From positions 1 through 55,643 of the forward strand of contig JAGGXZ010000168.1 in the NCBI GenBank assembly GCA_021162805.1: 55,643 nucleotides of DNA, in the 5' to 3' direction. Numbering within the stretch: the stretch's first letter is position 1; each line of letters starts with the position of its first letter. A model generated the notes under the pieces. The model did no database searches and was not told the DNA's origin. It was given only the letters and a program-made list of their open reading frames with translations. The position numbers and the translations under genes are program-made. The stretch comes from Candidatus Poribacteria bacterium. GTDB taxonomy: Bacteria; Poribacteria; WGA-4E; B28-G17. Positions 1 to 55,643 of the stretch are shown here, one piece after another.

Positions 1-116
1 ATGAGCTCCGCCTGTGCGTCCTCATCGAAGAGCTTGAGGAACTCATCCACCGTGATGGGATGATCTGCACACTGCACATCCGCCTCGATCTTGAAAATCT
101 GAAGCGATGAGCTCAT
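1..116 (-). CDS. Partial gene, probable Uma2-family (PD-(D/E)XK-like) protein, N-terminus only
   Basis: Only the first 38 codons lie in the window; the gene runs off the left edge. The start is the ATG at 116-114, preceded by GGGAGGGA about 6 bases upstream. The piece near the end of the fragment (PITVDEFLKLFDED then AEL) resembles the N-terminal signature of Uma2-family restriction-endonuclease-fold proteins (T-x-E-E-F ... ELI-x-G). It follows the phosphofructokinase by 49 bases on the same strand, so it may be the last gene of that run. The catalytic residues lie outside the window, so the family call rests on a short N-terminal match. Confidence 0.45.
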   Translation of the reverse strand, partial: MSSSLQIFKIEADVQCADHPITVDEFLKLFDEDAQAEL

Positions 117-165
117 CCGGAAATCCCTCCCAGGTTCGGGGACGGTGTGACCGTCCCCGAAAATG

Positions 166-1377
166 TCAGACGGTTACCGGTATCCTCTCAAATCTGATGT
201 ATTCGGGCAGCGGGTCTCCGATGAGCGGAAGGGCGTATTCATAGAATTTCTCCGTGACGAAGTTGCCCTCCTCGTTGATGAACTCGTCGGGGACCTTCTT
301 CTCGGCGTTGGCGACATAATCCAGATCTACGGTGCCGGTGGTGCATCTATACGGATGGTTCGACTCGCGCACCAGCGAGACCATCTTATCGGTGACGCCC
401 TCCACGGCCAGCTCCACCGCCTTGGCGCCCGCCATATACGCCTCCTCCAGATCGGTCCGGGAGGCCAGGAGTATGGAGGAACGTTGGATCGTGCCGGGCT
501 TATCGAACCGGGCTTTGATCTTCAGTTCAGTGGCGATCAGATCACATAGATACGCCGCCACTCCTCCCAGCTGTTTGTGTCCGAACTTGTCCACGTCAAC
601 GGCGCGGCCGGAAGCGACGAGATATTCACCCTTTTCGTCCTTCAACCCCTCGCAGACGGTGATCAGACAGTATCCCAGTTTGCTGTAGACCCTATCCACA
701 TCCGCCAGGAATTTCTCCCTGTCAAACACCCTTTCGGGCAGATAGATGAGATGTGGGGCGCTATCCTCGGAATCCCTGGCCAAAGCGGTCGAGGCGGTGA
801 TCCATCCGGCGTTACGGCCCATGGTCTCGATGATCTTAACGTTATCCACCACCCCTATCGCCTCGGTGTCCCTGCCGGCATCCTTCGTGGCCATGGCGTT
901 CCATCTGGCGACGGAGCCATACCCTGGACAGTGATCTGTTCCCGCGAGGTCGTTATCCACCGTTTTGGGAACGCCCATGCATCTGAGCTCGTATCCCTCC
1001 TTTTTAGCCAGCTCGCCTACCTTATGAGCGGTGTCCATCGAGTCATTGCCGCCGATGTAGATGAAATATCTGATGTTATATTTCTTAAAGACCTCCAGCA
1101 CCTTGCCGTAGTCCTCCTCCGTGAGCTTATACCTGCATGATCCGAGCGCCGCCGAAGGGGTTCTTTTGAGCCCCTCGATCACCCTCGGGTCCTGTCTGCG
1201 AAGATCTATCAGATCCTCGTTCAGCACGCCCAATATCCCGTGAACCATCCCGTAGATATTTTGAATCTCGTCATGCCTAAACGCCTCCTGGATAACTCCG
1301 CAGAGGCTGCTGTTTATGACGGCGGTCGGGCCACCTGATTGGCCGACGATGAGATTGCCTTTAAGTTTCCCCGCCAT
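166..1377 (-). CDS. pfp: 6-phosphofructokinase, pyrophosphate-dependent type
   Basis: 403 residues. The N-terminus has the PFK phosphate-binding motif GQSGGPTAVIN (residues about 13-23). The loop GGNDS (about 109-113) has Asp where ATP-dependent enzymes have Gly, and the substrate motif reads GVPKTVDND (about 135-143) with Lys where ATP enzymes usually have Gly. Both changes are family markers of PPi-dependent PFK, which interconverts fructose 6-phosphate and fructose 1,6-bisphosphate using PPi in the cytoplasm. The start has GAGGGG three bases before ATG. It is co-directional with two aldolase genes upstream. Phosphoryl donor is inferred from these residues, not measured; a sedoheptulose or deoxygluconate-type substrate cannot be excluded. 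Confidence 0.9.
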   Translation of the reverse strand: MAGKLKGNLIVGQSGGPTAVINSSLCGVIQEAFRHDEIQNIYGMVHGILGVLNEDLIDLRRQDPRVIEGLKRTPSAALGSCRYKLTEEDYGKVLEVFKKYNIRYFIYIGGNDSMDTAHKVGELAKKEGYELRCMGVPKTVDNDLAGTDHCPGYGSVARWNAMATKDAGRDTEAIGVVDNVKIIETMGRNAGWITASTALARDSEDSAPHLIYLPERVFDREKFLADVDRVYSKLGYCLITVCEGLKDEKGEYLVASGRAVDVDKFGHKQLGGVAAYLCDLIATELKIKARFDKPGTIQRSSILLASRTDLEEAYMAGAKAVELAVEGVTDKMVSLVRESNHPYRCTTGTVDLDYVANAEKKVPDEFINEEGNFVTEKFYEYALPLIGDPLPEYIRFERIPVTV

Positions 1378-1437
1378 TTTCCCCTCCTCACTATCATCAA
1401 TTGTTTTAGGTCTAGCCGTGATGAGAGAAATCGCCTC

Positions 1438-2472
1438 TCAGAGATATCTTCTCAGGCGATCCATATCTCTACCTCTGTTTTCCATAAGGCACTCGATCGC
1501 CTGATCCAGGTCGTAACCCTTATGAACGATTCCATTTACCGCCAGAGCCACCGCCAGAGGGTCATCGTCGCCGGGATGGTGGACGTTTCTCCCCACCAGA
1601 GCTCCTCTCACGTTCGGTCCGGCCTTCATTCCGTTGACGAACTCCTCCAAGACGGGGGTCGGATCTCCCCTGGATGCCCCGCCGAGCATGAGGATCGGCA
1701 GCGTCGTCGCCCTTGCGACGATCTCAAAGTTCTCACAATATGGGATCTTCAGCCAGGTGTAGGCTGAGGAGACCCCCAGGGCCGAAGCCACCCCGACGAC
1801 CTTGGCCAATTCCTCGGCCCTCTTGATCGATTTATACCCCTCCTCCGTCTTTTCGACCCAGAGCGCCTCAACGAAGGCGTAAAGCCCATACTCCAGACAC
1901 TCGTTTACCGCCTGAGCGCAGTACATGATGGTTTTCCCCGAATCGGGCGAGTTCGGATCGAGCCTGAACATCATCTTCGCTCCGTCCAACCTCATATCGG
2001 CGATCATCTCGGCGGAGTAAGCGGTGAATCGATCATCCATTTCGAATACCGTCCCGCTCAATCCCCCTCTGTTCATGCAGCCGAGGATCACCTTATCGTC
2101 GAGAAATCCCTCTCCGCCTGCCTCCTTGATCAGATAGTTGACTATGAAGAGCTCCTCGATGATATCGGGCGTGCCCATCACACCGTCGAACTCCTCACTC
2201 GTGATGACCCTGAGGATACGCCCCAGGTACGAGTGGCGGTTTGCCATGGCGATCGGATCGTCACCCGATTTCGTGACGTTCCGGGCCGGGTGATCGCAGG
2301 CCAAAATGGTGAGCTTCCCGTCCCTGGTCAGGGTCTCACGCCTTTTGCGAGCCTGCGCCTCCTGATAGATCACATCGGGCGAGTTCACCCTCACCTCCAC
2401 TATCCTTGAGAAGAGCTCCCAGGGAAAGAACTCCTCGACGTTAAACCTGTAATCCCCTATAGAGTATCTCAT
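1438..2472 (-). CDS. Cgl0159-like (beta/alpha)8 aldolase-family protein
   Basis: 344 residues, cytoplasmic, no signal peptide. It looks like the DeoC/LacD-type aldolase superfamily group typified by Cgl0159, found in actinobacterial inositol-catabolism regions. Visible markers are ILACDHPARN (about 56-65), an interior run with KMMFRLDP, and the phosphate-binding-like stretch LMLGGASRGDP (about 262-272). The gene has AAAGGGGGGA before its ATG and follows the class II aldolase by 14 bases. Next to iolB, a role in cleaving the phosphorylated deoxy-ketogluconate intermediate of inositol breakdown is plausible. That is inference from context; the exact substrate is not shown by the sequence. Confidence 0.7.
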   Translation of the reverse strand: MRYSIGDYRFNVEEFFPWELFSRIVEVRVNSPDVIYQEAQARKRRETLTRDGKLTILACDHPARNVTKSGDDPIAMANRHSYLGRILRVITSEEFDGVMGTPDIIEELFIVNYLIKEAGGEGFLDDKVILGCMNRGGLSGTVFEMDDRFTAYSAEMIADMRLDGAKMMFRLDPNSPDSGKTIMYCAQAVNECLEYGLYAFVEALWVEKTEEGYKSIKRAEELAKVVGVASALGVSSAYTWLKIPYCENFEIVARATTLPILMLGGASRGDPTPVLEEFVNGMKAGPNVRGALVGRNVHHPGDDDPLAVALAVNGIVHKGYDLDQAIECLMENRGRDMDRLRRYL

Positions 2473-2486
2473 CCGATATCCCCCCT

Positions 2487-3527
2487 TTAAAGTTTAGCTA
2501 TGTATTGCCTTACGATCCTCCCCGTTCCCTCGCTTCTGAAGGCTTTGAAGAACTCCAACGCCGATTCGTACGCGGCGTCGGCCACTTTCTTCTTGATCTC
2601 ATCCGGCAGGTTTAACGTCTCCTCTAGGAAGACGGCATTCGCGTATTCGATGCCGAGCTTCTCCAATCCCAGCTCCTCCTTCTTTTTCTCAGCCCACTCC
2701 ACATATTTCTCCTTCAAACCCGGGACGTTATCCAGGAGGATGTTCTGCCAATGGGTCCCGACGTTCCCCTTCCGTATCCCATAGTCGGCGAACTGTCCGA
2801 CGAGATGTAAAGGCGTTCCCGTGATACCATGTTGGGCTATCGGAATGCCCGTCGCCTCGTATATCTCCCCGGTTCTTTGGAGGTTGATATGCACCTCCTC
2901 GCCGGGGGCGTAGTTTCCGTGTTTGCTGCCGTTGTTTATAGCGAGCAGATTCGGCGTTATCCCCGCTGCTTTGAGCCTCTCGATGTACTCGGTGGCCTCA
3001 TCGACCGTGGTGATCTCCTCCTTGCCGATCTCACCTACCTCGGCCTCAAGGCCGAATCCGTTCTCGACGATCGGGATAACCAGACATGTCAGGATAGCGG
3101 CGTTTTCAGGTATGGGCACGAAAGAGGGATCTATGCCGAAGGATGTGAACCCGGCCTCCAACTCCTGCTCTATGAGCGTCTTAGCCTCAGATATCTGCGA
3201 AAGGGTGACGGACTTTATCTGGATGTGATCTCCGTGGAGGAAATAGACGAGATTCGGAAACTCCTCAGCATACCTGTTAACTATATCCGCGTACATCTGG
3301 GGGTTCATCCCCGAAAGCCCTTTATCCCCGTCCTCGTACAGCCCTTCTATGTTCGTCAGGAATATCTCCCTCTTCGAAAGCTCGAACGCCACGACGGCGT
3401 CCAGCTCCTGGGCGGCCCTCATTATGCCCGGGATGGGAAGGGGATTCCTGGTGTTACACGCCATAACTATAACGGGCTCATCCTTAAGGGCATTCCATAC
3501 GTGAGCCCCATTGACGTGAATCGCCAT
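2487..3527 (-). CDS. Class II fructose-bisphosphate aldolase family protein (divergent)
   Basis: 346 residues from the ATG at 3527, preferred over an in-frame TTG at 3533 because GGAGG sits 7 bases upstream of the ATG. Zn-aldolase landmarks are recognisable but altered: H-G-D-H (in FLHGDHIQIKS) for the metal/catalytic HxDH, EAEVGEIG for EGELGxxG, NNGSKHGNY for the second His, and QHGITGTP for HGGSG. So all metal-ligand histidines appear present. The family cleaves ketose bisphosphates to DHAP plus an aldehyde. Fourteen bases separate it from each neighbour (20 on the iolB side with this start), so it is co-transcribed with iolB and the Cgl0159-like gene. It could be the housekeeping FBP aldolase partner of the PPi-PFK, or an IolJ-like deoxygluconate-phosphate aldolase. 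Confidence 0.75.
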   Translation of the reverse strand: MAIHVNGAHVWNALKDEPVIVMACNTRNPLPIPGIMRAAQELDAVVAFELSKREIFLTNIEGLYEDGDKGLSGMNPQMYADIVNRYAEEFPNLVYFLHGDHIQIKSVTLSQISEAKTLIEQELEAGFTSFGIDPSFVPIPENAAILTCLVIPIVENGFGLEAEVGEIGKEEITTVDEATEYIERLKAAGITPNLLAINNGSKHGNYAPGEEVHINLQRTGEIYEATGIPIAQHGITGTPLHLVGQFADYGIRKGNVGTHWQNILLDNVPGLKEKYVEWAEKKKEELGLEKLGIEYANAVFLEETLNLPDEIKKKVADAAYESALEFFKAFRSEGTGRIVRQYIAKL

Positions 3528-3547
3528 TCTCAAACCTCCTCGTTCTC

Positions 3548-4363
3548 CTACCCTAGGATTTCATTGACGATAGGTTCACATCTCTTAAGCCATGCATGCT
3601 TCGGATCATCCCTGGGTGCCAGAACCCTCTTCTCCCCTGCCAGCACCCAAAGGTAGTAAAGCCTATAGCCGGGCCCCGCCACGACCGGATGATACCCCTG
3701 TGGGATCGCAACGACGGAGTTGTTCTCTATCACATATGCCTCGTTAAGGGAAAGGTCATCCGTGTAGATGCGTTGCAGGCCGAATCCCTCCTCCGGGTGT
3801 AGCTTAAAGAGGTAAACTTCCTCCATATCGCTTTCCTCAGGGAGGTTATCGAAATCGTGCCTGTGTGGGGGGGCGCTCGACCAATTGCCGGGGGGATTAA
3901 AGGTCTCACCTACGACCAGGCTTCGCGCCTGGATCTCCAGATCGACGATATCGTATATGTCACGCCTCCAGTTGTGAGCCCCGACGGAACGATATTTCAC
4001 CCTTTCAGGCGTTATCACCTGAGGAGGCACCTCTAGATCCGACGGCGCCTTACAGACCGCCATCTCCACTTCGCTTAGGGGGGTTATATCCAGCTCGGAC
4101 CCGAAGGGCAGATACACCCCGGAGGGTTTGTCCGAAAAGACATCTCTGCGGCTGAGCCGGGTGATCATCCCGCCGTCGATCGAGACGGTGCATTCGCCGC
4201 TTAAAAGCACGAATACCATCTCCTCATCCGGCGAGCTTTCAGTATGGGTCATCCCCTCGGCAAGCCTCAATATTCCGAACTCTATCAGCTCTAACCCCAG
4301 TTCACCCCTTGAAATCACAGGGGTATAACCATACTGGGGGGAATATCTGCGATGCAGGTTCAT
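3548..4363 (-). CDS. iolB: 5-deoxy-glucuronate isomerase (IolB/KduI family)
   Basis: 271 residues, a double cupin. IolB landmarks are the metal-binding PPHRHD (about 185-190) preceded by GNWSSA, then EEVYLFKLHPEEGFG and the C-terminal IPQGYHPVVAGPGY. The family isomerises 5-deoxy-D-glucuronate to 2-deoxy-5-keto-D-gluconate in myo-inositol catabolism. ATG is preceded by GGAGATAGGGAG. It lies 32 bases after darG and 20 bases before the class II aldolase. The canonical IolC (PfkB-type) kinase, IolD and IolE are not in this window, so the pathway must be completed elsewhere or run differently. Confidence 0.88.
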   Translation of the reverse strand: MNLHRRYSPQYGYTPVISRGELGLELIEFGILRLAEGMTHTESSPDEEMVFVLLSGECTVSIDGGMITRLSRRDVFSDKPSGVYLPFGSELDITPLSEVEMAVCKAPSDLEVPPQVITPERVKYRSVGAHNWRRDIYDIVDLEIQARSLVVGETFNPPGNWSSAPPHRHDFDNLPEESDMEEVYLFKLHPEEGFGLQRIYTDDLSLNEAYVIENNSVVAIPQGYHPVVAGPGYRLYYLWVLAGEKRVLAPRDDPKHAWLKRCEPIVNEILG

Positions 4364-4395
4364 CTCCCTATCTCCATTTCATCCGACAGATATAG

Positions 4396-5076
4396 TTAAG
4401 TTTTCTCTCCTACAACCTGATGATAGAAATAGACAAATATCTTCTCATAGTATCCTTTGCCCACTCCTCTTATCCTTCTTATTTCCCTGAACCTTGTAAC
4501 TGGCAGTTTCTTAACGACTTCACATAAAACATCACCTCTTATTCCGATGTCACTTTGAACTTTGGTTCTATATGCTATATCCTCTTTTATTTTATTGAAC
4601 AGCTTAATCATTCTATCCTCTACGCCCCAGGGTTTAGGTTTCTCATCTAGGCATATAAAAACTTCTATATCTAAGGAGACTAGATATTTTTCCATAACCG
4701 GTTTTACAACGCTCCAATCCAACCCACCGTTTCGACAGCCAAGCTTTGGAAAAGCAATTGAACGGATGTTCATCCTATGATAGTTTTGGGCGAAATACCT
4801 TAATCCTTCTTCTATCCATTCAATCCTAGAGGGATACCTCCAATGATATTTAGTTGGAAAGTTCAGAATCCATGGCTTTAACTCGTTAAAGAGATAAGGT
4901 CTACCCGGCTTCACCATATTTTGCTTACACCGCTTCCGGTAATCCCTAAACATCTCAGGATAACGCAGTTTAAACTCCAACGCTAAGCCCGCTCCCATAA
5001 CCCCTTTACAGTTAACCGTATTAACGATCACCTGCGTATCCATATCAAACACGGTATAGTCGCTGTATTTTATCAT
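4396..5076 (-). CDS. darG: DarG-type macrodomain antitoxin (DNA ADP-ribosyl glycohydrolase)
   Basis: 226 residues. The N-terminal macrodomain shows NTVNCKGVMGAGLA (about 19-32), NFPTKYHWRYPS (about 72-83) with the Lys that is catalytic in DarG, and FPKLGCRNGGLDW (about 109-121). DarG reverses ADP-ribosylation of thymidine in single-stranded DNA made by DarT. The C-terminal approximately 75 residues are a helical tail of unknown role, possibly toxin binding. It overlaps darT by 4 bases (ATGA), the usual coupling for this pair. The stretch 4.4-5.7 kb is visibly richer in A+T than its neighbours, suggesting recent acquisition. Confidence 0.9.
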   Translation of the reverse strand: MIKYSDYTVFDMDTQVIVNTVNCKGVMGAGLALEFKLRYPEMFRDYRKRCKQNMVKPGRPYLFNELKPWILNFPTKYHWRYPSRIEWIEEGLRYFAQNYHRMNIRSIAFPKLGCRNGGLDWSVVKPVMEKYLVSLDIEVFICLDEKPKPWGVEDRMIKLFNKIKEDIAYRTKVQSDIGIRGDVLCEVVKKLPVTRFREIRRIRGVGKGYYEKIFVYFYHQVVGEKT

Positions 5077-5708
5077 GGGAAATAAAACCCCTTTTTCACC
5101 TCAGCAATTATCTTCTGCCCGGAACTCCGAACAATCTCTTCAACCTTAGCTCTCGCTTCGTCCGAATACACGAATATCCTTTCAATAAGGTTAACATTCA
5201 CCTTTCGAGGGACAAGAACTTCTGCGCATTTTATCCTTTTACCATCCTCAAAGTTCGTCCAGTATTTAGAGTTAATGATGTCCCACTGAAGCTTAGAAAG
5301 ATTTCCAACGTCCTGATAGAACCTTGTCCTCTCCGAAGCAGCATTTCCATCCGAGAATATAACACCGGGTTTACCTATTATCGAAGAATCTACAGCAATT
5401 ATGGCTATCTGATCCTGGTATTCACGTCTTTTATACAACATTGGGTTACGTGGAGAGAAATAAAATGGAACATAATCATACAGTGATACTATGAGATCTC
5501 TGTCTTTTATTCTTAAAACGAACCTTTTCGCTTCCCTTCGAGCTTGGACCTTATAGTTTGATATGTTCCAAAAGCTTACACCGATTTTACCTAGCTCATT
5601 CCTTGAAAGCAATCCCAGCTTCAGTATTGAGTCCAAGTTTCGAATAAGCGATAGATGGTATATATGCTCACCCACGTATCTGGTTATAAATTCTTCGATC
5701 TCCTTCAC
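5073..5708 (-). CDS. darT: DarT toxin, DNA ADP-ribosyltransferase
   Basis: 211 residues. DarT features visible: HLSLIRNLDSILKLGLLSR near residues 18-36 (NAD-pocket H and N), an Arg-rich KVQARREAKR (53-62), YVPFYFSPRNPML (79-91), FSDGNAASERTRFY (118-131) and the catalytic Glu in CAEVLVP (E163). The enzyme family uses NAD+ to ADP-ribosylate thymidine on single-stranded DNA. The start codon overlaps the stop of the upstream TPR lipoprotein gene by 4 bases, and its own stop overlaps darG by 4. So the toxin is translationally coupled to a cell-envelope protein gene and not run from an obvious promoter of its own. AT-rich compared with its neighbours. Confidence 0.9.
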   Translation of the reverse strand: MKEIEEFITRYVGEHIYHLSLIRNLDSILKLGLLSRNELGKIGVSFWNISNYKVQARREAKRFVLRIKDRDLIVSLYDYVPFYFSPRNPMLYKRREYQDQIAIIAVDSSIIGKPGVIFSDGNAASERTRFYQDVGNLSKLQWDIINSKYWTNFEDGKRIKCAEVLVPRKVNVNLIERIFVYSDEARAKVEEIVRSSGQKIIAEVKKGFYFP

Positions 5709-6313
5709 CCCTTTGATCCTCCTCGATCTATTAGATAGAGCAATCTCAAAGCTGTCTCATTCCTCGGATCGATCTGAAGGGCCTTCCTGAGATCCTCAAG
5801 AGCGAGATCGACCTTTTGAAGGTAGAAGTTACACATCCCTCTCAACGCCCATAGATCGGCCTTCGACGTATAATCATGCCTGTAGAGAAGCTTTTCGTTT
5901 TTCATCGCCTGGTCGATCGCCTCTATAGCCGATTTCAGGTCGCCCTCATCGGATCTCCTCAGAAACAACGATAGAGCCAACCCGACCCAGGCGTCGGAGT
6001 TCTCCATATCTATCCTGACGGCCTGTTGAAAGGCCCCAACGGCCTGGGATATAAGCTGATCGTTCCCTCCCACCTTCTCCGAGGAGCTCAGGTAGACCCA
6101 TCCTAACCCGTTATAGGCATCTCCGGGAGGAAGATCGACTGAGGTTGCTCGCTCGAAGCTCATCAGAGCAGAGCTCATATCTCCTACGGAATAATAAGCC
6201 CATCCTCTATCTATATCCCTCTGTGACCGCTCGAATGCATCCCTTTCGCCGCTACATCCGATCAGCGCGATACACATCATCACCGCCAACCTGATCGCTG
6301 GTCTACCTCTCAC
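5705..6313 (-). CDS. TPR-repeat lipoprotein
   Basis: 202 residues from the GTG at 6313. I prefer this to the ATG at 6364 because it overlaps the upstream stop as GTGA, has GGAGG 7 bases upstream, and gives a proper lipoprotein signal: basic VRGRPAIR, hydrophobic LAVMMCIA, lipobox LIGC with Cys at residue 22 or so. The mature protein has about three to four TPR units (for example GWAYYSVGDMSSALMSFERA and DAWVGLALSLF), so it is probably an outer- or inner-membrane-anchored protein-interaction scaffold. Its stop overlaps darT. No specific partner can be named. Confidence 0.75.
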   Translation of the reverse strand: MRGRPAIRLAVMMCIALIGCSGERDAFERSQRDIDRGWAYYSVGDMSSALMSFERATSVDLPPGDAYNGLGWVYLSSSEKVGGNDQLISQAVGAFQQAVRIDMENSDAWVGLALSLFLRRSDEGDLKSAIEAIDQAMKNEKLLYRHDYTSKADLWALRGMCNFYLQKVDLALEDLRKALQIDPRNETALRLLYLIDRGGSKG

Positions 6314-7245
6314 CGATAATCCTCCGTTCCGAAGGTCTCTATATCCGACATCGCCTTCATCCAAAACCGTCTGGCGAATTTTCTGAGATCATCATCCTTA
6401 TCCAGTTTCCCCATGTATTCCTCGATCCATTTCAGCAGGGCGGATCTGACAAGTTTATCCTGAATCTTCTCCCTGAATGCCTCGGCCTCCTCGGATGAGA
6501 GCTTATACTCGACCTTGCTTTTTAGTGCGAGATTGGCCATTAGGTGTCTTGTGGCCGCCAGGATGAAGTCGAGCGTCGGATCGAGGAAGAACTTGGTGGT
6601 GAAAAACCCCTTCACCGGAAGAGCACGTGCATATTCGGACTTCAACCTGAGCTCACCGAGGACCTTCTCGGCGAGTCTCACCTCGTCGATCTGGGAGATC
6701 GGTTTCTCTCCTTCACCTAAAAGCTTGATTCTCCCCTCCTTCTCTTCGGCCGTTAATATGCCCTTCCTTATTTTCTCCAGGAACCGCTTTTCCAGGACAT
6801 TGAACACCTCCACCGGCATGGCATCTATCAGAGCGATGTCCTGTCTGAGCATATCGATGCTTCTAGGGGGATGGATCAGATTTTTCTCCAGCAGATCCTG
6901 GGCTCCCTGTTTGAGCCTGTTGATGAGCGTGTTTCCGATCTTGAAGAAGATGACCAATTTGTTCTTAGAGATCAGGTTTGCCGCTCTTTCGAGATCGCCT
7001 CCGCTCGCGAATTGCAATCCGAGGTTCACGGTTCTAACCGTTTCATCCACGCCCTGTCTGGCGGCATATCTGGCGGAGGTGGTCTGGAGTCTAAGTATCA
7101 TCAGGTGATGTGACATGCTCGCTGCATCCCGCACCAACTTGTCCTGGATCTCATCAGTCAGCAGATCCCGTTCGATAGCCCTCTCTATCGCCCGGGCGAG
7201 GAACATCCTCGGGTCATATGTGGTAAGCCATCCCAGATCAGCCAT
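6310..7245 (-). CDS. Conserved-looking protein of unknown function, helical
   Basis: About 311 residues from the ATG at 7245; an upstream in-frame ATG (7299) would overlap argD by 62 bases, whereas 7245 overlaps by only 8. I do not recognise a family. It has no signal peptide or membrane segment and is rich in charged helices. Two similar motifs, DEIQDKLVRDA near the N-terminus and EKIQDKLVRSA near the C-terminus, hint at an internal duplication. Coupled on both sides (argD upstream, TPR lipoprotein downstream with a GTGA overlap). Could be a cytoplasmic regulator or structural protein; no function is proposed. Confidence 0.6.
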   Translation of the reverse strand: MADLGWLTTYDPRMFLARAIERAIERDLLTDEIQDKLVRDAASMSHHLMILRLQTTSARYAARQGVDETVRTVNLGLQFASGGDLERAANLISKNKLVIFFKIGNTLINRLKQGAQDLLEKNLIHPPRSIDMLRQDIALIDAMPVEVFNVLEKRFLEKIRKGILTAEEKEGRIKLLGEGEKPISQIDEVRLAEKVLGELRLKSEYARALPVKGFFTTKFFLDPTLDFILAATRHLMANLALKSKVEYKLSSEEAEAFREKIQDKLVRSALLKWIEEYMGKLDKDDDLRKFARRFWMKAMSDIETFGTEDYR

Positions 7246-8431
7246 CCTCCCTGAGAGCCTCCTCAAGTATCCCGACCGCCTCATCGACATGAGCTTCATT
7301 TATTATCAGAGGCGGTAGAAATCTTATGACGGTATTGGCCGTGGCTATCGTTAAGAGCCCTTTCTGAACGCATCTGGCGGCATAGGGCTTGGCATCTCGA
7401 TCCAGCTCCACCCCGACGATCAAGCCTATTCCTCTGATCTGTTTGATAAAGGGGAATTTATCCTTCAGTCCCTCAAGTTTTTCCCTGAGGTATTCCCCCA
7501 TTCGAGCGGCGTTTTGTGGTAGTTTTTCCTCGATGGTGGTTTTAAGGGCAGCAGTAGCGGCGGCACATGCTAGCGGATTCCCGCCGAAGGTAGAGGCATG
7601 GGATCCTGGCGTGAGGCTCTCGGCAATATGTTTCTTTGTCAGCATCGCCCCTATGGGCACCCCGCCTCCCAGGGCCTTCGCCATGGTTATGATATCCGGC
7701 TCGACGTCGAAATACTCGTATCCGAAAAGGGTGCCCAGTCTCCCCATCGCAGTCTGAACTTCGTCTAGAATCAGAAGCAACTTACGCTCGTCACAGATCC
7801 GACGCAGTCCTTTGAGATAATCCGGATCGGGGATGTGAACGCCGCCTTCGGATTGAACGGGCTCCACCATCACGGCACAGGTTTTCTCATCTATCGCCTT
7901 TTCAACGGCCTCAAGATCGTTGAAGGGCACATACTTAAATCCAGGCATCAGAGGCTCGAACCCCTTATGATACTTCGTCTGCCCCGTGGCCGTTATGGTC
8001 GCCAGGGTTCTTCCATGGAAGGAGTTGAGCATAGTGATGATCTCGTATCTTCCGGGATCAACTTTCTCCTTAGAGTATTTTCTCGCCAGCTTTATAGCCG
8101 CCTCGTTTGCCTCCGCCCCGCTGTTACAGAAGAAACACTGATCCGCGAATGAGTTTTCGGCCAAAAGCCGTGCCAATCTCGCCTGGGGCTCGATGTAATA
8201 GAGGTTTGAGCAGTGGATCAGGGTTTCGGCCTGTCTTTTGATCGCCTCGACCACGTTGGGATGGCAGTGACCGAGCGAGTTGACCGCTATACCGCCCAGA
8301 AAATCCAGATATCTTTTGCCGTCGGCGTCCCAAACGTAACATCCCTCTCCGCGTACGAGGGCGATCTCCCTTTCACCATAGGTGTTGATTATATAGCGGG
8401 AAGCCAACTCCTTGATCTCGGCGTTCGTCAT
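7238..8431 (-). CDS. argD: Acetylornithine aminotransferase (class III, PLP)
   Basis: 397 residues, the normal length for ArgD. PLP-fold markers: GGIAVNSLGHCHP (about 46-58), CNSGAEANEAAIKLAR (about 101-116), LDEVQTAMGRLG (about 222-233) with the cofactor Asp, and the Schiff-base Lys in TMAKALGGGVPIGAM (about 249-263). Transfers an amino group between N-acetylornithine and 2-oxoglutarate in arginine biosynthesis. First gene of the minus-strand run; a candidate promoter lies 34-62 bases upstream. Other class III transaminases (ornithine, succinylornithine) are the main alternatives. Confidence 0.9.
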   Translation of the reverse strand: MTNAEIKELASRYIINTYGEREIALVRGEGCYVWDADGKRYLDFLGGIAVNSLGHCHPNVVEAIKRQAETLIHCSNLYYIEPQARLARLLAENSFADQCFFCNSGAEANEAAIKLARKYSKEKVDPGRYEIITMLNSFHGRTLATITATGQTKYHKGFEPLMPGFKYVPFNDLEAVEKAIDEKTCAVMVEPVQSEGGVHIPDPDYLKGLRRICDERKLLLILDEVQTAMGRLGTLFGYEYFDVEPDIITMAKALGGGVPIGAMLTKKHIAESLTPGSHASTFGGNPLACAAATAALKTTIEEKLPQNAARMGEYLREKLEGLKDKFPFIKQIRGIGLIVGVELDRDAKPYAARCVQKGLLTIATANTVIRFLPPLIINEAHVDEAVGILEEALREDG

Positions 8432-8464
8432 CTTCCACTCCTCCGAGGGAATTCTGCATGAATT

Positions 8465-8493
8465 AGGTTACATCACAAAAGGGGAAAAGTCAA
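8465..8493 (-). promoter_or_regulatory. Candidate sigma-70 promoter for argD
   Basis: On the minus strand TTGACT (8493-8488), a 17-base spacer and TAACCT (8470-8465), about 35 bases before the argD start. The -35 is strong and the -10 is weak. Confidence 0.4.
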
Positions 8494-8551
8494 GCAGAGG
8501 CAACCGAGCGCATAAGTGATAATGTATTAGAAAGTTAGAGCACCATATCTG

Positions 8552-8580
8552 TTGAAAATACCCCTATTTTATGTTATCGT
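8552..8580 (+). promoter_or_regulatory. Candidate promoter for the sugar isomerase gene
   Basis: TTGAAA (8552-8557), 17-base spacer, TATCGT (8575-8580) with a TG one base before it (extended -10). The ATG is about 98 bases downstream, leaving a leader of roughly 90 bases. Divergent from the argD promoter. Confidence 0.45.
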
Positions 8581-8677
8581 ATCAACCGCGAAGGCTGGCA
8601 TAGCCATACTGGTAGTCTTTCTTTCTGGGGGAGAAGTGAGGATTCTATCGATGTCCAAGGGACTTGGAGGATGAGAC

Positions 8678-9556
8678 ATGAAGGCTGGGGTTAGCTGTTA
8701 CTGTTTCAACCTCCTACTGAGGGAGGGTAAGGTTACCCTCATGGATGTGATCCAGTTCATAGGATCACGGACAGAGGCCGAATACGTCGAGCTGCTGAGC
8801 CGGTTCTGGATACCAGATAGCGATGAGAGAGAACAGGCGAGGGAGGCGAAAAGGCTGATAGACCAGCTCGGCTTGAAGGTCTCGTGTTACACGTTGGACA
8901 GCGATTTCTCCGTCTACGATGAGGAGAGGTATAGGGGATGTATCGATCTGTGTAAGAGGAGGCTGGAGACGGCCCAGATACTGGGAACGGATACGATCCG
9001 ACTGGATCCTCGCACCTCGCTGGAAGGTAAATCGCCGGATGAGGTGGATCTGGATGAGATACTCGTCCGCATCGCTCAGGGCATGGCCGAGGTCGCCGAC
9101 GCCGCGGCGGAGAGGGGGATCAAGGTGGGGGTTGAAAACCACGGAAGGCTGTTGGGACGTTCCGATCAGATAGAGCGGATCGTCAAAACGGTGAACCGTC
9201 CGAATTTCGGGATCAACCTGGACTTCACCAACTTCCGGCAGGTGTTCGGCGAGGATCACCTTGAAGCCGCGAGAAAACTGGCCAAATACACGGTTCACGT
9301 CCACGCTAAGGATTTCCTCATCAGCCGTGAGCCCCGCGAGGGATGGATTCAGATCCCCACGGGGGAATACATCCGTCCGACGACCGGGGGGAAAGGCGAC
9401 GCGCGGTGGCGTGAGGTGTTTCAAACGCTAAAAGAAGCGGGATACGACGGTGTGATATCGCTGGAGGTGGTCGATCGAGAGGACATCGAGGGGAGCGTCA
9501 TAGAGGGGGTCGCGAACATCCGGCGCATAATCGACGGGATAGAGGGAAGGCAATAG
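8678..9556 (+). CDS. Sugar phosphate isomerase/epimerase (AP-endonuclease family 2, TIM barrel)
   Basis: 292 residues, cytoplasmic. TIM-barrel/xylose-isomerase-like signatures: KAGVSCYCFNLLL at the start, GIKVGVENHGRL (about 146-157, metal-binding Glu), FGINLDFTNF (about 178-187), TVHVHAKDFL (about 206-215, His/Asp ligands) and DGVISLEVVDRED near the C-terminus with the last Glu ligand. GGAGG lies 8 bases before ATG. The family includes IolE, IolI and hydroxypyruvate isomerase; the substrate cannot be read from sequence. It stands alone on the plus strand, divergent from argD. Confidence 0.85.
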   Translation: MKAGVSCYCFNLLLREGKVTLMDVIQFIGSRTEAEYVELLSRFWIPDSDEREQAREAKRLIDQLGLKVSCYTLDSDFSVYDEERYRGCIDLCKRRLETAQILGTDTIRLDPRTSLEGKSPDEVDLDEILVRIAQGMAEVADAAAERGIKVGVENHGRLLGRSDQIERIVKTVNRPNFGINLDFTNFRQVFGEDHLEAARKLAKYTVHVHAKDFLISREPREGWIQIPTGEYIRPTTGGKGDARWREVFQTLKEAGYDGVISLEVVDREDIEGSVIEGVANIRRIIDGIEGRQ

Positions 9557-9558
9557 AT

Positions 9559-9747
9559 ATGTCGAAATGGATTCGGATCACAGCGTTCATCATACCTCTG
9601 GTCTTGACGCTGACTTTCGAGATCGCGGACAAACGCCTTCATAGGAGGAATTCGAGGAGGGCAGAGATGAAAGTTCTCAACAACCTGGCAGCTGATCCGG
9701 ATCAGATCAGCCCAATGCTTCTGAATATCTCGGCTAGTTCGGGATGA
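9559..9747 (+). pseudogene. Short ORF, possible truncated remnant of a membrane or secreted protein
   Basis: 62 codons starting 2 bases after the isomerase stop. The N-terminus (KWIRITAFIIPLVLTLTF) looks like a signal or membrane segment, then basic residues. A second in-frame ATG at 9667 has an excellent ribosome site (GAGGAGGGCAGAG). The last 46 bases run antisense into the end of the 170-residue gene on the other strand, so the original 3' part seems to have been replaced. I read it as a truncated gene, but a real small protein is possible. Confidence 0.35.
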
Positions 9748-10214
9748 TCTTTCACCAAGTCTTGTGCCTTCTCTCTTATTTGTCTAATAGCCTCCTTCTG
9801 CTCTTGCCGTTTTTGCCACCACTGGGCAAAGATAGGTCCTCCTACAATAGTGCCCAATATAGCGACGAAAATAGCTACCGCCATTGCGATAATAGCCTGA
9901 GTTAGCGCATCAATCCGAGCTGTTGTCCTTGCTTCAAGTTCGATGAGATCATCTTTGCTGGCCATAGCGTTCATCCTGCCTTTTATCTCAGAGATCTCGC
10001 CTTTCAGTGCTACGATATCATCCTTCGTAGCCATGCCCCTCATCTCAGCTCTAACGGCTTTTATCTCCCCTTTTAGCTCAGCGATGTCCATCTTGATAGG
10101 CTCTAGTTTGCGGTCAATCAGTGCGCTAATCTTGTCCAGGTCCCGCTGTGTCAGTTCGGCGAAGGAGGGTAGAGCTATAGACAGGAGCAATATAACACCC
10201 AAGGTTTTTTTCAT
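9702..10214 (-). CDS. Coiled-coil protein with signal peptide and one membrane segment, unknown function
   Basis: 170 residues. Signal-peptide-like start MKKTLGVILLLSIALPSFA, then a heptad-rich region with repeated K-D-D-I/L units (ATKDDIVALKGEI and ASKDDLIELEA) typical of coiled coils that resemble phage or mobile-element proteins of the hydrolase-activator and DUF1640-like kind. A transmembrane helix follows (AIIAMAVAIFVAILGTIVGG, about 107-126), then a basic tail. Probably a membrane-anchored oligomer. It lies in an otherwise remnant-rich stretch (9.6-10.7 kb). No function is claimed. Confidence 0.65.
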   Translation of the reverse strand: MKKTLGVILLLSIALPSFAELTQRDLDKISALIDRKLEPIKMDIAELKGEIKAVRAEMRGMATKDDIVALKGEISEIKGRMNAMASKDDLIELEARTTARIDALTQAIIAMAVAIFVAILGTIVGGPIFAQWWQKRQEQKEAIRQIREKAQDLVKDHPELAEIFRSIGLI

Positions 10215-10678
10215 AATGTTGCCTCTCTCTCCATCTCTTCTATCACTTTCACAGCCTCACGGATAAACAGGGTAACGGATTTTCTCGATTTATATTAAAG
10301 ACTTCGGTATTCGTATTGTTATCTCTGCCGGTTGTTCGGATTTCGGTATCACCTGAAAATTCAAGCTCGGCATCTTATTCACCTACCATGTTTGTTTTGC
10401 TACTATTATATAGCATACCTGAATTTCAGACAAGAGGTATATTGCCGGCATAGCTGTTATTGAATCAACGCTGTGGCAACAACCAAGCTCTGATTGAGCC
10501 TGCTGGTGAGAGTGTCAACATCAAGGGAGTAGAGTTCGTTGAAGATGGTGTTTGGATGGGGGGCGGTTATCTTCAGGGCGGGCAGCCGAATCGGCCGGTA
10601 TGTCCCGAACTTCTGCCGCTGGGCGATTAGTATAACGAAGTTCGACAATATCCGATTTGGAACTGGGAGGGCTAAATT
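10215..10678. other. 464-base gene-poor region with an inverted repeat and a protein remnant
   Basis: No complete gene recognised. It contains an inverted repeat, CTGAAAATTCA (10353-10363) against TGAATTTCAG (10420-10429). On the plus strand at 10460-10630 there is a 56-codon open stretch starting with TTG, blocked upstream by an in-frame TAG, with a protein-like composition (KGVEFVEDGVWMGGGYL). I take this as a fragment of a lost gene. Any promoter for the following gene at 10679 would also be here, but I see no strong -35/-10 pair. Confidence 0.4.
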
Positions 10679-11455
10679 ATGAGAAGGATCTTCATCCTTG
10701 CGTCCATAGCGATGCTTAGCATCCTTTCTGGGTTAGGATCGAACGCCGATGTCCTTTGTATGCTGCCACGATCGATTTACCCTAAAGTAGTTTTGGTCCA
10801 TAACGGCGAATCGTCCGCCCTCATCGTAGCTCCCCAAAAGGGCCCCTTCGCCGAGGCCGGGCGGGAGATCCAGGGGATCATCCACGAAGCAACCGGGGTG
10901 AGTGTGCCGATTCGCCCGCCGAAGAACGTCACGGACGAGAGGGGACTATCGCTCACACCGGAGGCGAAGAGGGCGAATCTGATCTTCATCGGAAATCTCT
11001 CCGTCAACTCCGCCCTCTTTGAGCCCTACGTGCGTCGTATGCTTGTGGCCGATGAGGACGATCCGGGACCGGGGAGGTTCAAAATAGTGACGCATCCAAA
11101 TCCATGGGGAACGGGCGTCGGTCTGGTTCTGATCGGGGCGTCGGACGCTGAGGGGATGAGAAAGGCGCTGAGGGAGTTCGGGAGGATCGTCGAAGAGCGC
11201 GCCAAGCCTGGGGAACTCGTCCTCGAACGGATCGTCCTGCCGGGGCCTGATCCTCTCCGAGATGCGGTTCAGTCCTATTGGAAACGGATGGCCCGCCCGC
11301 GGAACGAGGATATGATCCGGGGGTTTAAGAGGGCCAAGAGCATGCACCTGGGATACTACATCGCCAGAAAGCTGTTCGAGTTCACGCTGATCACCGATCT
11401 GGGCTATCTTACGGAGGAGGAGGTCAACGACGTCGAGAACTCGGTTTTCCGCTGA
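10679..11455 (+). CDS. N-terminal fragment of a secreted heparinase-like / polysaccharide-lyase-type protein
   Basis: 258 codons. Signal peptide (MRRIFILASIAMLSILSGLGSNA), then an alpha/beta region (GPFAEAGREIQGIIHEATG ..., LIFIGNLSVN, GVGLVLIGASDAEGMRKALREF) of the sort that precedes the alpha/alpha-toroid of large secreted polysaccharide-degrading proteins. It stops right after YLTEEEVNDVENSVFR, where a toroid would be expected. The downstream ORF is in another frame, and its open frame extends back at least into the end of this ORF (a readable stretch at 11449-11505). So this is most likely the front half of one broken gene. Confidence 0.6.
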   Translation: MRRIFILASIAMLSILSGLGSNADVLCMLPRSIYPKVVLVHNGESSALIVAPQKGPFAEAGREIQGIIHEATGVSVPIRPPKNVTDERGLSLTPEAKRANLIFIGNLSVNSALFEPYVRRMLVADEDDPGPGRFKIVTHPNPWGTGVGLVLIGASDAEGMRKALREFGRIVEERAKPGELVLERIVLPGPDPLRDAVQSYWKRMARPRNEDMIRGFKRAKSMHLGYYIARKLFEFTLITDLGYLTEEEVNDVENSVFR

Positions 11456-11505
11456 GGCTGCCCTTAGGTGGGATTAAACCCCAAAGGCCATCTGAATGGT
11501 CGGGC

Positions 11506-14271
11506 GTGATGTGGCTGCCTATCTCGCCGCACTCATACAGTCAGGCCTTGAACGATAAAAATCGAGCGCAATTGGGGATACCCCGTGATCGAACCGTCGA
11601 ACTGTTGGTCTTCCGCGATGGTTTCAGCCCGGACGATCAGTATCTATGCCTGGATGGATTCCATAACCCCGGTCCGCCGCTGGGAATTAACTGCGTTCTG
11701 CGTTACGTCGATAGAGGGAAGCTTTTCCTGGTTGCCCACACGGGCAAGGAGGGGAACTATTATAAATCGGGCGTCGTGGTGAGCCGGGGCATACGAACGG
11801 AGCCCGATCCGTGGGGCGTGGAGCTGGTCGCCGCCGCTAACCTCTCACATATAGGTCTGACGGCCACCACCGTTCCGGGAACAAACGGATGCGACTGGAA
11901 ACGATGTATCTTCTGGAAACGGGGCGATTACTTCCTGTTCATCGATGAGATCAAGGCGAAGAAGCCGGGGCAGTATAGCCTCACCGCCACCTGGCGGACA
12001 TGTTCTCCGGCCGAGCTGAGGGACGAGGGGTGGATGCAGAGGCAGGGCGATGTCACCTTTTGGCTGAAACCCGCCTTCAACCTCAATCAGCAGGCCGGAC
12101 GGGCAGATGAGAGAGAATACCAAGGTGAACTCGTGCCCTACCTGCTGCGACAGTTCATCCAATTTCATCCCGAAAAGAAGGGGGAATTTACAAGCTTCCA
12201 GAACATCCTCTACGCCACAGACCCCGGCGATGGGAGGGATTTCACCGCACGGCGGATATCCCCGACGGCCTGTATCGTGCGCGGAATGAGAAGGCGGGGA
12301 GGAAAGGAGGAACCGGAGCTGGCGATCATGGGCCTGGGCGACGGATCGATACCGAACGTGCCGCTTAAAACCGACGCCGCCCTGTTCTACGTCTCACCCG
12401 AACGAGTCGCCATCGCTGACGGGACTTTCCTTCAGTGGAGGGATGCCCGAATCATATCGAAGGGTGAGATGAGAGAGGAGGAGGTCGAGATCTCAGATGA
12501 TCATCTGAAGGGAATAATCAGGAACGATCTGGAATCGCTCTGGAGGAGGATCGAACGGGAAAGGGAAAGATGCGGGGGCGCTATCGCCCTAAGGTCGGAG
12601 GTTGGGACCGAAATTGAACCTCGGATGAAGTGGAAGTTCGACGGTTTCCGCTCTCACCTCCAAAGGGTGGTTCCGGCCGACGTGGAGAGATCGCCCGACG
12701 GTAGGATCTGGACGTGCCGGTTCGACGGGGAGGTGGATCTGGCGGAAGTGATCGTAGGAGAGCCTCCGGTGGGCGCTTTCCCCGAACCTAAAGCGGTTGA
12801 AAGATTCTTTGAGAAAGTGGTCGTCGAGTTCAGCTCCGACGGGTTTAAGATGGATATCCGAGCGGCTCCCTCGCCGCCGAAGCCCTCTTATCGTATCCTC
12901 GGACCTCGCGGCAAAAGCTACTTCTACGTCCGGAACCTGCTGATCTTCCCCGGAATGCGGTGTAAAGCGGTGCGCGTGAGGCTGGTCAAATGGAGGAAAA
13001 GCCCGAACGTTAAGCCGTTCATCGGTTCAGTCGAGTTTTATTCGACGAAACGGGAGCGGGCAGAGATATGCCGGTTGTTCACATCCGACCTGAACGGCGA
13101 CGGGAGGCGTGAGGTGATCGCTCTGACGAGGGATAATCAACTCGTGGTGCTCAACGATGAGGGCGAGAAGCTGTGGGAGTACACGTTCAGGCATAGGGTG
13201 ATCTCGCTAGAGGCGCTCGATGTGAACGGAGACGGCCAGAGGGAGATCCTGGCCTGCGATGCGGCGAGTTACCTCTATCGTTTCGCTCCCGACGGCTCGC
13301 TTGAAGGGAAAATGCATCTCAGCACCTCTGAGGATTTCTATAAGGATTTCTTCCGCTTTAACAGGGCCTATTCGATGGGAGTGTGGCAACCCGGGCCCGA
13401 TGAGCCTCCCGCTCTCATCCTGGGGACCTATCAGAGCATCGCCTGGATCACATCGGGCGGTCAGATCATTTGGCGTCCTCCAGGAGAGGAGTTCAAGCTT
13501 CCAACCCAATCCGGTTATCTCTGGCGCGGCCTGGTGTATTGGGAAAAAGTCCTCCCCAACGGCATCGATCTAAACGGGGATGGGACGATGGATCAGGTTT
13601 TCATGAGCTATGGATGGGGAGGAGCGAGGCCGTCGGTGATCTTCTTCGACGGGGCCAGACGTGACGCCATGGCTGAATATGAGATCCCAAACGGACGACC
13701 TATCGGGCTGAAGGTGATTCGTCTTCCTGACGGGCATCGGGCGATACTCGCCATCAACGAGTTTCACCTCGGTTTGTATTCGACCGAGGGGGCAAAGGAA
13801 CTATGGCGGGTGCGATTTGACATCCCCGCCGCGGCATATGCCATATTGAACGCTCAGAAAGAGGTGTACAGAAGAGGTCAGACGTGGTATTTCCTTCATA
13901 TGAGGACCGATGATACCATCTTCCACTCGAAGGTTTTCCACCCGTCGGGGAGGAAGGACGAATGGGTGGTGAGCATAGTTTCACAGTGCGGGGATTTCAT
14001 CTGGGAGACGATGGACAGGATGGATACGGATGATGATTACGTCCGATCGATCGTCGATCGCTATGTGGAGAGGTTCTCCGAGCTGATAGAGGCGGGCATC
14101 CCAGTCGTGTTTCACACGCATTGGCAGTCGCTGTTCTCAAACGGTAGAAGGACAGGGTTGAGGGTGCTGGAGGAGATAGGGAAGGAGGTAAGGGAGAGAT
14201 GGAGCGGGAGGGTGAGATGGACGAAGTGCTCTGACCTGGCAAGGGAGGTGGTTCGATCATGGCAACGATGA
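11506..14271 (+). CDS. C-terminal part of the broken heparinase-like gene, with FG-GAP-like repeats
   Basis: About 921 codons from a GTG at 11506, but the open frame extends further upstream to about 11449, so this start is nominal. The beginning (LLVFRDGFSPDDQYLCLDG) resembles the beta-sandwich of heparinase II/III-like lyases. Around residues 520-590 are FG-GAP/VCBS-like calcium-binding units, SDLNGDGRREVIAL and DVNGDGQREILACD, and later LNGDGTMDQVFM. These form a beta-propeller-like module. There is no signal peptide of its own, which supports it being the back half of the gene starting at 10679. Loss of the middle catalytic toroid would make the pair non-functional. Confidence 0.6.
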   Translation: MMWLPISPHSYSQALNDKNRAQLGIPRDRTVELLVFRDGFSPDDQYLCLDGFHNPGPPLGINCVLRYVDRGKLFLVAHTGKEGNYYKSGVVVSRGIRTEPDPWGVELVAAANLSHIGLTATTVPGTNGCDWKRCIFWKRGDYFLFIDEIKAKKPGQYSLTATWRTCSPAELRDEGWMQRQGDVTFWLKPAFNLNQQAGRADEREYQGELVPYLLRQFIQFHPEKKGEFTSFQNILYATDPGDGRDFTARRISPTACIVRGMRRRGGKEEPELAIMGLGDGSIPNVPLKTDAALFYVSPERVAIADGTFLQWRDARIISKGEMREEEVEISDDHLKGIIRNDLESLWRRIERERERCGGAIALRSEVGTEIEPRMKWKFDGFRSHLQRVVPADVERSPDGRIWTCRFDGEVDLAEVIVGEPPVGAFPEPKAVERFFEKVVVEFSSDGFKMDIRAAPSPPKPSYRILGPRGKSYFYVRNLLIFPGMRCKAVRVRLVKWRKSPNVKPFIGSVEFYSTKRERAEICRLFTSDLNGDGRREVIALTRDNQLVVLNDEGEKLWEYTFRHRVISLEALDVNGDGQREILACDAASYLYRFAPDGSLEGKMHLSTSEDFYKDFFRFNRAYSMGVWQPGPDEPPALILGTYQSIAWITSGGQIIWRPPGEEFKLPTQSGYLWRGLVYWEKVLPNGIDLNGDGTMDQVFMSYGWGGARPSVIFFDGARRDAMAEYEIPNGRPIGLKVIRLPDGHRAILAINEFHLGLYSTEGAKELWRVRFDIPAAAYAILNAQKEVYRRGQTWYFLHMRTDDTIFHSKVFHPSGRKDEWVVSIVSQCGDFIWETMDRMDTDDDYVRSIVDRYVERFSELIEAGIPVVFHTHWQSLFSNGRRTGLRVLEEIGKEVRERWSGRVRWTKCSDLAREVVRSWQR

Positions 14272-14429
14272 GAGTCCTGATATGGTGGGATACGGAGGAT
14301 TTCATAAACCCCGAAAGCGACGAGGCGCTCCTGTTGTTGCTCAAAGAGCACAAAAAACGGAACGTCCCCGCTGTTTTCAAGATGGTCGGGGAGAAGAACG
14401 GTCGGACCGTGGAGGATACATCGCCCTGA
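14259..14429 (+). pseudogene. Truncated polysaccharide-deacetylase-like remnant
   Basis: 56 codons starting at the ATG at 14259, overlapping the previous stop. The start VLIWWDTEDFINPESDEALL and the following KRNVPAVFKMVGEK look like the N-terminus of a polysaccharide-deacetylase/WbmS-type protein (catalytic D-T/E-D region). The frame ends after about 55 residues, against several hundred for a complete protein, then unrelated sequence follows. Probably the head of a gene lost by deletion. Confidence 0.5.
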
Positions 14430-14505
14430 CTTCAGAGGGGAGAACCGGCCGTGCTTCTGAGGGGAAAAGTCAAGCGAAGGCAACCGGAGATCGGAAAAGT
14501 TGGTG

Positions 14506-14534
14506 TTGAACTCCTTCGGAAATCCTGGTATGAT
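14506..14534 (+). promoter_or_regulatory. Promoter of the RNA methyltransferase operon
   Basis: TTGAAC (14506-14511), 17-base spacer, TATGAT (14529-14534) preceded by TGG, which gives an extended -10. The start codon is about 37 bases downstream of the -10. It would drive the methyltransferase and the following dehydrogenase, which overlap. Confidence 0.6.
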
Positions 14535-14571
14535 TAAGATGGTTTTGAGCCTCAGAAGATAGGGTGATCGG

Positions 14572-15798
14572 ATGAGCAGAGAGAGAAGCAAATTCCCATC
14601 TACCAAAAGCGTGCGAAGGTTCTTCGATAGATTAAAAGGTGAATACCCCAAGGTCGATCCCATCTGCTCCCATTTCGGACGCTGTGGGGGATGTTACATG
14701 CAGGATATCTCTTATGAGGATCAATTGCGCATGAAACTTTCATTTCTAAGGGAGCTCTTCGGAGATCGGTTCGAGCTGGAAGGGATAGTGATCCCGTCGC
14801 CTCAACCCCTCTATTACAGGCATAGGATGGATTTCGTCTGTGCTTTCGGGAAGATCGGACTTAGAAGAAGGGGCAACTACGCCGAGGTGATCGATCTCGA
14901 CGAATGTCACCTCATATCTCCGCATGCCTTTGATCTGCTGAGATTCATCAAAAGGAGGGTGAGGGAGCTTGGAATAGAAGACTATGATTTCCTGGAGCAT
15001 CAGGGATTTCTGAGATATGTGGTTCTGAGGGAAGCTAAGTTCACGGATGAGCTGATGGTGATCTTCACCTCCGCCTCGCCTCCGGATGTAAGGCAGAGGG
15101 AAAAACTGGTTCGGCTCTTGGAAGAGGCGCTCGATCGGTCTGAAAGCGTCTACTGGCTCAAGCATGAGGGGCTGAGCGATCACTCCTATGGCGAGCCGAT
15201 CCTAAATCTGGGAGCGCCCCATATCACCGAGAAAGTCGGACCGTATCGGTTCATGATCAAACCGGACGTCTTCTTCCAGAGCAATCCGCTTCTTGTCTGG
15301 AAGGCATATGAAGACATCAGAGAATGGGTATACGGTAGGGTGCTGGATCTCTACTGCGGCATAGGCACAATATCGGTCTACATAAGCGATGTCTGCGATC
15401 ACGTGACAGGGGTGGAGATAGCCGATTTCTCCGTTCAAGCTGCAGAGGAAAACGCGAAGCTCAACGGGATCGAAAACGTCAGATTTTACGCTAGCGATGT
15501 GGGCGAATATCTGAAAAAGGATGTTAGGTTTGATGTGATAGTTGTCGACCCACCCCGCCCGGGGCTTTCGCGTAAGATCATAAAAAGGATCAAACGGATC
15601 GGCCCGGATAGGATCGTCTATATGTCATGCAATCCGATCACCCAGTTTGAGGACTTAAAGAGATTATGCGATGAGTATGAGCTTGAAAGGCCGATCCGAG
15701 CATATGATATGTTTCCCCAGACATATCATATCGAGACCCTGGCTATCCTCAAAAGGCGTCCCCCGGGAAAAAGGAGAAGGAGGAACAGAAATGGATAG
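14572..15798 (+). CDS. RNA (uracil-5-)-methyltransferase, TrmA/RlmC/RlmD family
   Basis: 408 residues. The iron-sulfur cluster cysteines are visible: C-x6-C-x2-C in CSHFGRCGGC (about 33-42) plus the later DLDECHL (about 106-112). The SAM motif is VLDLYCGIGTISVY (about 258-271), the DPPRPGL motif is about 326-332, and the catalytic Cys is in YMSCNP (about 348-353). No N-terminal TRAM domain precedes the cluster, so it is shorter at the front than E. coli RlmD. It methylates uracil C5 in rRNA or tRNA; which base cannot be told. The stop overlaps the next gene's ATG (ATGGATAG, 8 bases). Confidence 0.88.
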   Translation: MSRERSKFPSTKSVRRFFDRLKGEYPKVDPICSHFGRCGGCYMQDISYEDQLRMKLSFLRELFGDRFELEGIVIPSPQPLYYRHRMDFVCAFGKIGLRRRGNYAEVIDLDECHLISPHAFDLLRFIKRRVRELGIEDYDFLEHQGFLRYVVLREAKFTDELMVIFTSASPPDVRQREKLVRLLEEALDRSESVYWLKHEGLSDHSYGEPILNLGAPHITEKVGPYRFMIKPDVFFQSNPLLVWKAYEDIREWVYGRVLDLYCGIGTISVYISDVCDHVTGVEIADFSVQAAEENAKLNGIENVRFYASDVGEYLKKDVRFDVIVVDPPRPGLSRKIIKRIKRIGPDRIVYMSCNPITQFEDLKRLCDEYELERPIRAYDMFPQTYHIETLAILKRRPPGKRRRRNRNG

Positions 15799-16822
15799 GG
15801 AGTTAAAGATTGGGATAATCGGATGCGGTGAGATAGCGGTCTCACATGCTCATAGCATCGCCGATGCCCGCAACGCGAGGATAGTTATGACGATGGATGT
15901 CAAAGGGGAGGTGGCGAAGGATTTAGCGGATAGATATGGAGCCGCCTACACGATCGACCTGGATGAGATGCTGTCGAATTCAGACGTGGACGCCGTTTAT
16001 ATCGCCACTCCGCATTACCTACATGCTCCCATCTCCGTCAAGGCAGCTGACGCCGGGAAACACGTCATGGTGGAAAAGCCGATAGCCGTCAATCTACAAC
16101 AGGCCCAGGATATGATTGAGGCGGCGAAGAGGAACGGCGTGCTTCTCTCCGTATGTTTCGTCATGAGGTATCGTCCGGATGTTCGTAAGGCGAAGGAGTT
16201 AATCGAGCGAGGGGCGATCGGGGATGTGATAGCTTTGAAGATGTCCGCTATGGGCGATAAACCCGCCTCATATTGGCACGGCGGATACTCCGGAAGGGTC
16301 AAGACCGACTGGCGGACTAAAAAGGATCAGAGCGGCGGTGGTATATTGATCATGAACGCCGTACACAACATCGATGTGATGAGGTTCATCACAGGTCTTG
16401 AGGCCATCAGGGTCTATGCCGAATACGACACCTTTGTCACACCCGTGGAAGTGGAGGATTGGATAAATGTGATCATCCGTTACGATAACGGCGCCATCGG
16501 TTCCATAGATGCAAGCTCCTGCGCTAGGGGTAAGGGGGATTTCGGAGACAGGATCTTCGGCGAAGATGGACAGATAGTTCTTGGAACCCCGCTTCGGATC
16601 TATACGACGCTCCCGGTGGAAGGGCTTGAGCTAGGGAAATGGAACGAGGTCCAACTACCGCGGATTGGGAACCCACGCACCCTTTATATCGAGGAGTTTG
16701 CTGAAGCTGTGTTCTCCGGCGCTGATAAGCCCCCTGTGACGGGCGAGGATGGCTTGAAAGCCCTTCAGATCATCACCGCCGCATATGAATCCGGTGAGAA
16801 ACATCAGCCGGTCACGATTTAA
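15791..16822 (+). CDS. Gfo/Idh/MocA family NAD(P)-dependent oxidoreductase
   Basis: 343 residues from the ATG at 15791, chosen over an upstream in-frame ATG (15671) because residues before MDREL show no homology and lie out of frame within the methyltransferase. Rossmann motif GIIGCGEIAVSHA (about 8-20), the VEKPIAVN motif (about 95-102) with the catalytic Lys, and GGILIMNAVHNIDVM (about 180-194) with the catalytic His. The family oxidises or reduces sugars, inositols or amino sugars. It overlaps the methyltransferase by 8 bases. It is followed by a second family member and an isomerase. Confidence 0.88.
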   Translation: MDRELKIGIIGCGEIAVSHAHSIADARNARIVMTMDVKGEVAKDLADRYGAAYTIDLDEMLSNSDVDAVYIATPHYLHAPISVKAADAGKHVMVEKPIAVNLQQAQDMIEAAKRNGVLLSVCFVMRYRPDVRKAKELIERGAIGDVIALKMSAMGDKPASYWHGGYSGRVKTDWRTKKDQSGGGILIMNAVHNIDVMRFITGLEAIRVYAEYDTFVTPVEVEDWINVIIRYDNGAIGSIDASSCARGKGDFGDRIFGEDGQIVLGTPLRIYTTLPVEGLELGKWNEVQLPRIGNPRTLYIEEFAEAVFSGADKPPVTGEDGLKALQIITAAYESGEKHQPVTI

Positions 16823-16875
16823 ACGAGAGATGAGGAGTTAGGAGGGAAAAAGACCGTTATAAGGAGGTTCAGACG

Positions 16876-17775
16876 ATGATAAAAGTAGGTTTGGTGGATT
16901 TCGACACGTCACATGTTGTCGCCTTCACCCAGAGGCTCAATCATATCGACATAGATGAGGAACAGTGGGTTGAAGGCGCAAAAGTGATTATCGGATGTCC
17001 GGGGGAATCGAAGATATCCCCGGAGAGAATACCCGGGTTTACGGAGAAGCTGAAGGAGTACGGCGTCGAGCTGGTGGATAAGCCTGAGGAGATGATCGGT
17101 AAAATAGACGCCGTGATGGTGGAATCCGTGGACGGCAGCGTTCACTATGAGAGGGCTTTGCCCTTCATAGAGGCCGGGATCCCCACCTTTATAGACAAAC
17201 CCTTCACCTGCTCGCTCGATGAGGCCAAGAAACTAGCCGAGCTCGCTAACGAAAAGGGAGTTCCCCTTTTCTCCTCATCCTCCCTCAGATACGCCCTTGA
17301 GGTTCAAGAAGTCAAGGCGAAGAGGGAGAAGTATGGAGACGTGGTGGGCGTTGACGCATATAGCCCCGCGCCGCAGCATTCCAGAAACCCCGGTCTGTTC
17401 CATTATGGCATCCACGGGGTTGAGACCTTATACGCCCTGATGGGGCCAGGTTGTGAATATGTGACCTGCATCTCGGATGAGGGAACCGACGTGGTGGTAG
17501 GCCATTGGGAGGACGGGAAGGTCGGAACGGTCAGAGGTATCCGTAAAGGGGCAAGCGGCTATGGGTTTTCCGCCTTCTGCCAAAATCGAATCTTGCTTTC
17601 TCAGATCAATACCGCTTACATATACAGGGAGCTTCTGAAGAGGGTCGTGGAGATGTTTCAGACCGGCAAACCTCCGATAGATATCTCGGAAAGCCTGGAG
17701 ATCGTCGCCTTCATAGAGGCCGCCCTGAAATCCTCCCAAAAAGGTGGGGAACCGGTGAAATTGGAGATCCGATAA
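16876..17775 (+). CDS. Gfo/Idh/MocA family oxidoreductase (second, divergent)
   Basis: 299 residues, shorter than the usual 340-390. The N-terminus is VGLVDFDTSHV, a non-classical Rossmann start lacking the normal GxGxxG. The catalytic-type motif is FIDKPFTCSLDEAK (about 109-122). The C-terminal domain has FHYGIHGVETLYALMG (about 175-190), which carries the usual His. GGAGG lies 8 bases before ATG. It probably handles a related sugar intermediate, perhaps as a partner of the dehydrogenase upstream and the isomerase 12 bases downstream. The altered cofactor loop makes catalysis less certain. Confidence 0.8.
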   Translation: MIKVGLVDFDTSHVVAFTQRLNHIDIDEEQWVEGAKVIIGCPGESKISPERIPGFTEKLKEYGVELVDKPEEMIGKIDAVMVESVDGSVHYERALPFIEAGIPTFIDKPFTCSLDEAKKLAELANEKGVPLFSSSSLRYALEVQEVKAKREKYGDVVGVDAYSPAPQHSRNPGLFHYGIHGVETLYALMGPGCEYVTCISDEGTDVVVGHWEDGKVGTVRGIRKGASGYGFSAFCQNRILLSQINTAYIYRELLKRVVEMFQTGKPPIDISESLEIVAFIEAALKSSQKGGEPVKLEIR

Positions 17776-17787
17776 GGAGGATGCGAG

Positions 17788-18561
17788 ATGAAGATAAGCT
17801 GTTGTGCATATTCTTTCCGCCAGTATCTGACGGGCGGAGAGATGTCGCTTGAGGATTTCTTGGACAAAGCCGTCGAGATGGGCCTTGACGGAGTGGAGCT
17901 AACTGCCTACTACTTCCCGACAACTGAAACCGATTACCTCAATAAGCTCAAAAGAGAGGTGTTCCTGAGAGGATTGGATATCTCAGGAACGGCCGTCGGG
18001 AATAACTTCTGCAAGGCCGATCCGGAGGAACGGCGTGGACAGATAGAGATGGTTAAGGAATGGGTGGATATCTCCTACCACCTGGGTGCGCCCTGCATAA
18101 GGGTCTTTGCTGGCGGAGTCCCGAAGGGCCATACCGAGGATGAAGCCTTCAGATGGGTGGTGGACGCTCTCAAGGAGTGTGTGGAATACGCCGCCCCTAA
18201 GGGGGTTATCTTGGCGCTTGAGGATCACGGCGGTATAACCTCAACGGCCGAGCAGGTGCTTAAGATCTACAACGCCGTCGGTTCAGAATGGCTCGGGATA
18301 AATCTGGATACAGGGAACTTCCGGACGGACCCCTACAAAGAAATAGCTGAGGTGGCTCCCTATACCGTCACGACTCACGCGAAGGTGACCATTCTTAACC
18401 CACAGACCGGAAAGCGGGAGAAAGCCGATTTCGCCAGGATATCGGAGATCCTCAGGGAGGCAGGTTATAAGGGCTATATCTCGATAGAATATGAGGAGTC
18501 CGAAGACCCCATGACCGGCGTGCCGAAGTTCGTCGAGTATCTCAAAAGCGTGATCCGCTAG
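17788..18561 (+). CDS. Sugar phosphate isomerase/epimerase (IolE/Hyi-type TIM barrel)
   Basis: 257 residues. Visible marks: MKISCCAYSFRQYLTGG at the start, MGLDGVELTAYYFP (about 31-44), the metal-binding GVILALEDHGG (about 137-147), WLGINLDTGNFR (about 170-181), VTTHAKVTIL (about 195-204) and GYISIEYEESEDP near the end. GGAGG is 7 bases before the ATG and the gene starts 12 bases after the dehydrogenase. Substrate unknown. The gene ends the operon, followed by a strong hairpin. Confidence 0.85.
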   Translation: MKISCCAYSFRQYLTGGEMSLEDFLDKAVEMGLDGVELTAYYFPTTETDYLNKLKREVFLRGLDISGTAVGNNFCKADPEERRGQIEMVKEWVDISYHLGAPCIRVFAGGVPKGHTEDEAFRWVVDALKECVEYAAPKGVILALEDHGGITSTAEQVLKIYNAVGSEWLGINLDTGNFRTDPYKEIAEVAPYTVTTHAKVTILNPQTGKREKADFARISEILREAGYKGYISIEYEESEDPMTGVPKFVEYLKSVIR

Positions 18562-18585
18562 ACGGGGAACGAAGATAGGGAGTAA

Positions 18586-18616
18586 GGGCCGGGCATTCCC
18601 TTTGAATGTCCGGCCC
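18586..18616 (+). terminator. Hairpin terminator between the sugar operon and purL
   Basis: A 13-bp stem (18586-18598 with 18604-18616, one G-U pair) and a 5-base loop. There is no T-tract after it, so it may act as a strong stem barrier and not as a classic intrinsic terminator. Confidence 0.5.
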
Positions 18617-18638
18617 TGCGATCACTTAACACGAGCGG

Positions 18639-18667
18639 TTGTTCCGACATGATCTCTATGGTATAAT
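18639..18667 (+). promoter_or_regulatory. Promoter of purL
   Basis: TTGTTC (18639-18644), 17-base spacer, perfect TATAAT (18662-18667) with TGG just before it (extended -10). The ATG is 27 bases beyond the -10. No purine-riboswitch-like structure fits in this short leader. Confidence 0.6.
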
Positions 18668-18693
18668 ATCCCAGCTTTCCGAGGAGATGGGAT

Positions 18694-21081
18694 ATGGAAA
18701 AAGTCAATGTGATCCCGATCCTAGATGCAGATGATGAGGAACTGATGAGGATAAGCAGGGAAGGGCTGCTCTCGTTGAACCTCGCCGAGATGAGGACGAT
18801 CCAGAATTACTTCCTGAGGTTGGGCAGGAATCCGACCGACGTCGAGCTGGAGACGATCGCTCAAACTTGGTCGGAGCATTGTGTTCACAAGACCTTTCGC
18901 GGACTTATCGAATATATGGATGAAAACGGAACGAAATTGATAGATAACCTGTTAAAATCGACCATCATGCGCGCCACATTTGAGATAAACAAACCATGGT
19001 GTGTTTCAGTCTTCTCGGACAACGCGGGGATAATCGAGTTCGATGAGAATTACAACCTCGCCTTCAAGGTCGAAACTCACAATCACCCTTCGGCGATAGA
19101 GCCCTATGGAGGAGCGGGCACGGGGATCGGCGGCGTGATCAGAGACCCATTGGGAACCGGATTGGGGGCGAAGCCCATCCTGAACACCGACGTCTTCTGT
19201 TTCGGAATGCCCGATTATCCATACGATCGGCTTCCCAGAGGTGTGCTACATCCCAAACGGATCCTCAAGGGTGTGGTGGCAGGCGTACGGGATTACGGCA
19301 ACCGGATGGGAATTCCCACCGCTAACGGAGCGATACTGTTTGACAACCGATACGTCAGCAATCCGCTCGTCTATTGTGGCAACGTCGGGCTGATACCGAA
19401 AGACCGAAGCTCCAAGGAGGTCTCCCCCGGAGACCTGATAGTGGTGATAGGCGGCAGAACCGGAAGGGACGGAATACATGGGGCGACTTTCGCATCTTTG
19501 GAGTTGGATGAAAGCTCCGAGGGACTCGGAAGCGTCGTGCAGATAGGCAATCCGATCGTCGAGAAGAAGATGGTGGATACACTGCTCCAGGCGCGGGACA
19601 GGGGGCTTTATTCGGCCATAACGGACTGTGGCGCCGGGGGGCTTTCGTCGGCTGTGGGAGAGATGGGGGCCGAAACAGGGGCGATCGTGCATCTTGAAAG
19701 GGTCCCGCTTAAATACGAAGGGCTTGCACCATGGGAGATCTGGCTCTCAGAGGCGCAGGAGAGGATGGTGTTGGCCGTGCCGCCCGAAAAGGTCGAGGAG
19801 CTGATCCATGTCTTCGCCGCCGAGGACGTCGAAGCCACCGTCATCGGCCGGTTCACCGACACCAAGAGGTTGGTCGTGATGTATGGGGATGAGGTGGTGG
19901 CCGACATCGATATGGACTTCCTACACCATGGCAGGCCGAACGTCAAAAAAAGGGCCGTTTGGGTTAAACCTCGATATCCCGAGCCGGATTTCGCCGAGCC
20001 CGAGGATCTGACGCCATGTCTTCTGAAGATCCTCTCCTCACCCAACGTCGCCAGCAAGGAGTGGGTGATAAGACAGTATGATCACGAGGTTCAGGGTGGG
20101 AGTATACTCAAACCGCTTCAGGGCAGGGAGAACGACGGGCCCGGAGATGCCTGCGTCCATACGCCCGTTCTGGGATCTAGGAAGGGAATAGCGGTTGCAA
20201 ACGGGATCAATCCGAAATACGGGGATATAGATCCATATTGGATGGCCGCCTCGGCCATAGATGAGGCGCTTCGTAACATCACGGCCGTCGGCGGAAACAT
20301 AGGGAGAACCGCTCTCCTAGATAACTTCAGCTGGGGGAATCCCGATAAACCAGATCGATTGGGAGGGTTGGTCAGAGCCGCAAAAGCTTGTTACGACATC
20401 GCTGTCGCATACGGGACGCCCTTTATCTCAGGCAAAGATAGCCTCTATAACGAATACCGGGATACGAGGACGGGCGAGGAGATAGCCATACCCGGAACCC
20501 TTCTCATCTCCGCTATCTGTGTTATCGAGGATGTGACGAAGATCGTCAGCATGGATTTCAAAATGGAGGGCGATCTGATATATGTCGTCGGGTTGACCTA
20601 TAATGAGATGGGTGGCTCTCATTATCTTGATCTCTTCGGATATACCGGTAATTCTGTTCCCAAGGTCAGACCTGATATCGGGAAAAACGTGATGTTGAAA
20701 CTACATGACGCTATCAAGGGCGGGCTCGTGATGGCGTGTCATGATTGCTCTGAGGGCGGGATCGGGGTTGCTGTAGCCGAGATGGCTTTCGCCGGCGGAT
20801 TGGGAGCGGAGATCGAACTTCACTCGGTCCCTCTAGGGGAGGAGATCGACAGGGACGATTTCATCCTCTTCTCCGAATCCAACAGCCGCTTCATCGTCGA
20901 GGTGAAACCGGAAAAGCGTGAGGAGCTCGAGAGAGTTATGAACGGCGTGCCGCTTGGGTTAATCGGCCGTGTGAGGGGTGATGAGAGGTTCATCGTTAAG
21001 GGGAGAACGGGACGGATCGTTATCAGTTCCGACATATGGGAGATGAAGCGGGTCTGGAAATCGACGCTCAGCTTCCCCTAA
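18694..21081 (+). CDS. purL: Phosphoribosylformylglycinamidine synthase subunit PurL
   Basis: 795 residues, in the range of the stand-alone PurL subunit that works with PurQ and PurS. AIR-synthase/FGAM motifs: WSEHCVHKTFRG (about 50-61), VETHNHPSAIEPYGGAGTG (about 126-144), TDCGAGGLSSAVGEMG and, in the second half, CHDCSEGGIGVAVAEM. It converts FGAR to FGAM with ATP and ammonia from glutamine. It is a monocistronic gene on its own promoter, and its last 14 bases overlap the convergent PII-like gene. A translated product starting at MEKVNVIPILDADDEEL is favoured by GAGGAG before the ATG. Confidence 0.93.
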   Translation: MEKVNVIPILDADDEELMRISREGLLSLNLAEMRTIQNYFLRLGRNPTDVELETIAQTWSEHCVHKTFRGLIEYMDENGTKLIDNLLKSTIMRATFEINKPWCVSVFSDNAGIIEFDENYNLAFKVETHNHPSAIEPYGGAGTGIGGVIRDPLGTGLGAKPILNTDVFCFGMPDYPYDRLPRGVLHPKRILKGVVAGVRDYGNRMGIPTANGAILFDNRYVSNPLVYCGNVGLIPKDRSSKEVSPGDLIVVIGGRTGRDGIHGATFASLELDESSEGLGSVVQIGNPIVEKKMVDTLLQARDRGLYSAITDCGAGGLSSAVGEMGAETGAIVHLERVPLKYEGLAPWEIWLSEAQERMVLAVPPEKVEELIHVFAAEDVEATVIGRFTDTKRLVVMYGDEVVADIDMDFLHHGRPNVKKRAVWVKPRYPEPDFAEPEDLTPCLLKILSSPNVASKEWVIRQYDHEVQGGSILKPLQGRENDGPGDACVHTPVLGSRKGIAVANGINPKYGDIDPYWMAASAIDEALRNITAVGGNIGRTALLDNFSWGNPDKPDRLGGLVRAAKACYDIAVAYGTPFISGKDSLYNEYRDTRTGEEIAIPGTLLISAICVIEDVTKIVSMDFKMEGDLIYVVGLTYNEMGGSHYLDLFGYTGNSVPKVRPDIGKNVMLKLHDAIKGGLVMACHDCSEGGIGVAVAEMAFAGGLGAEIELHSVPLGEEIDRDDFILFSESNSRFIVEVKPEKREELERVMNGVPLGLIGRVRGDERFIVKGRTGRIVISSDIWEMKRVWKSTLSFP

Positions 21082-21394
21082 GTATCTTCACGGGAAAATA
21101 GGTTATCTTGCAGATTTCCGGATCGCTGATGTTCATGCCGCTTATCTTCAGCGTTTCGGCGATTCTGTTTATCGTTTCCTCGTCCGGAACCACGGCCAGG
21201 ATGAGCTTGGCGTAGCTTTTTCTTCTGCTCAGATCGGCTCTAAATCCGGCGAATATGGGCATCTCGAAGGCGAGCACATTTCTCATATTGACGGCATCGA
21301 TGATAAGACTATCCCCCACCCCTTCGGCCGTGAGGGCGAGCATCACATCATCTTGAAACCTATCTTGATAGAGATGGATTATCAGGTAATACAT
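21068..21394 (-). CDS. Small PII-like signalling protein (putative antiporter regulator)
   Basis: 108 residues, no membrane segment. The pattern of alternating strands and helices, with MYYLIIHLYQDRFQDDVMLAL at the start and a later KLILAVVPDEETINRIAETL, resembles the ferredoxin-like fold of PII and CutA1-type proteins, but the classic T-loop and nucleotide-binding motifs are not obvious. ATG follows GGGAGAGGAAG. It is the last gene of the EIIA-antiporter operon, 15 bases after the antiporter. A role in sensing a nucleotide or small molecule and gating the transporter is inferred only. Confidence 0.55.
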   Translation of the reverse strand: MYYLIIHLYQDRFQDDVMLALTAEGVGDSLIIDAVNMRNVLAFEMPIFAGFRADLSRRKSYAKLILAVVPDEETINRIAETLKISGMNISDPEICKITYFPVKILRGS

Positions 21395-21409
21395 CTTCCT
21401 CTCCCAAAC

Positions 21410-22606
21410 TCATTTCGTTTTGCCGACCTCCCCTGCCTTGACTATGGCCAGCTTGACGAAAGGGGCACCGATAATCTGAACGACAAATGTGGTCGCCGTT
21501 ATCACCGTTATTATGTATTTTCCGAGCTCAGCGTTCTGACTACCCGCCTGAATCAGCTCGTGATATATTGAAAGGGCCAGTCCGATAGCCACACCTGCCT
21601 GGGAAAAGAGACCTAGCCCGGCGTATTTCCTCACTTTCGGATCAGCTTTACCGAACGTCGCCCCCAGATATGTCCCCAGATATTTTCCCGACTCGCGCAA
21701 CGCGATGTAGGCAAGCCCGACCAAACCCATCTTCGGCAGGAGGGATATATCGAGTCTACCTCCGACTAAGACGAAGAAGAGCACGTAGATCGGCGGTGCG
21801 AAATCGTTTAGAACTTCGATCATCCTGCGACATACGGCGTATCTCAGGTTCACCATGGTCACACCCATGGACATCGTGGCGAGTATCAGGGAGAGATGAA
21901 ATTTGACGGCTGTGCCGCTTATCAGCAGGATAATTCCGAGCGTGAAGGCCAGCAGTTCATTTCTGTGTTTGAGCCATTTTGCGGGGAGGACCGCTATCGC
22001 GCCCGCCGCCGCTCCCAGAGCTATGGCCAAGGTTATCTCCCGAAGTGGAGTCAACACAACGCCCTGCAGGCTCATCGGCTCGCCTGAGATGAAAAACTTA
22101 GCTAAGGGAAGACAGAACCCGTAGGATATCAGCGAAAAGGCATCATCGAGGCCGACAACGGCGTAGAGGGTAGTTGTTACAGGGCCTTTGGCCTTATACT
22201 CCTGAAGCACGTCCACCGTCCCCGCCGGAGCGGTCGCCGAAGCCAGGGCTCCCAGGAGAATTGAAAGGGGGGCGTTACGTGTGAGAGCGTAGGTTCCGAG
22301 GCCGACCAGGAAAAGGGCGAAACTGGCCTCAAGCGGAACTATCCACGCGATCGCCTTCCCCAGCCCTCTGAGGTTTCTGAGCGCCAGCTCGCCTCCTATC
22401 ACGAATCCTATGATCCCAAGCGTAACTGAGGTCACGATATCGTATCGTAATGACCCTTCCAGGCTTAAAAGACCTATGACGGAGGGGCCCAGGATGACGC
22501 CTGCTATAACATATCCTACCACCTGGGGAGTGCGAAGGGCTTTCGCACCCTTAGCCACGTAGAGCCCCAAAAGCAATAAGATCGCCAGTTCCAGAAGGTC
22601 ATTCAT
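21410..22606 (-). CDS. Cation:proton antiporter, CPA2 (KefB/NapA-like) family
   Basis: 398 residues, 11 to 13 predicted membrane segments. A typical CPA2 start (LAILLLLGLYVAKGAKALRTP), then VVGYVIAGVILGPSVIG, GVDVLQEYKAK (region usually carrying the ion-binding Asp after TAPAGTVDVL at about 129-138), VVGLDDAFSLISYG, and LGLFSQAGVAIGLAL near the end. Family members exchange Na+ or K+ for H+. It lacks the C-terminal RCK/TrkA-N domain often found on KefB-type proteins, so the separately encoded PII-like or EIIA protein may supply regulation. It overlaps the EIIA gene by 8 bases. Confidence 0.85.
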   Translation of the reverse strand: MNDLLELAILLLLGLYVAKGAKALRTPQVVGYVIAGVILGPSVIGLLSLEGSLRYDIVTSVTLGIIGFVIGGELALRNLRGLGKAIAWIVPLEASFALFLVGLGTYALTRNAPLSILLGALASATAPAGTVDVLQEYKAKGPVTTTLYAVVGLDDAFSLISYGFCLPLAKFFISGEPMSLQGVVLTPLREITLAIALGAAAGAIAVLPAKWLKHRNELLAFTLGIILLISGTAVKFHLSLILATMSMGVTMVNLRYAVCRRMIEVLNDFAPPIYVLFFVLVGGRLDISLLPKMGLVGLAYIALRESGKYLGTYLGATFGKADPKVRKYAGLGLFSQAGVAIGLALSIYHELIQAGSQNAELGKYIITVITATTFVVQIIGAPFVKLAIVKAGEVGKTK

Positions 22607-23054
22607 CTCCGAAACTCCGAATTATCTCCATCACTTCTTCAGGCGACTTGGAGTTGATGATCTTCCTTCTGATCCTCTCGTTTTTCAAGAGCAGCGTCAC
22701 CTTCGCCAATGTTCTCAGATACATCGCCTGTTGATTCGGCCCCGCTATCATGACGATGATGTGCACCGGCTTATCGTCCAGGGCGTTGAACTCTATTCCC
22801 TCCTTTGAGATGCCCATGGCTATGACGAAGTCGGAGACGGAGTCCAACTTGGCATGAGGCACGGCGATGCCCAATCCTATCCCCGTGCTCATTATCCTCT
22901 CCCTCTCCAGGATAGCCTTCAGCAGTTCCTCCTTATCCTTTATGTGATGCGATTTCGATATCACATCGACAAGCTCCAGCAGGGCTTCCTCCTTGGTTTT
23001 GGATTTAAGGGCGACGATTCTATCAGGCGATATAAGCTCGACAAGGCTTTTCAT
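22599..23054 (-). CDS. PTS EIIA domain protein (PtsN/fructose type)
   Basis: 151 residues from the ATG at 23054. The longer ORF from 23096 is disfavoured because the predicted -10 sits at 23097-23102 and GGAG lies about 9 bases before 23054. The active site is GIGLGIAVPHAK with His67 (phosphoryl acceptor). It is a single EIIA domain without EIIB/EIIC. In bacteria with regulatory PTS, EIIA-Ntr type proteins control K+ transport and stress responses by protein contact. Being the first gene before an antiporter fits that role. No HPr or EI gene is seen in the window. Confidence 0.82.
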   Translation of the reverse strand: MKSLVELISPDRIVALKSKTKEEALLELVDVISKSHHIKDKEELLKAILERERIMSTGIGLGIAVPHAKLDSVSDFVIAMGISKEGIEFNALDDKPVHIIVMIAGPNQQAMYLRTLAKVTLLLKNERIRRKIINSKSPEEVMEIIRSFGDE

Positions 23055-23096
23055 CGCTACATCTCCGCCAGACGTTTTTCGGCGGTGGTTTCGCAA

Positions 23097-23125
23097 ATTC
23101 TATGCCATTAACGACACACCGTCAA
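23097..23125 (-). promoter_or_regulatory. Promoter of the EIIA-antiporter-PII-like operon
   Basis: Minus strand TTGACG (23125-23120), 17-base spacer, TAGAAT (23102-23097), so transcription should begin near 23090 and the leader is about 36 bases to the ATG at 23054. Confidence 0.6.
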
Positions 23126-23279
23126 CACTAACCTTAACTATACCTCCTGGGGAACGAGATGCAAAAAATGCAGCTATCATGTTAGCCGGACGATCAGGAG
23201 TGCACCTAAGGCACAGGTGTGGTGTAACCTGTAGCGCGAATGTTTCGTTATATAGGGCAAGTTACCTATGGAGGGGAAG

Positions 23280-24032
23280 ATGCTTGCCTTAAAACCGGGG
23301 TTTATTAGGATCGCCCTTCTTTCCCTTTCAATAATCGCATCGATCCCAATGCACGCCGAGGAGGTTCTCCCCCTTTCAGAACAGCCCACCCTCGATTCCT
23401 CACCCTTCAGACTCGGAGAGCGGTTGATCTTCAAGGCGAAGGTCTTGGGCATACCGGCCGGATGGCAGATATTACAGACGCTCAGCGTGGAGAGGATCGA
23501 TGGTCGGGATGTGATCCATGTTAAATCGACATCTCAGACGAACGATTTCTTCTCTAAGATCTACTATTTCAGGGATTCGAGGGAGAGCTACATCGATCCC
23601 GAGACATTCAGGCCGATCCTTTACAAGAAGGAGATCGTGGATAGGAAGTTCAGGGCACATGTGGAGATCGATTTCGATCCCGATGATGGAATAGCGGTTA
23701 TGAAGGAGAAAGGGAAAGCCATGCGGATCGAGGTTCCACCTGACGTTCAGGACGAGCTCTCCATGTTGTTTCTGGTTAGGGCCAAAGCGATCGAGCTGGG
23801 CAAACCCTATACCTTTCCCCTCCTCCTGAGAAAAAAGGTTCAGATAATCACTGTGAGAATGACCGGCGTTGAAACCGTCAAGACCGTTCTGGGTAAGGTG
23901 CGCACCATCGTCCTGTGTTCTTCAAGCGGACATAAACTTTGGCTCACGGACGATGATCGTAGGATTCCCGTCAAGATAGAGGCTCGCACCAAGTTGGGGA
24001 AAATCGTGGGGATCTTAGAAAAGGTGAACTGA
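23280..24032 (+). CDS. DUF3108 domain-containing exported protein
   Basis: 250 residues from the ATG at 23280, which has GGAGGGG directly upstream; an ATG at 23268 is the alternative. Signal peptide (MLALKPGFIRIALLSLSIIASIPMHA), then the DUF3108 pattern: FRLGERLIFKAKVLGIPAGW, DFFSKIYYFRDSRESYIDPETFRP and LLLRKKVQIITVRMTG. In Gram-negative bacteria these are periplasmic, beta-rich proteins of unclear function associated with outer-membrane lipid biology. The gene stands alone. Confidence 0.75.
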   Translation: MLALKPGFIRIALLSLSIIASIPMHAEEVLPLSEQPTLDSSPFRLGERLIFKAKVLGIPAGWQILQTLSVERIDGRDVIHVKSTSQTNDFFSKIYYFRDSRESYIDPETFRPILYKKEIVDRKFRAHVEIDFDPDDGIAVMKEKGKAMRIEVPPDVQDELSMLFLVRAKAIELGKPYTFPLLLRKKVQIITVRMTGVETVKTVLGKVRTIVLCSSSGHKLWLTDDDRRIPVKIEARTKLGKIVGILEKVN

Positions 24033-24233
24033 TCATGAATCAAACACAGGCTCAGATTCATCATTTATAAATATGTCGAGAGATGGGCGATAGTCACCAC
24101 GTGAGGCGACGCCACGGCCGGATTTCTCTTCTGGAGAACACGCCAGAACCTGCTTAAGATGGACAGGGAGATATAGCACTCAAAAAGCTGGAGGCCGGTA
24201 AAAAAGCGTATTGGGCGAGGATGTGATACTGAG
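24033..24233. other. 200-base gap, no feature recognised
   Basis: Contains only short open frames on both strands with no protein-like motif or recognisable RNA structure. It lies between the convergent DUF3108 and HepT-like genes. Confidence 0.4.
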
Positions 24234-24680
24234 TTAAGAGGTCTCTTCATCCAATAGTTCTCCCAGGTATTTTCTCACTTCGTCGACTAGCCTTCCGTAT
24301 AAAGCTTCAGATTGGAGGATGAATCTTCTGATCGAGTTCCATTTGACATCAAGGTATTCATGTGCTATCACGTTTCTCAACCTTACATATCTAGCGAGTT
24401 CCTCAGTATTTCGCTTGTCGAATCCCTCCACTGAACCGAGAAGGAAGACGATTGCCCTATAAGTTTGAGGCACTTCAATCCCTTCCAGGGATAGGATAAG
24501 CTTGGCGATGTCGATCGAGGAATTCACCAGGTTTTCCACCCATCTCTCTACTTCCCTTCGTTTGCTACGGTTAGTGCTATACTCTTCCCATGATAGTGAC
24601 TCGAACAGAGGATAATCGCTGAGTTCCTCCTCCAGGAATCTAAGGTGTCTTATTAATCTCTCTTTCAGCTCTTCTCTCAT
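24234..24680 (-). CDS. hepT: HepT-like toxin of the HepT/MntA system (HEPN RNase, DUF86)
   Basis: 148 residues. The HEPN catalytic signature R-x4-H-x-Y is present as RNVIAHEYLD (about 104-113). HepT cleaves RNA and is silenced when MntA adds AMP units to the conserved Tyr in this motif. ATG is preceded by GGAGAGATTAAGGT. It lies downstream of, and overlaps by 41 bases, the mntA gene, the reverse of the most frequent order but a known arrangement. Confidence 0.85.
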   Translation of the reverse strand: MREELKERLIRHLRFLEEELSDYPLFESLSWEEYSTNRSKRREVERWVENLVNSSIDIAKLILSLEGIEVPQTYRAIVFLLGSVEGFDKRNTEELARYVRLRNVIAHEYLDVKWNSIRRFILQSEALYGRLVDEVRKYLGELLDEETS

Positions 24681-25092
24681 ACCTTAATCTCTCCAAGAAA
24701 TCCCTCTTCATCATCTCCCTGAAATCGATGGCTTCGGAGGTTACCACCAGCATGAAATCGACATATAACCCCGGATCATTGATGAGTATGGGTATCCCCC
24801 TTATAGCGCTATCCGCTACCGTAGCGGGGGCTCTGTTCAGAACCAGCAGTTCCACCTCTCTATTCAGCAGTTCCTCCAGATCCGACCAGATCTCCTCTTC
24901 ACCCTCGTAGTAGATCTCCTCCTCGAACTCTATCGGCCTGCGCCTCTTCGGATAGAAATACACCGCCACATCCACATCTGATCTCGGTGTAGCAGTTCCT
25001 TTAGCCTGGGAGCCGAACAGAAAGGCGAAAGCCACATCATTCCTTTTCCCGAAATATCCCTTTAATTGATCGATGAGGAACAGATCACACAT
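24640..25092 (-). CDS. mntA: MntA-like nucleotidyltransferase antitoxin
   Basis: 150 residues. The minimal nucleotidyltransferase motif GS-x10-D-x-D is exact: GSQAKGTATPRSDVD (about 27-41), with VAVYFYPKRRRPIEF following. It is the AMP-adding antitoxin for HepT. The Shine-Dalgarno before the ATG at 25092 is weak, so translation may be coupled to or driven by elements near the ppdK hairpin, and no clear promoter is seen. It overlaps hepT by 41 bases. Confidence 0.85.
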   Translation of the reverse strand: MCDLFLIDQLKGYFGKRNDVAFAFLFGSQAKGTATPRSDVDVAVYFYPKRRRPIEFEEEIYYEGEEEIWSDLEELLNREVELLVLNRAPATVADSAIRGIPILINDPGLYVDFMLVVTSEAIDFREMMKRDFLERLRYERRAEREINKTP

Positions 25093-25127
25093 TCCGATCG
25101 GGATTTGGAAGGAGAGGATTGGAGTTG

Positions 25128-25162
25128 ATCAAGGGGCGAACGATCGCCATCCGCCCCTTGAT
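25128..25162. terminator. Hairpin between ppdK and mntA
   Basis: A perfect 11-bp stem (25128-25138 with 25152-25162; arms ATCAAGGGGCG and CGCCCCTTGAT) with a 13-base loop. It lies 22 bases beyond the ppdK stop and probably ends ppdK transcription; no T-tract follows on the minus strand. Confidence 0.5.
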
Positions 25163-25184
25163 TTGGAGGATGGTTTACCATACT

Positions 25185-27878
25185 CTATTCTTTCGCCTGC
25201 TTCTCCCTGATGGCCGCCTGTGCGGCAGCCAGCCTTGCTATGGGCACGCGATACGGCGAGCAGCTCACGTAATCCATCCCCACCTTATGGCAGAACTCGA
25301 TCGAGTCGGGATCGCCGCCGTGCTCGCCGCAGATACCGATCTCGAGATCCGGCTTGGTTGAACGCCCCTTCTTAACTCCGATCTCCACGAGTTGTCCCAC
25401 ACCGACCTGATCCAGCGACTGGAACGGGTCTTTCTCATAGATGCCGCTTTCGACGTAGAAGCCGAGAAATTTGCCGGCGTCGTCCCTGCTCATTCCGAGC
25501 CCCATCTGGGTGAGGTCGTTGGTTCCGAATGAGAAGAAGTCCGCCACCTCGGCGATCTCATCGGCCGTCAAGGCGGCTCTGGGCACCTCGATCATGGTTC
25601 CGACCATGTAGTCGAACTTCACGCCGCTCTCACGCATGACCTCCTCGGCGACCCTGTCGACTATTTCTTTTTGCATCTGGAGCTCCTTGACGTTACCCAC
25701 GAGCGGTATCATCACCTCGGGTATGACCTTGATCCCGCGCTTTGCCACCTCGGCGGCGGCCTCAAATATGGCTCTAGCCTGCATCTCGGTCACCTCCGGA
25801 TAGGAGACGCCGAGACGACATCCTCTGAAGCCGAGCATCGGATTGAACTCATGGAGTCTCTCGACCGTTTCGAGCACCTCCTCTAGTTCTCTGAGCTTAG
25901 CGAGTTTCTCGTCCATATCGGAGAGCGTGCTGGAGTTTGCAAGCTCGAACTTCAACTCGGCTATCTGCTGGAGGAGCTCCTCTCGTCTGGGCAGGAACTC
26001 GTGAAGCGGCGGATCGAGGGTACGGATGATGACCGGCAGACCGTCCATGACCTCAAATATGCCGATGAAATCCTCCCTCTGATAGGGCAGGAGTTTGGCA
26101 AGCGCCTCCCTTCTACCCTCCGCATCCTTGGCCATGATCATCTCGCGCATGGCGATGATCCTATCGCCCTCGAAGAACATGTGCTCGGTACGACATAGCC
26201 CTATCCCTTCGGCGCCGAATTCCCTGGCGACCTTGGCGTCCTTAGGGGTATCGGCGTTCGTCCGGACGCCGAGACGGCGGAACTCATCGGCCCACTTCAT
26301 CAGCGTCTCGAAATCGCCGCTTATCCGGGGCTCAACCAGGGGAGCCTTTCCGAGGATAACCTCGCCGGTTGTGCCGTTTATGGTGATGTAATCGCCCTCT
26401 TTGACGACGATATCGCCTACTCTGAAGGTGCGGGCGCCTTCATCGACCAGAACCTCACCGGCCCCGGCGACACAGGGTTTTCCCATACCTCTGGCCACCA
26501 CGGCAGCGTGGCTGGTCATCCCGCCGCGCGAGGTCAAAATCCCCTGAGCCGCGTGCATCCCGCCTATATCCTCCGGCGAGGTCTCAGGCCTGACCAAAAG
26601 CACCTCCTCGCCGTTTGAGGCCCATTCCTCGGCCGTTTTGGCGTCGAAGACCACTTTTCCGACGGCCGCCCCTGGAGAAGCCGGAAGGCCTTTGGCTATC
26701 ACCTCGACCTCAGCGTTGGGATCTATCATCGGATGTAGCACCTGATCCAGGGCCATCGGATCAACCCTGAGAAGGGCCGTCTCCCTATCTATCAGGCCCT
26801 CTCTCACCATATCGACGGCGATCTTGATGGCAGCCGCCCCCGTGCGCTTGCCGGTTCTGGTCTGAAGGAGGAAGAGCTTGCCGTTTTGAATCGTGAACTC
26901 GATATCCTGCATGTCCTTGTAATGCCTCTCCAGCGTCTCGCACACCCGCATCAACTGCTCGTGGACCTCCGGCATGACCTCCTTAAGCTCCTCCACCGGT
27001 CGAGGGGTTCGGATTCCGGCGACCACATCCTCGCCCTGGGCGTTGATGAGGAACTCGCCCATGACCTTCTTCTCGCCGGTAGCCGGATCACGCGTGAAGG
27101 CGACGCCTGTGCCGGAATCGTCGCCCATGTTGCCGAAGACCATCGTCTGGACGTTGACAGCCGTGCCCAAATCGTCGGGTATGTTGTGGATCTTCCTGTA
27201 GATGATCGCCCTCTCGTTGTTCCACGATTCAAAGACGGCGTTGATGGCCATCCAAAGCTGTTCCTGAGGATCTTCGGGGAAATCCCTGCCGGTTTCATCC
27301 TTGATCAGCTTTTTGAACTTGCCGACCAGATCCTTCCAGTCCTCGGCGTCCAGATCGGTATCGAATCTGACGCCCTTCTCTTCTTTCTTCTGATCTATAA
27401 GCTCCTCGAATTTGGAGTGTGGTATGCCCAACACGACGTTTCCGAACATCTGGACGAACCTTCGATAGGCGTCATAGGCGAACCTGGGGTTGTTGGACTT
27501 TTTAATCAATCCCTGGACGGTATCATCGTTGAGGCCCAGGTTCAGGATCGTATCCATCATGCCGGGCATCGAGATCGGGGCTCCTGAGCGAACGGAGACA
27601 AGGAGCGGATTTTCGGGGTCTCCGAACTTGGCCCCCATGATCTGTTCAACCTTACGAAGGTTTTCCTCAACCTGTTCCTTAAGACCTTCCGGATATCGCT
27701 TGTTATTTTCGTAATAAAGCTTACAAACCTCGGTGGTGATGGTGAAGCCGGGCGGGACGGGGATTCCGATGTTGGTCATCTCAGCGAGTCCGGCGCCCTT
27801 TCCTCCAAGAAGATCCCTCATCTTAGCGTTGCCTTCAGCCTTCCCACGGCCGAAGAAGTATACGTACTTCGCTGCCAT
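25185..27878 (-). CDS. ppdK: Pyruvate, phosphate dikinase
   Basis: 897 residues, full length. N-terminal ATP-grasp with [19 protein letters not shown] (about 96-114), the catalytic His in [15 protein letters not shown] (about 454-468), and the C-terminal PEP domain with [17 protein letters not shown] (about 771-787) and CGEHGGDP (about 833-840). Interconverts pyruvate + ATP + Pi and PEP + AMP + PPi. Transcribed alone. GGAGGAAG lies close to the ATG. With a PPi-type PFK in the same window, it points to PPi-linked glycolysis. Confidence 0.94.
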
Positions 27879-27950
27879 CTACTTCCTCCTTTTGCGGTGA
27901 TAAACGTAAATTGGGCCGCGCATTATTTTACAATTTGGGCCCTGATTTCT

Positions 27951-28167
27951 GACATCCTCCCACGGCTAAAACACGTGGGGTTCCCACAGGGAACTTTAAG
28001 GTTAGGGTTTAACTATACTCCGTCGAAGTATAGTCCTTTACCCCATCGGGCCGGGAACCGGCGTTCCCGGTCTGGCCATTAGGCCGGGCGGTGTCAGACC
28101 ACCCTTGCCGCAAGAGACATGCTCCTACGGCAGCGATGTTAATAGCTGCACTGCAGTCCGCTGCATA
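27951..28167 (-). mobile_element. Right-end remnant of an IS200/IS605 (IS1341-type) element, tnpB 3' end
   Basis: On the minus strand a 51-codon open stretch ending in TAA at 28009 (from about 28164) carries the TnpB-like C-terminal pattern A-D-C-S-A-A-I-N-I-A-A, analogous to the usual D-x-D-x-N-A-A-x-N-I. Next to it is the terminal hairpin CCCACG ... CGTGGG at 27959-27979, as seen at the right end of IS605-family elements. Nothing of the rest of tnpB or of tnpA is left. The upstream part has been replaced by the proteasome operon, so this is an inactive fragment. Confidence 0.6.
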
Positions 28168-28250
28168 ATTATAACATAAGAGGAGATAAAAGCAAGCCGC
28201 CTTTCATCCCACCCTTAAAAGGATGGGCTTTCCCGGAGGCTCTCGTAAAC

Positions 28251-29609
28251 TCAGAAGGAATACATCCCCTTACTGGCTTCCTCGTAGACGGGATCAAGCG
28301 GGTCGGTTGAAAGGTAAAGCTGCTGGCATGGCTCATAAAGCTGTATGTAGCTCCAATTGACCCCGCACAGTATCTTCTGTTCGTTGGCGAGTTTGACGAA
28401 CTGTCCCCTGAACTTCGCCCTTGTTGTTTCAGGGGGATTACGCATAGCGTGTTCTATCGCCTCATCGGTGGCGATTCGCTCGACCCTTCCTTCTCTCTCG
28501 AGGATATAGTATAGGCCGACCTTGCGTCTGATGTTGTGATATTGCAGGTCGAGCATGTGAACCCTAGCGTCATCCCATCTTATCCTACGTCTATTCACGT
28601 AGGTCTCTATCATCCGTTTCTTTATCACCCAGTCGATCTCCCTGTCCAACTGCATCGGATCCTCGGCTATTTTGTCGAGTACGTAGGTCCATTTCTTGAG
28701 CACATCCTTGCTGACGGGATCGATCTCCTCCGTCTCGAAGTATCTATGGGCCGCCTCGAGGTAATATCTCTGTATCTCCACAGGGGTGAGTCTCTTGCCG
28801 CTTTCCAGCTCGATCGTCTTCTTACAGCTCAGATCCTCGGAGATCTGCTGTATCGCCTTGACCGAATCGTAAAGCGCCATTCGCTTGTCTAGGAATCCAT
28901 CCTCGATCATCATCAACACGATATGCGTGGTGCCAACTTTCAGATAGTTGGTAAATTCCGACATGTTCGAATCTCCCACGATCACGTGGAGTCTGCGGTA
29001 TTTCTCCCTATCGGCATGTGGTTCATCCCTCGTGTTGATTATCCCTCTGGCAGTGGTGGTGGCTATCGAGATATCCTCACGAATGTATTGAGCCCGCTGT
29101 GAGATGGCATATCCGCCCCTGATGCTGCTTTTGACCTTGCCTGCGCCCGTGTAGATCTGCCTCGTGACGAAGAACGGGATAAGCTGAGTGGCGAGCTGCC
29201 GGAGGCTGACATGTCTGTCCATCAGGTAATTTTCGTGACAGCCATAGGTGTTTCCGCGCGAATCGGTGTTGTTCTTGAATATGGATATCTTATGGTTAAA
29301 TCCATCCCTTTGCAGGGCCCTTTCGGCCCTTATCATCAGCTCCTCCACGATCCGCTCGCCGGCCTTATCGTGGACCACCAGGTCATAGACGTTATCACAC
29401 TCCGGCGTAGCATATTCCGGATGACATCCAATATCCTGATAGAACCGAGCTCCGTTCTCCAGGAAGACGTCCGGATACATCCTGCCGGAAGTTATCCCCT
29501 TAAAGAGATAGGTCACGGCATTCTGCACCGGAAGAGGCCTGCCGCCCTTGTTGAGCGGCATGCAGACGATGCCGTATTCGCTTTCGAGACCGAATATCCG
29601 CCGTTTCAT
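28251..29609 (-). CDS. pafA: Pup-protein ligase PafA
   Basis: 452 residues, the length of known PafA. The glutamine-synthetase-like fold is marked by the opening RRIFGLESEYGIVC, ENGARFYQDIGCHPEYATPECD (about 51-72) with the catalytic Asp, FKNNTDSRGNTYGCHENYLMD (about 110-130) and the tail VNWSYIQLY. The DIG...HPEYATPEC form distinguishes it from Dop. It ligates the C-terminal Glu of Pup to lysines of target proteins using ATP. The ATG overlaps the prcA stop (ATGA). Last gene of the operon. Confidence 0.93.
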   Translation of the reverse strand: MKRRIFGLESEYGIVCMPLNKGGRPLPVQNAVTYLFKGITSGRMYPDVFLENGARFYQDIGCHPEYATPECDNVYDLVVHDKAGERIVEELMIRAERALQRDGFNHKISIFKNNTDSRGNTYGCHENYLMDRHVSLRQLATQLIPFFVTRQIYTGAGKVKSSIRGGYAISQRAQYIREDISIATTTARGIINTRDEPHADREKYRRLHVIVGDSNMSEFTNYLKVGTTHIVLMMIEDGFLDKRMALYDSVKAIQQISEDLSCKKTIELESGKRLTPVEIQRYYLEAAHRYFETEEIDPVSKDVLKKWTYVLDKIAEDPMQLDREIDWVIKKRMIETYVNRRRIRWDDARVHMLDLQYHNIRRKVGLYYILEREGRVERIATDEAIEHAMRNPPETTRAKFRGQFVKLANEQKILCGVNWSYIQLYEPCQQLYLSTDPLDPVYEEASKGMYSF

Positions 29610-30289
29610 GATAAAATCTCAGCCACCTTTCCCTTTGGAATTCTCTTGAATTTCCTCCTCTCCTTGTTCCTATCCAAAACGGCGACCTCCAGGTTATCGC
29701 AGGTCAGCTTCTTATCGTTCTCTATGCTCTCGATCCCTTTGACGGCCAGCTTTATCGCCTCCTCCAGGGGCATCCCCTCCTCGTAGATCCCCTGGATGAA
29801 TTTCCTTATCTCCTCGGCATGGCCGCCTATGGAGGCTATCTTGCGTTCATCCCAGACGCTCCCGTCGAAGGAGATGTGAAAGATCTGGTTCTCCTCCGGC
29901 GTATCGCCGACCTCAGCTAGCAGTAACTCCACCTCAAGCGGCTTAGTGTCGATCTGTCTGAAGACGGTTCCGATCTGCTGGGAGTAAAGGGTGGCCAGCC
30001 ATTTGGCGTTGACATCCTCCCTGCTGTAGGCGTATCCTTTGATCTCGCACTGATAGATCCCCGTGGTTCTCAGCGGCTCTATCTCCGGATACATTCCCAC
30101 GGCAGCCAGGGCTATCCTGTCATATATCTCGTGGATCTTGTTCAACGTAGCGCTTAGGTTCTCGGCCACGAAAACGATGCCATCTATATATTCCAGCGCC
30201 ACGACGTCCTTGCCCTTGGCGATCCCCTTTCTGGCATAGTTGGCCTTGTCAGCCATCACCTGTTCGGGGGAAACGTAGAACTGTGGCAT
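29606..30289 (-). CDS. prcA: 20S proteasome alpha subunit PrcA
   Basis: 227 residues. The actinobacterial PrcA start pattern is visible: F-Y-V-S-P-E-Q-V-M-A-D-K-A-N-Y-A-R-K-G-I-A (residues 4-24), which includes the gate segment. There is no N-terminal Thr nucleophile, as expected for the non-catalytic ring. The subunit forms the outer rings that the Mpa C-terminus docks into. It starts 4 bases after prcB ends and overlaps pafA by 4. Confidence 0.92.
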   Translation of the reverse strand: MPQFYVSPEQVMADKANYARKGIAKGKDVVALEYIDGIVFVAENLSATLNKIHEIYDRIALAAVGMYPEIEPLRTTGIYQCEIKGYAYSREDVNAKWLATLYSQQIGTVFRQIDTKPLEVELLLAEVGDTPEENQIFHISFDGSVWDERKIASIGGHAEEIRKFIQGIYEEGMPLEEAIKLAVKGIESIENDKKLTCDNLEVAVLDRNKERRKFKRIPKGKVAEILS

Positions 30290-30293
30290 GCCA

Positions 30294-31148
30294 TCAACCT
30301 CTCTGCTTTCCTTTGAGCTTTTCCATCAATTCATCGAACAATCCGGCCACCTCATCATCCTTCAGGCTTTTGGTGCCCTCCTGGGTTATCAGCTTGAGGG
30401 TAGGATAGATACCCCTGATGAAGTCCGGTCCTCCAGTCGCTATATCCTCATCGGCCGCGTCCCATAGGGCCTCAACGGCCACCCTTAAAGCCGAGTCTCT
30501 GTCCATATCGGGTCTATAGAGCTTCTTCATGGTAGCGCGAGCGTCCTTGCCGCCTGATCCGATCGCGTAGTACTCCGTCTCCTCATATCTTCCGCCGGTG
30601 AGGTCGTATTTGAATATCCTCCCCTCCTTACGTTTGAGATCGTATCCGGCGAATATGGGTATGACCACCAATCCCTGCATCGCAGCCTGGAGATTCGACC
30701 TGATCAGCGTTGAGAGGAAGTTGGCCTTGCCCTCGAGGCTCAGGGGGGTACCCTCCATCTTCTCGTGATACTCGACCTGAACTTGGAAGATCTTTGCGAT
30801 CTCGATACAGGGTCCTGCGATTCCGGCTATGGCTATGGCGGAGTATTCGTCCACCGAGAAGACCTTTTCGATCCTGCGCTCCCCCACCTGATATCCCTCC
30901 ACCGCCCTTCGGTCGCCGCCTATCACCACACCGTCCTCATATTTCAGGGCCAGGATGGTGGTTCCGAGGAGCACCCCCTCTTTGTCTGGGAGGCGCCTGA
31001 GGGTTTTATGTGTTAGCGATTCAGTCCCAGGTAATGGAGAGCCGAAAGCAGGCCACAAATGAGGATGGTAACGCATCAGCATTTCGAGGAAGTCTGAGCT
31101 TTTAGGCTCCCACAGATCATTCGCCGCCGCGTTGTATGTAGTTTTCAA
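30294..31148 (-). CDS. prcB: 20S proteasome beta subunit PrcB
   Basis: 284 residues from a TTG at 31148 that I favour because GGAGG lies 6 bases upstream; an ATG at 31181 is the alternative. Homology to PrcB propeptides (SSDFLEMLMRYHPHLWPAF) begins before the first internal ATG (31082), so the start must lie inside the pup coding region. The propeptide is about 62 residues, ending at Gly before the catalytic Thr in LLGTTILALKYEDG. Other marks: VIGGDRRAVEG and YAIGSGGKDARATM. This is the catalytic ring subunit. Overlaps pup by 32 bases. Confidence 0.92.
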   Translation of the reverse strand: MKTTYNAAANDLWEPKSSDFLEMLMRYHPHLWPAFGSPLPGTESLTHKTLRRLPDKEGVLLGTTILALKYEDGVVIGGDRRAVEGYQVGERRIEKVFSVDEYSAIAIAGIAGPCIEIAKIFQVQVEYHEKMEGTPLSLEGKANFLSTLIRSNLQAAMQGLVVIPIFAGYDLKRKEGRIFKYDLTGGRYEETEYYAIGSGGKDARATMKKLYRPDMDRDSALRVAVEALWDAADEDIATGGPDFIRGIYPTLKLITQEGTKSLKDDEVAGLFDELMEKLKGKQRG

Positions 31149-31314
31149 TGAACTCCTCCGAATCCTCCTCAAGGATTTCATCTATCTCGTCCAGAAGCCT
31201 GTCCAGGTCATCTTTGATATCCTGGGCCCCCTTATCGGCTTCCGGCTCCTGACGCTCCTCCCTCTTCTCCTCTTCTCTCTTTTTGTATGTCTGCTTTCTC
31301 TCCTTGGAAGGCAT
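31117..31314 (-). CDS. pup: Prokaryotic ubiquitin-like protein Pup
   Basis: 65 residues from the ATG at 31314; GGGGGTG is upstream. It is highly charged and disordered in the N-terminal half, with a coiled-coil segment (DDLDRLLDEIDEILEED, about 37-53) that binds the Mpa coiled coil, and it ends in YIQRGGE. Actinobacterial Pup usually ends in GGQ and must be deamidated by Dop; this one already ends in Glu and can be ligated directly by PafA. It lies between dop (12 bases upstream) and prcB. Confidence 0.95.
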   Translation of the reverse strand: MPSKERKQTYKKREEEKREERQEPEADKGAQDIKDDLDRLLDEIDEILEEDSEEFIENYIQRGGE

Positions 31315-31326
31315 ATTCACACCCCC

Positions 31327-32820
31327 TCATTTAGACAGCTCATCAAAGAATTTTATCAATTCATCGGCGGTTTTGCAACCGTCCAGTATCTCACCCACCA
31401 ACTCCTTCGTCCCCCTGCACGGGTCCTGCATGTAGATCTTATTCAAGGACGAGGATGAATTGAGCTCGAAGACCATTGAATTCCAACTGACGCTGTGAAT
31501 CTGCTGCGAATACTTTTTCAGACACATACCTCTGAAATAGGCCCTTGTGCTTTCGGGCGGGTCGGTGACGGCGCTGAACGCCTCACCTGGGTTGAGGATC
31601 CTCTCAACCTGTCCGTTTTTGGCCAACCTGTAGTACAATCCTTTTTCAGGATCGACGTCGTGATACTGAAGATCCAACATCAGAACTCTGTGATCTGACC
31701 AATCGAGATTGAACCTTCTCATGTAAGCCTCTATCAGTCGTTTCTTGATGACCCAGTCTATATGCCTGTCCAACTGCATCGGGTCCTCTTCGAGTTTATC
31801 GAGCACGAACTCCCATTTATCAAGAATATCCTTGGCGATCGGATCGACTGTCAAGGATAGATGTTTGACGGCGAGGTTCAGGTATTCCCTCTGAATCTGT
31901 ATGGGGGTCCAGCTTCCTCCTTTCAGCATGTTTATACGGCCTTTGCAGTTCAGATCCCTGGAGACCGATTTGATCGCCTTCACAGGGTTCATGAGCTTAA
32001 ACCTGTCTTTGATCATCCCCATCTCTATGAGCGTCAGAACCAAAGCGGTGGTGCCCACCTTAAGATATGTGGTGAATTCGGACATATTGGCATCGCCGAC
32101 TATGACATGTAGCCTTCTGAACCTCTTCTCGTCGGCGTGAGGCTCGTCGCGGGTGTTGATGATCGGGCGATCGACCATGGTGCTGAGCCCCACCTCCGAC
32201 TCGAAGAAGTCGGCCCGCTGTGAGATCTGATAGACCGCCGGGTCGCTGCCGTTCTCATACCCAACCTTCCCGCTGCCGGTGAATATCTGCCTCGTGACCA
32301 GGAATGGGGTCAGACCGTCCACGATCTCCTGAAAATCCACCGATCTATCCATCAAATAGTTCTCATGGCATCCATAACTATGCCCCTTGTGGTCGCTGTT
32401 GTTCTTGTGGATTATTATTCTGGTGTCCTTTCCCAGAACATCCTCCGATATCCGACGGGAGATGTTGAGGATGATCTCTCCGGCCTTATCGTATTTCACC
32501 AGCTCTCTGGCGTCCAGGCATTCCGGAGTACAGTATTCGGGATGGGCGTGATCGACGTAATATCTTCCGCCGTTTATCAGGATGTCGTTTATCACCCGAT
32601 TGCTCTCCTCATCGGGATTCTGCACCGTCTCATCGGTTGTGAACCCTCTGGCGTCAGAAGTGGGGGATTCCTGATCGTAATCCCACAGGACCTTATTCCT
32701 CTCCCTATCCCTGTAGCTGTTGACGACGAGGGTGGAAGCCGTGACAGGATCCCTGTCAACCGCCCCCTTCACGCTTATCCCATATTCCGTTTCGACACCC
32801 ATCACCTTGGGAACCGGCAT
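31327..32820 (-). CDS. dop: Deamidase/depupylase Dop
   Basis: 497 residues, longer than PafA as usual. Dop features: PKVMGVETEYGISVKG at the start, the region with DQESPTSDARGFTTDE (about 48-63, Dop loop), NGGRYYVDHAHPEYCTPECL (catalytic Asp in DHAHPEY) and HKNNSDHKGHSYGCHENYLMD. Since Pup ends in GGE, its needed activity is depupylation, not deamidation. Follows the ATPase by 25 bases and precedes pup by 12. Confidence 0.93.
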   Translation of the reverse strand: MPVPKVMGVETEYGISVKGAVDRDPVTASTLVVNSYRDRERNKVLWDYDQESPTSDARGFTTDETVQNPDEESNRVINDILINGGRYYVDHAHPEYCTPECLDARELVKYDKAGEIILNISRRISEDVLGKDTRIIIHKNNSDHKGHSYGCHENYLMDRSVDFQEIVDGLTPFLVTRQIFTGSGKVGYENGSDPAVYQISQRADFFESEVGLSTMVDRPIINTRDEPHADEKRFRRLHVIVGDANMSEFTTYLKVGTTALVLTLIEMGMIKDRFKLMNPVKAIKSVSRDLNCKGRINMLKGGSWTPIQIQREYLNLAVKHLSLTVDPIAKDILDKWEFVLDKLEEDPMQLDRHIDWVIKKRLIEAYMRRFNLDWSDHRVLMLDLQYHDVDPEKGLYYRLAKNGQVERILNPGEAFSAVTDPPESTRAYFRGMCLKKYSQQIHSVSWNSMVFELNSSSSLNKIYMQDPCRGTKELVGEILDGCKTADELIKFFDELSK

Positions 32821-32845
32821 CTGCTATTCCCTCCAAAGGTTAGGA

Positions 32846-34603
32846 TTACAGATATTGCCCCGTCCCGACGATCCTGTAATCTTTTTTCTTCTCCTCTTTA
32901 TCGAACAGCGTTCTGACGCTGACGATCCTTTCGCTTTTACGGCCGGAAATCTTGGCCCAGTCATCCGGATTGGCGGTATTGGGCAGGTCCTCGTTCTCCT
33001 TGAACTCCTCGCGGATCGCCTTCTCGATGTCCTCGAACCTTATCCCCTTTTCCTCCTCGCCCTGGATGTATCTCTTGAGGGCGTGCTTTTTAGCCCTTGA
33101 GACGATATTGGCGATCATAGCTCCGCTGACGAAATCCTTGAAGTAGAGGATTTCCCTTTCGCCGTGGGCGTAAGTCACCTCGAGGAATTTGTTCTCGTCG
33201 GTCTCGGCATACATGATTTCAACCGCCCTTTCGATCATGCTCCTGATGGCAGCGTTTATATCCCCTCCGGCCGCTTCTATCTCGGATTGTGCGATCGGCA
33301 GATCGGGCTTCAGGTATTTGGAGAATATATCCTTCGCTCCTTCCTCATCCGGACGGTCGATCTTGATCTTGATATCCAGCCTACCAGGGCGGAGTATAGC
33401 GGGGTCGAGCAGGTCCTGCCTGTTGCTGGCCCCTATGACGATGACGTTTCTGACCCCTTCCACGCCGTCGATCTCTGCCAGGAACTGGGGGACGATGGTC
33501 GACTCCATGTCGGATGAGATGCCCAAGCCCCTCATTCTAAACAGCGAATCCATCTCGTCGAAGAATATGACCACCGGCATGCCCTCTTGAGCCTTCTCCT
33601 TCGCTCTCTGGAAGATCTCCCTGATCTTACGTTCAGTTTCGCCGACGTATTTGTTCAGCAGCTCAGGTCCTTTGATGTTGATAAAATACCCCTTTATGTC
33701 CTGGTTGCCGGTTATCTCGCGGGCTTTCTTGGCGAGGCTGTTGGCCACTGCCTTGGCTATAAGGGTTTTACCGCATCCGGGTGGTCCGTAAAGTAGAATC
33801 CCCTTAGGGGGTGTCAGTCCGAACTCCTTATACTCCTCCGGATAGACGTAGGGCAACTCTATGGCATCACGGATCTGCTCGATCTGTTTGTCCAGCCCGC
33901 CTATATCATCGTATGTTATATCCGGCACCTCTTCCAGAAGCAGATCCTTCACCTCTGCTTTGGGCAGCTTTTCCATCACCAATCCGGTCTGAAGGTTGAC
34001 CAGCACGGTGTCGCCGTATCTGAACTCCTCCTCCTTGACCGTTTCAGCCAGCTCGACCACTCTTTCCTCATCCGCCCTGTAGTTGACTATAACCCTTTTC
34101 TCGTCCAGTCTCTCCTTCACCTTCACCACTTCACCCTGTCCGTCGAACTGACGAACCCCCACGACGTTATATTCGGAATTGACGATGACCTCCTGGCCTT
34201 TACGGAGTTTCGTCACGTCTATCGACGGATCTACGTTAACCCTCCATTTTCTCCCACCCAAGTCGACGTCTACCGTTCCGTCGTCATTTGCGTTCAGAAA
34301 AACGGCGTAATTGTTGGGCGGAGCGGTGAGTTTGTCGACCCTTTCCTTCAGGATTTCTATCTGTTCCCTCACATCGCGCAGGGCGTCCGTAAGTTTTCGG
34401 TTACGCCTATGCGCGTTTATCAGCTCACGCGTGGTTTCATACAGCCTCAGCTCGATCTCCTCAGAATGGGCCGAGTTAAGCTTACGTCTTAAATTGGCCA
34501 CCTCGTTTTCAAGCGACTCCATGTAATTTTCAAGCCGTCTTATCTGTTCCTCATACTTGGCCACCAACTCGGCCTGAGGACCTATCTGCCGGACCTCTTC
34601 CAT
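32846..34603 (-). CDS. mpa: Proteasome-associated AAA+ ATPase (Mpa/ARC)
   Basis: 585 residues. N-terminal coiled coil (about 12-95), tandem OB domains (about 96-210), then an AAA domain with Walker A GPPGCGKT (273-280), Walker B IFFDEMD (346-352) and an Arg finger region after [15 protein letters not shown]. The protein ends in GTGQYL; the QYL tail is the Hb-Y-X-type docking motif of Mpa to the PrcA ring. Unfolds pupylated substrates. It starts 29 bases after the TPR lipoprotein gene and leads the proteasome genes. Confidence 0.95.
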
Positions 34604-34632
34604 CGGCTATCATCCTTTCTTTATTCGGTTTA

Positions 34633-36006
34633 TTAGCCTCCCCGGCTGCTGAGCTTGCTTACCTTAGCCTCAAGGGCCTCCACACGCATTCGGTAGTTCA
34701 TCCAGGTCTTCAGTTGTTTGATCTGGGAGGCCAGCTCCGAGTCGGGGGACACTAATTTCTCCGCCTGCTTTATGTGATCGAACACCTGAATCTTGTTATA
34801 AAGCGACGTCCTGTCGTTTGAGAAGGCCCTGGCGTCGGCGTAGAAGTAAGCCAGGTAGATATGAGCCTCCGGCGTCGGATAGTAGCTGAGCGACTCATGA
34901 AGCAGGACGTTGCTGAATCCAGGAGCGCCGGCGTTATAGAAGGCCCTTCCGAGCTCGGCTAACCTCTTGGCCGCTACTTTGCGACATTTCAGGGCTGCAT
35001 CGGTGTTCGGGTATCTCTCCAGAAGCTCATTCCACGTCTCCATCGCCTTGCCATAGCAGGGAGGCAGGAAGTCCGTATATCGCCACTCCCTCAGATCGCG
35101 ATATCTGCTCAGGAGGAATCGCACTTCGAGGTAGTAGTTATCATACCTCATGCCCCTGCCGTAGAACTTCTCGTATCCCCTGCTCGGATATCCGGCGGGC
35201 CAATGGGGGCTGAGCCCGATCTTGCGTAGATCCATCTCCCCGAGCTGCGGGTACCTGTCGAGGATGTAGTAATACCTGACGAACGCCGCCAGCTTCCTGG
35301 TGTCCACCTTGGGTGGGGACTCGTACTTGGCCATGCGCCAGTAGCTCTCGCCTAACATCATCATCGCATCATCGGCCAACTCGCTCTTCGGGAACCTCTC
35401 GGTCAGTTCCTTGAACCTTTCGGCTGCCACATCGGGAAGGTTTAACTCCTCGAGGTAGATTCTGCCGATCTCGAAGAGGGCGTTATCTCTATGCGACTCC
35501 ACACCCTCTCTGACCTCACTTTCCAGCTTGACTATCCTTGCCATCAGATCGAGGTTTCTCCTGGCCTCGCGCGCCTCGTCGTTGTTGAGATAGGGATACT
35601 TTCTGACAAGAGACCTATAGATCTCCCTCGCTTTTTTCACCTCGTTGAGGGCGAGGTAACAATCGCCGATCAGGAGTTTCGCCCTATCGGCCAGCTCGCT
35701 TTTGGAGTTCACCTTCTCATAGGCCTTGATAGCGGCCTTGTAATCTCCCTTGAGCCTATAGCTGTTGCCTATTTCGAACTGAGCGTTGTCCGCCTGATCG
35801 CTCTGCGGGTATTTGTCCAGGAGCTTCTGAAACTCGGCTATCGCCCTATCGTAGTCCTGCTCCTCCTGGAAACAAGAGGCGTTTTCCAGGATCATATCGA
35901 TTTCTTTCTGCGGAGAGACTGCGCCCTTAGGTAAGCAGCCGGGGATTAAAAAGATCAGTGTGAGGGATAGAATCAAGGGAGATACAACCTTTAACCTGAA
36001 TCTCAT
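34633..36006 (-). CDS. TPR-repeat lipoprotein (BamD/tol-pal-like organisation)
   Basis: 457 residues from the ATG at 36006 (AGGTGA upstream; a GTG at 36015 is possible). Lipoprotein signal MRFRLKVVSPLILSLTLIFLIPGC, lipobox IPGC. Then several YfiO/TPR units, including FQKLLDKYPQSDQADNAQFEIG, AKLLIGDCYLALNEVKKAREIY and FKELTERFPKSELADDAMM. Such proteins act in outer-membrane assembly or as envelope scaffolds. It heads the proteasome operon, 29 bases before mpa, on a near-consensus promoter. A direct role in the proteasome pathway is unproven. Confidence 0.8.
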   Translation of the reverse strand: MRFRLKVVSPLILSLTLIFLIPGCLPKGAVSPQKEIDMILENASCFQEEQDYDRAIAEFQKLLDKYPQSDQADNAQFEIGNSYRLKGDYKAAIKAYEKVNSKSELADRAKLLIGDCYLALNEVKKAREIYRSLVRKYPYLNNDEAREARRNLDLMARIVKLESEVREGVESHRDNALFEIGRIYLEELNLPDVAAERFKELTERFPKSELADDAMMMLGESYWRMAKYESPPKVDTRKLAAFVRYYYILDRYPQLGEMDLRKIGLSPHWPAGYPSRGYEKFYGRGMRYDNYYLEVRFLLSRYRDLREWRYTDFLPPCYGKAMETWNELLERYPNTDAALKCRKVAAKRLAELGRAFYNAGAPGFSNVLLHESLSYYPTPEAHIYLAYFYADARAFSNDRTSLYNKIQVFDHIKQAEKLVSPDSELASQIKQLKTWMNYRMRVEALEAKVSKLSSRGG

Positions 36007-36053
36007 AACGATCACCTGCGGGTTTTCCCCGCCACCAGTGGAATTCGTGTAAG

Positions 36054-36083
36054 ATTATATCATCGGTTTAAAGAACATGTCAA
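36054..36083 (-). promoter_or_regulatory. Near-consensus promoter of the TPR-proteasome operon
   Basis: On the minus strand TTGACA (36083-36078), 18-base spacer, TATAAT (36059-36054). Both hexamers match the sigma-70 consensus exactly. The TSS should be near 36047, giving a leader of about 40 bases. It suggests strong constitutive expression. Confidence 0.75.
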
Positions 36084-36097
36084 GGTTGCCTCGCCCC

Positions 36098-37567
36098 CTA
36101 CCTCCTGATAGGCAGGATGATCTTGAAGGATGAGCCCATCCCAACCTTGCTTCTGAGTTCGATCTTGCCCCCATGAGCCTCGACGATCTGGAGCGTCAGC
36201 GACAGGCCAAGTCCCACGCCTCCCTCCCTCTCCTTCGTCGTGAAGTAGGCGTCGAAGATCCTGGGCTGGATCTCATCCGGTATCCCTATCCCTGTATCCC
36301 TTATCTCCACCACAGCCCTGTCCAGGAACTTGCCTTTCTCCAGCTTTGTAGTTATATAGATCTTGCCGCCTTTCGGCATCGCCTGGATGGCGTTCTGGAT
36401 CAGATTATATATGGCCTGTCGGATCTTGTCGGCATCCAGGGGCACCTCTTTGAGCTCTCCGCAGTATCTCCTGATGATTGAGATGCCCGCGCTGTTAAAG
36501 GCGGCGTTGAATTCCGATAGTACGTCGTCGGTGAGTGATTCCAGATCTGTAGGCTCGATTTGAAGCGACGGCGGACGATTGAGGGTGAGAAATTGATCAG
36601 TTATCTGGCTGAGCCTTTTGACCTGTTTGTCCATGATCTCCAGGCATTCCCGTGCCTCATCAAGATCCTCCTCCGATACCTCGTCGGATGAGATGATCGA
36701 TCTGAGGTATTGAACCGTCATGCTGATGGAGTTAAGCGGATTTCTTATCTCATGGGCCACACCGGAAGCCATTCTCCTTAGAGCTTCTATTCTCTCCCTA
36801 TGAGCCACCTTTATCTGCCGGATCATGTCCGCCAATCTGGAGCTCACCCTGCCGATTTCACCCTTTGATCGGGAGACAACGAGGAAGTTCAGATCCCCCT
36901 CATCGGCCCTCTGGATTATCTCAACGAGGTTTTCAAGCGGCCGAATCACCATCCGTCCCGTGAGGAGGCTAATCAGGAACGCGAGGGAGATGCTGGTTGC
37001 CAGGACATATATCATGTGTATAAGCCTAAGCTCCCAGAGATAACTCGCCACATCCGGGGCGTCGAAGAGGATTTGGATGAGACCGTTTTCGATCACTATG
37101 TTGGAGTTATCCTCGAACCGAGCCGATCTGGGGTATGTGATGATCGCCTCGGTCACCCATCTGTCATGGTACCGCGCAAGCCTGTAGATCCGTATTCTCC
37201 CCCGAGATATCCTCTCATATCCCTCCCTGTCTATGTTAACCATATTTCCTATCTCCCACCCCTTCAAGCTCGCTACGATCTTCCCGTTTTCATCCGTCAC
37301 GTTGACGTCAACGATTTGATCCTCAACGCCCATCTCCTTAACGACGCCTCTGAGCTCCCTCTCTATCATCTTAGGATCGGAGAGATCCTGTACGGTCGTC
37401 TTCAGCACGTCGGCTATATCGCGGATCAATATCCCACGGGAGATATCTCTCATCTGTCCCTCGATCCGGTCCCTTCTGAGTTTTATATCATCTATGACGA
37501 AGAAGAAGGCCATAAAGGTTATTATGAAGAGGTTTATTATGAGGGTGTATTTCCATTGCAGCCGCAT
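36098..37567 (-). CDS. Membrane sensor histidine kinase (HAMP, HisKA, HATPase_c)
   Basis: 489 residues from the ATG at 37567; an upstream ATG at 37600 overlaps glpK more and gives a longer basic N-terminus. TM1 is about residues 8-26, a periplasmic domain of about 160 residues follows, TM2 is near LIHMIYVLATSISLAFLISLL. A HAMP domain leads to the phospho-acceptor His in GVAHEIRNPLNSI, then the N box NLIQNAIQAM, G1 DTGIGIP and G2 GGVGLGLSL. No response regulator lies nearby, so it is an orphan in this window. It overlaps the glpK 3' end by about 30 bases. Confidence 0.88.
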   Translation of the reverse strand: MRLQWKYTLIINLFIITFMAFFFVIDDIKLRRDRIEGQMRDISRGILIRDIADVLKTTVQDLSDPKMIERELRGVVKEMGVEDQIVDVNVTDENGKIVASLKGWEIGNMVNIDREGYERISRGRIRIYRLARYHDRWVTEAIITYPRSARFEDNSNIVIENGLIQILFDAPDVASYLWELRLIHMIYVLATSISLAFLISLLTGRMVIRPLENLVEIIQRADEGDLNFLVVSRSKGEIGRVSSRLADMIRQIKVAHRERIEALRRMASGVAHEIRNPLNSISMTVQYLRSIISSDEVSEEDLDEARECLEIMDKQVKRLSQITDQFLTLNRPPSLQIEPTDLESLTDDVLSEFNAAFNSAGISIIRRYCGELKEVPLDADKIRQAIYNLIQNAIQAMPKGGKIYITTKLEKGKFLDRAVVEIRDTGIGIPDEIQPRIFDAYFTTKEREGGVGLGLSLTLQIVEAHGGKIELRSKVGMGSSFKIILPIRR

Positions 37568-39024
37568 CTGGTCAACACTCTCCCGACAGCTTCCTTCCAT
37601 TTCCTCCTCAATAGGATCCGCCTTTCATCCTCCATCTGAGGGGTGAACGTTCTGTTGACCTTACGAAGAGATCGGATCCGGTCTAGATCCCACATATCGA
37701 TGCTTAACCCGGCGAGGTAGGCTGCTCCTAAAGAGGTGGTCTCTCTATATTTGGATCGTTCCACGGGCAGGTTCAGGATATCCGATTGAAACTGCATAAG
37801 GAAATCATTGACCGATCCGCCGCCGTCAACCCGCAGAGCAGAGATTTTCATTCCGGAATCCCTCTCCATCGCTTCCATGACGTCGGCCACCTGATGTGCT
37901 ATCGCCTCGAGCGTCGCTCTGACGATATGTTCCTTTCTGGTTCCCCGTGTGATCCCCAGGATAGCTCCCCTCGCCCGGCTGTCCCAGTAAGGCGCTCCGA
38001 GGCCGGTGAAGGCCGGAACGACATACACCCCGCCTGTATCCTCCACGCTTAAAGCCATCTCTTCGCTTTGGGCTGCCGATTCGATTATCCCTAAACCGTC
38101 CCTTAACCACTGCACCGCCGCTCCGGCGATAAATACGCTTCCCTCAAGGGCATATCTGGGCCTCTCCGTGACGGAACAGGCCAAGGTGGTAAGGAGCCCT
38201 TCATTTGAGTAAACGGGCTTTTCGCCGGTCTGCATCATCAGAAAACAGCCCGTGCCATAGGTGTTTTTGGTCTCTCCCCTCTCAAAACAGGCCTGGCCGA
38301 AGAGGGATGCCTGCTGGTCGCCGGCAACGCCGCATATCGGGATGCCCTCGATCTCGCTCGGCTCCTGAGCCACGCCGTAACGCGCCGAAGAAGGCAGCAC
38401 CTCAGGAAGTCTGACGGCGCCCACATTGAAGATCCCTATCAGCTCTTCGTCCCATTTCAGCTCGTGGATGTTGAAGAGCATCGTTCGCGAGGCGTTGGTC
38501 TGATCGGTGGCGTGTGTTCTGCCGCCCGTCATCCTCCATATAAGCCAGGAGTCCACCGTCCCGAAGAGGATCTCCCCCTCAGGCTTGACGTCCCGGATGA
38601 TCCAGGCGAGCTTGGTCGCGGAGAAATAAGGATCGAGGATAAGCCCTGTCTTATCTCTGACCTTCTCCTCAAGCCCCTTCTCCCTCAATTGATCGCACAT
38701 ATCCGCGGTTCGTCTGCACTGCCAGACTATGGCGTTGTGGACGGGTCTGCCGGTTTCAGCCTCCCAGACGATCGTCGTCTCACGTTGATTGGTGATCCCT
38801 ATCGCCTTTATCTGTGAGGAGGAGACCTGTGATCGGGAGAGCAACTTACGAATGAGCCCCGCCGTCGAGCGCCAGATCTCCTCCGGGTCATGTTCCACCC
38901 AACCCGGTCTCGGGTAGATCTGTCTCAGTTCGGCATAGACCGATTCGGCAACTTCCCCTTCCTCATTCACAAGAAGAACGGTCGTCCCCGTTGTCCCTTG
39001 ATCTATGGCGAGAACGTAATCCAT
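37537..39024 (-). CDS. glpK: Glycerol kinase
   Basis: 495 residues from the ATG at 39024, chosen because GAGG precedes it and the ADYVLAIDQGTTGTT-type FGGY start follows immediately; the in-frame ATG at 39078 is in the repeat-derived leader. Marks include VWQCRRTADMCD, TDQTNASRTMLFNI, CGVAGDQQASLFGQACF and the C-terminal FGGY motif around LRVDGGGSVNDFLMQFQ. Phosphorylates glycerol to glycerol 3-phosphate. No glpF or glpD is adjacent. Its own promoter sits in the end of the UPF0210 gene. Confidence 0.93.
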   Translation of the reverse strand: MDYVLAIDQGTTGTTVLLVNEEGEVAESVYAELRQIYPRPGWVEHDPEEIWRSTAGLIRKLLSRSQVSSSQIKAIGITNQRETTIVWEAETGRPVHNAIVWQCRRTADMCDQLREKGLEEKVRDKTGLILDPYFSATKLAWIIRDVKPEGEILFGTVDSWLIWRMTGGRTHATDQTNASRTMLFNIHELKWDEELIGIFNVGAVRLPEVLPSSARYGVAQEPSEIEGIPICGVAGDQQASLFGQACFERGETKNTYGTGCFLMMQTGEKPVYSNEGLLTTLACSVTERPRYALEGSVFIAGAAVQWLRDGLGIIESAAQSEEMALSVEDTGGVYVVPAFTGLGAPYWDSRARGAILGITRGTRKEHIVRATLEAIAHQVADVMEAMERDSGMKISALRVDGGGSVNDFLMQFQSDILNLPVERSKYRETTSLGAAYLAGLSIDMWDLDRIRSLRKVNRTFTPQMEDERRILLRRKWKEAVGRVLTRCGCNGNTPS

Positions 39025-39044
39025 TGTTCCTCTGACCCTCCCTA

Positions 39045-39175
39045 TTTTACCACACCATCTCACCACCTGCAAGCTCATCTTTCAGATGTATTTTACACTC
39101 AATTTTGAAGGCTGGTCAACGGAGCCGGAATCCGTCCGCCATGTCGAACGAATCGTCGATTGCATCCGATGTTGC
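39045..39175. repeat. 131-bp duplicated segment, copy A (partner at 50724-50854)
   Basis: Two differences only (G/A at 39069, C/T at 39112) relative to the second copy, at a constant offset of 11679 bases. This copy holds the last 25 codons of the UPF0210 gene plus the glpK leader and promoter, so it is the original. Confidence 0.85.
39090..39119 (-). promoter_or_regulatory. Promoter of glpK inside the repeat
   Basis: TTGACC (39119-39114), 18-base spacer, TAAAAT (39095-39090) on the minus strand. The -35 is formed by the Leu-Thr codons of the UPF0210 gene's C-terminus. Confidence 0.6.
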
Positions 39176-40472
39176 ATATCTCCATCACAACGCTTTCCCC
39201 GAAAAGCCCTCCGAACACGACTCGTTCCCCCGCCTTCTTTTCAGGGACCGGTATGATCCTCACTGCGGTTGTCTTATGGTTGATGACCCCTATCGCCAGT
39301 TCATCAGCTATCAGTGCGGCGATCGTTTCCGCGTCCACATCGCCTGGAACGACGACCATATCCAGACCCACTGAACAGACGCTGCTCATCGCCTCCAGCT
39401 TTTCTATCGTCAGATAACCCGCTTCGACGGCGGCTGAGAGACCGATATCCTCCGAGACCGGTATAAAAGCGCCGGAAAGGCCGCCAACTGATGAGGATGC
39501 GAAAAGCCCGCCCTTTTTGACGGCATCGGTCAGGAGCGCCAATGCGGCTGTTGATCCTGGAGCTCCCACCGCCCTGATACCCATTGCCTGTAAAACCTCG
39601 CCCACGCTATCTCCGACCTTCGGGCTCGGCGCAAGCGATAGATCGACGATGCCGAACTTGGCTCCGATCATTCCGGCGAGCTCTCTCCCGATCAACTCGC
39701 CTATTCGTGTCAGCCTGAAGGCGGTGGTTTTGATAATCTCAGCCATATCGCCTAACGTCAGATCGGGTTTCATCTCCCTTCCCTTTTCGATCGCTCCTTT
39801 TACCACTCCCGGGCCGCTGATGCCGATGTTGATAACGCATTCCGCCTCGCCGATGCCGTTGAACGCTCCCGCCATGAAGGGATTATCTTCAGGCGCGTTT
39901 GCGAAAACGACGAATTTAGCGCATCCGAAGCCATCCCTCTCGCTGGTACGGCGGGAAAGCTCTATCAACATCTCACTCACAAGCAAGATGGCATCCATGT
40001 TGATTCCCGCCTTGGTTGAGGCGGCATTGACGGAAGCGCATACCCTTTCCGTCTCCGAGAGGGCGAACGGGATCGATCGTATCAGGCCCTCATCGTCCGG
40101 CGTCATCCCCTTATGCACTAAAGCGGTGTAGCCGCCTATCAGGTCAACCTTCACCTCACGTGCCGCCTCATCCAGAGCATGGGCTACTTGGATAAACCCC
40201 TCTTCACCGTGTCCTGCGGCGACTATGCTGATGGGCGTAACGGCCACCCTCCGGTTCACGATTGGGACGCCGTATTTCGCCGCCAGCGTCTCACAGGCCT
40301 CCCATAGCTTCCCCGCCCGATCTATAATCCGCCCGCGGATGCGCTCGCACAATTTATCTGTGCTCTCAGATCGGCAATCCAGCAGGCTGATCCCCATCGT
40401 TGCAGCTCGGATATCGAAGTTCTCCTCATGGATCATCCGTATCGTCGTCAGGATATCCTCACTTCTCACCAT
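39099..40472 (-). CDS. UPF0210/DUF711 (PFL-like family) protein
   Basis: 457 residues from the ATG at 40472, preceded by an ideal AGGAGGTGATACCG; the GTG at 40481 is weaker. Recognised by SEDILTTIRMIHEENFDIRAATMG, NPFMAGAFNGIGE (about 207-219), NIGISGPGVV and the C-terminal GGRIPAPLTSLQN. The family is conserved in bacteria and archaea, often next to an ACT protein (here 12 bases upstream), but its biochemical role is not established. Its final codons also form the -35 of the glpK promoter. Confidence 0.85.
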   Translation of the reverse strand: MVRSEDILTTIRMIHEENFDIRAATMGISLLDCRSESTDKLCERIRGRIIDRAGKLWEACETLAAKYGVPIVNRRVAVTPISIVAAGHGEEGFIQVAHALDEAAREVKVDLIGGYTALVHKGMTPDDEGLIRSIPFALSETERVCASVNAASTKAGINMDAILLVSEMLIELSRRTSERDGFGCAKFVVFANAPEDNPFMAGAFNGIGEAECVINIGISGPGVVKGAIEKGREMKPDLTLGDMAEIIKTTAFRLTRIGELIGRELAGMIGAKFGIVDLSLAPSPKVGDSVGEVLQAMGIRAVGAPGSTAALALLTDAVKKGGLFASSSVGGLSGAFIPVSEDIGLSAAVEAGYLTIEKLEAMSSVCSVGLDMVVVPGDVDAETIAALIADELAIGVINHKTTAVRIIPVPEKKAGERVVFGGLFGESVVMEICNIGCNRRFVRHGGRIPAPLTSLQN

Positions 40473-40484
40473 CGGTATCACCTC

Positions 40485-41045
40485 CTAAATCACGGCGAGC
40501 GATCGCAGGTCATGCGTCGCCTTGAATAGATTCTCGTGTTGGAAGTGAGCTGACATGCCGAAGGAACGCCCCAGCCTTTCAAGCTCCTCTTTCAGCCCTC
40601 GCGGATCAAGCTCCGGAGGAACGGAGAGCTCAAGCACCATCGTAAAACCTCCCTCCTCAGTCCTGCCGTAGAGATCGGTGATGTTGATGCCGAGGGAGGC
40701 GAGATAGGTGGACATATGGTATATAACCCCCGGTCGATCTAGTCCGAACAGGGTAAGTATGAAACGATCATATGTGGTTGGCGTGGCGCTTAGAGGTTCA
40801 TCCGTTCTCCTTATGCGCACGGCGACCTCCAACTCTCCGGGAGCACCTGTGGACGCGATCACCTCCTTCACTCTCTCCACCGGAGGCGAAGAGGAGAAGG
40901 TGGCACAGAGTATAACGGTGAAGTATCCTCGAACAACCGTCTGGCTGATCTCCTCTATATTGCCTCCCATCTCAAAGACGGCCCTACCGATGCCGGCGAT
41001 GATGCCCGGCCGATCGCGCGACATGACGGTTATGATGTATTCCAT
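40485..41045 (-). CDS. ACT-domain protein (UPF0237/GcvR-like)
   Basis: 186 residues from the ATG at 41045 (GTG at 41060 is possible). Two ACT-like modules are visible: EYIITVMSRDRPGIIAGIGRAV (1-23) and ILTLFGLDRPGVIYHMSTYLA (about 93-113). ACT domains bind amino acids and regulate enzymes or transcription. The constant pairing with UPF0210 genes suggests a joint function. Good promoter 32 bases upstream. Confidence 0.8.
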   Translation of the reverse strand: MEYIITVMSRDRPGIIAGIGRAVFEMGGNIEEISQTVVRGYFTVILCATFSSSPPVERVKEVIASTGAPGELEVAVRIRRTDEPLSATPTTYDRFILTLFGLDRPGVIYHMSTYLASLGINITDLYGRTEEGGFTMVLELSVPPELDPRGLKEELERLGRSFGMSAHFQHENLFKATHDLRSLAVI

Positions 41046-41076
41046 CCTCTCCCACCTCACCGGGGAACTGATTTAC

Positions 41077-41105
41077 ATGATACTATATCGACGTCATACG
41101 GTCAA
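41077..41105 (-). promoter_or_regulatory. Promoter of the ACT-UPF0210 operon
   Basis: TTGACC (41105-41100), 17-base spacer, TATCAT (41082-41077) on the minus strand. Divergent from the Nudix promoter. Confidence 0.6.
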
Positions 41106-41142
41106 ATCACCGGGCTGCCCGCTCGACGACAGCGCTTATTAC

Positions 41143-41171
41143 TTGATTCCCTCCATTTCCTCTGCTAAAAT
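41143..41171 (+). promoter_or_regulatory. Promoter of the Nudix hydrolase gene
   Basis: TTGATT (41143-41148), 17-base spacer, TAAAAT (41166-41171). The ATG at 41213 then has a leader of about 35 bases, which supports that start over the ORF start at 41180. Confidence 0.5.
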
Positions 41172-41212
41172 ATCCCTGTTTGAATAATGTTGTCGTTTGC
41201 GAGGGTGTTTTG

Positions 41213-41794
41213 ATGTCGAAGAGAAAGGTCGAGGTGCTCGAAAGCGATCTGGTCTATGATGGGTTTTTCAAGATTGAGAGAGCCCTTGTGCAATATGAAC
41301 GGTACGACGGATCGATGAGCGAGCCGATAACCCGATACTGTTTCGAGCGGGGGGATTCCGTGGGCGTGCTGCTTTACAATCCCGACGCCGATTCCGTCAT
41401 CCTGGTGGAGCAGTTCAGATACCCGGCGTATGTGAAGGGAGGGCCGGGATGGATCTTAGAGATCGTGGCGGGCGTTAAGGATAAGGAGGATTCCGTCAAA
41501 GTCGCGAGATCGGAGGCGATCGAGGAGGCGGGATATGAGATCGAGAGGTTGGAAAAGCTCACCTCCTTCTACCTCTCACCCGGCGGCAGTTCCGAGAGAA
41601 TGGATCTGTATCTGGGATATGTATCCAAACCCTCCCATAAGGGCGGAGGAGTAAGGGAGGAGGGTGAAGATATCAAGGTCATTGAGCTTCCGCTGGAGAA
41701 AGCCTTGAGGATGATAGATAGAGGCGATATATGCGATGTTAAGACGATCCTAGCTCTGCTGTGGTTGTATAGGAAAAAGACGAAGGGGGAGTGA
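41213..41794 (+). CDS. Nudix hydrolase, ADP-ribose pyrophosphatase type
   Basis: 193 residues. The Nudix box is IVAGVKDKEDSVKVARSEAIEEAGYE (residues about 83-108), close to GX5EX7REUXEEXGU, but the first Glu is Asp and the canonical Arg is Ser with an Arg one place earlier, so it is slightly divergent. The catalytic EAIEEAG is intact. Downstream LTSFYLSPGGSSERM is typical of ADP-ribose/sugar-nucleotide pyrophosphatases. It starts at ATG 41213 with GAGGGTG upstream; the frame before that lacks a ribosome site. Confidence 0.85.
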   Translation: MSKRKVEVLESDLVYDGFFKIERALVQYERYDGSMSEPITRYCFERGDSVGVLLYNPDADSVILVEQFRYPAYVKGGPGWILEIVAGVKDKEDSVKVARSEAIEEAGYEIERLEKLTSFYLSPGGSSERMDLYLGYVSKPSHKGGGVREEGEDIKVIELPLEKALRMIDRGDICDVKTILALLWLYRKKTKGE

Positions 41795-41838
41795 TAGGAT
41801 GGCATATCTATCTGATCAAGGCTGATGTGAGGTGAAAT

Positions 41839-43026
41839 ATGCTTAGCTTTGTCGGGTATTTCACCCTTCTGCTCTCCTTCATCTACATGTCCGTGATCCT
41901 CTGCTTCAGAATAGGGCTTGGCAGGGCCGAGAGGATCTCGCGGAAGATGCTCAGAAGGCGTTCCGACCCGAAAGGTCGGCCCTTCGTCTCCGTGATCATA
42001 TCCGCCCGAAACGAGAGGGAACATATCGGCCGATGCCTCGAATCGCTCATAGAGCAGTCATATCCCTCACACCTCTATGAGATAGTGGCTGTCGATGATC
42101 GATCGGAGGACGAGACCCTCTCCATCATCCGATCATATGCCGATCGGTCGGACGTCAGGATCATTCCCCTTGAAAACGATGAGCCTGAAGGGTTAACCGG
42201 GAAGCAGACCGCCCTGGACAAGGCGATCCGATATAGCCGGGGGGAGATCATATTGACAACCGACGCCGACTGTATCGTTCCGTTCGATTGGGTCTCCGTT
42301 ATGACGAGCTTCTTCTCCGATCCTGAGGTCGGTGTGGTGGCCGGGTTCTCGACGATAGACGATAGATCCCCGGACTTCAGGAAGCTCGGAAGATGGAGGA
42401 GGTTGTTTTTGAAGATGCAATCCTTCGAGCTGTTGACGCTGTTTACGGCATTCGCCGGGGGAATGGGGCTGGGGTTGGCATTAGCCTGCACGGGGAATAA
42501 TCTGGCATACAGACGAAAGGTATATGAACAGATGGGCGGATTTAAGAGGATAGGTCGAACGGTCGCCGAGGATAACATGTTCATCCAGTGGGTCAACCGA
42601 AACACGTCGTGGAGGATAATCCCGTGCTGTTTAAGGGAGTCGCTGGTTATCACGATGCCTAAGGTAACCCTTCGTGATTTATTGGCCCAGAGGATCAGAT
42701 GGGCCTCCAATTCGCTTGAAAACAGGTTTTCCGCCCTGGCCTTTATGGTGGCCGTTTACGGTATGAACCTGCTGCTTTACCCAACTCTCCTCCTTAGCCT
42801 TGCCGGGGTGATCCCGATATGGATCGGTCCAACGGCGATCGCCATGAAATTCCTGCCTGAATACCTGCTGGTCTCCAAGGGTATGAGGATGTTCGGCAGA
42901 GGCGATCTCATGAAATTCTTCCTGCCCATTCAACCCTTTCACACCCTTTACATCCTGATATGCGGTCTCGCCGGCCTGCCGGGAAAGGCGAGATGGAAGG
43001 GAAGGGAGTACAAGGCGCGACGTTAA
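41839..43026 (+). CDS. Membrane glycosyltransferase family 2
   Basis: 395 residues. N-terminal membrane helix (about 3-26), GT-A domain with FVSVIISARNEREHIGRCLESL (about 49-70), VDDRSEDET (about 88-96), LTTDADCIVP (the DxD-type motif, about 139-148), acceptor-side AEDNMFIQW (about 240-250) and the QRIRWAS motif (about 281-287). Three membrane helices end the protein. Transfers sugars to a lipid or polymer at the inner membrane; substrate unknown. The gene is followed by repeat-rich DNA. Confidence 0.85.
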   Translation: MLSFVGYFTLLLSFIYMSVILCFRIGLGRAERISRKMLRRRSDPKGRPFVSVIISARNEREHIGRCLESLIEQSYPSHLYEIVAVDDRSEDETLSIIRSYADRSDVRIIPLENDEPEGLTGKQTALDKAIRYSRGEIILTTDADCIVPFDWVSVMTSFFSDPEVGVVAGFSTIDDRSPDFRKLGRWRRLFLKMQSFELLTLFTAFAGGMGLGLALACTGNNLAYRRKVYEQMGGFKRIGRTVAEDNMFIQWVNRNTSWRIIPCCLRESLVITMPKVTLRDLLAQRIRWASNSLENRFSALAFMVAVYGMNLLLYPTLLLSLAGVIPIWIGPTAIAMKFLPEYLLVSKGMRMFGRGDLMKFFLPIQPFHTLYILICGLAGLPGKARWKGREYKARR

Positions 43027-43033
43027 CCCCTTA

Positions 43034-43062
43034 CGCTCATATTATCGCTGAGTGTAGCGGAG
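43034..43062. repeat. 29-bp repeat, copy 1 (partner at 55518-55546)
   Basis: CGCTCATATT-A-TCG-C-TGAGTGTAGC-G-GAG here; the second copy differs at three positions (T, G and A). CTCA ... TGAG within it forms a short inverted repeat. Location after a stop codon is typical of an extragenic repeat. Confidence 0.5.
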
Positions 43063-43104
43063 GTTTTTAAAGCTACCGTCCGCCTCTCGGCTGTCCCGAT
43101 TATA

Positions 43105-43173
43105 GGTCATTTATTGTCATTTGTAGTCATTAATGACGGCGAAGCCGAATGACTTAATGACTATAAATGACGG
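43105..43173. repeat. GTCATTT-type palindromic element, copy 1
   Basis: A left arm of iterated GTCATTTRT(A/T) units meets a right arm (TTAATGACTATAAATGAC) across the centre GGCGAAGCC, giving an imperfect inverted repeat of about 67 bases. Related sequence occurs at 53559-53690. Confidence 0.6.
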
Positions 43174-43240
43174 TTGAGCTGTGGACGGCGGACAATTAGC
43201 CATAGGTACTGCACTCAAGGGGAATAAGAACAGCCCCTTA

Positions 43241-43269
43241 TTGACATAACCGAGGAAGTGAGATATCCT
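43241..43269 (+). promoter_or_regulatory. Promoter of the second NTase/HEPN pair
   Basis: Perfect TTGACA (43241-43246), 17-base spacer, TATCCT (43264-43269). The start codon is 19 bases after the -10, so the leader is very short. Confidence 0.55.
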
Positions 43270-43288
43270 ATTTTGCGGTGAGGAAGAG

Positions 43289-43795
43289 ATGGAGAGGAGA
43301 AAGGTTCAAGATGAGGTAAATCGACTCCTGCATAAGCTCGTAGAGGCGCTAAAGGAGAGGTTTGGTGAGGAACTGGTATCGGTGGTGCTGTTTGGCTCAT
43401 TTGCACGGGGGGATTTCCACGAGAGGTCTGACATCGACCTGTTGATAGTTATAGAGAAGCTCCCTCAATCGCAGTTTAAAAGATCGAGGCTTTTCGACGA
43501 AGCCGCGGGGAGGCTTATGGATGGATTCAAGCTTCTTCGTGAAATGGGCTATCTGTGTCAGTTTATGCCCATAATGAAAAGCAGGGAGGAGGCCGCTTAT
43601 CATTCGCCGATCTATCTTGACATGGTTGAGGAAGGGATGATCCTTTATGACAAAGGGGGGTTTTTCAGATCGGTGTTGGAGGAGATAAGGCAAAGGTTGA
43701 AAGAGCTGGGGGCGAAAAGGAAGTTCCTCAAAGGCGGGGGATGGTATTGGGACCTTAAACCGGACTATAGGCCCGGAGAGGTGATCGAAATATGA
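43289..43795 (+). CDS. Nucleotidyltransferase-domain protein of an NTase/HEPN pair
   Basis: 168 residues. GS-x10-D-x-D motif: GSFARGDFHERSDIDLL (about 36-52), the MNT fold. C-terminal region with a DKGGFFRSVLEEIRQRL helix. It overlaps the HEPN gene by 4 bases (ATGA). In these pairs the NTase can AMPylate the HEPN partner. GAGGAAGAG precedes the ATG. It is not closely similar to the MntA at 24.6 kb. Confidence 0.8.
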   Translation: MERRKVQDEVNRLLHKLVEALKERFGEELVSVVLFGSFARGDFHERSDIDLLIVIEKLPQSQFKRSRLFDEAAGRLMDGFKLLREMGYLCQFMPIMKSREEAAYHSPIYLDMVEEGMILYDKGGFFRSVLEEIRQRLKELGAKRKFLKGGGWYWDLKPDYRPGEVIEI

Positions 43796-44220
43796 GAAAC
43801 GACAGGATGGCGATCGGTTACCTCGAGGACGCCACCGTGAGGGTGGGGGAGTTGAAGCGGCTTTTCGAGATGAAGCGGTTTAATGTGGTGATCAGAGAAG
43901 CACAGGAAGGGGTTGAGCTGGCGCTCAAGGCGGCCTTGAGATGGGTGGGGGTGGAGCCTGCTAAAGTTCATGACGTGTCCGAGATACTGTTAGGGGAGCA
44001 GGATAGATTTCCCCGCTTTTTCAGGGATGAGATAGTCAGACTGGCGGAAATTTCCAGAAAGCTTGCCAGGGAGAGGGGAAGAAGCTTCTACGGCGATGAG
44101 GAGGGAGGGGTTCCCGCTTCTGAACTCTACTCGGACTCGGATGCCCTTGAGGCGATCGACGATGCCCAATTCGTGCTTCAGCTTTGTAGGGGACTTATCA
44201 GTTCAAAACCTGGCGGATAA
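43792..44220 (+). CDS. HEPN-domain protein partner
   Basis: 142 residues. A helical HEPN fold with EAQEGVELALKAALRWVG (about 38-55) and the tail ERGRSFYGDEE...PASELYSDSDALEAIDDAQF. The catalytic R-x4-6-H motif of RNase HEPN proteins is not visible, unlike HepT at 24.2 kb. That is usual for this subgroup, which may bind nucleotides or RNA without cleaving. Overlaps the NTase by 4 bases. Confidence 0.75.
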   Translation: MRNDRMAIGYLEDATVRVGELKRLFEMKRFNVVIREAQEGVELALKAALRWVGVEPAKVHDVSEILLGEQDRFPRFFRDEIVRLAEISRKLARERGRSFYGDEEGGVPASELYSDSDALEAIDDAQFVLQLCRGLISSKPGG

Positions 44221-44283
44221 TGTGATCATCAACCCTATTCGCTTTAACCTAAGAGCATACATCCATGGTAGGAGGTGAATGAG

Positions 44284-44976
44284 ATGAGGAAGATCTCAAG
44301 CGTTTCAGCTTTACTTATGTTATGGTGGCTGTGTTCGGTCTTCTGCACACAGACGAACGCCTTCACGGACGATTTCGAGGACAACAAGGACGATGGATGG
44401 GCACGGGTTGTGGGCGAGTGGGTTGTGAAGGATGGGAGATATCTCCAGGTTCAAGGCGGCGACCTCTGGCAGAGGGCGGTTCTCGATGAGATCAACGTTC
44501 GAAACGAGAAATTCCACCTGGTGGCGAAAGGCGGCCTAGTGAAAGGGACGCAGAACAACGGATGGGTCGGAGTCGTGTTCCTACACCAGGGCGTGGAGGA
44601 GGGCAAGGGCGGGTTCTACTCCTTCGCAGCCGTCTACGACGGAAGAAATATAGCTAGGCTGTTTAAATCCCCGTCCGGTAAATACCCGGATGTGGCATGG
44701 AAGAAAGACGCCCCTTTCACCCCGAAACCCGGTGAGGTTTATGAGTTCGTGGTGATCGTTGAGGGGAACGTCATAAAGTGCTTGATTAACGGAAAGGAGC
44801 TGATAAAAACGGAAGACCCCGAGATCTGGAAGGAGGGGAAGGTCGGACTTTTCTCGACGAATGCGGAGAGTTTCTTTGAGGAGATAACCGTCACAGGCCC
44901 GGGCATCCCAGAAGCGCAGGTCAACCCCGGCGGCAAAATGCCACTCACATGGGCTAGGATAAAGGGTGGAATTTGA
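44284..44976 (+). CDS. Exported LamG/3-keto-disaccharide hydrolase (DUF1080)-like protein
   Basis: 230 residues from the ATG at 44284 (GGAGGTGA is 6 bases upstream; a GTG at 44275 overlaps the site). Signal peptide MRKISSVSALLMLWWLCSVFC, mature FTDDFEDNKDDGWARVVGEWVVKDG and VYEFVVIVEGNVIKCLINGKELI, a jelly-roll beta-sandwich of the concanavalin type. It probably binds or cleaves a glycan outside the cytoplasm. The next gene, also secreted, is a glycosidase. Confidence 0.7.
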   Translation: MRKISSVSALLMLWWLCSVFCTQTNAFTDDFEDNKDDGWARVVGEWVVKDGRYLQVQGGDLWQRAVLDEINVRNEKFHLVAKGGLVKGTQNNGWVGVVFLHQGVEEGKGGFYSFAAVYDGRNIARLFKSPSGKYPDVAWKKDAPFTPKPGEVYEFVVIVEGNVIKCLINGKELIKTEDPEIWKEGKVGLFSTNAESFFEEITVTGPGIPEAQVNPGGKMPLTWARIKGGI

Positions 44977-45111
44977 ACTGGGTAACTTTGCGCCCTGTAA
45001 AACGATCATCATGGGTAAGATCGCTCCTGACCTTTCGGCCTGCGAAACGATGCCGGGGCCAGGCAGGGGCGAAGGGTCGGATGCCCCAATTTGCTTAAAT
45101 GGAGGGTGAAA

Positions 45112-46011
45112 ATGCTCAGCCTGGGCTTAATGCTTGCTATTGTGTTCGCTTTCGCTGGGAATATCGAGTTACCCCTTGAGGGCGTCTGGGTGGAGGACCC
45201 TGAGGGCAAGCCTGTAATAGACCGAGGCCCTGAGGGGGCGTGGGATCACGTTGCGGTGGATAACCCATTCATCTATATCGAGGACGGAGTGTTCTACTGT
45301 TTCTACGAAGGGGAGAACGAACGACGTCAGGAGCAAGTTGGCATCGCCGTATCCACCGACCTGTTGCGCTGGAGAAAATATGAGGAGAACCCCGTGTTAA
45401 AAGTCGGCCCTCCAGGCGCCTGGGATAGCCTGGCCGCTAAGATCCCCGTCGTCGCCAGAAACAAGGAGACGTATTTCCTGCTTTACACCGGGAAGGACGG
45501 AAAAGGGGCGGCCATAGGGGTGGCAAGATCAAACGATCTCCGCCATTGGGAGAAATACCCCGGCAACCCGGTTCTACCCGGCCGACAGGGGAAGTGGGAC
45601 CCCATTTTGACCACCTCTCCCTCCCTGATCGAAAGGGATGGGGTGTTCTATATGATCTACCGAGGGATGAAAGGGTTTTACACGGATCAGAAGCTGGGGC
45701 TGGCCATATCGAGGGATCTCCTCCACTGGAATCGGCGAGATAAACCCCTCAAGGGGCTTGACGATATCTATTCCTTCGCTATCTGCCCGTGGTTGATAAA
45801 CGGCGAGTATATGGCTTTAGCCCAAAAGCTGCCTCCGAAACACGTCTACCTCTCAGCCGATCTGATCTCTTGGCGGAGGGGACCTGTTCTCACCTTCTCC
45901 GCCGGAAAGATCGACACCCCATCCCAGCCTATCCTGATAGACGGCGTTCTATGGATTCTTTATGAGAAGGGTGATAGGATTTACCGTGCTCGGTTCGAGC
46001 CAAGGCCTTAG
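45112..46011 (+). CDS. Five-bladed beta-propeller glycoside hydrolase (GH43/GH130-like)
   Basis: 299 residues from the ATG at 45112 with GGAGGGTGAAA before it. N-terminal signal-like segment (LGLMLAIVFAFAG), then repeated blades with DNPFIYIEDGVFYCFYEG, VARSNDLRHWEKY..., SLIERDGVFYMIYRG and SQPILIDGVLWILYEKG, a pattern shared by GH43, GH32/68 and GH130 proteins. The catalytic acids cannot be assigned by eye. Convergent with the GH13 module gene at 46031. Confidence 0.75.
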   Translation: MLSLGLMLAIVFAFAGNIELPLEGVWVEDPEGKPVIDRGPEGAWDHVAVDNPFIYIEDGVFYCFYEGENERRQEQVGIAVSTDLLRWRKYEENPVLKVGPPGAWDSLAAKIPVVARNKETYFLLYTGKDGKGAAIGVARSNDLRHWEKYPGNPVLPGRQGKWDPILTTSPSLIERDGVFYMIYRGMKGFYTDQKLGLAISRDLLHWNRRDKPLKGLDDIYSFAICPWLINGEYMALAQKLPPKHVYLSADLISWRRGPVLTFSAGKIDTPSQPILIDGVLWILYEKGDRIYRARFEPRP

Positions 46012-46030
46012 CTGATCCTATGTTCCTCCT

Positions 46031-46909
46031 CTACCCGCTGAGCGATTCCTCGGCGTCCATATCGGGATCGGCGTGTTTGCCCTGTGGATGGGGGATTACC
46101 ACCCTGGCGATCCCCCTCTCGCTTGCCGAGCAGGAAGAGCTGATACGTAGGGCGGAGACGCTTGAGAGATGTGGGATTCCCTTCCCCACCTTGAGTGAGA
46201 ACCTGACGCTATACTTCCCGCCTTTTATCAGCGGAGAGGAGACGCCGTCCATGAAACAGAGGAAGAAACCCCTCCCGTGGATCACTACCCTCTGCGGCGG
46301 CGTGGGCGTTTCCCAGTTGATCCCATCAATCAAGAGATGTGCTCCTTTTTGAGTCATGAACAGGACGACCGGTCTCCTGAAATCGAGGAACCCCGAAAAA
46401 TCCCTCACCTGCCCATCGCCTCTCTCCTGACAGAGCCAGCCGTCGGCGGAACTTATGAGCCATTCGGAAAGCGAAGAGATCGCCCAGCAGAGCGATAGAA
46501 ACGCCCTCACATCCTCGACGCCGAAGTTCGGAACGAGCTCACAGGAGACCCGAACCTCCGGCGATTCATCGAAGATAAACTCCGCCCTGTAAGCGACGCT
46601 CCTCTCAAGCGGCGAGGGCTTGAGACGACCTTTTGAGAGGATCTTAACGCCCCTCCCTTCCTGACTGACAAAGACCTCCGGATCAGAACCCCTCGAGCCC
46701 ACGTAACGCCTCCTCTCGTAAATACCGTAATCGGTGTATGCGTTCATGTTCTCGATCAGAGCTTCGCCCGTCCCTTTGAAGAGGAGCTTTGAGATCATCC
46801 CGTTTACCCTTGAGATCAGCACCGCATAATGGTCGTTTTCAACCCTCCACCCTTCGGGAACCTCGGTTAGTTGAAGGGCGAAGAGCGCTAACGTCAGCAT
46901 CAGGATCAT
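46031..46909 (-). CDS. Exported beta-sandwich protein, paralogue of the GH13 protein's C-terminal module
   Basis: 292 residues. Signal peptide (MILMLTLALFALQLTEV), then the run YAVLISRVNGMISKLLFKGTGEALIENMNAYTDYGIYE, which matches LRLVIGRSRGGNLRSLVHKGTGRALAITSNIYTDYGIYG of the upstream protein. Later, ESPEVRVSCELVPNFGVEDVRAFL matches SPGVEVRCGVKPSIWRSDVRAFL. It overlaps the GH13 gene by 4 bases (ATGA) and so is coupled to it. Function unknown, possibly carbohydrate binding. Confidence 0.7.
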   Translation of the reverse strand: MILMLTLALFALQLTEVPEGWRVENDHYAVLISRVNGMISKLLFKGTGEALIENMNAYTDYGIYERRRYVGSRGSDPEVFVSQEGRGVKILSKGRLKPSPLERSVAYRAEFIFDESPEVRVSCELVPNFGVEDVRAFLSLCWAISSLSEWLISSADGWLCQERGDGQVRDFSGFLDFRRPVVLFMTQKGAHLLIDGINWETPTPPQRVVIHGRGFFLCFMDGVSSPLIKGGKYSVRFSLKVGKGIPHLSSVSALRISSSCSASERGIARVVIPHPQGKHADPDMDAEESLSG

Positions 46910-49900
46910 CTTCCCTCCCCTCCCGATCGCTTAAAATGACGCTCGATGACTTCCAACCTGTAACCTATGAGATCCCATTCGGGACGGACCTCCACGGGGA
47001 GACCGTCCAGGAAAGCGAAGAAGACCGTAGCCGTGCCGGATCTGTCCTGATGGACGAAGATATTCTGAGGTTTTCGCCCTCGCCATCGTATTTCGTCGAA
47101 CCTCAGGATGAGCCCGCCCTCGACCTCGATCTCGATGGAACCTCCCTCTCTGAGGGGAACCTCCTTCGACTGCCAGAGCCTGCCGACCCGTTCTCCGAAC
47201 ACCCCTTCTTTCACCCCTCCCTCCGTCTCAGCACGCCACCTTCGGGCATCGGGGATACGCACGATGTGAGCGAGGAAAGCCCTGACGTCGCTCCTCCAGA
47301 TCGAAGGTTTCACCCCACACCTCACCTCAACGCCCGGGGAACGGTCGAACACATATGTCAACTTGTAGCCCAGTAGAGGTCTTGCGACGTTCGCCCAACC
47401 CCAGAAGGAGAGCCGGAGGTAGCTCCGGAAACTCAGCTCAACCCCTCCTTTCGACCTCAAGATCACATCCGGCTCGAAATCATGGAAGCTATTGGCGCTG
47501 ACCCGCACCTCCCTCCCCAGCGAATCCCTCACCGACCCGTAGATCCCGTAATCGGTGTAGATGTTCGAGGTTATCGCCAAGGCTCGACCCGTCCCCTTAT
47601 GGACCAAAGACCTCAGATTCCCTCCCCGGCTCCTCCCGATGACGAGCCTGAGATCGCCGTTCTCAAACTTCCAGTTCGGTCCGTCGAACTCGACCGAAAC
47701 GGGCCCGCACCGCCAGACCCTCCTCTCGATGGAGGGGAGTGGTTTATCAACGGAGAGCGAGAGCGATACGCCGAAAGGTCTACCCTGACCGAACCTCACG
47801 GGCTCCCCCTCGGGAAGAAGGGCGGCGAAAAACGTGAACCCCTTCTCACCATCGGAGTTGAACTCCCTCACGAACACGTTGTTTTCAGGATATCTCTTGA
47901 AAGCCAGGGTGAGCGTCCCCTCGCCTTTGATGAGGTGGATCGCCGGGAGCTCGGGGTTGAGCGGGTGGAGCCTGTGTTCCCATAGCCTCCCGCTAGGATG
48001 CCAGTATCTCCGCCCTTGGAACTCACGGTTCAGGGCGTAACGGGGGCTGAAAAGCCCTTCGATCTTCCCCTCGACCGTCTCCACATCCCATTCCTCGACC
48101 ATCCCCGAACGTATCTCGAAGAGCAACGACGTCAAAACCGGAGGAGTGGAGAACTCCGGGGTGAGCTGAAGCTCAAGCTTCACCTCAGGGGAGCGGTCGC
48201 AGGTGTAAATGGCTTTCCACCTCATCCCTCTCCCGTCGGGAAACCTCGGGCATCGCCCCTCGAAGACTACTTCCACGGCTCCGTCGAGCTCCCTCCGCTT
48301 GATGCGCACGTCGGCCGATTCCGACAGCTTCAGCCTTCTCCCGAGCCATATCTTCCGATCGCCCTCCGTCAGATCCATCCCCTCGATGAGCGCCACGTTC
48401 GAACCCTCGGGGAGGAGCCTTTCGATAAGCCCGTTTCTGAGGAGTAGCTTGTAATGTCCGTTTCTGATCACAACCCTCCCATCGCCCAGCTCCTCCACCT
48501 CCGGGGCGGAGGAGATTTTCTCCGGAGCTCCCCTCGACCTTCGCCTGGGAGCTATGGCGGGGAAAGGTATCCCTTCCGGTCTTGCGACGACCAGTCTGGG
48601 CTCGAAAGGCGGGATGTCGAGCGATATTTTGAGCGTCTCCTCCGCTTTTACCTCGCCCAGGATCTGCCCTTCAAACGCCTCAAGCAGCTTATATCTTCCC
48701 GCCTTCGCACCGATCTCCCGAAGCGGCACGGTGATCTCCGTCCCCTTCCGTTCGGATGCGAAGTTTATGGCGACTACCGTAAAGCCTTCATCCAGCTTGC
48801 GCACGAAGGACATGACCTCGGGGGTGGTCGATTTTGCAGCGAGATAAAAAGCATCGCCCCGGGCCAGCTCGGGGATCTCACACCTGACGTTTAAAACCCG
48901 CCCTAAGAACCGCTCAAACCCCACCTCCTGTTCGTGGAAGAGGAACGGCACCCCCTGAACGAAGGCGCAGAGGGAAAACAGGGCTTTCATGGGCCCGACG
49001 CCATAGTAGCGGACGGACTTATATTTGTCGTGGTTTTCGAGCATCCGCATCATCCCGAAGGTCGCGCCTCGGGGAAACGTCAACCGTTGAACCTCCAACC
49101 ACCTGAGCGTCTCCCTCACCCATCTTCGCCTCGGCATCTCGGTGAAGGAACGCAGCACCGTGAAGGAGAAGGGCCAGTCGTAGACGAAGTCGCAGACCGA
49201 GAGGAAAAGAGGCGAGCCGACCTCACCGAGTATACCGCTTTCGGGGTCAATCTTTTTCATCTCCCCTCTCACCAGTTTGAGCATCCGTAGCGCCCCGAAC
49301 ATCCCCGACTGCGACGGTCTCAAACCCCTCTGCGGACTCCAGTTCGCCGGTCCACCTCCGGCGCAATCGACCCTATACCCGTCCACGCCGCACTCCCTCA
49401 TCCAGTAGGTCACAACGTCCGCCATGTAACGCTGCCAGCCGGGATGGGCGTAGTCGCACGAGAGACACCCCCACCAGTAGAGGATGGAGCCGTCCTCCTT
49501 TCTCGAAACCCAATCGGGGTGTTTCTCCAGGATCTCCCTTCCGGCGGGCGAGTTCTCCGGAGGACCGTGCGGGATGAGGTCGAGGAAGATGTGTATCCCC
49601 CGTTTATGCGCCTCATCGCAGAGGAGCCTGAGCTCCTCCTTCGTCCCGGCGTGAGGGTCTAAAGCGTAATAATCCCTCGGGGCATACCCTCCCGGCCAGC
49701 AGGGGTTGAACCAGACGACCCCCACCCCCATGCGATCCAGGGTGGGCAGAAGTAAACGGGCGAAGTTGCGAAAACCTCCGAGGTCCTTAAGTCCGGAATC
49801 TATGCTCCCCTGGGCGAAGAGCGAGTAGATCGAGGTTCCCCACGCCCAACCCGGTCTCTCGACGGTCTTAAACCCCGAAAGCTCGTAGACCTCCCGTGCG

Positions 49901-50655
49901 CCTTCCAACACCTCCTTCAAACTCCCGCTCTTCAGCAGGATGAACTGGTCTCCGATCTCCATCTCCCCGCCTCTCCCGAGCTTACAGAAAGCGGGAAGGG
50001 TGTGGTGAACGTTCAGGAACCCCTCTTCCTCCTCGGCGGCGACCAGGAACGGTTCCGTCTCGGTGTAGAAACCGACGAGGAGCCCGATTCTTTTCGTTTC
50101 GTTGTAAACAACGGCCGCCGGCGTCCCCGCCCAGATGCCAGCCGAGCGGGTCCGTCCCGGAGAAAGCTCACCGAACTTGAACTTCCCCGGAGGCCACAGG
50201 GGCGGTAAAGTATAGAAGCAATCCGCAAGGGGTTCGATCGCCGCGCCGAAGAGTGAGAACCTGATCGAGTTGACCTTCGCCTCCCCTTCGCCGACGAACC
50301 TTAAGGTCGCCCTCCGCCTCGCCCAAGCCCCTTCATGCGGGATCACATAGACCGTCTCGACCTCCCAGTTACCTCTCAAGAGGCGGAGGGTGAGCTTCTT
50401 CCCCTCGTCCGTATCCTCCCTCCGAAGATCCGAGAGCCTGAGTTTCCCCTTCGGATCGGAGAAGACCCACTCCCCGTTGACCTTCACGTTGACGGGAGGT
50501 CCCGTTCCCCCTGCGACCTTGATGTTAGCTTTAAGATCGCGAACCTCGATGAGGGCGCCGGTGGTGGGATCGAACCCCAAGGAGATCTCTCCGTTGGTCA
50601 GCAACGCCGGCTCACCGGCTGTCAGGAGGAGAGCCGAGATTATCATCCATATCAT
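46906..50655 (-). CDS. Large GH13 alpha-amylase-family protein with repeated beta-sandwich modules
   Basis: 1249 residues, exported (MIWMIISALLLTAGEPA). N-terminal beta-sandwich (about 20-250), GH13 (alpha/beta)8 barrel (about 265-630) with region I FLDLIPHG (357-364), region II VDGYRVD (nucleophile D430), region III GILGEVG (acid/base E478) and region IV ENHD (540-543). Then two modules (about 725-975 and 985-1249) that resemble each other and the neighbouring 292-residue protein. Acts on an alpha-glucan or related sugar; specificity unknown. Its promoter appears to be a duplicated copy of the glpK one. Confidence 0.85.
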   Translation of the reverse strand: MIWMIISALLLTAGEPALLTNGEISLGFDPTTGALIEVRDLKANIKVAGGTGPPVNVKVNGEWVFSDPKGKLRLSDLRREDTDEGKKLTLRLLRGNWEVETVYVIPHEGAWARRRATLRFVGEGEAKVNSIRFSLFGAAIEPLADCFYTLPPLWPPGKFKFGELSPGRTRSAGIWAGTPAAVVYNETKRIGLLVGFYTETEPFLVAAEEEEGFLNVHHTLPAFCKLGRGGEMEIGDQFILLKSGSLKEVLEGAREVYELSGFKTVERPGWAWGTSIYSLFAQGSIDSGLKDLGGFRNFARLLLPTLDRMGVGVVWFNPCWPGGYAPRDYYALDPHAGTKEELRLLCDEAHKRGIHIFLDLIPHGPPENSPAGREILEKHPDWVSRKEDGSILYWWGCLSCDYAHPGWQRYMADVVTYWMRECGVDGYRVDCAGGGPANWSPQRGLRPSQSGMFGALRMLKLVRGEMKKIDPESGILGEVGSPLFLSVCDFVYDWPFSFTVLRSFTEMPRRRWVRETLRWLEVQRLTFPRGATFGMMRMLENHDKYKSVRYYGVGPMKALFSLCAFVQGVPFLFHEQEVGFERFLGRVLNVRCEIPELARGDAFYLAAKSTTPEVMSFVRKLDEGFTVVAINFASERKGTEITVPLREIGAKAGRYKLLEAFEGQILGEVKAEETLKISLDIPPFEPRLVVARPEGIPFPAIAPRRRSRGAPEKISSAPEVEELGDGRVVIRNGHYKLLLRNGLIERLLPEGSNVALIEGMDLTEGDRKIWLGRRLKLSESADVRIKRRELDGAVEVVFEGRCPRFPDGRGMRWKAIYTCDRSPEVKLELQLTPEFSTPPVLTSLLFEIRSGMVEEWDVETVEGKIEGLFSPRYALNREFQGRRYWHPSGRLWEHRLHPLNPELPAIHLIKGEGTLTLAFKRYPENNVFVREFNSDGEKGFTFFAALLPEGEPVRFGQGRPFGVSLSLSVDKPLPSIERRVWRCGPVSVEFDGPNWKFENGDLRLVIGRSRGGNLRSLVHKGTGRALAITSNIYTDYGIYGSVRDSLGREVRVSANSFHDFEPDVILRSKGGVELSFRSYLRLSFWGWANVARPLLGYKLTYVFDRSPGVEVRCGVKPSIWRSDVRAFLAHIVRIPDARRWRAETEGGVKEGVFGERVGRLWQSKEVPLREGGSIEIEVEGGLILRFDEIRWRGRKPQNIFVHQDRSGTATVFFAFLDGLPVEVRPEWDLIGYRLEVIERHFKRSGGEGR

Positions 50656-50723
50656 CTAGCACCTCCCGGTTCTGGATCTCCTTGATCCCTCCCGCTGTCG
50701 ATGACGGAGATTGTTACATCCAT

Positions 50724-50854
50724 TTTTACCACACCATCTCACCACCTACAAGCTCATCTTTCAGATGTATTTTACACTCAATTTTGAAGGTTGGTCAACG
50801 GAGCCGGAATCCGTCCGCCATGTCGAACGAATCGTCGATTGCATCCGATGTTGC
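50724..50854. repeat. 131-bp duplicated segment, copy B
   Basis: Second copy of 39045-39175, 98.5% identical. Here the UPF0210 gene end has no function, since the upstream coding region is missing; the copied promoter faces the GH13 gene. Confidence 0.85.
50769..50798 (-). promoter_or_regulatory. Duplicated promoter driving the GH13 operon
   Basis: TTGACC (50798-50793), 18-base spacer, TAAAAT (50774-50769). The GH13 ATG is at 50655, about 108 bases downstream, giving a leader of roughly 107 bases. Confidence 0.55.
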
Positions 50855-51120
50855 GAGGTAGCTGGAGTATTGGAGAAAAGGTATCTATGAACGTTCGATT
50901 GCCTTGCAGGAATCTTTCCCCATCAGGTGATACCCGTAAATAACATCCATCTTACCGTTGAGATCTTCAACAGTATATCCGCCGGGCCGGTATTATCGAG
51001 GGCTCATTTGGTGGAGTAGCCCTTCCATCGCTATCGCCGTTGAAAATCACAACATTCCTCCCTAGACGCAAGATCCATAAAAACCCAGATTTTATAGGGA
51101 TTCGAGGGCATCTCATTCTT
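50855..51120. other. 266-base region without a recognised gene
   Basis: No protein or RNA motif identified. It may hold control sequences for the pilin gene, such as enhancer-binding-protein sites expected upstream of a sigma-54 promoter. Confidence 0.35.
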
Positions 51121-51135
51121 TGGCACCCTCCTTGC
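51121..51135 (+). promoter_or_regulatory. Sigma-54 (RpoN) -24/-12 promoter of the pilin gene
   Basis: TGGCAC (51121-51126), 5 bases, TTGC (51132-51135): the GG-N10-GC spacing of sigma-54 promoters is exact. The pilin ATG is 45 bases downstream of the -12. An ATP-dependent activator would be needed; none is encoded in this window. Confidence 0.65.
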
Positions 51136-51179
51136 GCATAGAGATGGTGCAGATTTTAAGCTGAAGGGAGGGAACGAAG

Positions 51180-51398
51180 ATGAGGGCCGGAGAGATCTTC
51201 AGGAAATTGGTTGAGGATGAGAGAGGGCAATCGATACCGGAATATGCCCTTTTGCTGACCCTTATAGGCGGCGCGGCTGTGGGAGTTTCACAGCTTTCAG
51301 ATCAGATCAAGGAGATATTCAATCAGGCAACGGCTATATTCCAGCAGATAGCCGAGACTCTGAAGGAAAACAGTGCTAATTTAAAGATTAATCCGTAA
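51180..51398 (+). CDS. Flp/Fap-type pilin subunit
   Basis: 72 residues. The start EDERGQSIPEYALLLTLIGGAAVGV matches Flp pilins (prepilin cleavage after Gly of the G-Q-S-I-P-E-Y type site, then a hydrophobic helix). GGGAGGGAACG precedes the ATG. Flp pili are assembled by a tad locus, which is not in the window. The sigma-54 promoter upstream fits pilin regulation in other bacteria. Confidence 0.8.
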   Translation: MRAGEIFRKLVEDERGQSIPEYALLLTLIGGAAVGVSQLSDQIKEIFNQATAIFQQIAETLKENSANLKINP

Positions 51399-51415
51399 TC
51401 GGAAGGTGGTGTGTT

Positions 51416-51742
51416 ATGGCAATGAGAGACGGAAAGGGGTTGGGTTTGAGGGAGCTCATAATGATCCTGTTTCTCTTCCTCATTTTGACAATACTGATAG
51501 GATATCCCAGATTAAGCGGTATGATCATGAATCTTTCGGGGATCGGGTTAGGCTTTTCCCTGCTCTATATCGGATATCGCTTGGAGAACCTCCTCAGGGG
51601 TTCTCGCGAGGTTGATAGCTCGGATGAAGGTCTCGTTTCTGATAACACGCATGATATCGCTTATCAGGTCAAGCCAGGGCACATTAGAGCTCTGGGGAAC
51701 AAGAACCATGATTATCAGGTGAACAGGCTTCCCATCGGGTGA
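51416..51742 (+). CDS. Small membrane protein after the pilin, unknown
   Basis: 108 residues. The first 60 (REL IMILFLFLILTILIG, then SGIGLGFSLLYIGYRL) hold two likely membrane helices and look real. The C-terminal 48 codons are antisense to the EIIA gene (51548-52144) and their composition is not protein-like. AAGGTGGTG precedes the ATG. Either the true gene is short (to about 51600) or the overlap is genuine. Confidence 0.4.
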   Translation: MAMRDGKGLGLRELIMILFLFLILTILIGYPRLSGMIMNLSGIGLGFSLLYIGYRLENLLRGSREVDSSDEGLVSDNTHDIAYQVKPGHIRALGNKNHDYQVNRLPIG

Positions 51743-52144
51743 CTCGAAGTCAACCCCTTTCCTGGACCGCCCTATCATAACGATCGGGAAATCCACCAGA
51801 TTTGTCCGACAATGAGGTAGGGCTACCCCATGTCCTATGGCGGTGCTTTCCAACCCTTCCCTGTTTAACAGATTTTGGAACAGACGGATCTTGAGGAAGG
51901 AATGATCGATCCCCTCCAACATATCGAGCATCTCCTTGAGAGCGCCCACTTTATCCCGTGACTTTATGTCAAGACATATCAGATCCTTACGTATGACATT
52001 AGAAAGCATAACCTCTGCTCGGAACATACCGATATCGAGATGAAGGTTTAACCTTAGGCTAAGCAATTTGCGTGCCATCTTATTAACCCAGGGAAATCGG
52101 GCCTTTTCAGGATGAGGGGGAGAGCTAAGATGCAAATTTTGCAC
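51548..52144 (-). CDS. PTS EIIA domain protein, second copy
   Basis: 198 residues from a GTG at 52144 with GAGGGAG 5 bases upstream. The EIIA domain runs from about residue 46 with the active His in GHGVALPHCRT (H111); the first 45 residues are an extension without a clear domain. Its start overlaps the stop of the lipoprotein gene by one base. It is about as long as PtsN-like regulatory EIIA proteins plus the extension. It lacks the antiporter context of the first copy. Confidence 0.7.
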   Translation of the reverse strand: MQNLHLSSPPHPEKARFPWVNKMARKLLSLRLNLHLDIGMFRAEVMLSNVIRKDLICLDIKSRDKVGALKEMLDMLEGIDHSFLKIRLFQNLLNREGLESTAIGHGVALPHCRTNLVDFPIVMIGRSRKGVDFESPDGKPVHLIIMVLVPQSSNVPWLDLISDIMRVIRNETFIRAINLARTPEEVLQAISDIEQGKA

Positions 52145-52752
52145 TATCTCTCCCTCGCAAGTCCATATAGCTCGACCTCTCTGACATAGGCGGGTTTCTC
52201 GACGAGGATACGGTAGACCTGAATAGGGGTGTCGAAGATCCTCTTGAACGCCCTTCCGATGACCTTGTCGCCGGGACGTGGATTAACCTTCTCGACCACC
52301 CCGTCGTTTACCGTCCTGCGGACGTATATGAGTATCTTATCGGTCGTAAACTTGACTTGTCTGAAATCGTATTTCTCCTGTGCCCCCTGGAATACCGATT
52401 TCTTTCTTCTCCTAACCGCCACTGCCGTTCTCCAGGTTTTTAATCTATCATCCCAGAACTTTATGTCGAACCAATATAGGTTGCCGTTATATATGACGAT
52501 CCTTCTTATCTCCCGAGGGCGTGGGAGAGTGATGGTGAAGATCCGTGGTTTATCGCCCGGCTGGACCACGCCATACGTGTCATATTTGCCATCATTGATG
52601 GCAGGGGGTGAAGCGGTCGCTCCCGCGGACTGGAGAGCGTAGTTCTCGCTCCAATTCGGCCCTATCAACAGCCTTGTCCAGAAACACCCGGAAAAGGCTA
52701 AGGCCAACAGGATGAATATAACCGATGAGTTAAACTTTCCGTGAAATCGCAT
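52144..52752 (-). CDS. Lipoprotein with discoidin/F5-8 type C-like fold
   Basis: 202 residues. Lipoprotein signal MRFHGKFNSSVIFILLALAFSGC, lipobox AFSGC. Following residues include ASPPAINDGKYDTYGV and REIRRIVIYNGNLYWFDIKF, the pattern of galactose-binding-like jelly rolls (discoidin), ending VREVELYGLA. A cell-surface glycan-binding role is likely. Overlaps lysE by 23 bases and precedes EIIA. Confidence 0.65.
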   Translation of the reverse strand: MRFHGKFNSSVIFILLALAFSGCFWTRLLIGPNWSENYALQSAGATASPPAINDGKYDTYGVVQPGDKPRIFTITLPRPREIRRIVIYNGNLYWFDIKFWDDRLKTWRTAVAVRRRKKSVFQGAQEKYDFRQVKFTTDKILIYVRRTVNDGVVEKVNPRPGDKVIGRAFKRIFDTPIQVYRILVEKPAYVREVELYGLARER

Positions 52753-53422
52753 TTAATAAAAACCCTCCTTTTGCGGCGGTGTATACGAAATACGCCCCGA
52801 ATAGAAACAGGAACATGGAGCAGAACATCAGGAAAAGCCTGTATACCTTGTCGTTTATAAACCTCCCGCCTAAGGTTAAGCTGATCCCAACGGCGCCATA
52901 CCAGGCGAGGTCCGAGGAGATGTGTCCGATATAGAAGGAGGGCAGCAGGATGAAACTGCCTTTGATCGCTTTAGAGACGAAGGTCGCCCCGACGGTCAGC
53001 CACCAGATGGTCCAAAACGGATTTGAGAGGCTCACGATGACCCCAAGACCGAAGGGTTTAAGGAACTTTCCTCCCTCTTTTCCCCTCCCAGGTTGAGCTT
53101 TCTCCAGCAACGATCCGATGCTTGGGCGCGTATGGCGAAAGGCATCTTTGATCATCCACACGGCCATCCATATCATGACCATGCCGCCGGTTATACCGAT
53201 CATCTTAAAGATGAAAGGTTTATCCATGACCTCCTTCAGCCCAAATGTGAGGCCCACCACGGTGAAGAGTTCAAGAAGACTGTGTCCCGCGACGATCATG
53301 ATCGCCGCTATGAGCCCTAGCCTCAGGGTCTGGGATATCGTCACCAGGAGCAGAGGCCCAGGCGTAATAGCCCCTGAGAAGCCGACTATGAAAGCGGTCA
53401 GAAACATACTCAACGGCGACAT
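52730..53422 (-). CDS. LysE/RhtB-family amino acid exporter
   Basis: 230 residues, about six membrane helices. Starts FLTAFIVGFSGAITPGPLLLVTISQTLRLGL, the LysE family signature (TPGP loop), with VIVSLSNPFWTIWWLTVGATF near residue 130. Exports an amino acid or small metabolite at the inner membrane. It has a promoter 30 bases upstream and leads a three-gene run. Confidence 0.88.
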   Translation of the reverse strand: MSPLSMFLTAFIVGFSGAITPGPLLLVTISQTLRLGLIAAIMIVAGHSLLELFTVVGLTFGLKEVMDKPFIFKMIGITGGMVMIWMAVWMIKDAFRHTRPSIGSLLEKAQPGRGKEGGKFLKPFGLGVIVSLSNPFWTIWWLTVGATFVSKAIKGSFILLPSFYIGHISSDLAWYGAVGISLTLGGRFINDKVYRLFLMFCSMFLFLFGAYFVYTAAKGGFLLNAISRKV

Positions 53423-53451
53423 GATGACACCCCGCGGATCAGCTCGCCTAT

Positions 53452-53480
53452 ATGGTAATAGATCGGCGGGGTTAAGTCAA
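53452..53480 (-). promoter_or_regulatory. Promoter of lysE
   Basis: TTGACT (53480-53475), 17-base spacer, TACCAT (53457-53452) on the minus strand. Confidence 0.45.
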
Positions 53481-53558
53481 GCCGAAGGGCATATAGGCTG
53501 TAGAGGCCATGGACATCCGCATGAGGATACCCCTTTTCTAACCTCCTGAAATAATAAT

Positions 53559-53690
53559 GTCATTTGTCGTCATTTATGGTCATTTGTAGTCATTATCATG
53601 ATGGTGACGTCTATCTGTCCAACGTCCAGGGTCTGAGGATTACAGGTTATCAGCCGGCGGATGTTTTCAATGGCGGCGAAGCCGAATGAC
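53559..53690. repeat. GTCATTT-type element, copy 2, interrupted
   Basis: Left arm of four iterated GTCATTT units (53559-53594) and the right-centre GGCGGCGAAGCCGAATGAC (53672-53690), as in copy 1, but separated by 77 unrelated bases. It looks like an element with an insertion. No gene is seen in this intergenic region (53423-53829). Confidence 0.5.
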
Positions 53691-53829
53691 CCAATGGTTG
53701 CCCAAGATGGCGTAGCGCTTGCACAGGCGATTATAAACGGCTTGCGGGACGTCGTCAAGGAACCTTGCATATCGATCTGTGATGTCTTAACATTATCCCA
53801 ACAGCGGGCCGGATAATAGGAGGATTTCG

Positions 53830-55095
53830 ATGAACGTAGTTGAAGGTTTACCCTTTGATGCCGCCCCTTTTGGCCAACCGCTGCCGGAGGGAAACGGCTG
53901 GCGATGGGAGGATCTGCGCGAGCTACATCGGGTGACCCTCGTCTTTCGGGAAAAGCCTCCTCAGGAGATCCGCCTGCAGTACTGGCTGACATCCTGGCCC
54001 CATCGCAGGCTACCCAAAGACCATGTCCCCGAAGGCGGTAGCGTCGGCTGGTGGGGATTAGGCGATTGGTTCACGGGCAGATGGCAGACGGCCGATACGT
54101 CCCTCCTCATCGAGGAGGACAGGGCCATCTTCACCTTTCGACCGCTGAACGAGAGGGAGTTCCCCGATATGACTGATCTTCCCGCCACCTATCGCACGAC
54201 CTTTCAGATCCGATGGCTGGCGGAGGAATTGCCGCCGCTTGAGCGGATAGAGGCGCATACCGATTCGGTCTGGGCATCTTCGACGCTGACCGTGCTCTGG
54301 CGATCGATCCCCTCTTCGACGCCGATCTTTGAAACCTTTAACGGACATATATCATCGGTGCGGAGGGTGAATCCGAGATGTTATCGCGTTACACTATGGC
54401 GAACTCGCAATCCCGATCCGAACTCCTTCGACAGAACGCTTCTCACCGTCCATAGCGATTCGACCTTCACCGTGGCGATCGACGATCTGGATGCAGGTCC
54501 TGTCTATCTGCCCGATTACGACATCTGTGTTGTGAAGGGCGAGGAGGAGAGGGATTTCACGGGCCTCGTCGCCGCCATACGGGTTAACTCACCGCCCAGC
54601 CTTTACGATCTCATCTCAGAGCTGCCGGAGCAGAGCTGGGAGCGTGCCTGGCGGAACATGGTTCCCAAACGGGGACGGTTATACCTACCCCTGGGAATGG
54701 ACGGGGGACGACAGAGGACAATCTCTTCCTCTCGTCACATTACGGCTACAAGGTTGAAGATTTCAAGCGCCATTGGTTCGATCGGGGCGGTCTTTCATTA
54801 CAGGGCGGATTGGCAGACCAACGCCACCGATATCCTACACCAGATCCATTGCAGCGGTATATCGCTCAAGGGCGCTCTGGAGTGGGTTTACCCCACCTTA
54901 CATTCAGAGGGGACCAGGCATTCGATAGAACGAAACACGAAGATCGCGATGAAACTGATAATGGAGAACCGCCTTAAAGTCGATCCGCTCCTAAGCCATG
55001 TGATCAAGCCTGAACGGATAAAATCGGCATATGAGGGGCTCCTCAATCGGAAGGATGAGTTCATAGGGGTAGTCATAGATTGGTCTGAGGAGTAA
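53830..55095 (+). pseudogene. Chimeric ORF: secreted-type glycan-protein N-terminus joined to a zinc-dependent dehydrogenase tail
   Basis: 421 codons, ideal ribosome site (AGGAGGATTTCG) before the ATG. The first about 290 residues (GWWGLGDWFTGRWQTAD, ERIEAHTDSVWAS, RGRLYLPLGMDGG) resemble a large exported beta-rich protein found in this kind of genome; it breaks after GGRQR. The final 70 residues (TKIAMKLIMENRLKVDPLLSHV, IKSAYEGLLNRKDEFIGVVID) are the C-terminus of a medium-chain, zinc-binding alcohol dehydrogenase family enzyme. The middle, about 60 residues, fits neither in any clear frame. Most likely a fusion created by deletion, so probably non-functional. Confidence 0.6.
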
Positions 55096-55141
55096 ACCTG
55101 AGCTCCAGCATAGCGATATGGCATCTCCTTACGATTATCCC

Positions 55142-55456
55142 TCAATCCGGAAAAACCCACAGGTTTTCCTCCCCGCGTTTAAGTTCCGTCTCGATTATCC
55201 TTCGCTCACCCTGAGGGGGTTGAAGCTCAACCCTATATCTTCTGTAAAATCCCCTCAACTTAAGCTCACCGTCCGAGCCGGTTCGGCCTTCGATCTCAGT
55301 CCGTCATTTTCCCTTAACCAGTTCCGTCAACCTCTCGTAGGCCGGTTTAGGGGACATATCCTTGCGCAGGAAACCCGCTGCCGTGCCCTGCCATGCCCCT
55401 CTATCGGAGAAATCCCACCAGGTTATCGCCTCGACGGAAGGATGGCTGAAGAGCAT
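55142..55456 (-). pseudogene. GH10 endo-1,4-beta-xylanase C-terminal remnant with in-frame TGA
   Basis: Minus strand. LFSHPSVEAITWWDFSDRG and KDMSPKPAYERL match the C-terminus of GH10 xylanases, and after the TGA at 55306-55304 the frame continues 53 codons (KLRGFYRRYRVEL) as in xylanases that carry a trailing beta module. The TGA stands where Trp is expected (KGK-x-RTEIEG). No start or N-terminal barrel is present; an in-frame TGA lies just upstream of the first ATG. A degraded remnant. Confidence 0.6.
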
Positions 55457-55517
55457 ATCTCCTCATCCTCCCATAGGAAGATGTTGCACCCGAATTTAAA
55501 CTCATGCTTGATCTGGT

Positions 55518-55546
55518 CGCTCATATTTTCGGTGAGTGTAGCAGAG
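55518..55546. repeat. 29-bp repeat, copy 2
   Basis: Partner of 43034-43062, three differences; again in non-coding DNA. Confidence 0.5.
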
Positions 55547-55555
55547 AGCTGATTT

Positions 55556-55629
55556 GCGTAGTGCGTAATGCGTGCGGCGTAAAGCGCCTTACGCTCTACG
55601 CCCTACTCTCTACGCCTTGCGCACTACGC
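55556..55629. repeat. Inverted-repeat hairpin at the window end
   Basis: Perfect 10-base arms GCGTAGTGCG (55556-55565) and CGCACTACGC (55620-55629) enclose further short palindromes built from GCGTAA and TACGC units. It resembles a repetitive extragenic palindrome-type element. The right end of the window follows. Confidence 0.5.
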
Positions 55630-55643
55630 TTGATGGATAACCG

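Follow-up and report, generated by a model that had tools for sequence, protein, structure and literature searches.

Candidatus Poribacteria carry an apparently canonical and old Pup-proteasome operon, and a sigma factor fused to a ligase-like domain that lacks its catalytic residues

In the window, by which we mean the whole stretch of 55,643 nucleotides analyzed here, six frames on the minus strand run from position 34603 to position 28251 in the order ARC/Mpa-Dop-Pup-PrcB-PrcA-PafA and form one tight operon. These genes and their immediate neighbors are as follows.

34633 to 36006, minus strand: TPR outer-membrane-type lipoprotein, BamD/YbgF-like (tol_pal_ybgF, 92.7 bits)
32846 to 34603, minus strand: ARC/Mpa proteasomal AAA+ ATPase, 585 aa, with coiled coil, OB, and AAA parts (TIGR03689, 744.9 bits; cut-off, 504.75)
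31327 to 32820, minus strand: Dop depupylase/deamidase, 497 aa, with Dop-loop (TIGR03688, 568.1 bits; cut-off, 492.3)
31117 to 31314, minus strand: Pup, 65 aa, C-terminal RGGE (PF05639, 61.4 bits; cut-off, 27; TIGR03687, 45.4 bits; cut-off, 41.45)
30294 to 31181, minus strand: PrcB, proteasome beta subunit, longest frame of 295 aa with propeptide (TIGR03690, 295.3 bits; cut-off, 191.9)
30294 to 30962, minus strand: mature PrcB from the catalytic Thr1 (TTILALKY), residue 74 aligned to residue 1 of 1q5q_H
29606 to 30289, minus strand: PrcA, proteasome alpha subunit, 227 aa (TIGR03691, 280.2 bits; cut-off, 139.05; 1q5q_A, 180 bits)
28251 to 29609, minus strand: PafA, Pup ligase, 452 aa (TIGR03686, 525.6 bits; cut-off, 551.3)
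25185 to 27878, minus strand: pyruvate-phosphate dikinase, downstream of pafA, with a KYVYFFG...GGKGANLAEM start

An earlier note on this DNA had described seven adjacent genes and a complete Pup-proteasome system. All seven open frames are present at that place on the minus strand, and the completeness of the system is borne out by curated-model matches for all six operon proteins, the best match of each being its own family. The genes are separated by 25 bases (ARC to Dop), by 12 bases (Dop to the likely Pup ATG at 31314), and by 4 bases (PrcB to PrcA), while prcB overlaps the 3' end of pup and pafA overlaps prcA by 4 bases. Given these short spacings and overlaps, the cluster looks like a single translationally coupled operon.

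The individual proteins carry the motifs expected of their families. PafA scores just below the equivalog cut-off of its own model, yet far over its score with the Dop model (431.2 bits); it matches PF03136 at 523 bits (cut-off, 25), and its residues 2 to 445 align to the solved PafA 4b0t. Dop residues 5 to 490 align to the solved Dop 4b0r, and in the alignment to both structures, the Dop-loop is present in the window Dop and absent from the window PafA. All eight active-site columns that we checked are intact in both enzymes, which keep the metal ligands (Glu8, Glu10, Tyr92, Glu99, His155, and His241 in Acidothermus Dop; PMC8599861) and the catalytic Asp. ARC aligns to Mycobacterium Mpa over residues 28 to 571, has the P-loop GPPGCGKT, and ends in the docking tail GTGQYL, as the earlier reading of a QYL terminus had it. 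In PrcB, residue 74 of the longest frame is the Thr (position 30962) that corresponds to residue 1 of the mature solved beta subunit; which start codon is used is uncertain, and the internal ATGs lie downstream of the conserved propeptide motif SDFLEML. For Pup, we correct the start from the GTG at 31320 to the ATG at 31314, which is the most likely one (65 aa) and has the Shine-Dalgarno-like sequence GAGGGGG just upstream. The C-terminal sequence of Pup is ...DEIDEILEEDSEEFIENYIQRGGE, and the frame closes with ENYIQRGGE and a stop; the last codon is GAA, so the GGE end reported before can be read directly in the DNA.

From homologues, we infer every biochemical step of the system. Pup would be synthesized ready for use with its C-terminal Glu, which PafA would phosphorylate with ATP before attaching Pup to substrate lysines. 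Hexamers of ARC would recognize Pup, unfold the tagged protein, and thread it via the PrcA gate, by docking of the GQYL tail, into the PrcB chamber, and Dop would remove Pup from targets again so that it could be recycled. Judged from its gene content and order, close coupling, intact catalytic residues, distribution, and phylogeny, the operon is very probably a canonical and complete Pup-proteasome system of Candidatus Poribacteria that is old in its class. Mechanistically, it is ordinary, a normal complete system in an under-studied phylum. It has the same six components, gene order, and catalytic motifs as the Mpa-Dop-Pup-PrcB-PrcA-PafA systems of Mycobacterium and other Actinomycetota, including the ARC GQYL tail and PrcB Thr1. 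It differs from them in belonging to a separate deep clade, in the overlap of pafA with prcA, in the dikinase gene that comes next, and in the presence of HslUV in the same genome; its Pup ends in Glu, which is also common among Actinomycetota.

The TPR lipoprotein had been counted as one of the seven genes of the set. It is present and is TPR/BamD-YbgF-like, but it has no conserved link to the system: a homologue upstream of ARC is clear in one locus alone (L006), with weak matches in two others (L214 and L215), and the gene upstream of ARC is recA or something else in most relatives (recA in many family f8 loci and in L009). We therefore rejected it as a seventh component; it is probably only a neighbor. 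Among other proteolytic genes, HslV scored above the cut-off in 80 of the 85 poribacterial genomes, including the window's genome, where it lies beside HslU. A search of the window's genome for BPA/PafE gave no match, and the control query also matched nowhere.

The GGE end of Pup had been put forward as a special feature. Many species encode PupGlu, for which depupylation has been suggested as the primary function of Dop (2025 review, PMC12288473), and published biochemistry indicates that deamidation is not required for Pup-Glu; the accepted reading for PupGlu species, which the earlier note shared, is that Dop would act purely as a depupylase. GGE and GGQ alternate within phyla. The 31 poribacterial loci divide into 13 with E and 18 with Q, which takes at least 3 changes; the actinobacterial rows divide into 15 with E and 18 with Q (at least 10 changes), and those of Myxococcota into 11 with E and 6 with Q (at least 6 changes). 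Over the whole tree of all sampled phyla, there are at least 22 switches, always between GAR and CAR codons. With E and Q flipping this freely, GGE is no sign of a special history. In contrast, all 15 UBact tails counted end in RTGE. When we sought correlates of the switch in all Dop, PafA, and ARC columns, none clearly tracked it: a loose prefilter was passed by two columns alone, Dop 142 (2.7 same, 0 opposite) and Dop 69 (4.4 same, 2.1 opposite; 18 independent pairs).

The setting is indeed a less-studied phylum and not an actinobacterial one, the genome being that of Candidatus Poribacteria. Among named genomes, Candidatus Poribacteria B28_G17 has the closest Dop (81% identity), followed by other Poribacteria (57 to 65%), one Rokubacteria genome (57%), Myxococcota and similar groups (50 to 54%), and Actinomycetota (46 to 50%). 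Pup is present in 78 of the 85 genomes of the phylum and in 54 of the 56 good ones, and it occurs in all of the class's families (f1 to f8). Five genomes within the class lack it, and all five have Pup-ligase genes; in three of them (G023, G029, and G066), the ligase-family pair found belongs to a second cluster, of UBact type, described below. About 18 poribacterial loci besides that of the window have a gene with the same KYVYFFG...GGKGANLAEM dikinase start after pafA, which we take as a syntenic marker and not as a part of the system.

The pathway is said to have arisen in Actinobacteria and then spread to other phyla (PMC7947786; PMC5666114). A 2020 study found Dop/PafA to be very sporadic outside Actinobacteria and Nitrospirae and favored an origin in Actinobacteria followed by transfers (PMC7947786). 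A recent transfer of the operon from an actinobacterium is nevertheless very improbable here. In trees made without Nitrospirota, Verrucomicrobiota, and Armatimonadota loci, Poribacteria form one clade for each of the five proteins (ARC, Dop, PrcB, PrcA, and PafA), and Actinomycetota do likewise, in answer to the earlier question of whether the genes nest inside Actinobacteria. Both clades have 100% support in the five-gene concatenated tree. In a joint Dop/PafA tree, where the paralogues root each other, neither poribacterial group is nested in the actinobacterial one. Trees constrained to group Poribacteria with any one of three actinobacterial subclades are 254 to 266 log units worse and are rejected (p-AU = 6e-5, 1e-5, and 1.4e-5), a result that covers the lineages sampled. 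Thus, of the two histories proposed before, recent actinobacterial transfer is rejected by the trees and AU tests, and near-universal Pup, the clade structure of the trees, and synteny favor ancient retention, with the operon old and mostly vertically kept in the class.

How the class came by the operon is a separate matter. It may have reached the class ancestor by a single ancient acquisition from a non-actinobacterial or stem lineage, so that it was not inherited from the ancestor of the phylum, and we consider this an evenly balanced proposition. It would agree with the two genomes from other classes of the phylum (88 to 91% complete), in which neither Pup nor Pup-ligase genes were found, and with the disagreement in deep branching order between the Dop subtree (nearer Actinomycetota) and the PafA subtree (nearer Myxococcota and the phylum of L021), for which support is modest. 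However, an outgroup of two genomes at that completeness could equally reflect loss.

The organism is known from a single metagenome-type assembly (4.35 Mb in 232 contigs, 95% complete), the kind of source in which a chimera or contamination at the operon edges might be suspected, as the earlier note had allowed. Three observations make this extremely improbable: the window proteins group with those of the same-family genome (Dop, 81% identity; PafA, 87%), the flanking dikinase is the usual poribacterial neighbor, and GC is even across the operon edges.

At least four Pup-ligase-family genes occur in 68 of the 85 poribacterial genomes, a gene count in which individual values may be too high owing to fragments or duplicate bins. 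Where we retrieved the loci, the additional pair is part of a distinct cluster, ARC2-Dop2-UBact-PrcB2-PrcA2-PafA2, and by gene count, most other Poribacteria carry this second, UBact-type system. Its small protein in genome G022 matches UBact (NF033388, 73.7 bits; cut-off, 35; PF20513, 67.5 bits). In that closed genome of 5,156,246 bases, the Pup cluster lies at 0.48 Mb and the UBact cluster at 4.48 Mb; since both clusters share one contig in closed chromosomes, their co-residence is no binning error. The cluster has the same types of ATPase, ligase, depupylase, and 20S genes as that of the window, as in the UBact-proteasome system (Lehmann et al. 2017, as cited in PMC12751074), but a different modifier, and ARC2, Dop2, and PafA2 form clades of their own. 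ARC2 mostly ends in VI and ARC in YL or FL, and this difference in terminal residues suggests different docking. The UBact cluster of family f3 is seemingly decayed or incomplete (L268 and L269), and none was found in the window's genome or in the other member of its family (76% complete).

UBact is a named Pup analogue of some Gram-negative bacteria, and its presence in other Poribacteria raises the question of whether the window modifier might itself be UBact. There is virtually no chance of this: the modifier matches PF05639 and TIGR03687, NF033388 is silent on it even at E values of up to 10, PF20513 gives no match, and both UBact models match the second poribacterial cluster instead. We therefore rejected this identity and treat the modifier as Pup.

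A scan for further ligase genes placed a third Pup-ligase-family gene of the window's genome on contig C215. The fusion gene is listed here by its locus.

L228, 6658 to 8634, minus strand: ECF sigma-PafA-like fusion, 658 aa, one uninterrupted frame with no internal stop

Its sigma part has region 2 (PF04542, 65.4 bits) and region 4 (PF08281, 46.6 bits), and its residues 236 to 635 match PF03136 at 380 bits with 50% identity to the window PafA. In Dop numbering, it carries the substitutions E8G, E10Q, Y92H, D94P, E99Q, H155K, and H241Q, and the Arg of TRDEP is Pro. The same eight columns are invariant in the other PafA, Dop, and UBact-type rows, except for a Lys in place of the Arg in the very divergent L171. 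As all eight active-site residues are replaced, we do not class the fusion as a ligase. A second fusion, in family f2 (L260, 106 to 1944), is likewise inactivated, with His, Gln, Pro, and Gln in common with L228 at four columns; of the sigma regions, it has region 4 and only a portion of region 2. A third copy, in family f6 (L262), has an interrupted frame and retains some active-site residues. The L228 and L260 proteins group together (100%) within the poribacterial PafA clade (99%).

PafA has 104 invariant columns; the ligase domains of L228 and L260 both retain 64 of them and both deviate at 23, every catalytic one included. Amino-acid-changing divergence between the two is far under the saturated synonymous divergence (pN, 0.28; pS, 0.84). 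Conserved columns, lost catalytic residues, and low pN together give the picture of a pseudoenzyme preserved for the sake of its fold. We tentatively raise the possibility, which we hold to be less probable than not, that the L228 fusion is a transcriptional regulator sensing Pup or the pupylation machinery and tuning expression to the state of the proteasome system. The dead ligase domain might bind Pup, PafA substrates, or nucleotide and thereby switch or destabilize the sigma factor, and the role of the fusion may be to make transcription respond to Pup, pupylation substrates, or enzyme partners. In Corynebacterium glutamicum, R201 of PafA touches the Pup tail (PMC8599861); by our reading of the alignment, its counterpart is R187 of the window PafA, a position at which both fusions have Asp, so that, if Pup is bound, the contact with its tail would differ. 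The fusion resembles ECF sigma factors with C-terminal regulatory domains, such as ECF41 (PMC3426412), in that a large C-terminal domain comes after regions 2 and 4; it differs from them in that this domain is a homologue of Pup ligase that has been inactivated. A review of noncanonical ECF sigma factors is silent on Pup, proteasome, and ligase (PMC8999054), and a text search of the open literature found no ECF sigma factor with a Pup or ligase domain.

The open literature searched, with the original UBact paper outside its scope, held no report of the sigma-pseudoenzyme fusion or of Pup/UBact co-residence, and no paper linking Poribacteria to the Pup-proteasome was found in it. The fusion and the common co-residence raise the interest of this material beyond that of an ordinary, old operon. 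Overall, the complete system is retained by nearly every member of one class of another phylum, where it forms a deep clade of its own, and the switching between GGE and GGQ within one phylum offers natural replicates for asking what purpose deamidation by Dop serves. With Pup and UBact together in many Poribacteria and HslV in nearly all, three proteasome-type particles can share one cell, and the insulation of Pup from UBact becomes testable in closed genomes. A sigma factor fused to a dead ligase would tie pupylation directly to transcription at the genetic level.

Elsewhere in the genome of the window, an ECF sigma factor is fused to a PafA-like domain in which every catalytic residue checked is substituted. 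A full-length frame occurs in this genome only; the relatives from families f2 (L260) and f6 (L262) have a partial sigma part and a broken frame, respectively:

L228:6658-8634, -, ECF sigma factor fused to PafA-like domain (contig C215)
L260:106-1944, +, relative of the fusion, sigma part partial
L262:3-908 and 692-1918, +, relative of the fusion, frame interrupted

The same genome combines its 20S proteasome genes with HslU and HslV, and HslV scored above the cut-off in 80 of 85 Poribacteria:

L125:3557-5540, HslU and HslV genes (contig C201)

Three further gene pairs in the window were noted by eye, the first being a possible DarTG toxin-antitoxin pair:

4396-5708, -, neighboring genes, one resembling a macro-domain protein, the other a DarT-like partner
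24234-25092, -, small genes resembling a nucleotidyltransferase and a HEPN-type partner
43289-44220, +, small genes resembling a nucleotidyltransferase and a HEPN-type partner

Outside Poribacteria, Pup occurs in 83 of 95 genomes of the phylum of the Rokubacteria genome, mostly as a solitary gene, and the L019 cluster, ARC-Dop-PrcB-PrcA-PafA, has no adjoining Pup (loci L147-L166, L174, and L019). The genome of L021 has a second cluster, with Pup ending in QFRQKGGE and no PrcBA in the vicinity:

L171:1500-6500, ARC-Dop-Pup-PafA, highly divergent

Most Poribacteria carry a second proteasome cluster, built around the Pup-like modifier UBact, and in closed genomes it shares one chromosome with the Pup cluster:

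L263:2377-9021 (also L264-L278), ARC2-Dop2-UBact-PrcB2-PrcA2-PafA2

None was found in the family of the window. In family f3 the UBact-type cluster looks decayed: PafA2 is in fragments in L268, and L269 is without PrcBA and PafA2 near Dop2.

Follow-up and report, generated by a model that had tools for sequence, protein, structure and literature searches.

A 131-bp repeat carrying a gene end and a predicted promoter in front of both glpK and a GH13 gene in a Candidatus Poribacteria genome

The window (the whole stretch of DNA that we analyzed, 55,643 nucleotides and a single contig of the draft genome) contains two minus-strand neighborhoods that share a short piece of DNA (Table 1). In the first, a UPF0210 gene is followed by glpK, whose conserved start, judged from its homologues, is at 39024 and not at the longest-ORF start of 39078. 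The UPF0210 protein has its nearest relatives in Candidatus Poribacteria metagenome-assembled genomes (MAGs), on which the assignment of the host to this group rests; the closest is 81% identical (B28_G17, scaffold name Guay17) and the next 63%. Because in this nearest relative the gene after UPF0210 is tRNA-nucleotidyltransferase-like (named by eye) and glpK lies elsewhere, behind a different gene, the UPF0210–glpK neighborhood is not conserved.

The second neighborhood is built around a long GH13 gene, which is intact and has a good ribosome-binding site. The GH13 domain aligns to a solved α-amylase, 4gkl, over 280 residues, with the catalytic motifs GYRVD, GEV and ENHD at the expected places, and in the relatives searched and the genome collection the protein had no close homologue, only distant domain matches. 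The product of the smaller gene that overlaps its end is paralogous to the C-terminal region of the GH13 protein, and the two genes likely form one operon.

Table 1. Features of the two neighborhoods and of the repeat that they share
Feature	Position	Strand	Details
glpK, glycerol kinase	37537..39024	-	TIGR01311, 677 bits against a cut-off of 590; downstream of copy A
Copy A of 131-bp repeat	39045..39175	-	Last 24 codons of UPF0210, stop codon and 54 bp of intergenic DNA; source copy
Sigma-70-like promoter (predicted), copy A	39090..39119	-	TTGACC-18-TAAAAT, 10/12; -35 in UPF0210 codons, -10 past the stop
UPF0210 / DUF711 gene	39099..40481	-	PF05167 (E=3e-176), NF003700; intact; 3′ end within copy A
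GH13 companion, 292 aa	46031..46909	-	33% identical to GH13 residues 994-1219; 4-base overlap with GH13 gene
GH13 alpha-amylase-domain protein, 1249 aa	46906..50655	-	Signal-peptide-like start; GYRVD, GEV, ENHD; GGGAGGTG ahead of the ATG; lies downstream of copy B
Gap between copy B and GH13 gene, 68 bp	50656..50723	-	Includes the ribosome-binding site of the GH13 gene; a short ORF (MDVTISVIDSGRDQGDPEPGGAR) overlaps its ATG; not homologous to the glpK leader
Copy B of 131-bp repeat	50724..50854	-	129/131 identical to copy A; upstream of GH13 gene; derived copy
Sigma-70-like promoter (predicted), copy B	50769..50798	-	Hexamers identical to copy A; one spacer change

Compared base by base, the two copies of the repeat agree at 129 of 131 bases, exactly the two differences that a first-pass annotation of this DNA had reported, and repeat finding reproduced their borders. 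They are direct repeats, in the same orientation and 11.7 kb apart. One mismatch (39112/50791, G versus A on the minus strand) falls within the spacer of the predicted promoter, and the other (39069/50748, C versus T) falls within the leader. On both sides the identity ends abruptly: alignments of the flanks scored no better than shuffles and revealed no homology outside the repeat. The ORF encoding MDVTISVIDSG after copy B, which slightly resembles the start of GlpK, was considered as homology running past the repeat and was rejected, its alignment likewise being no better than shuffles. A match over such a length cannot be chance. Copies A and B are the sole two occurrences of the repeat in the genome (4,345,805 bases in 232 contigs), and when it was sought in related genomes, a check that the first-pass annotation had proposed, none of the 39 relatives searched carried the sequence.

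The direction of copying can be read from the coding content of the two copies. Copy A encodes the C terminus of an intact gene, with a RIPAPxxSxxN motif that is conserved in about 80 UPF0210 homologues, which read like GGRIPAPIHSLKN at this end; what had been counted as the last 25 codons are 24 sense codons plus the stop, followed by 54 bp. Copy B holds the same codons with no gene in front of them, as had been noted, in a frame that is open for at most 57 codons, and one of its two differences from copy A replaces Ser with Asn at a mostly conserved residue, Ser being usual in the homologues. Because the conserved C terminus of an intact gene is encoded in copy A, whereas copy B has no gene and carries the Ser-to-Asn change, the evidence supports copy A as the source and copy B as the derivative. 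The event is recent compared with the divergence of this genome from its nearest sampled relative, since the copies have diverged by only 1.5% while the UPF0210 proteins of the two genomes are 81% identical. The earlier claim that a gene end and promoter were copied recently from A to B is therefore upheld in both its direction and its age. An empty site, meaning a GH13 locus lacking the repeat, was sought in the relatives, and none was found there.

The motif TTGACC-N18-TAAAAT, previously read in both copies, is present in each on the minus strand. In copy A the -35 hexamer lies inside the UPF0210 codons for Pro-Leu-Thr-Ser and the -10 hexamer follows the stop codon; in copy B the predicted promoter points at the GH13 gene. 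We scanned 861 kb of this genome, including the window, for sites matching the sigma-70 consensus at 10 or more of 12 positions, defining upstream DNA as the 200 bases before each gene and approximating gene starts by ORF calls. Upstream regions contained 76 such sites in the sense orientation (in 53.9 kb, or 1.41 per kb) and 18 in the antisense orientation (0.41 per kb), compared with 83 in 1494 kb of coding DNA with both strands counted (0.056 per kb), and reversing the upstream sequences left 12 sites versus the 76 plus 18 real ones. The density of such sites upstream of genes, counted in the right orientation, is about 25 times that within genes. By these backgrounds, any given upstream site in the sense orientation is probably a real promoter (about 70–90%), and this enrichment makes the glpK promoter in copy A credible and gives the promoter annotated in the repeat statistical support in this genome.

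The predicted site matches the consensus at five of six positions in each hexamer and has an 18-bp spacer, which counts against the explanation that we favor below; the optimal sigma-70 spacer in E. coli is 17. With transcription predicted to begin near 39083 and 50762, the leaders would measure about 59 nt for glpK, whose start is at 39024, and about 107 nt for the GH13 gene, whose start is at 50655. Folding of the leaders gave z-scores of 0.46 and -0.05, indicating no structured RNA, and the leaders had no Rfam match. As a candidate operator we considered a palindrome, CATCTnnnAGATG, which each copy carries where its transcript would probably begin; with 8 occurrences in 861 kb versus 0–6 for palindromes of the same composition, it was not convincing.

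We favor an explanation in which 131 bp comprising the UPF0210 end and the glpK promoter would have been copied once, recently and in the same orientation from A to B, most likely by nonhomologous (illegitimate, short-patch) recombination. The copy would have brought a ready sigma-70-type promoter, from which a transcript would run through a leader of about 107 nt into the secreted GH13 gene, which copy B probably drives, and on into the 292-aa companion. Taken as a whole, we regard this account as moderately probable, with the recombination mechanism, the transcription from copy B and any selective benefit being parts of it that we infer. Because it occurs just twice and shows neither inverted ends nor a visible target duplication, the repeat does not look like an element of its own. 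Its likeliest origin, and the simplest one, is a single copying event by illegitimate recombination. Short dispersed duplication is not unique in this genome, as illustrated by two other two-copy repeats in the genome sample (279 bp at 98% identity and 236 bp at 94%), both of them open reading frames. The A/B pair is the only one with both copies on a single contig and, of those tested, the only one with a 10/12 promoter site.

The most serious competitor, which we consider possible but doubtful, accepts the illegitimate recombination and denies it any consequence: copy B would be neutral debris, and the GH13 gene would be silent or transcribed from another promoter. The absence of changes from the hexamers has little power to argue otherwise, because the hexamers occupy only 12 of the 131 positions and both changes would miss them with a probability of about 0.83 even without selection; neutral drift would give the same result equally well, and from a single case selection cannot be separated from drift. 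Also compatible with neutral debris are the other short repeats in the genome sample that occur in two copies and lack promoter sites, and two weak 9/12 sites further upstream of the GH13 gene, at 50999 and 51116. Weighing against it are the orientation and distance of the site in copy B, which fit the GH13 gene, and the frequency of upstream sense-orientation sites of such quality, which is several times above background.

Far less probable is an artefact of assembly or binning, in which one copy or a junction was made by the assembler, as a draft MAG in 232 contigs might lead one to suspect. The copies are told apart by two differences, and no exact run that they share exceeds 63 bp, which is below the k-mers usual for such assemblies; repeated overlaps of about 127 bp between contig ends in this MAG hint at a k near 127. 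The two copies should therefore have formed two distinct paths in the reads, which makes collapse or false duplication of the repeat unlikely and leaves flank swapping as the only possible error of this kind. Gene 3′ ends frequently serve integrases as attachment sites, which leaves direct repeats, and the genome has MITE-like families, but a small mobile element or the attachment site of an integrative element is hardly credible here, because the repeat lacks the terminal inverted repeats, target duplication and multiple copies of a MITE or insertion element (and is absent from all 39 relatives), no recombinase or transposase was found among the tested genes between the copies, and the body of UPF0210 is enclosed by the two copies instead of lying outside them, the wrong side for an attachment site.

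Short-patch double illegitimate recombination, which Harms and colleagues are said to have described in 2016, reportedly copies a short intragenomic template into an unrelated site. The A/B pair resembles it in both template and site, with 131 bp being at the long end for such events. Regulatory switching reportedly proceeds mainly by transfer between strains at corresponding sites, unlike the copying proposed here, which would have occurred within one genome and at an unrelated site. What such switching through noncoding DNA transfer (Oren et al., 2014, as cited in PMC11111574) has in common with our case is that upstream regulatory DNA is exchanged or gained without the gene itself.

Two further precedents are closer. 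Putative mobile promoters and their propagation in prokaryotes (Matus-Garcia, Nijveen and van Passel, 2012, as cited in PMC8049555 and PMC11111574) involve, so far as those citing papers describe them, a near-identical short promoter-bearing stretch before nonhomologous genes of one genome. At least two near-identical copies are found here (129/131, in two places), the downstream genes are nonhomologous (glpK belonging to FGGY, the other gene to GH13), and the predicted 10/12 site is of a class strongly enriched upstream of genes; unlike the published description, however, there are only two copies, the unit includes a gene 3′ end, and no family-like propagation is seen. Promoter capture, which according to the account of Li and Bock (2019) in PMC11111574 can come about through illegitimate recombination or a tandem duplication, shares with our case, as we read it, the acquisition of a pre-existing promoter by a gene across junctions without homology, but here the copy is a dispersed 131 bp, neither a tandem duplication nor a deletion. 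The A/B pair thus fits promoter propagation or capture as a new two-copy case and a plausible example, with activity of copy B predicted. Accepted views are unchanged by it, but clear natural cases in which an intact promoter was recently copied to an unrelated gene are of use, since the sequence itself shows source, copy and direction, and if copy B is active, a secreted α-glucan-type enzyme would be under the promoter of glycerol kinase in an uncultured phylum. A wider claim, that an active short-patch mechanism supplies secreted glycosidases of this Poribacteria lineage with new promoters through repeated copying of gene-end-plus-promoter units, strikes us as quite improbable; if true, it would make repeated unit copying a route of regulatory innovation.

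Several other features of the window and genome deserve mention. Beyond copy B, and divergent from the GH13 gene, a consensus-like sigma-54 motif, TGGCACCCTCCTTGC, lies on the plus strand at 51121-51135, about 45 bp ahead of a small ORF at 51180-51398, whose 72-aa product looks Flp-pilin-like by eye and has no Pfam or NCBIfam match, and a PTS EIIA-type gene is present at 51548-52144. Between the copies, at 43034-43229 on the plus strand, is a 196-bp intergenic MITE-like element that, used as a query, gave 60 full and partial matches across the genome, mostly at 73-94% identity; its ends resemble TCGCTCATATTATCG..AGTGTAGCGG and an imperfect inverted counterpart, and a related end occurs at 55517-55552. 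Two further multicopy families of short repeats, of about 127 and 90 bp, are found mostly at contig ends (L137, L138, L181, L188; L124, L132, L141, L174, L179), a location suggesting that they broke the assembly. A gene pair encoding a nucleotidyltransferase-domain and a HEPN-domain protein, in a toxin-antitoxin-like arrangement, occupies 43289-44220 on the plus strand. Finally, two neighboring minus-strand genes (28251-29609 and 31327-32820) look like paralogues, as repeats of 129 and 50 nt recur between them at 76-77% identity.
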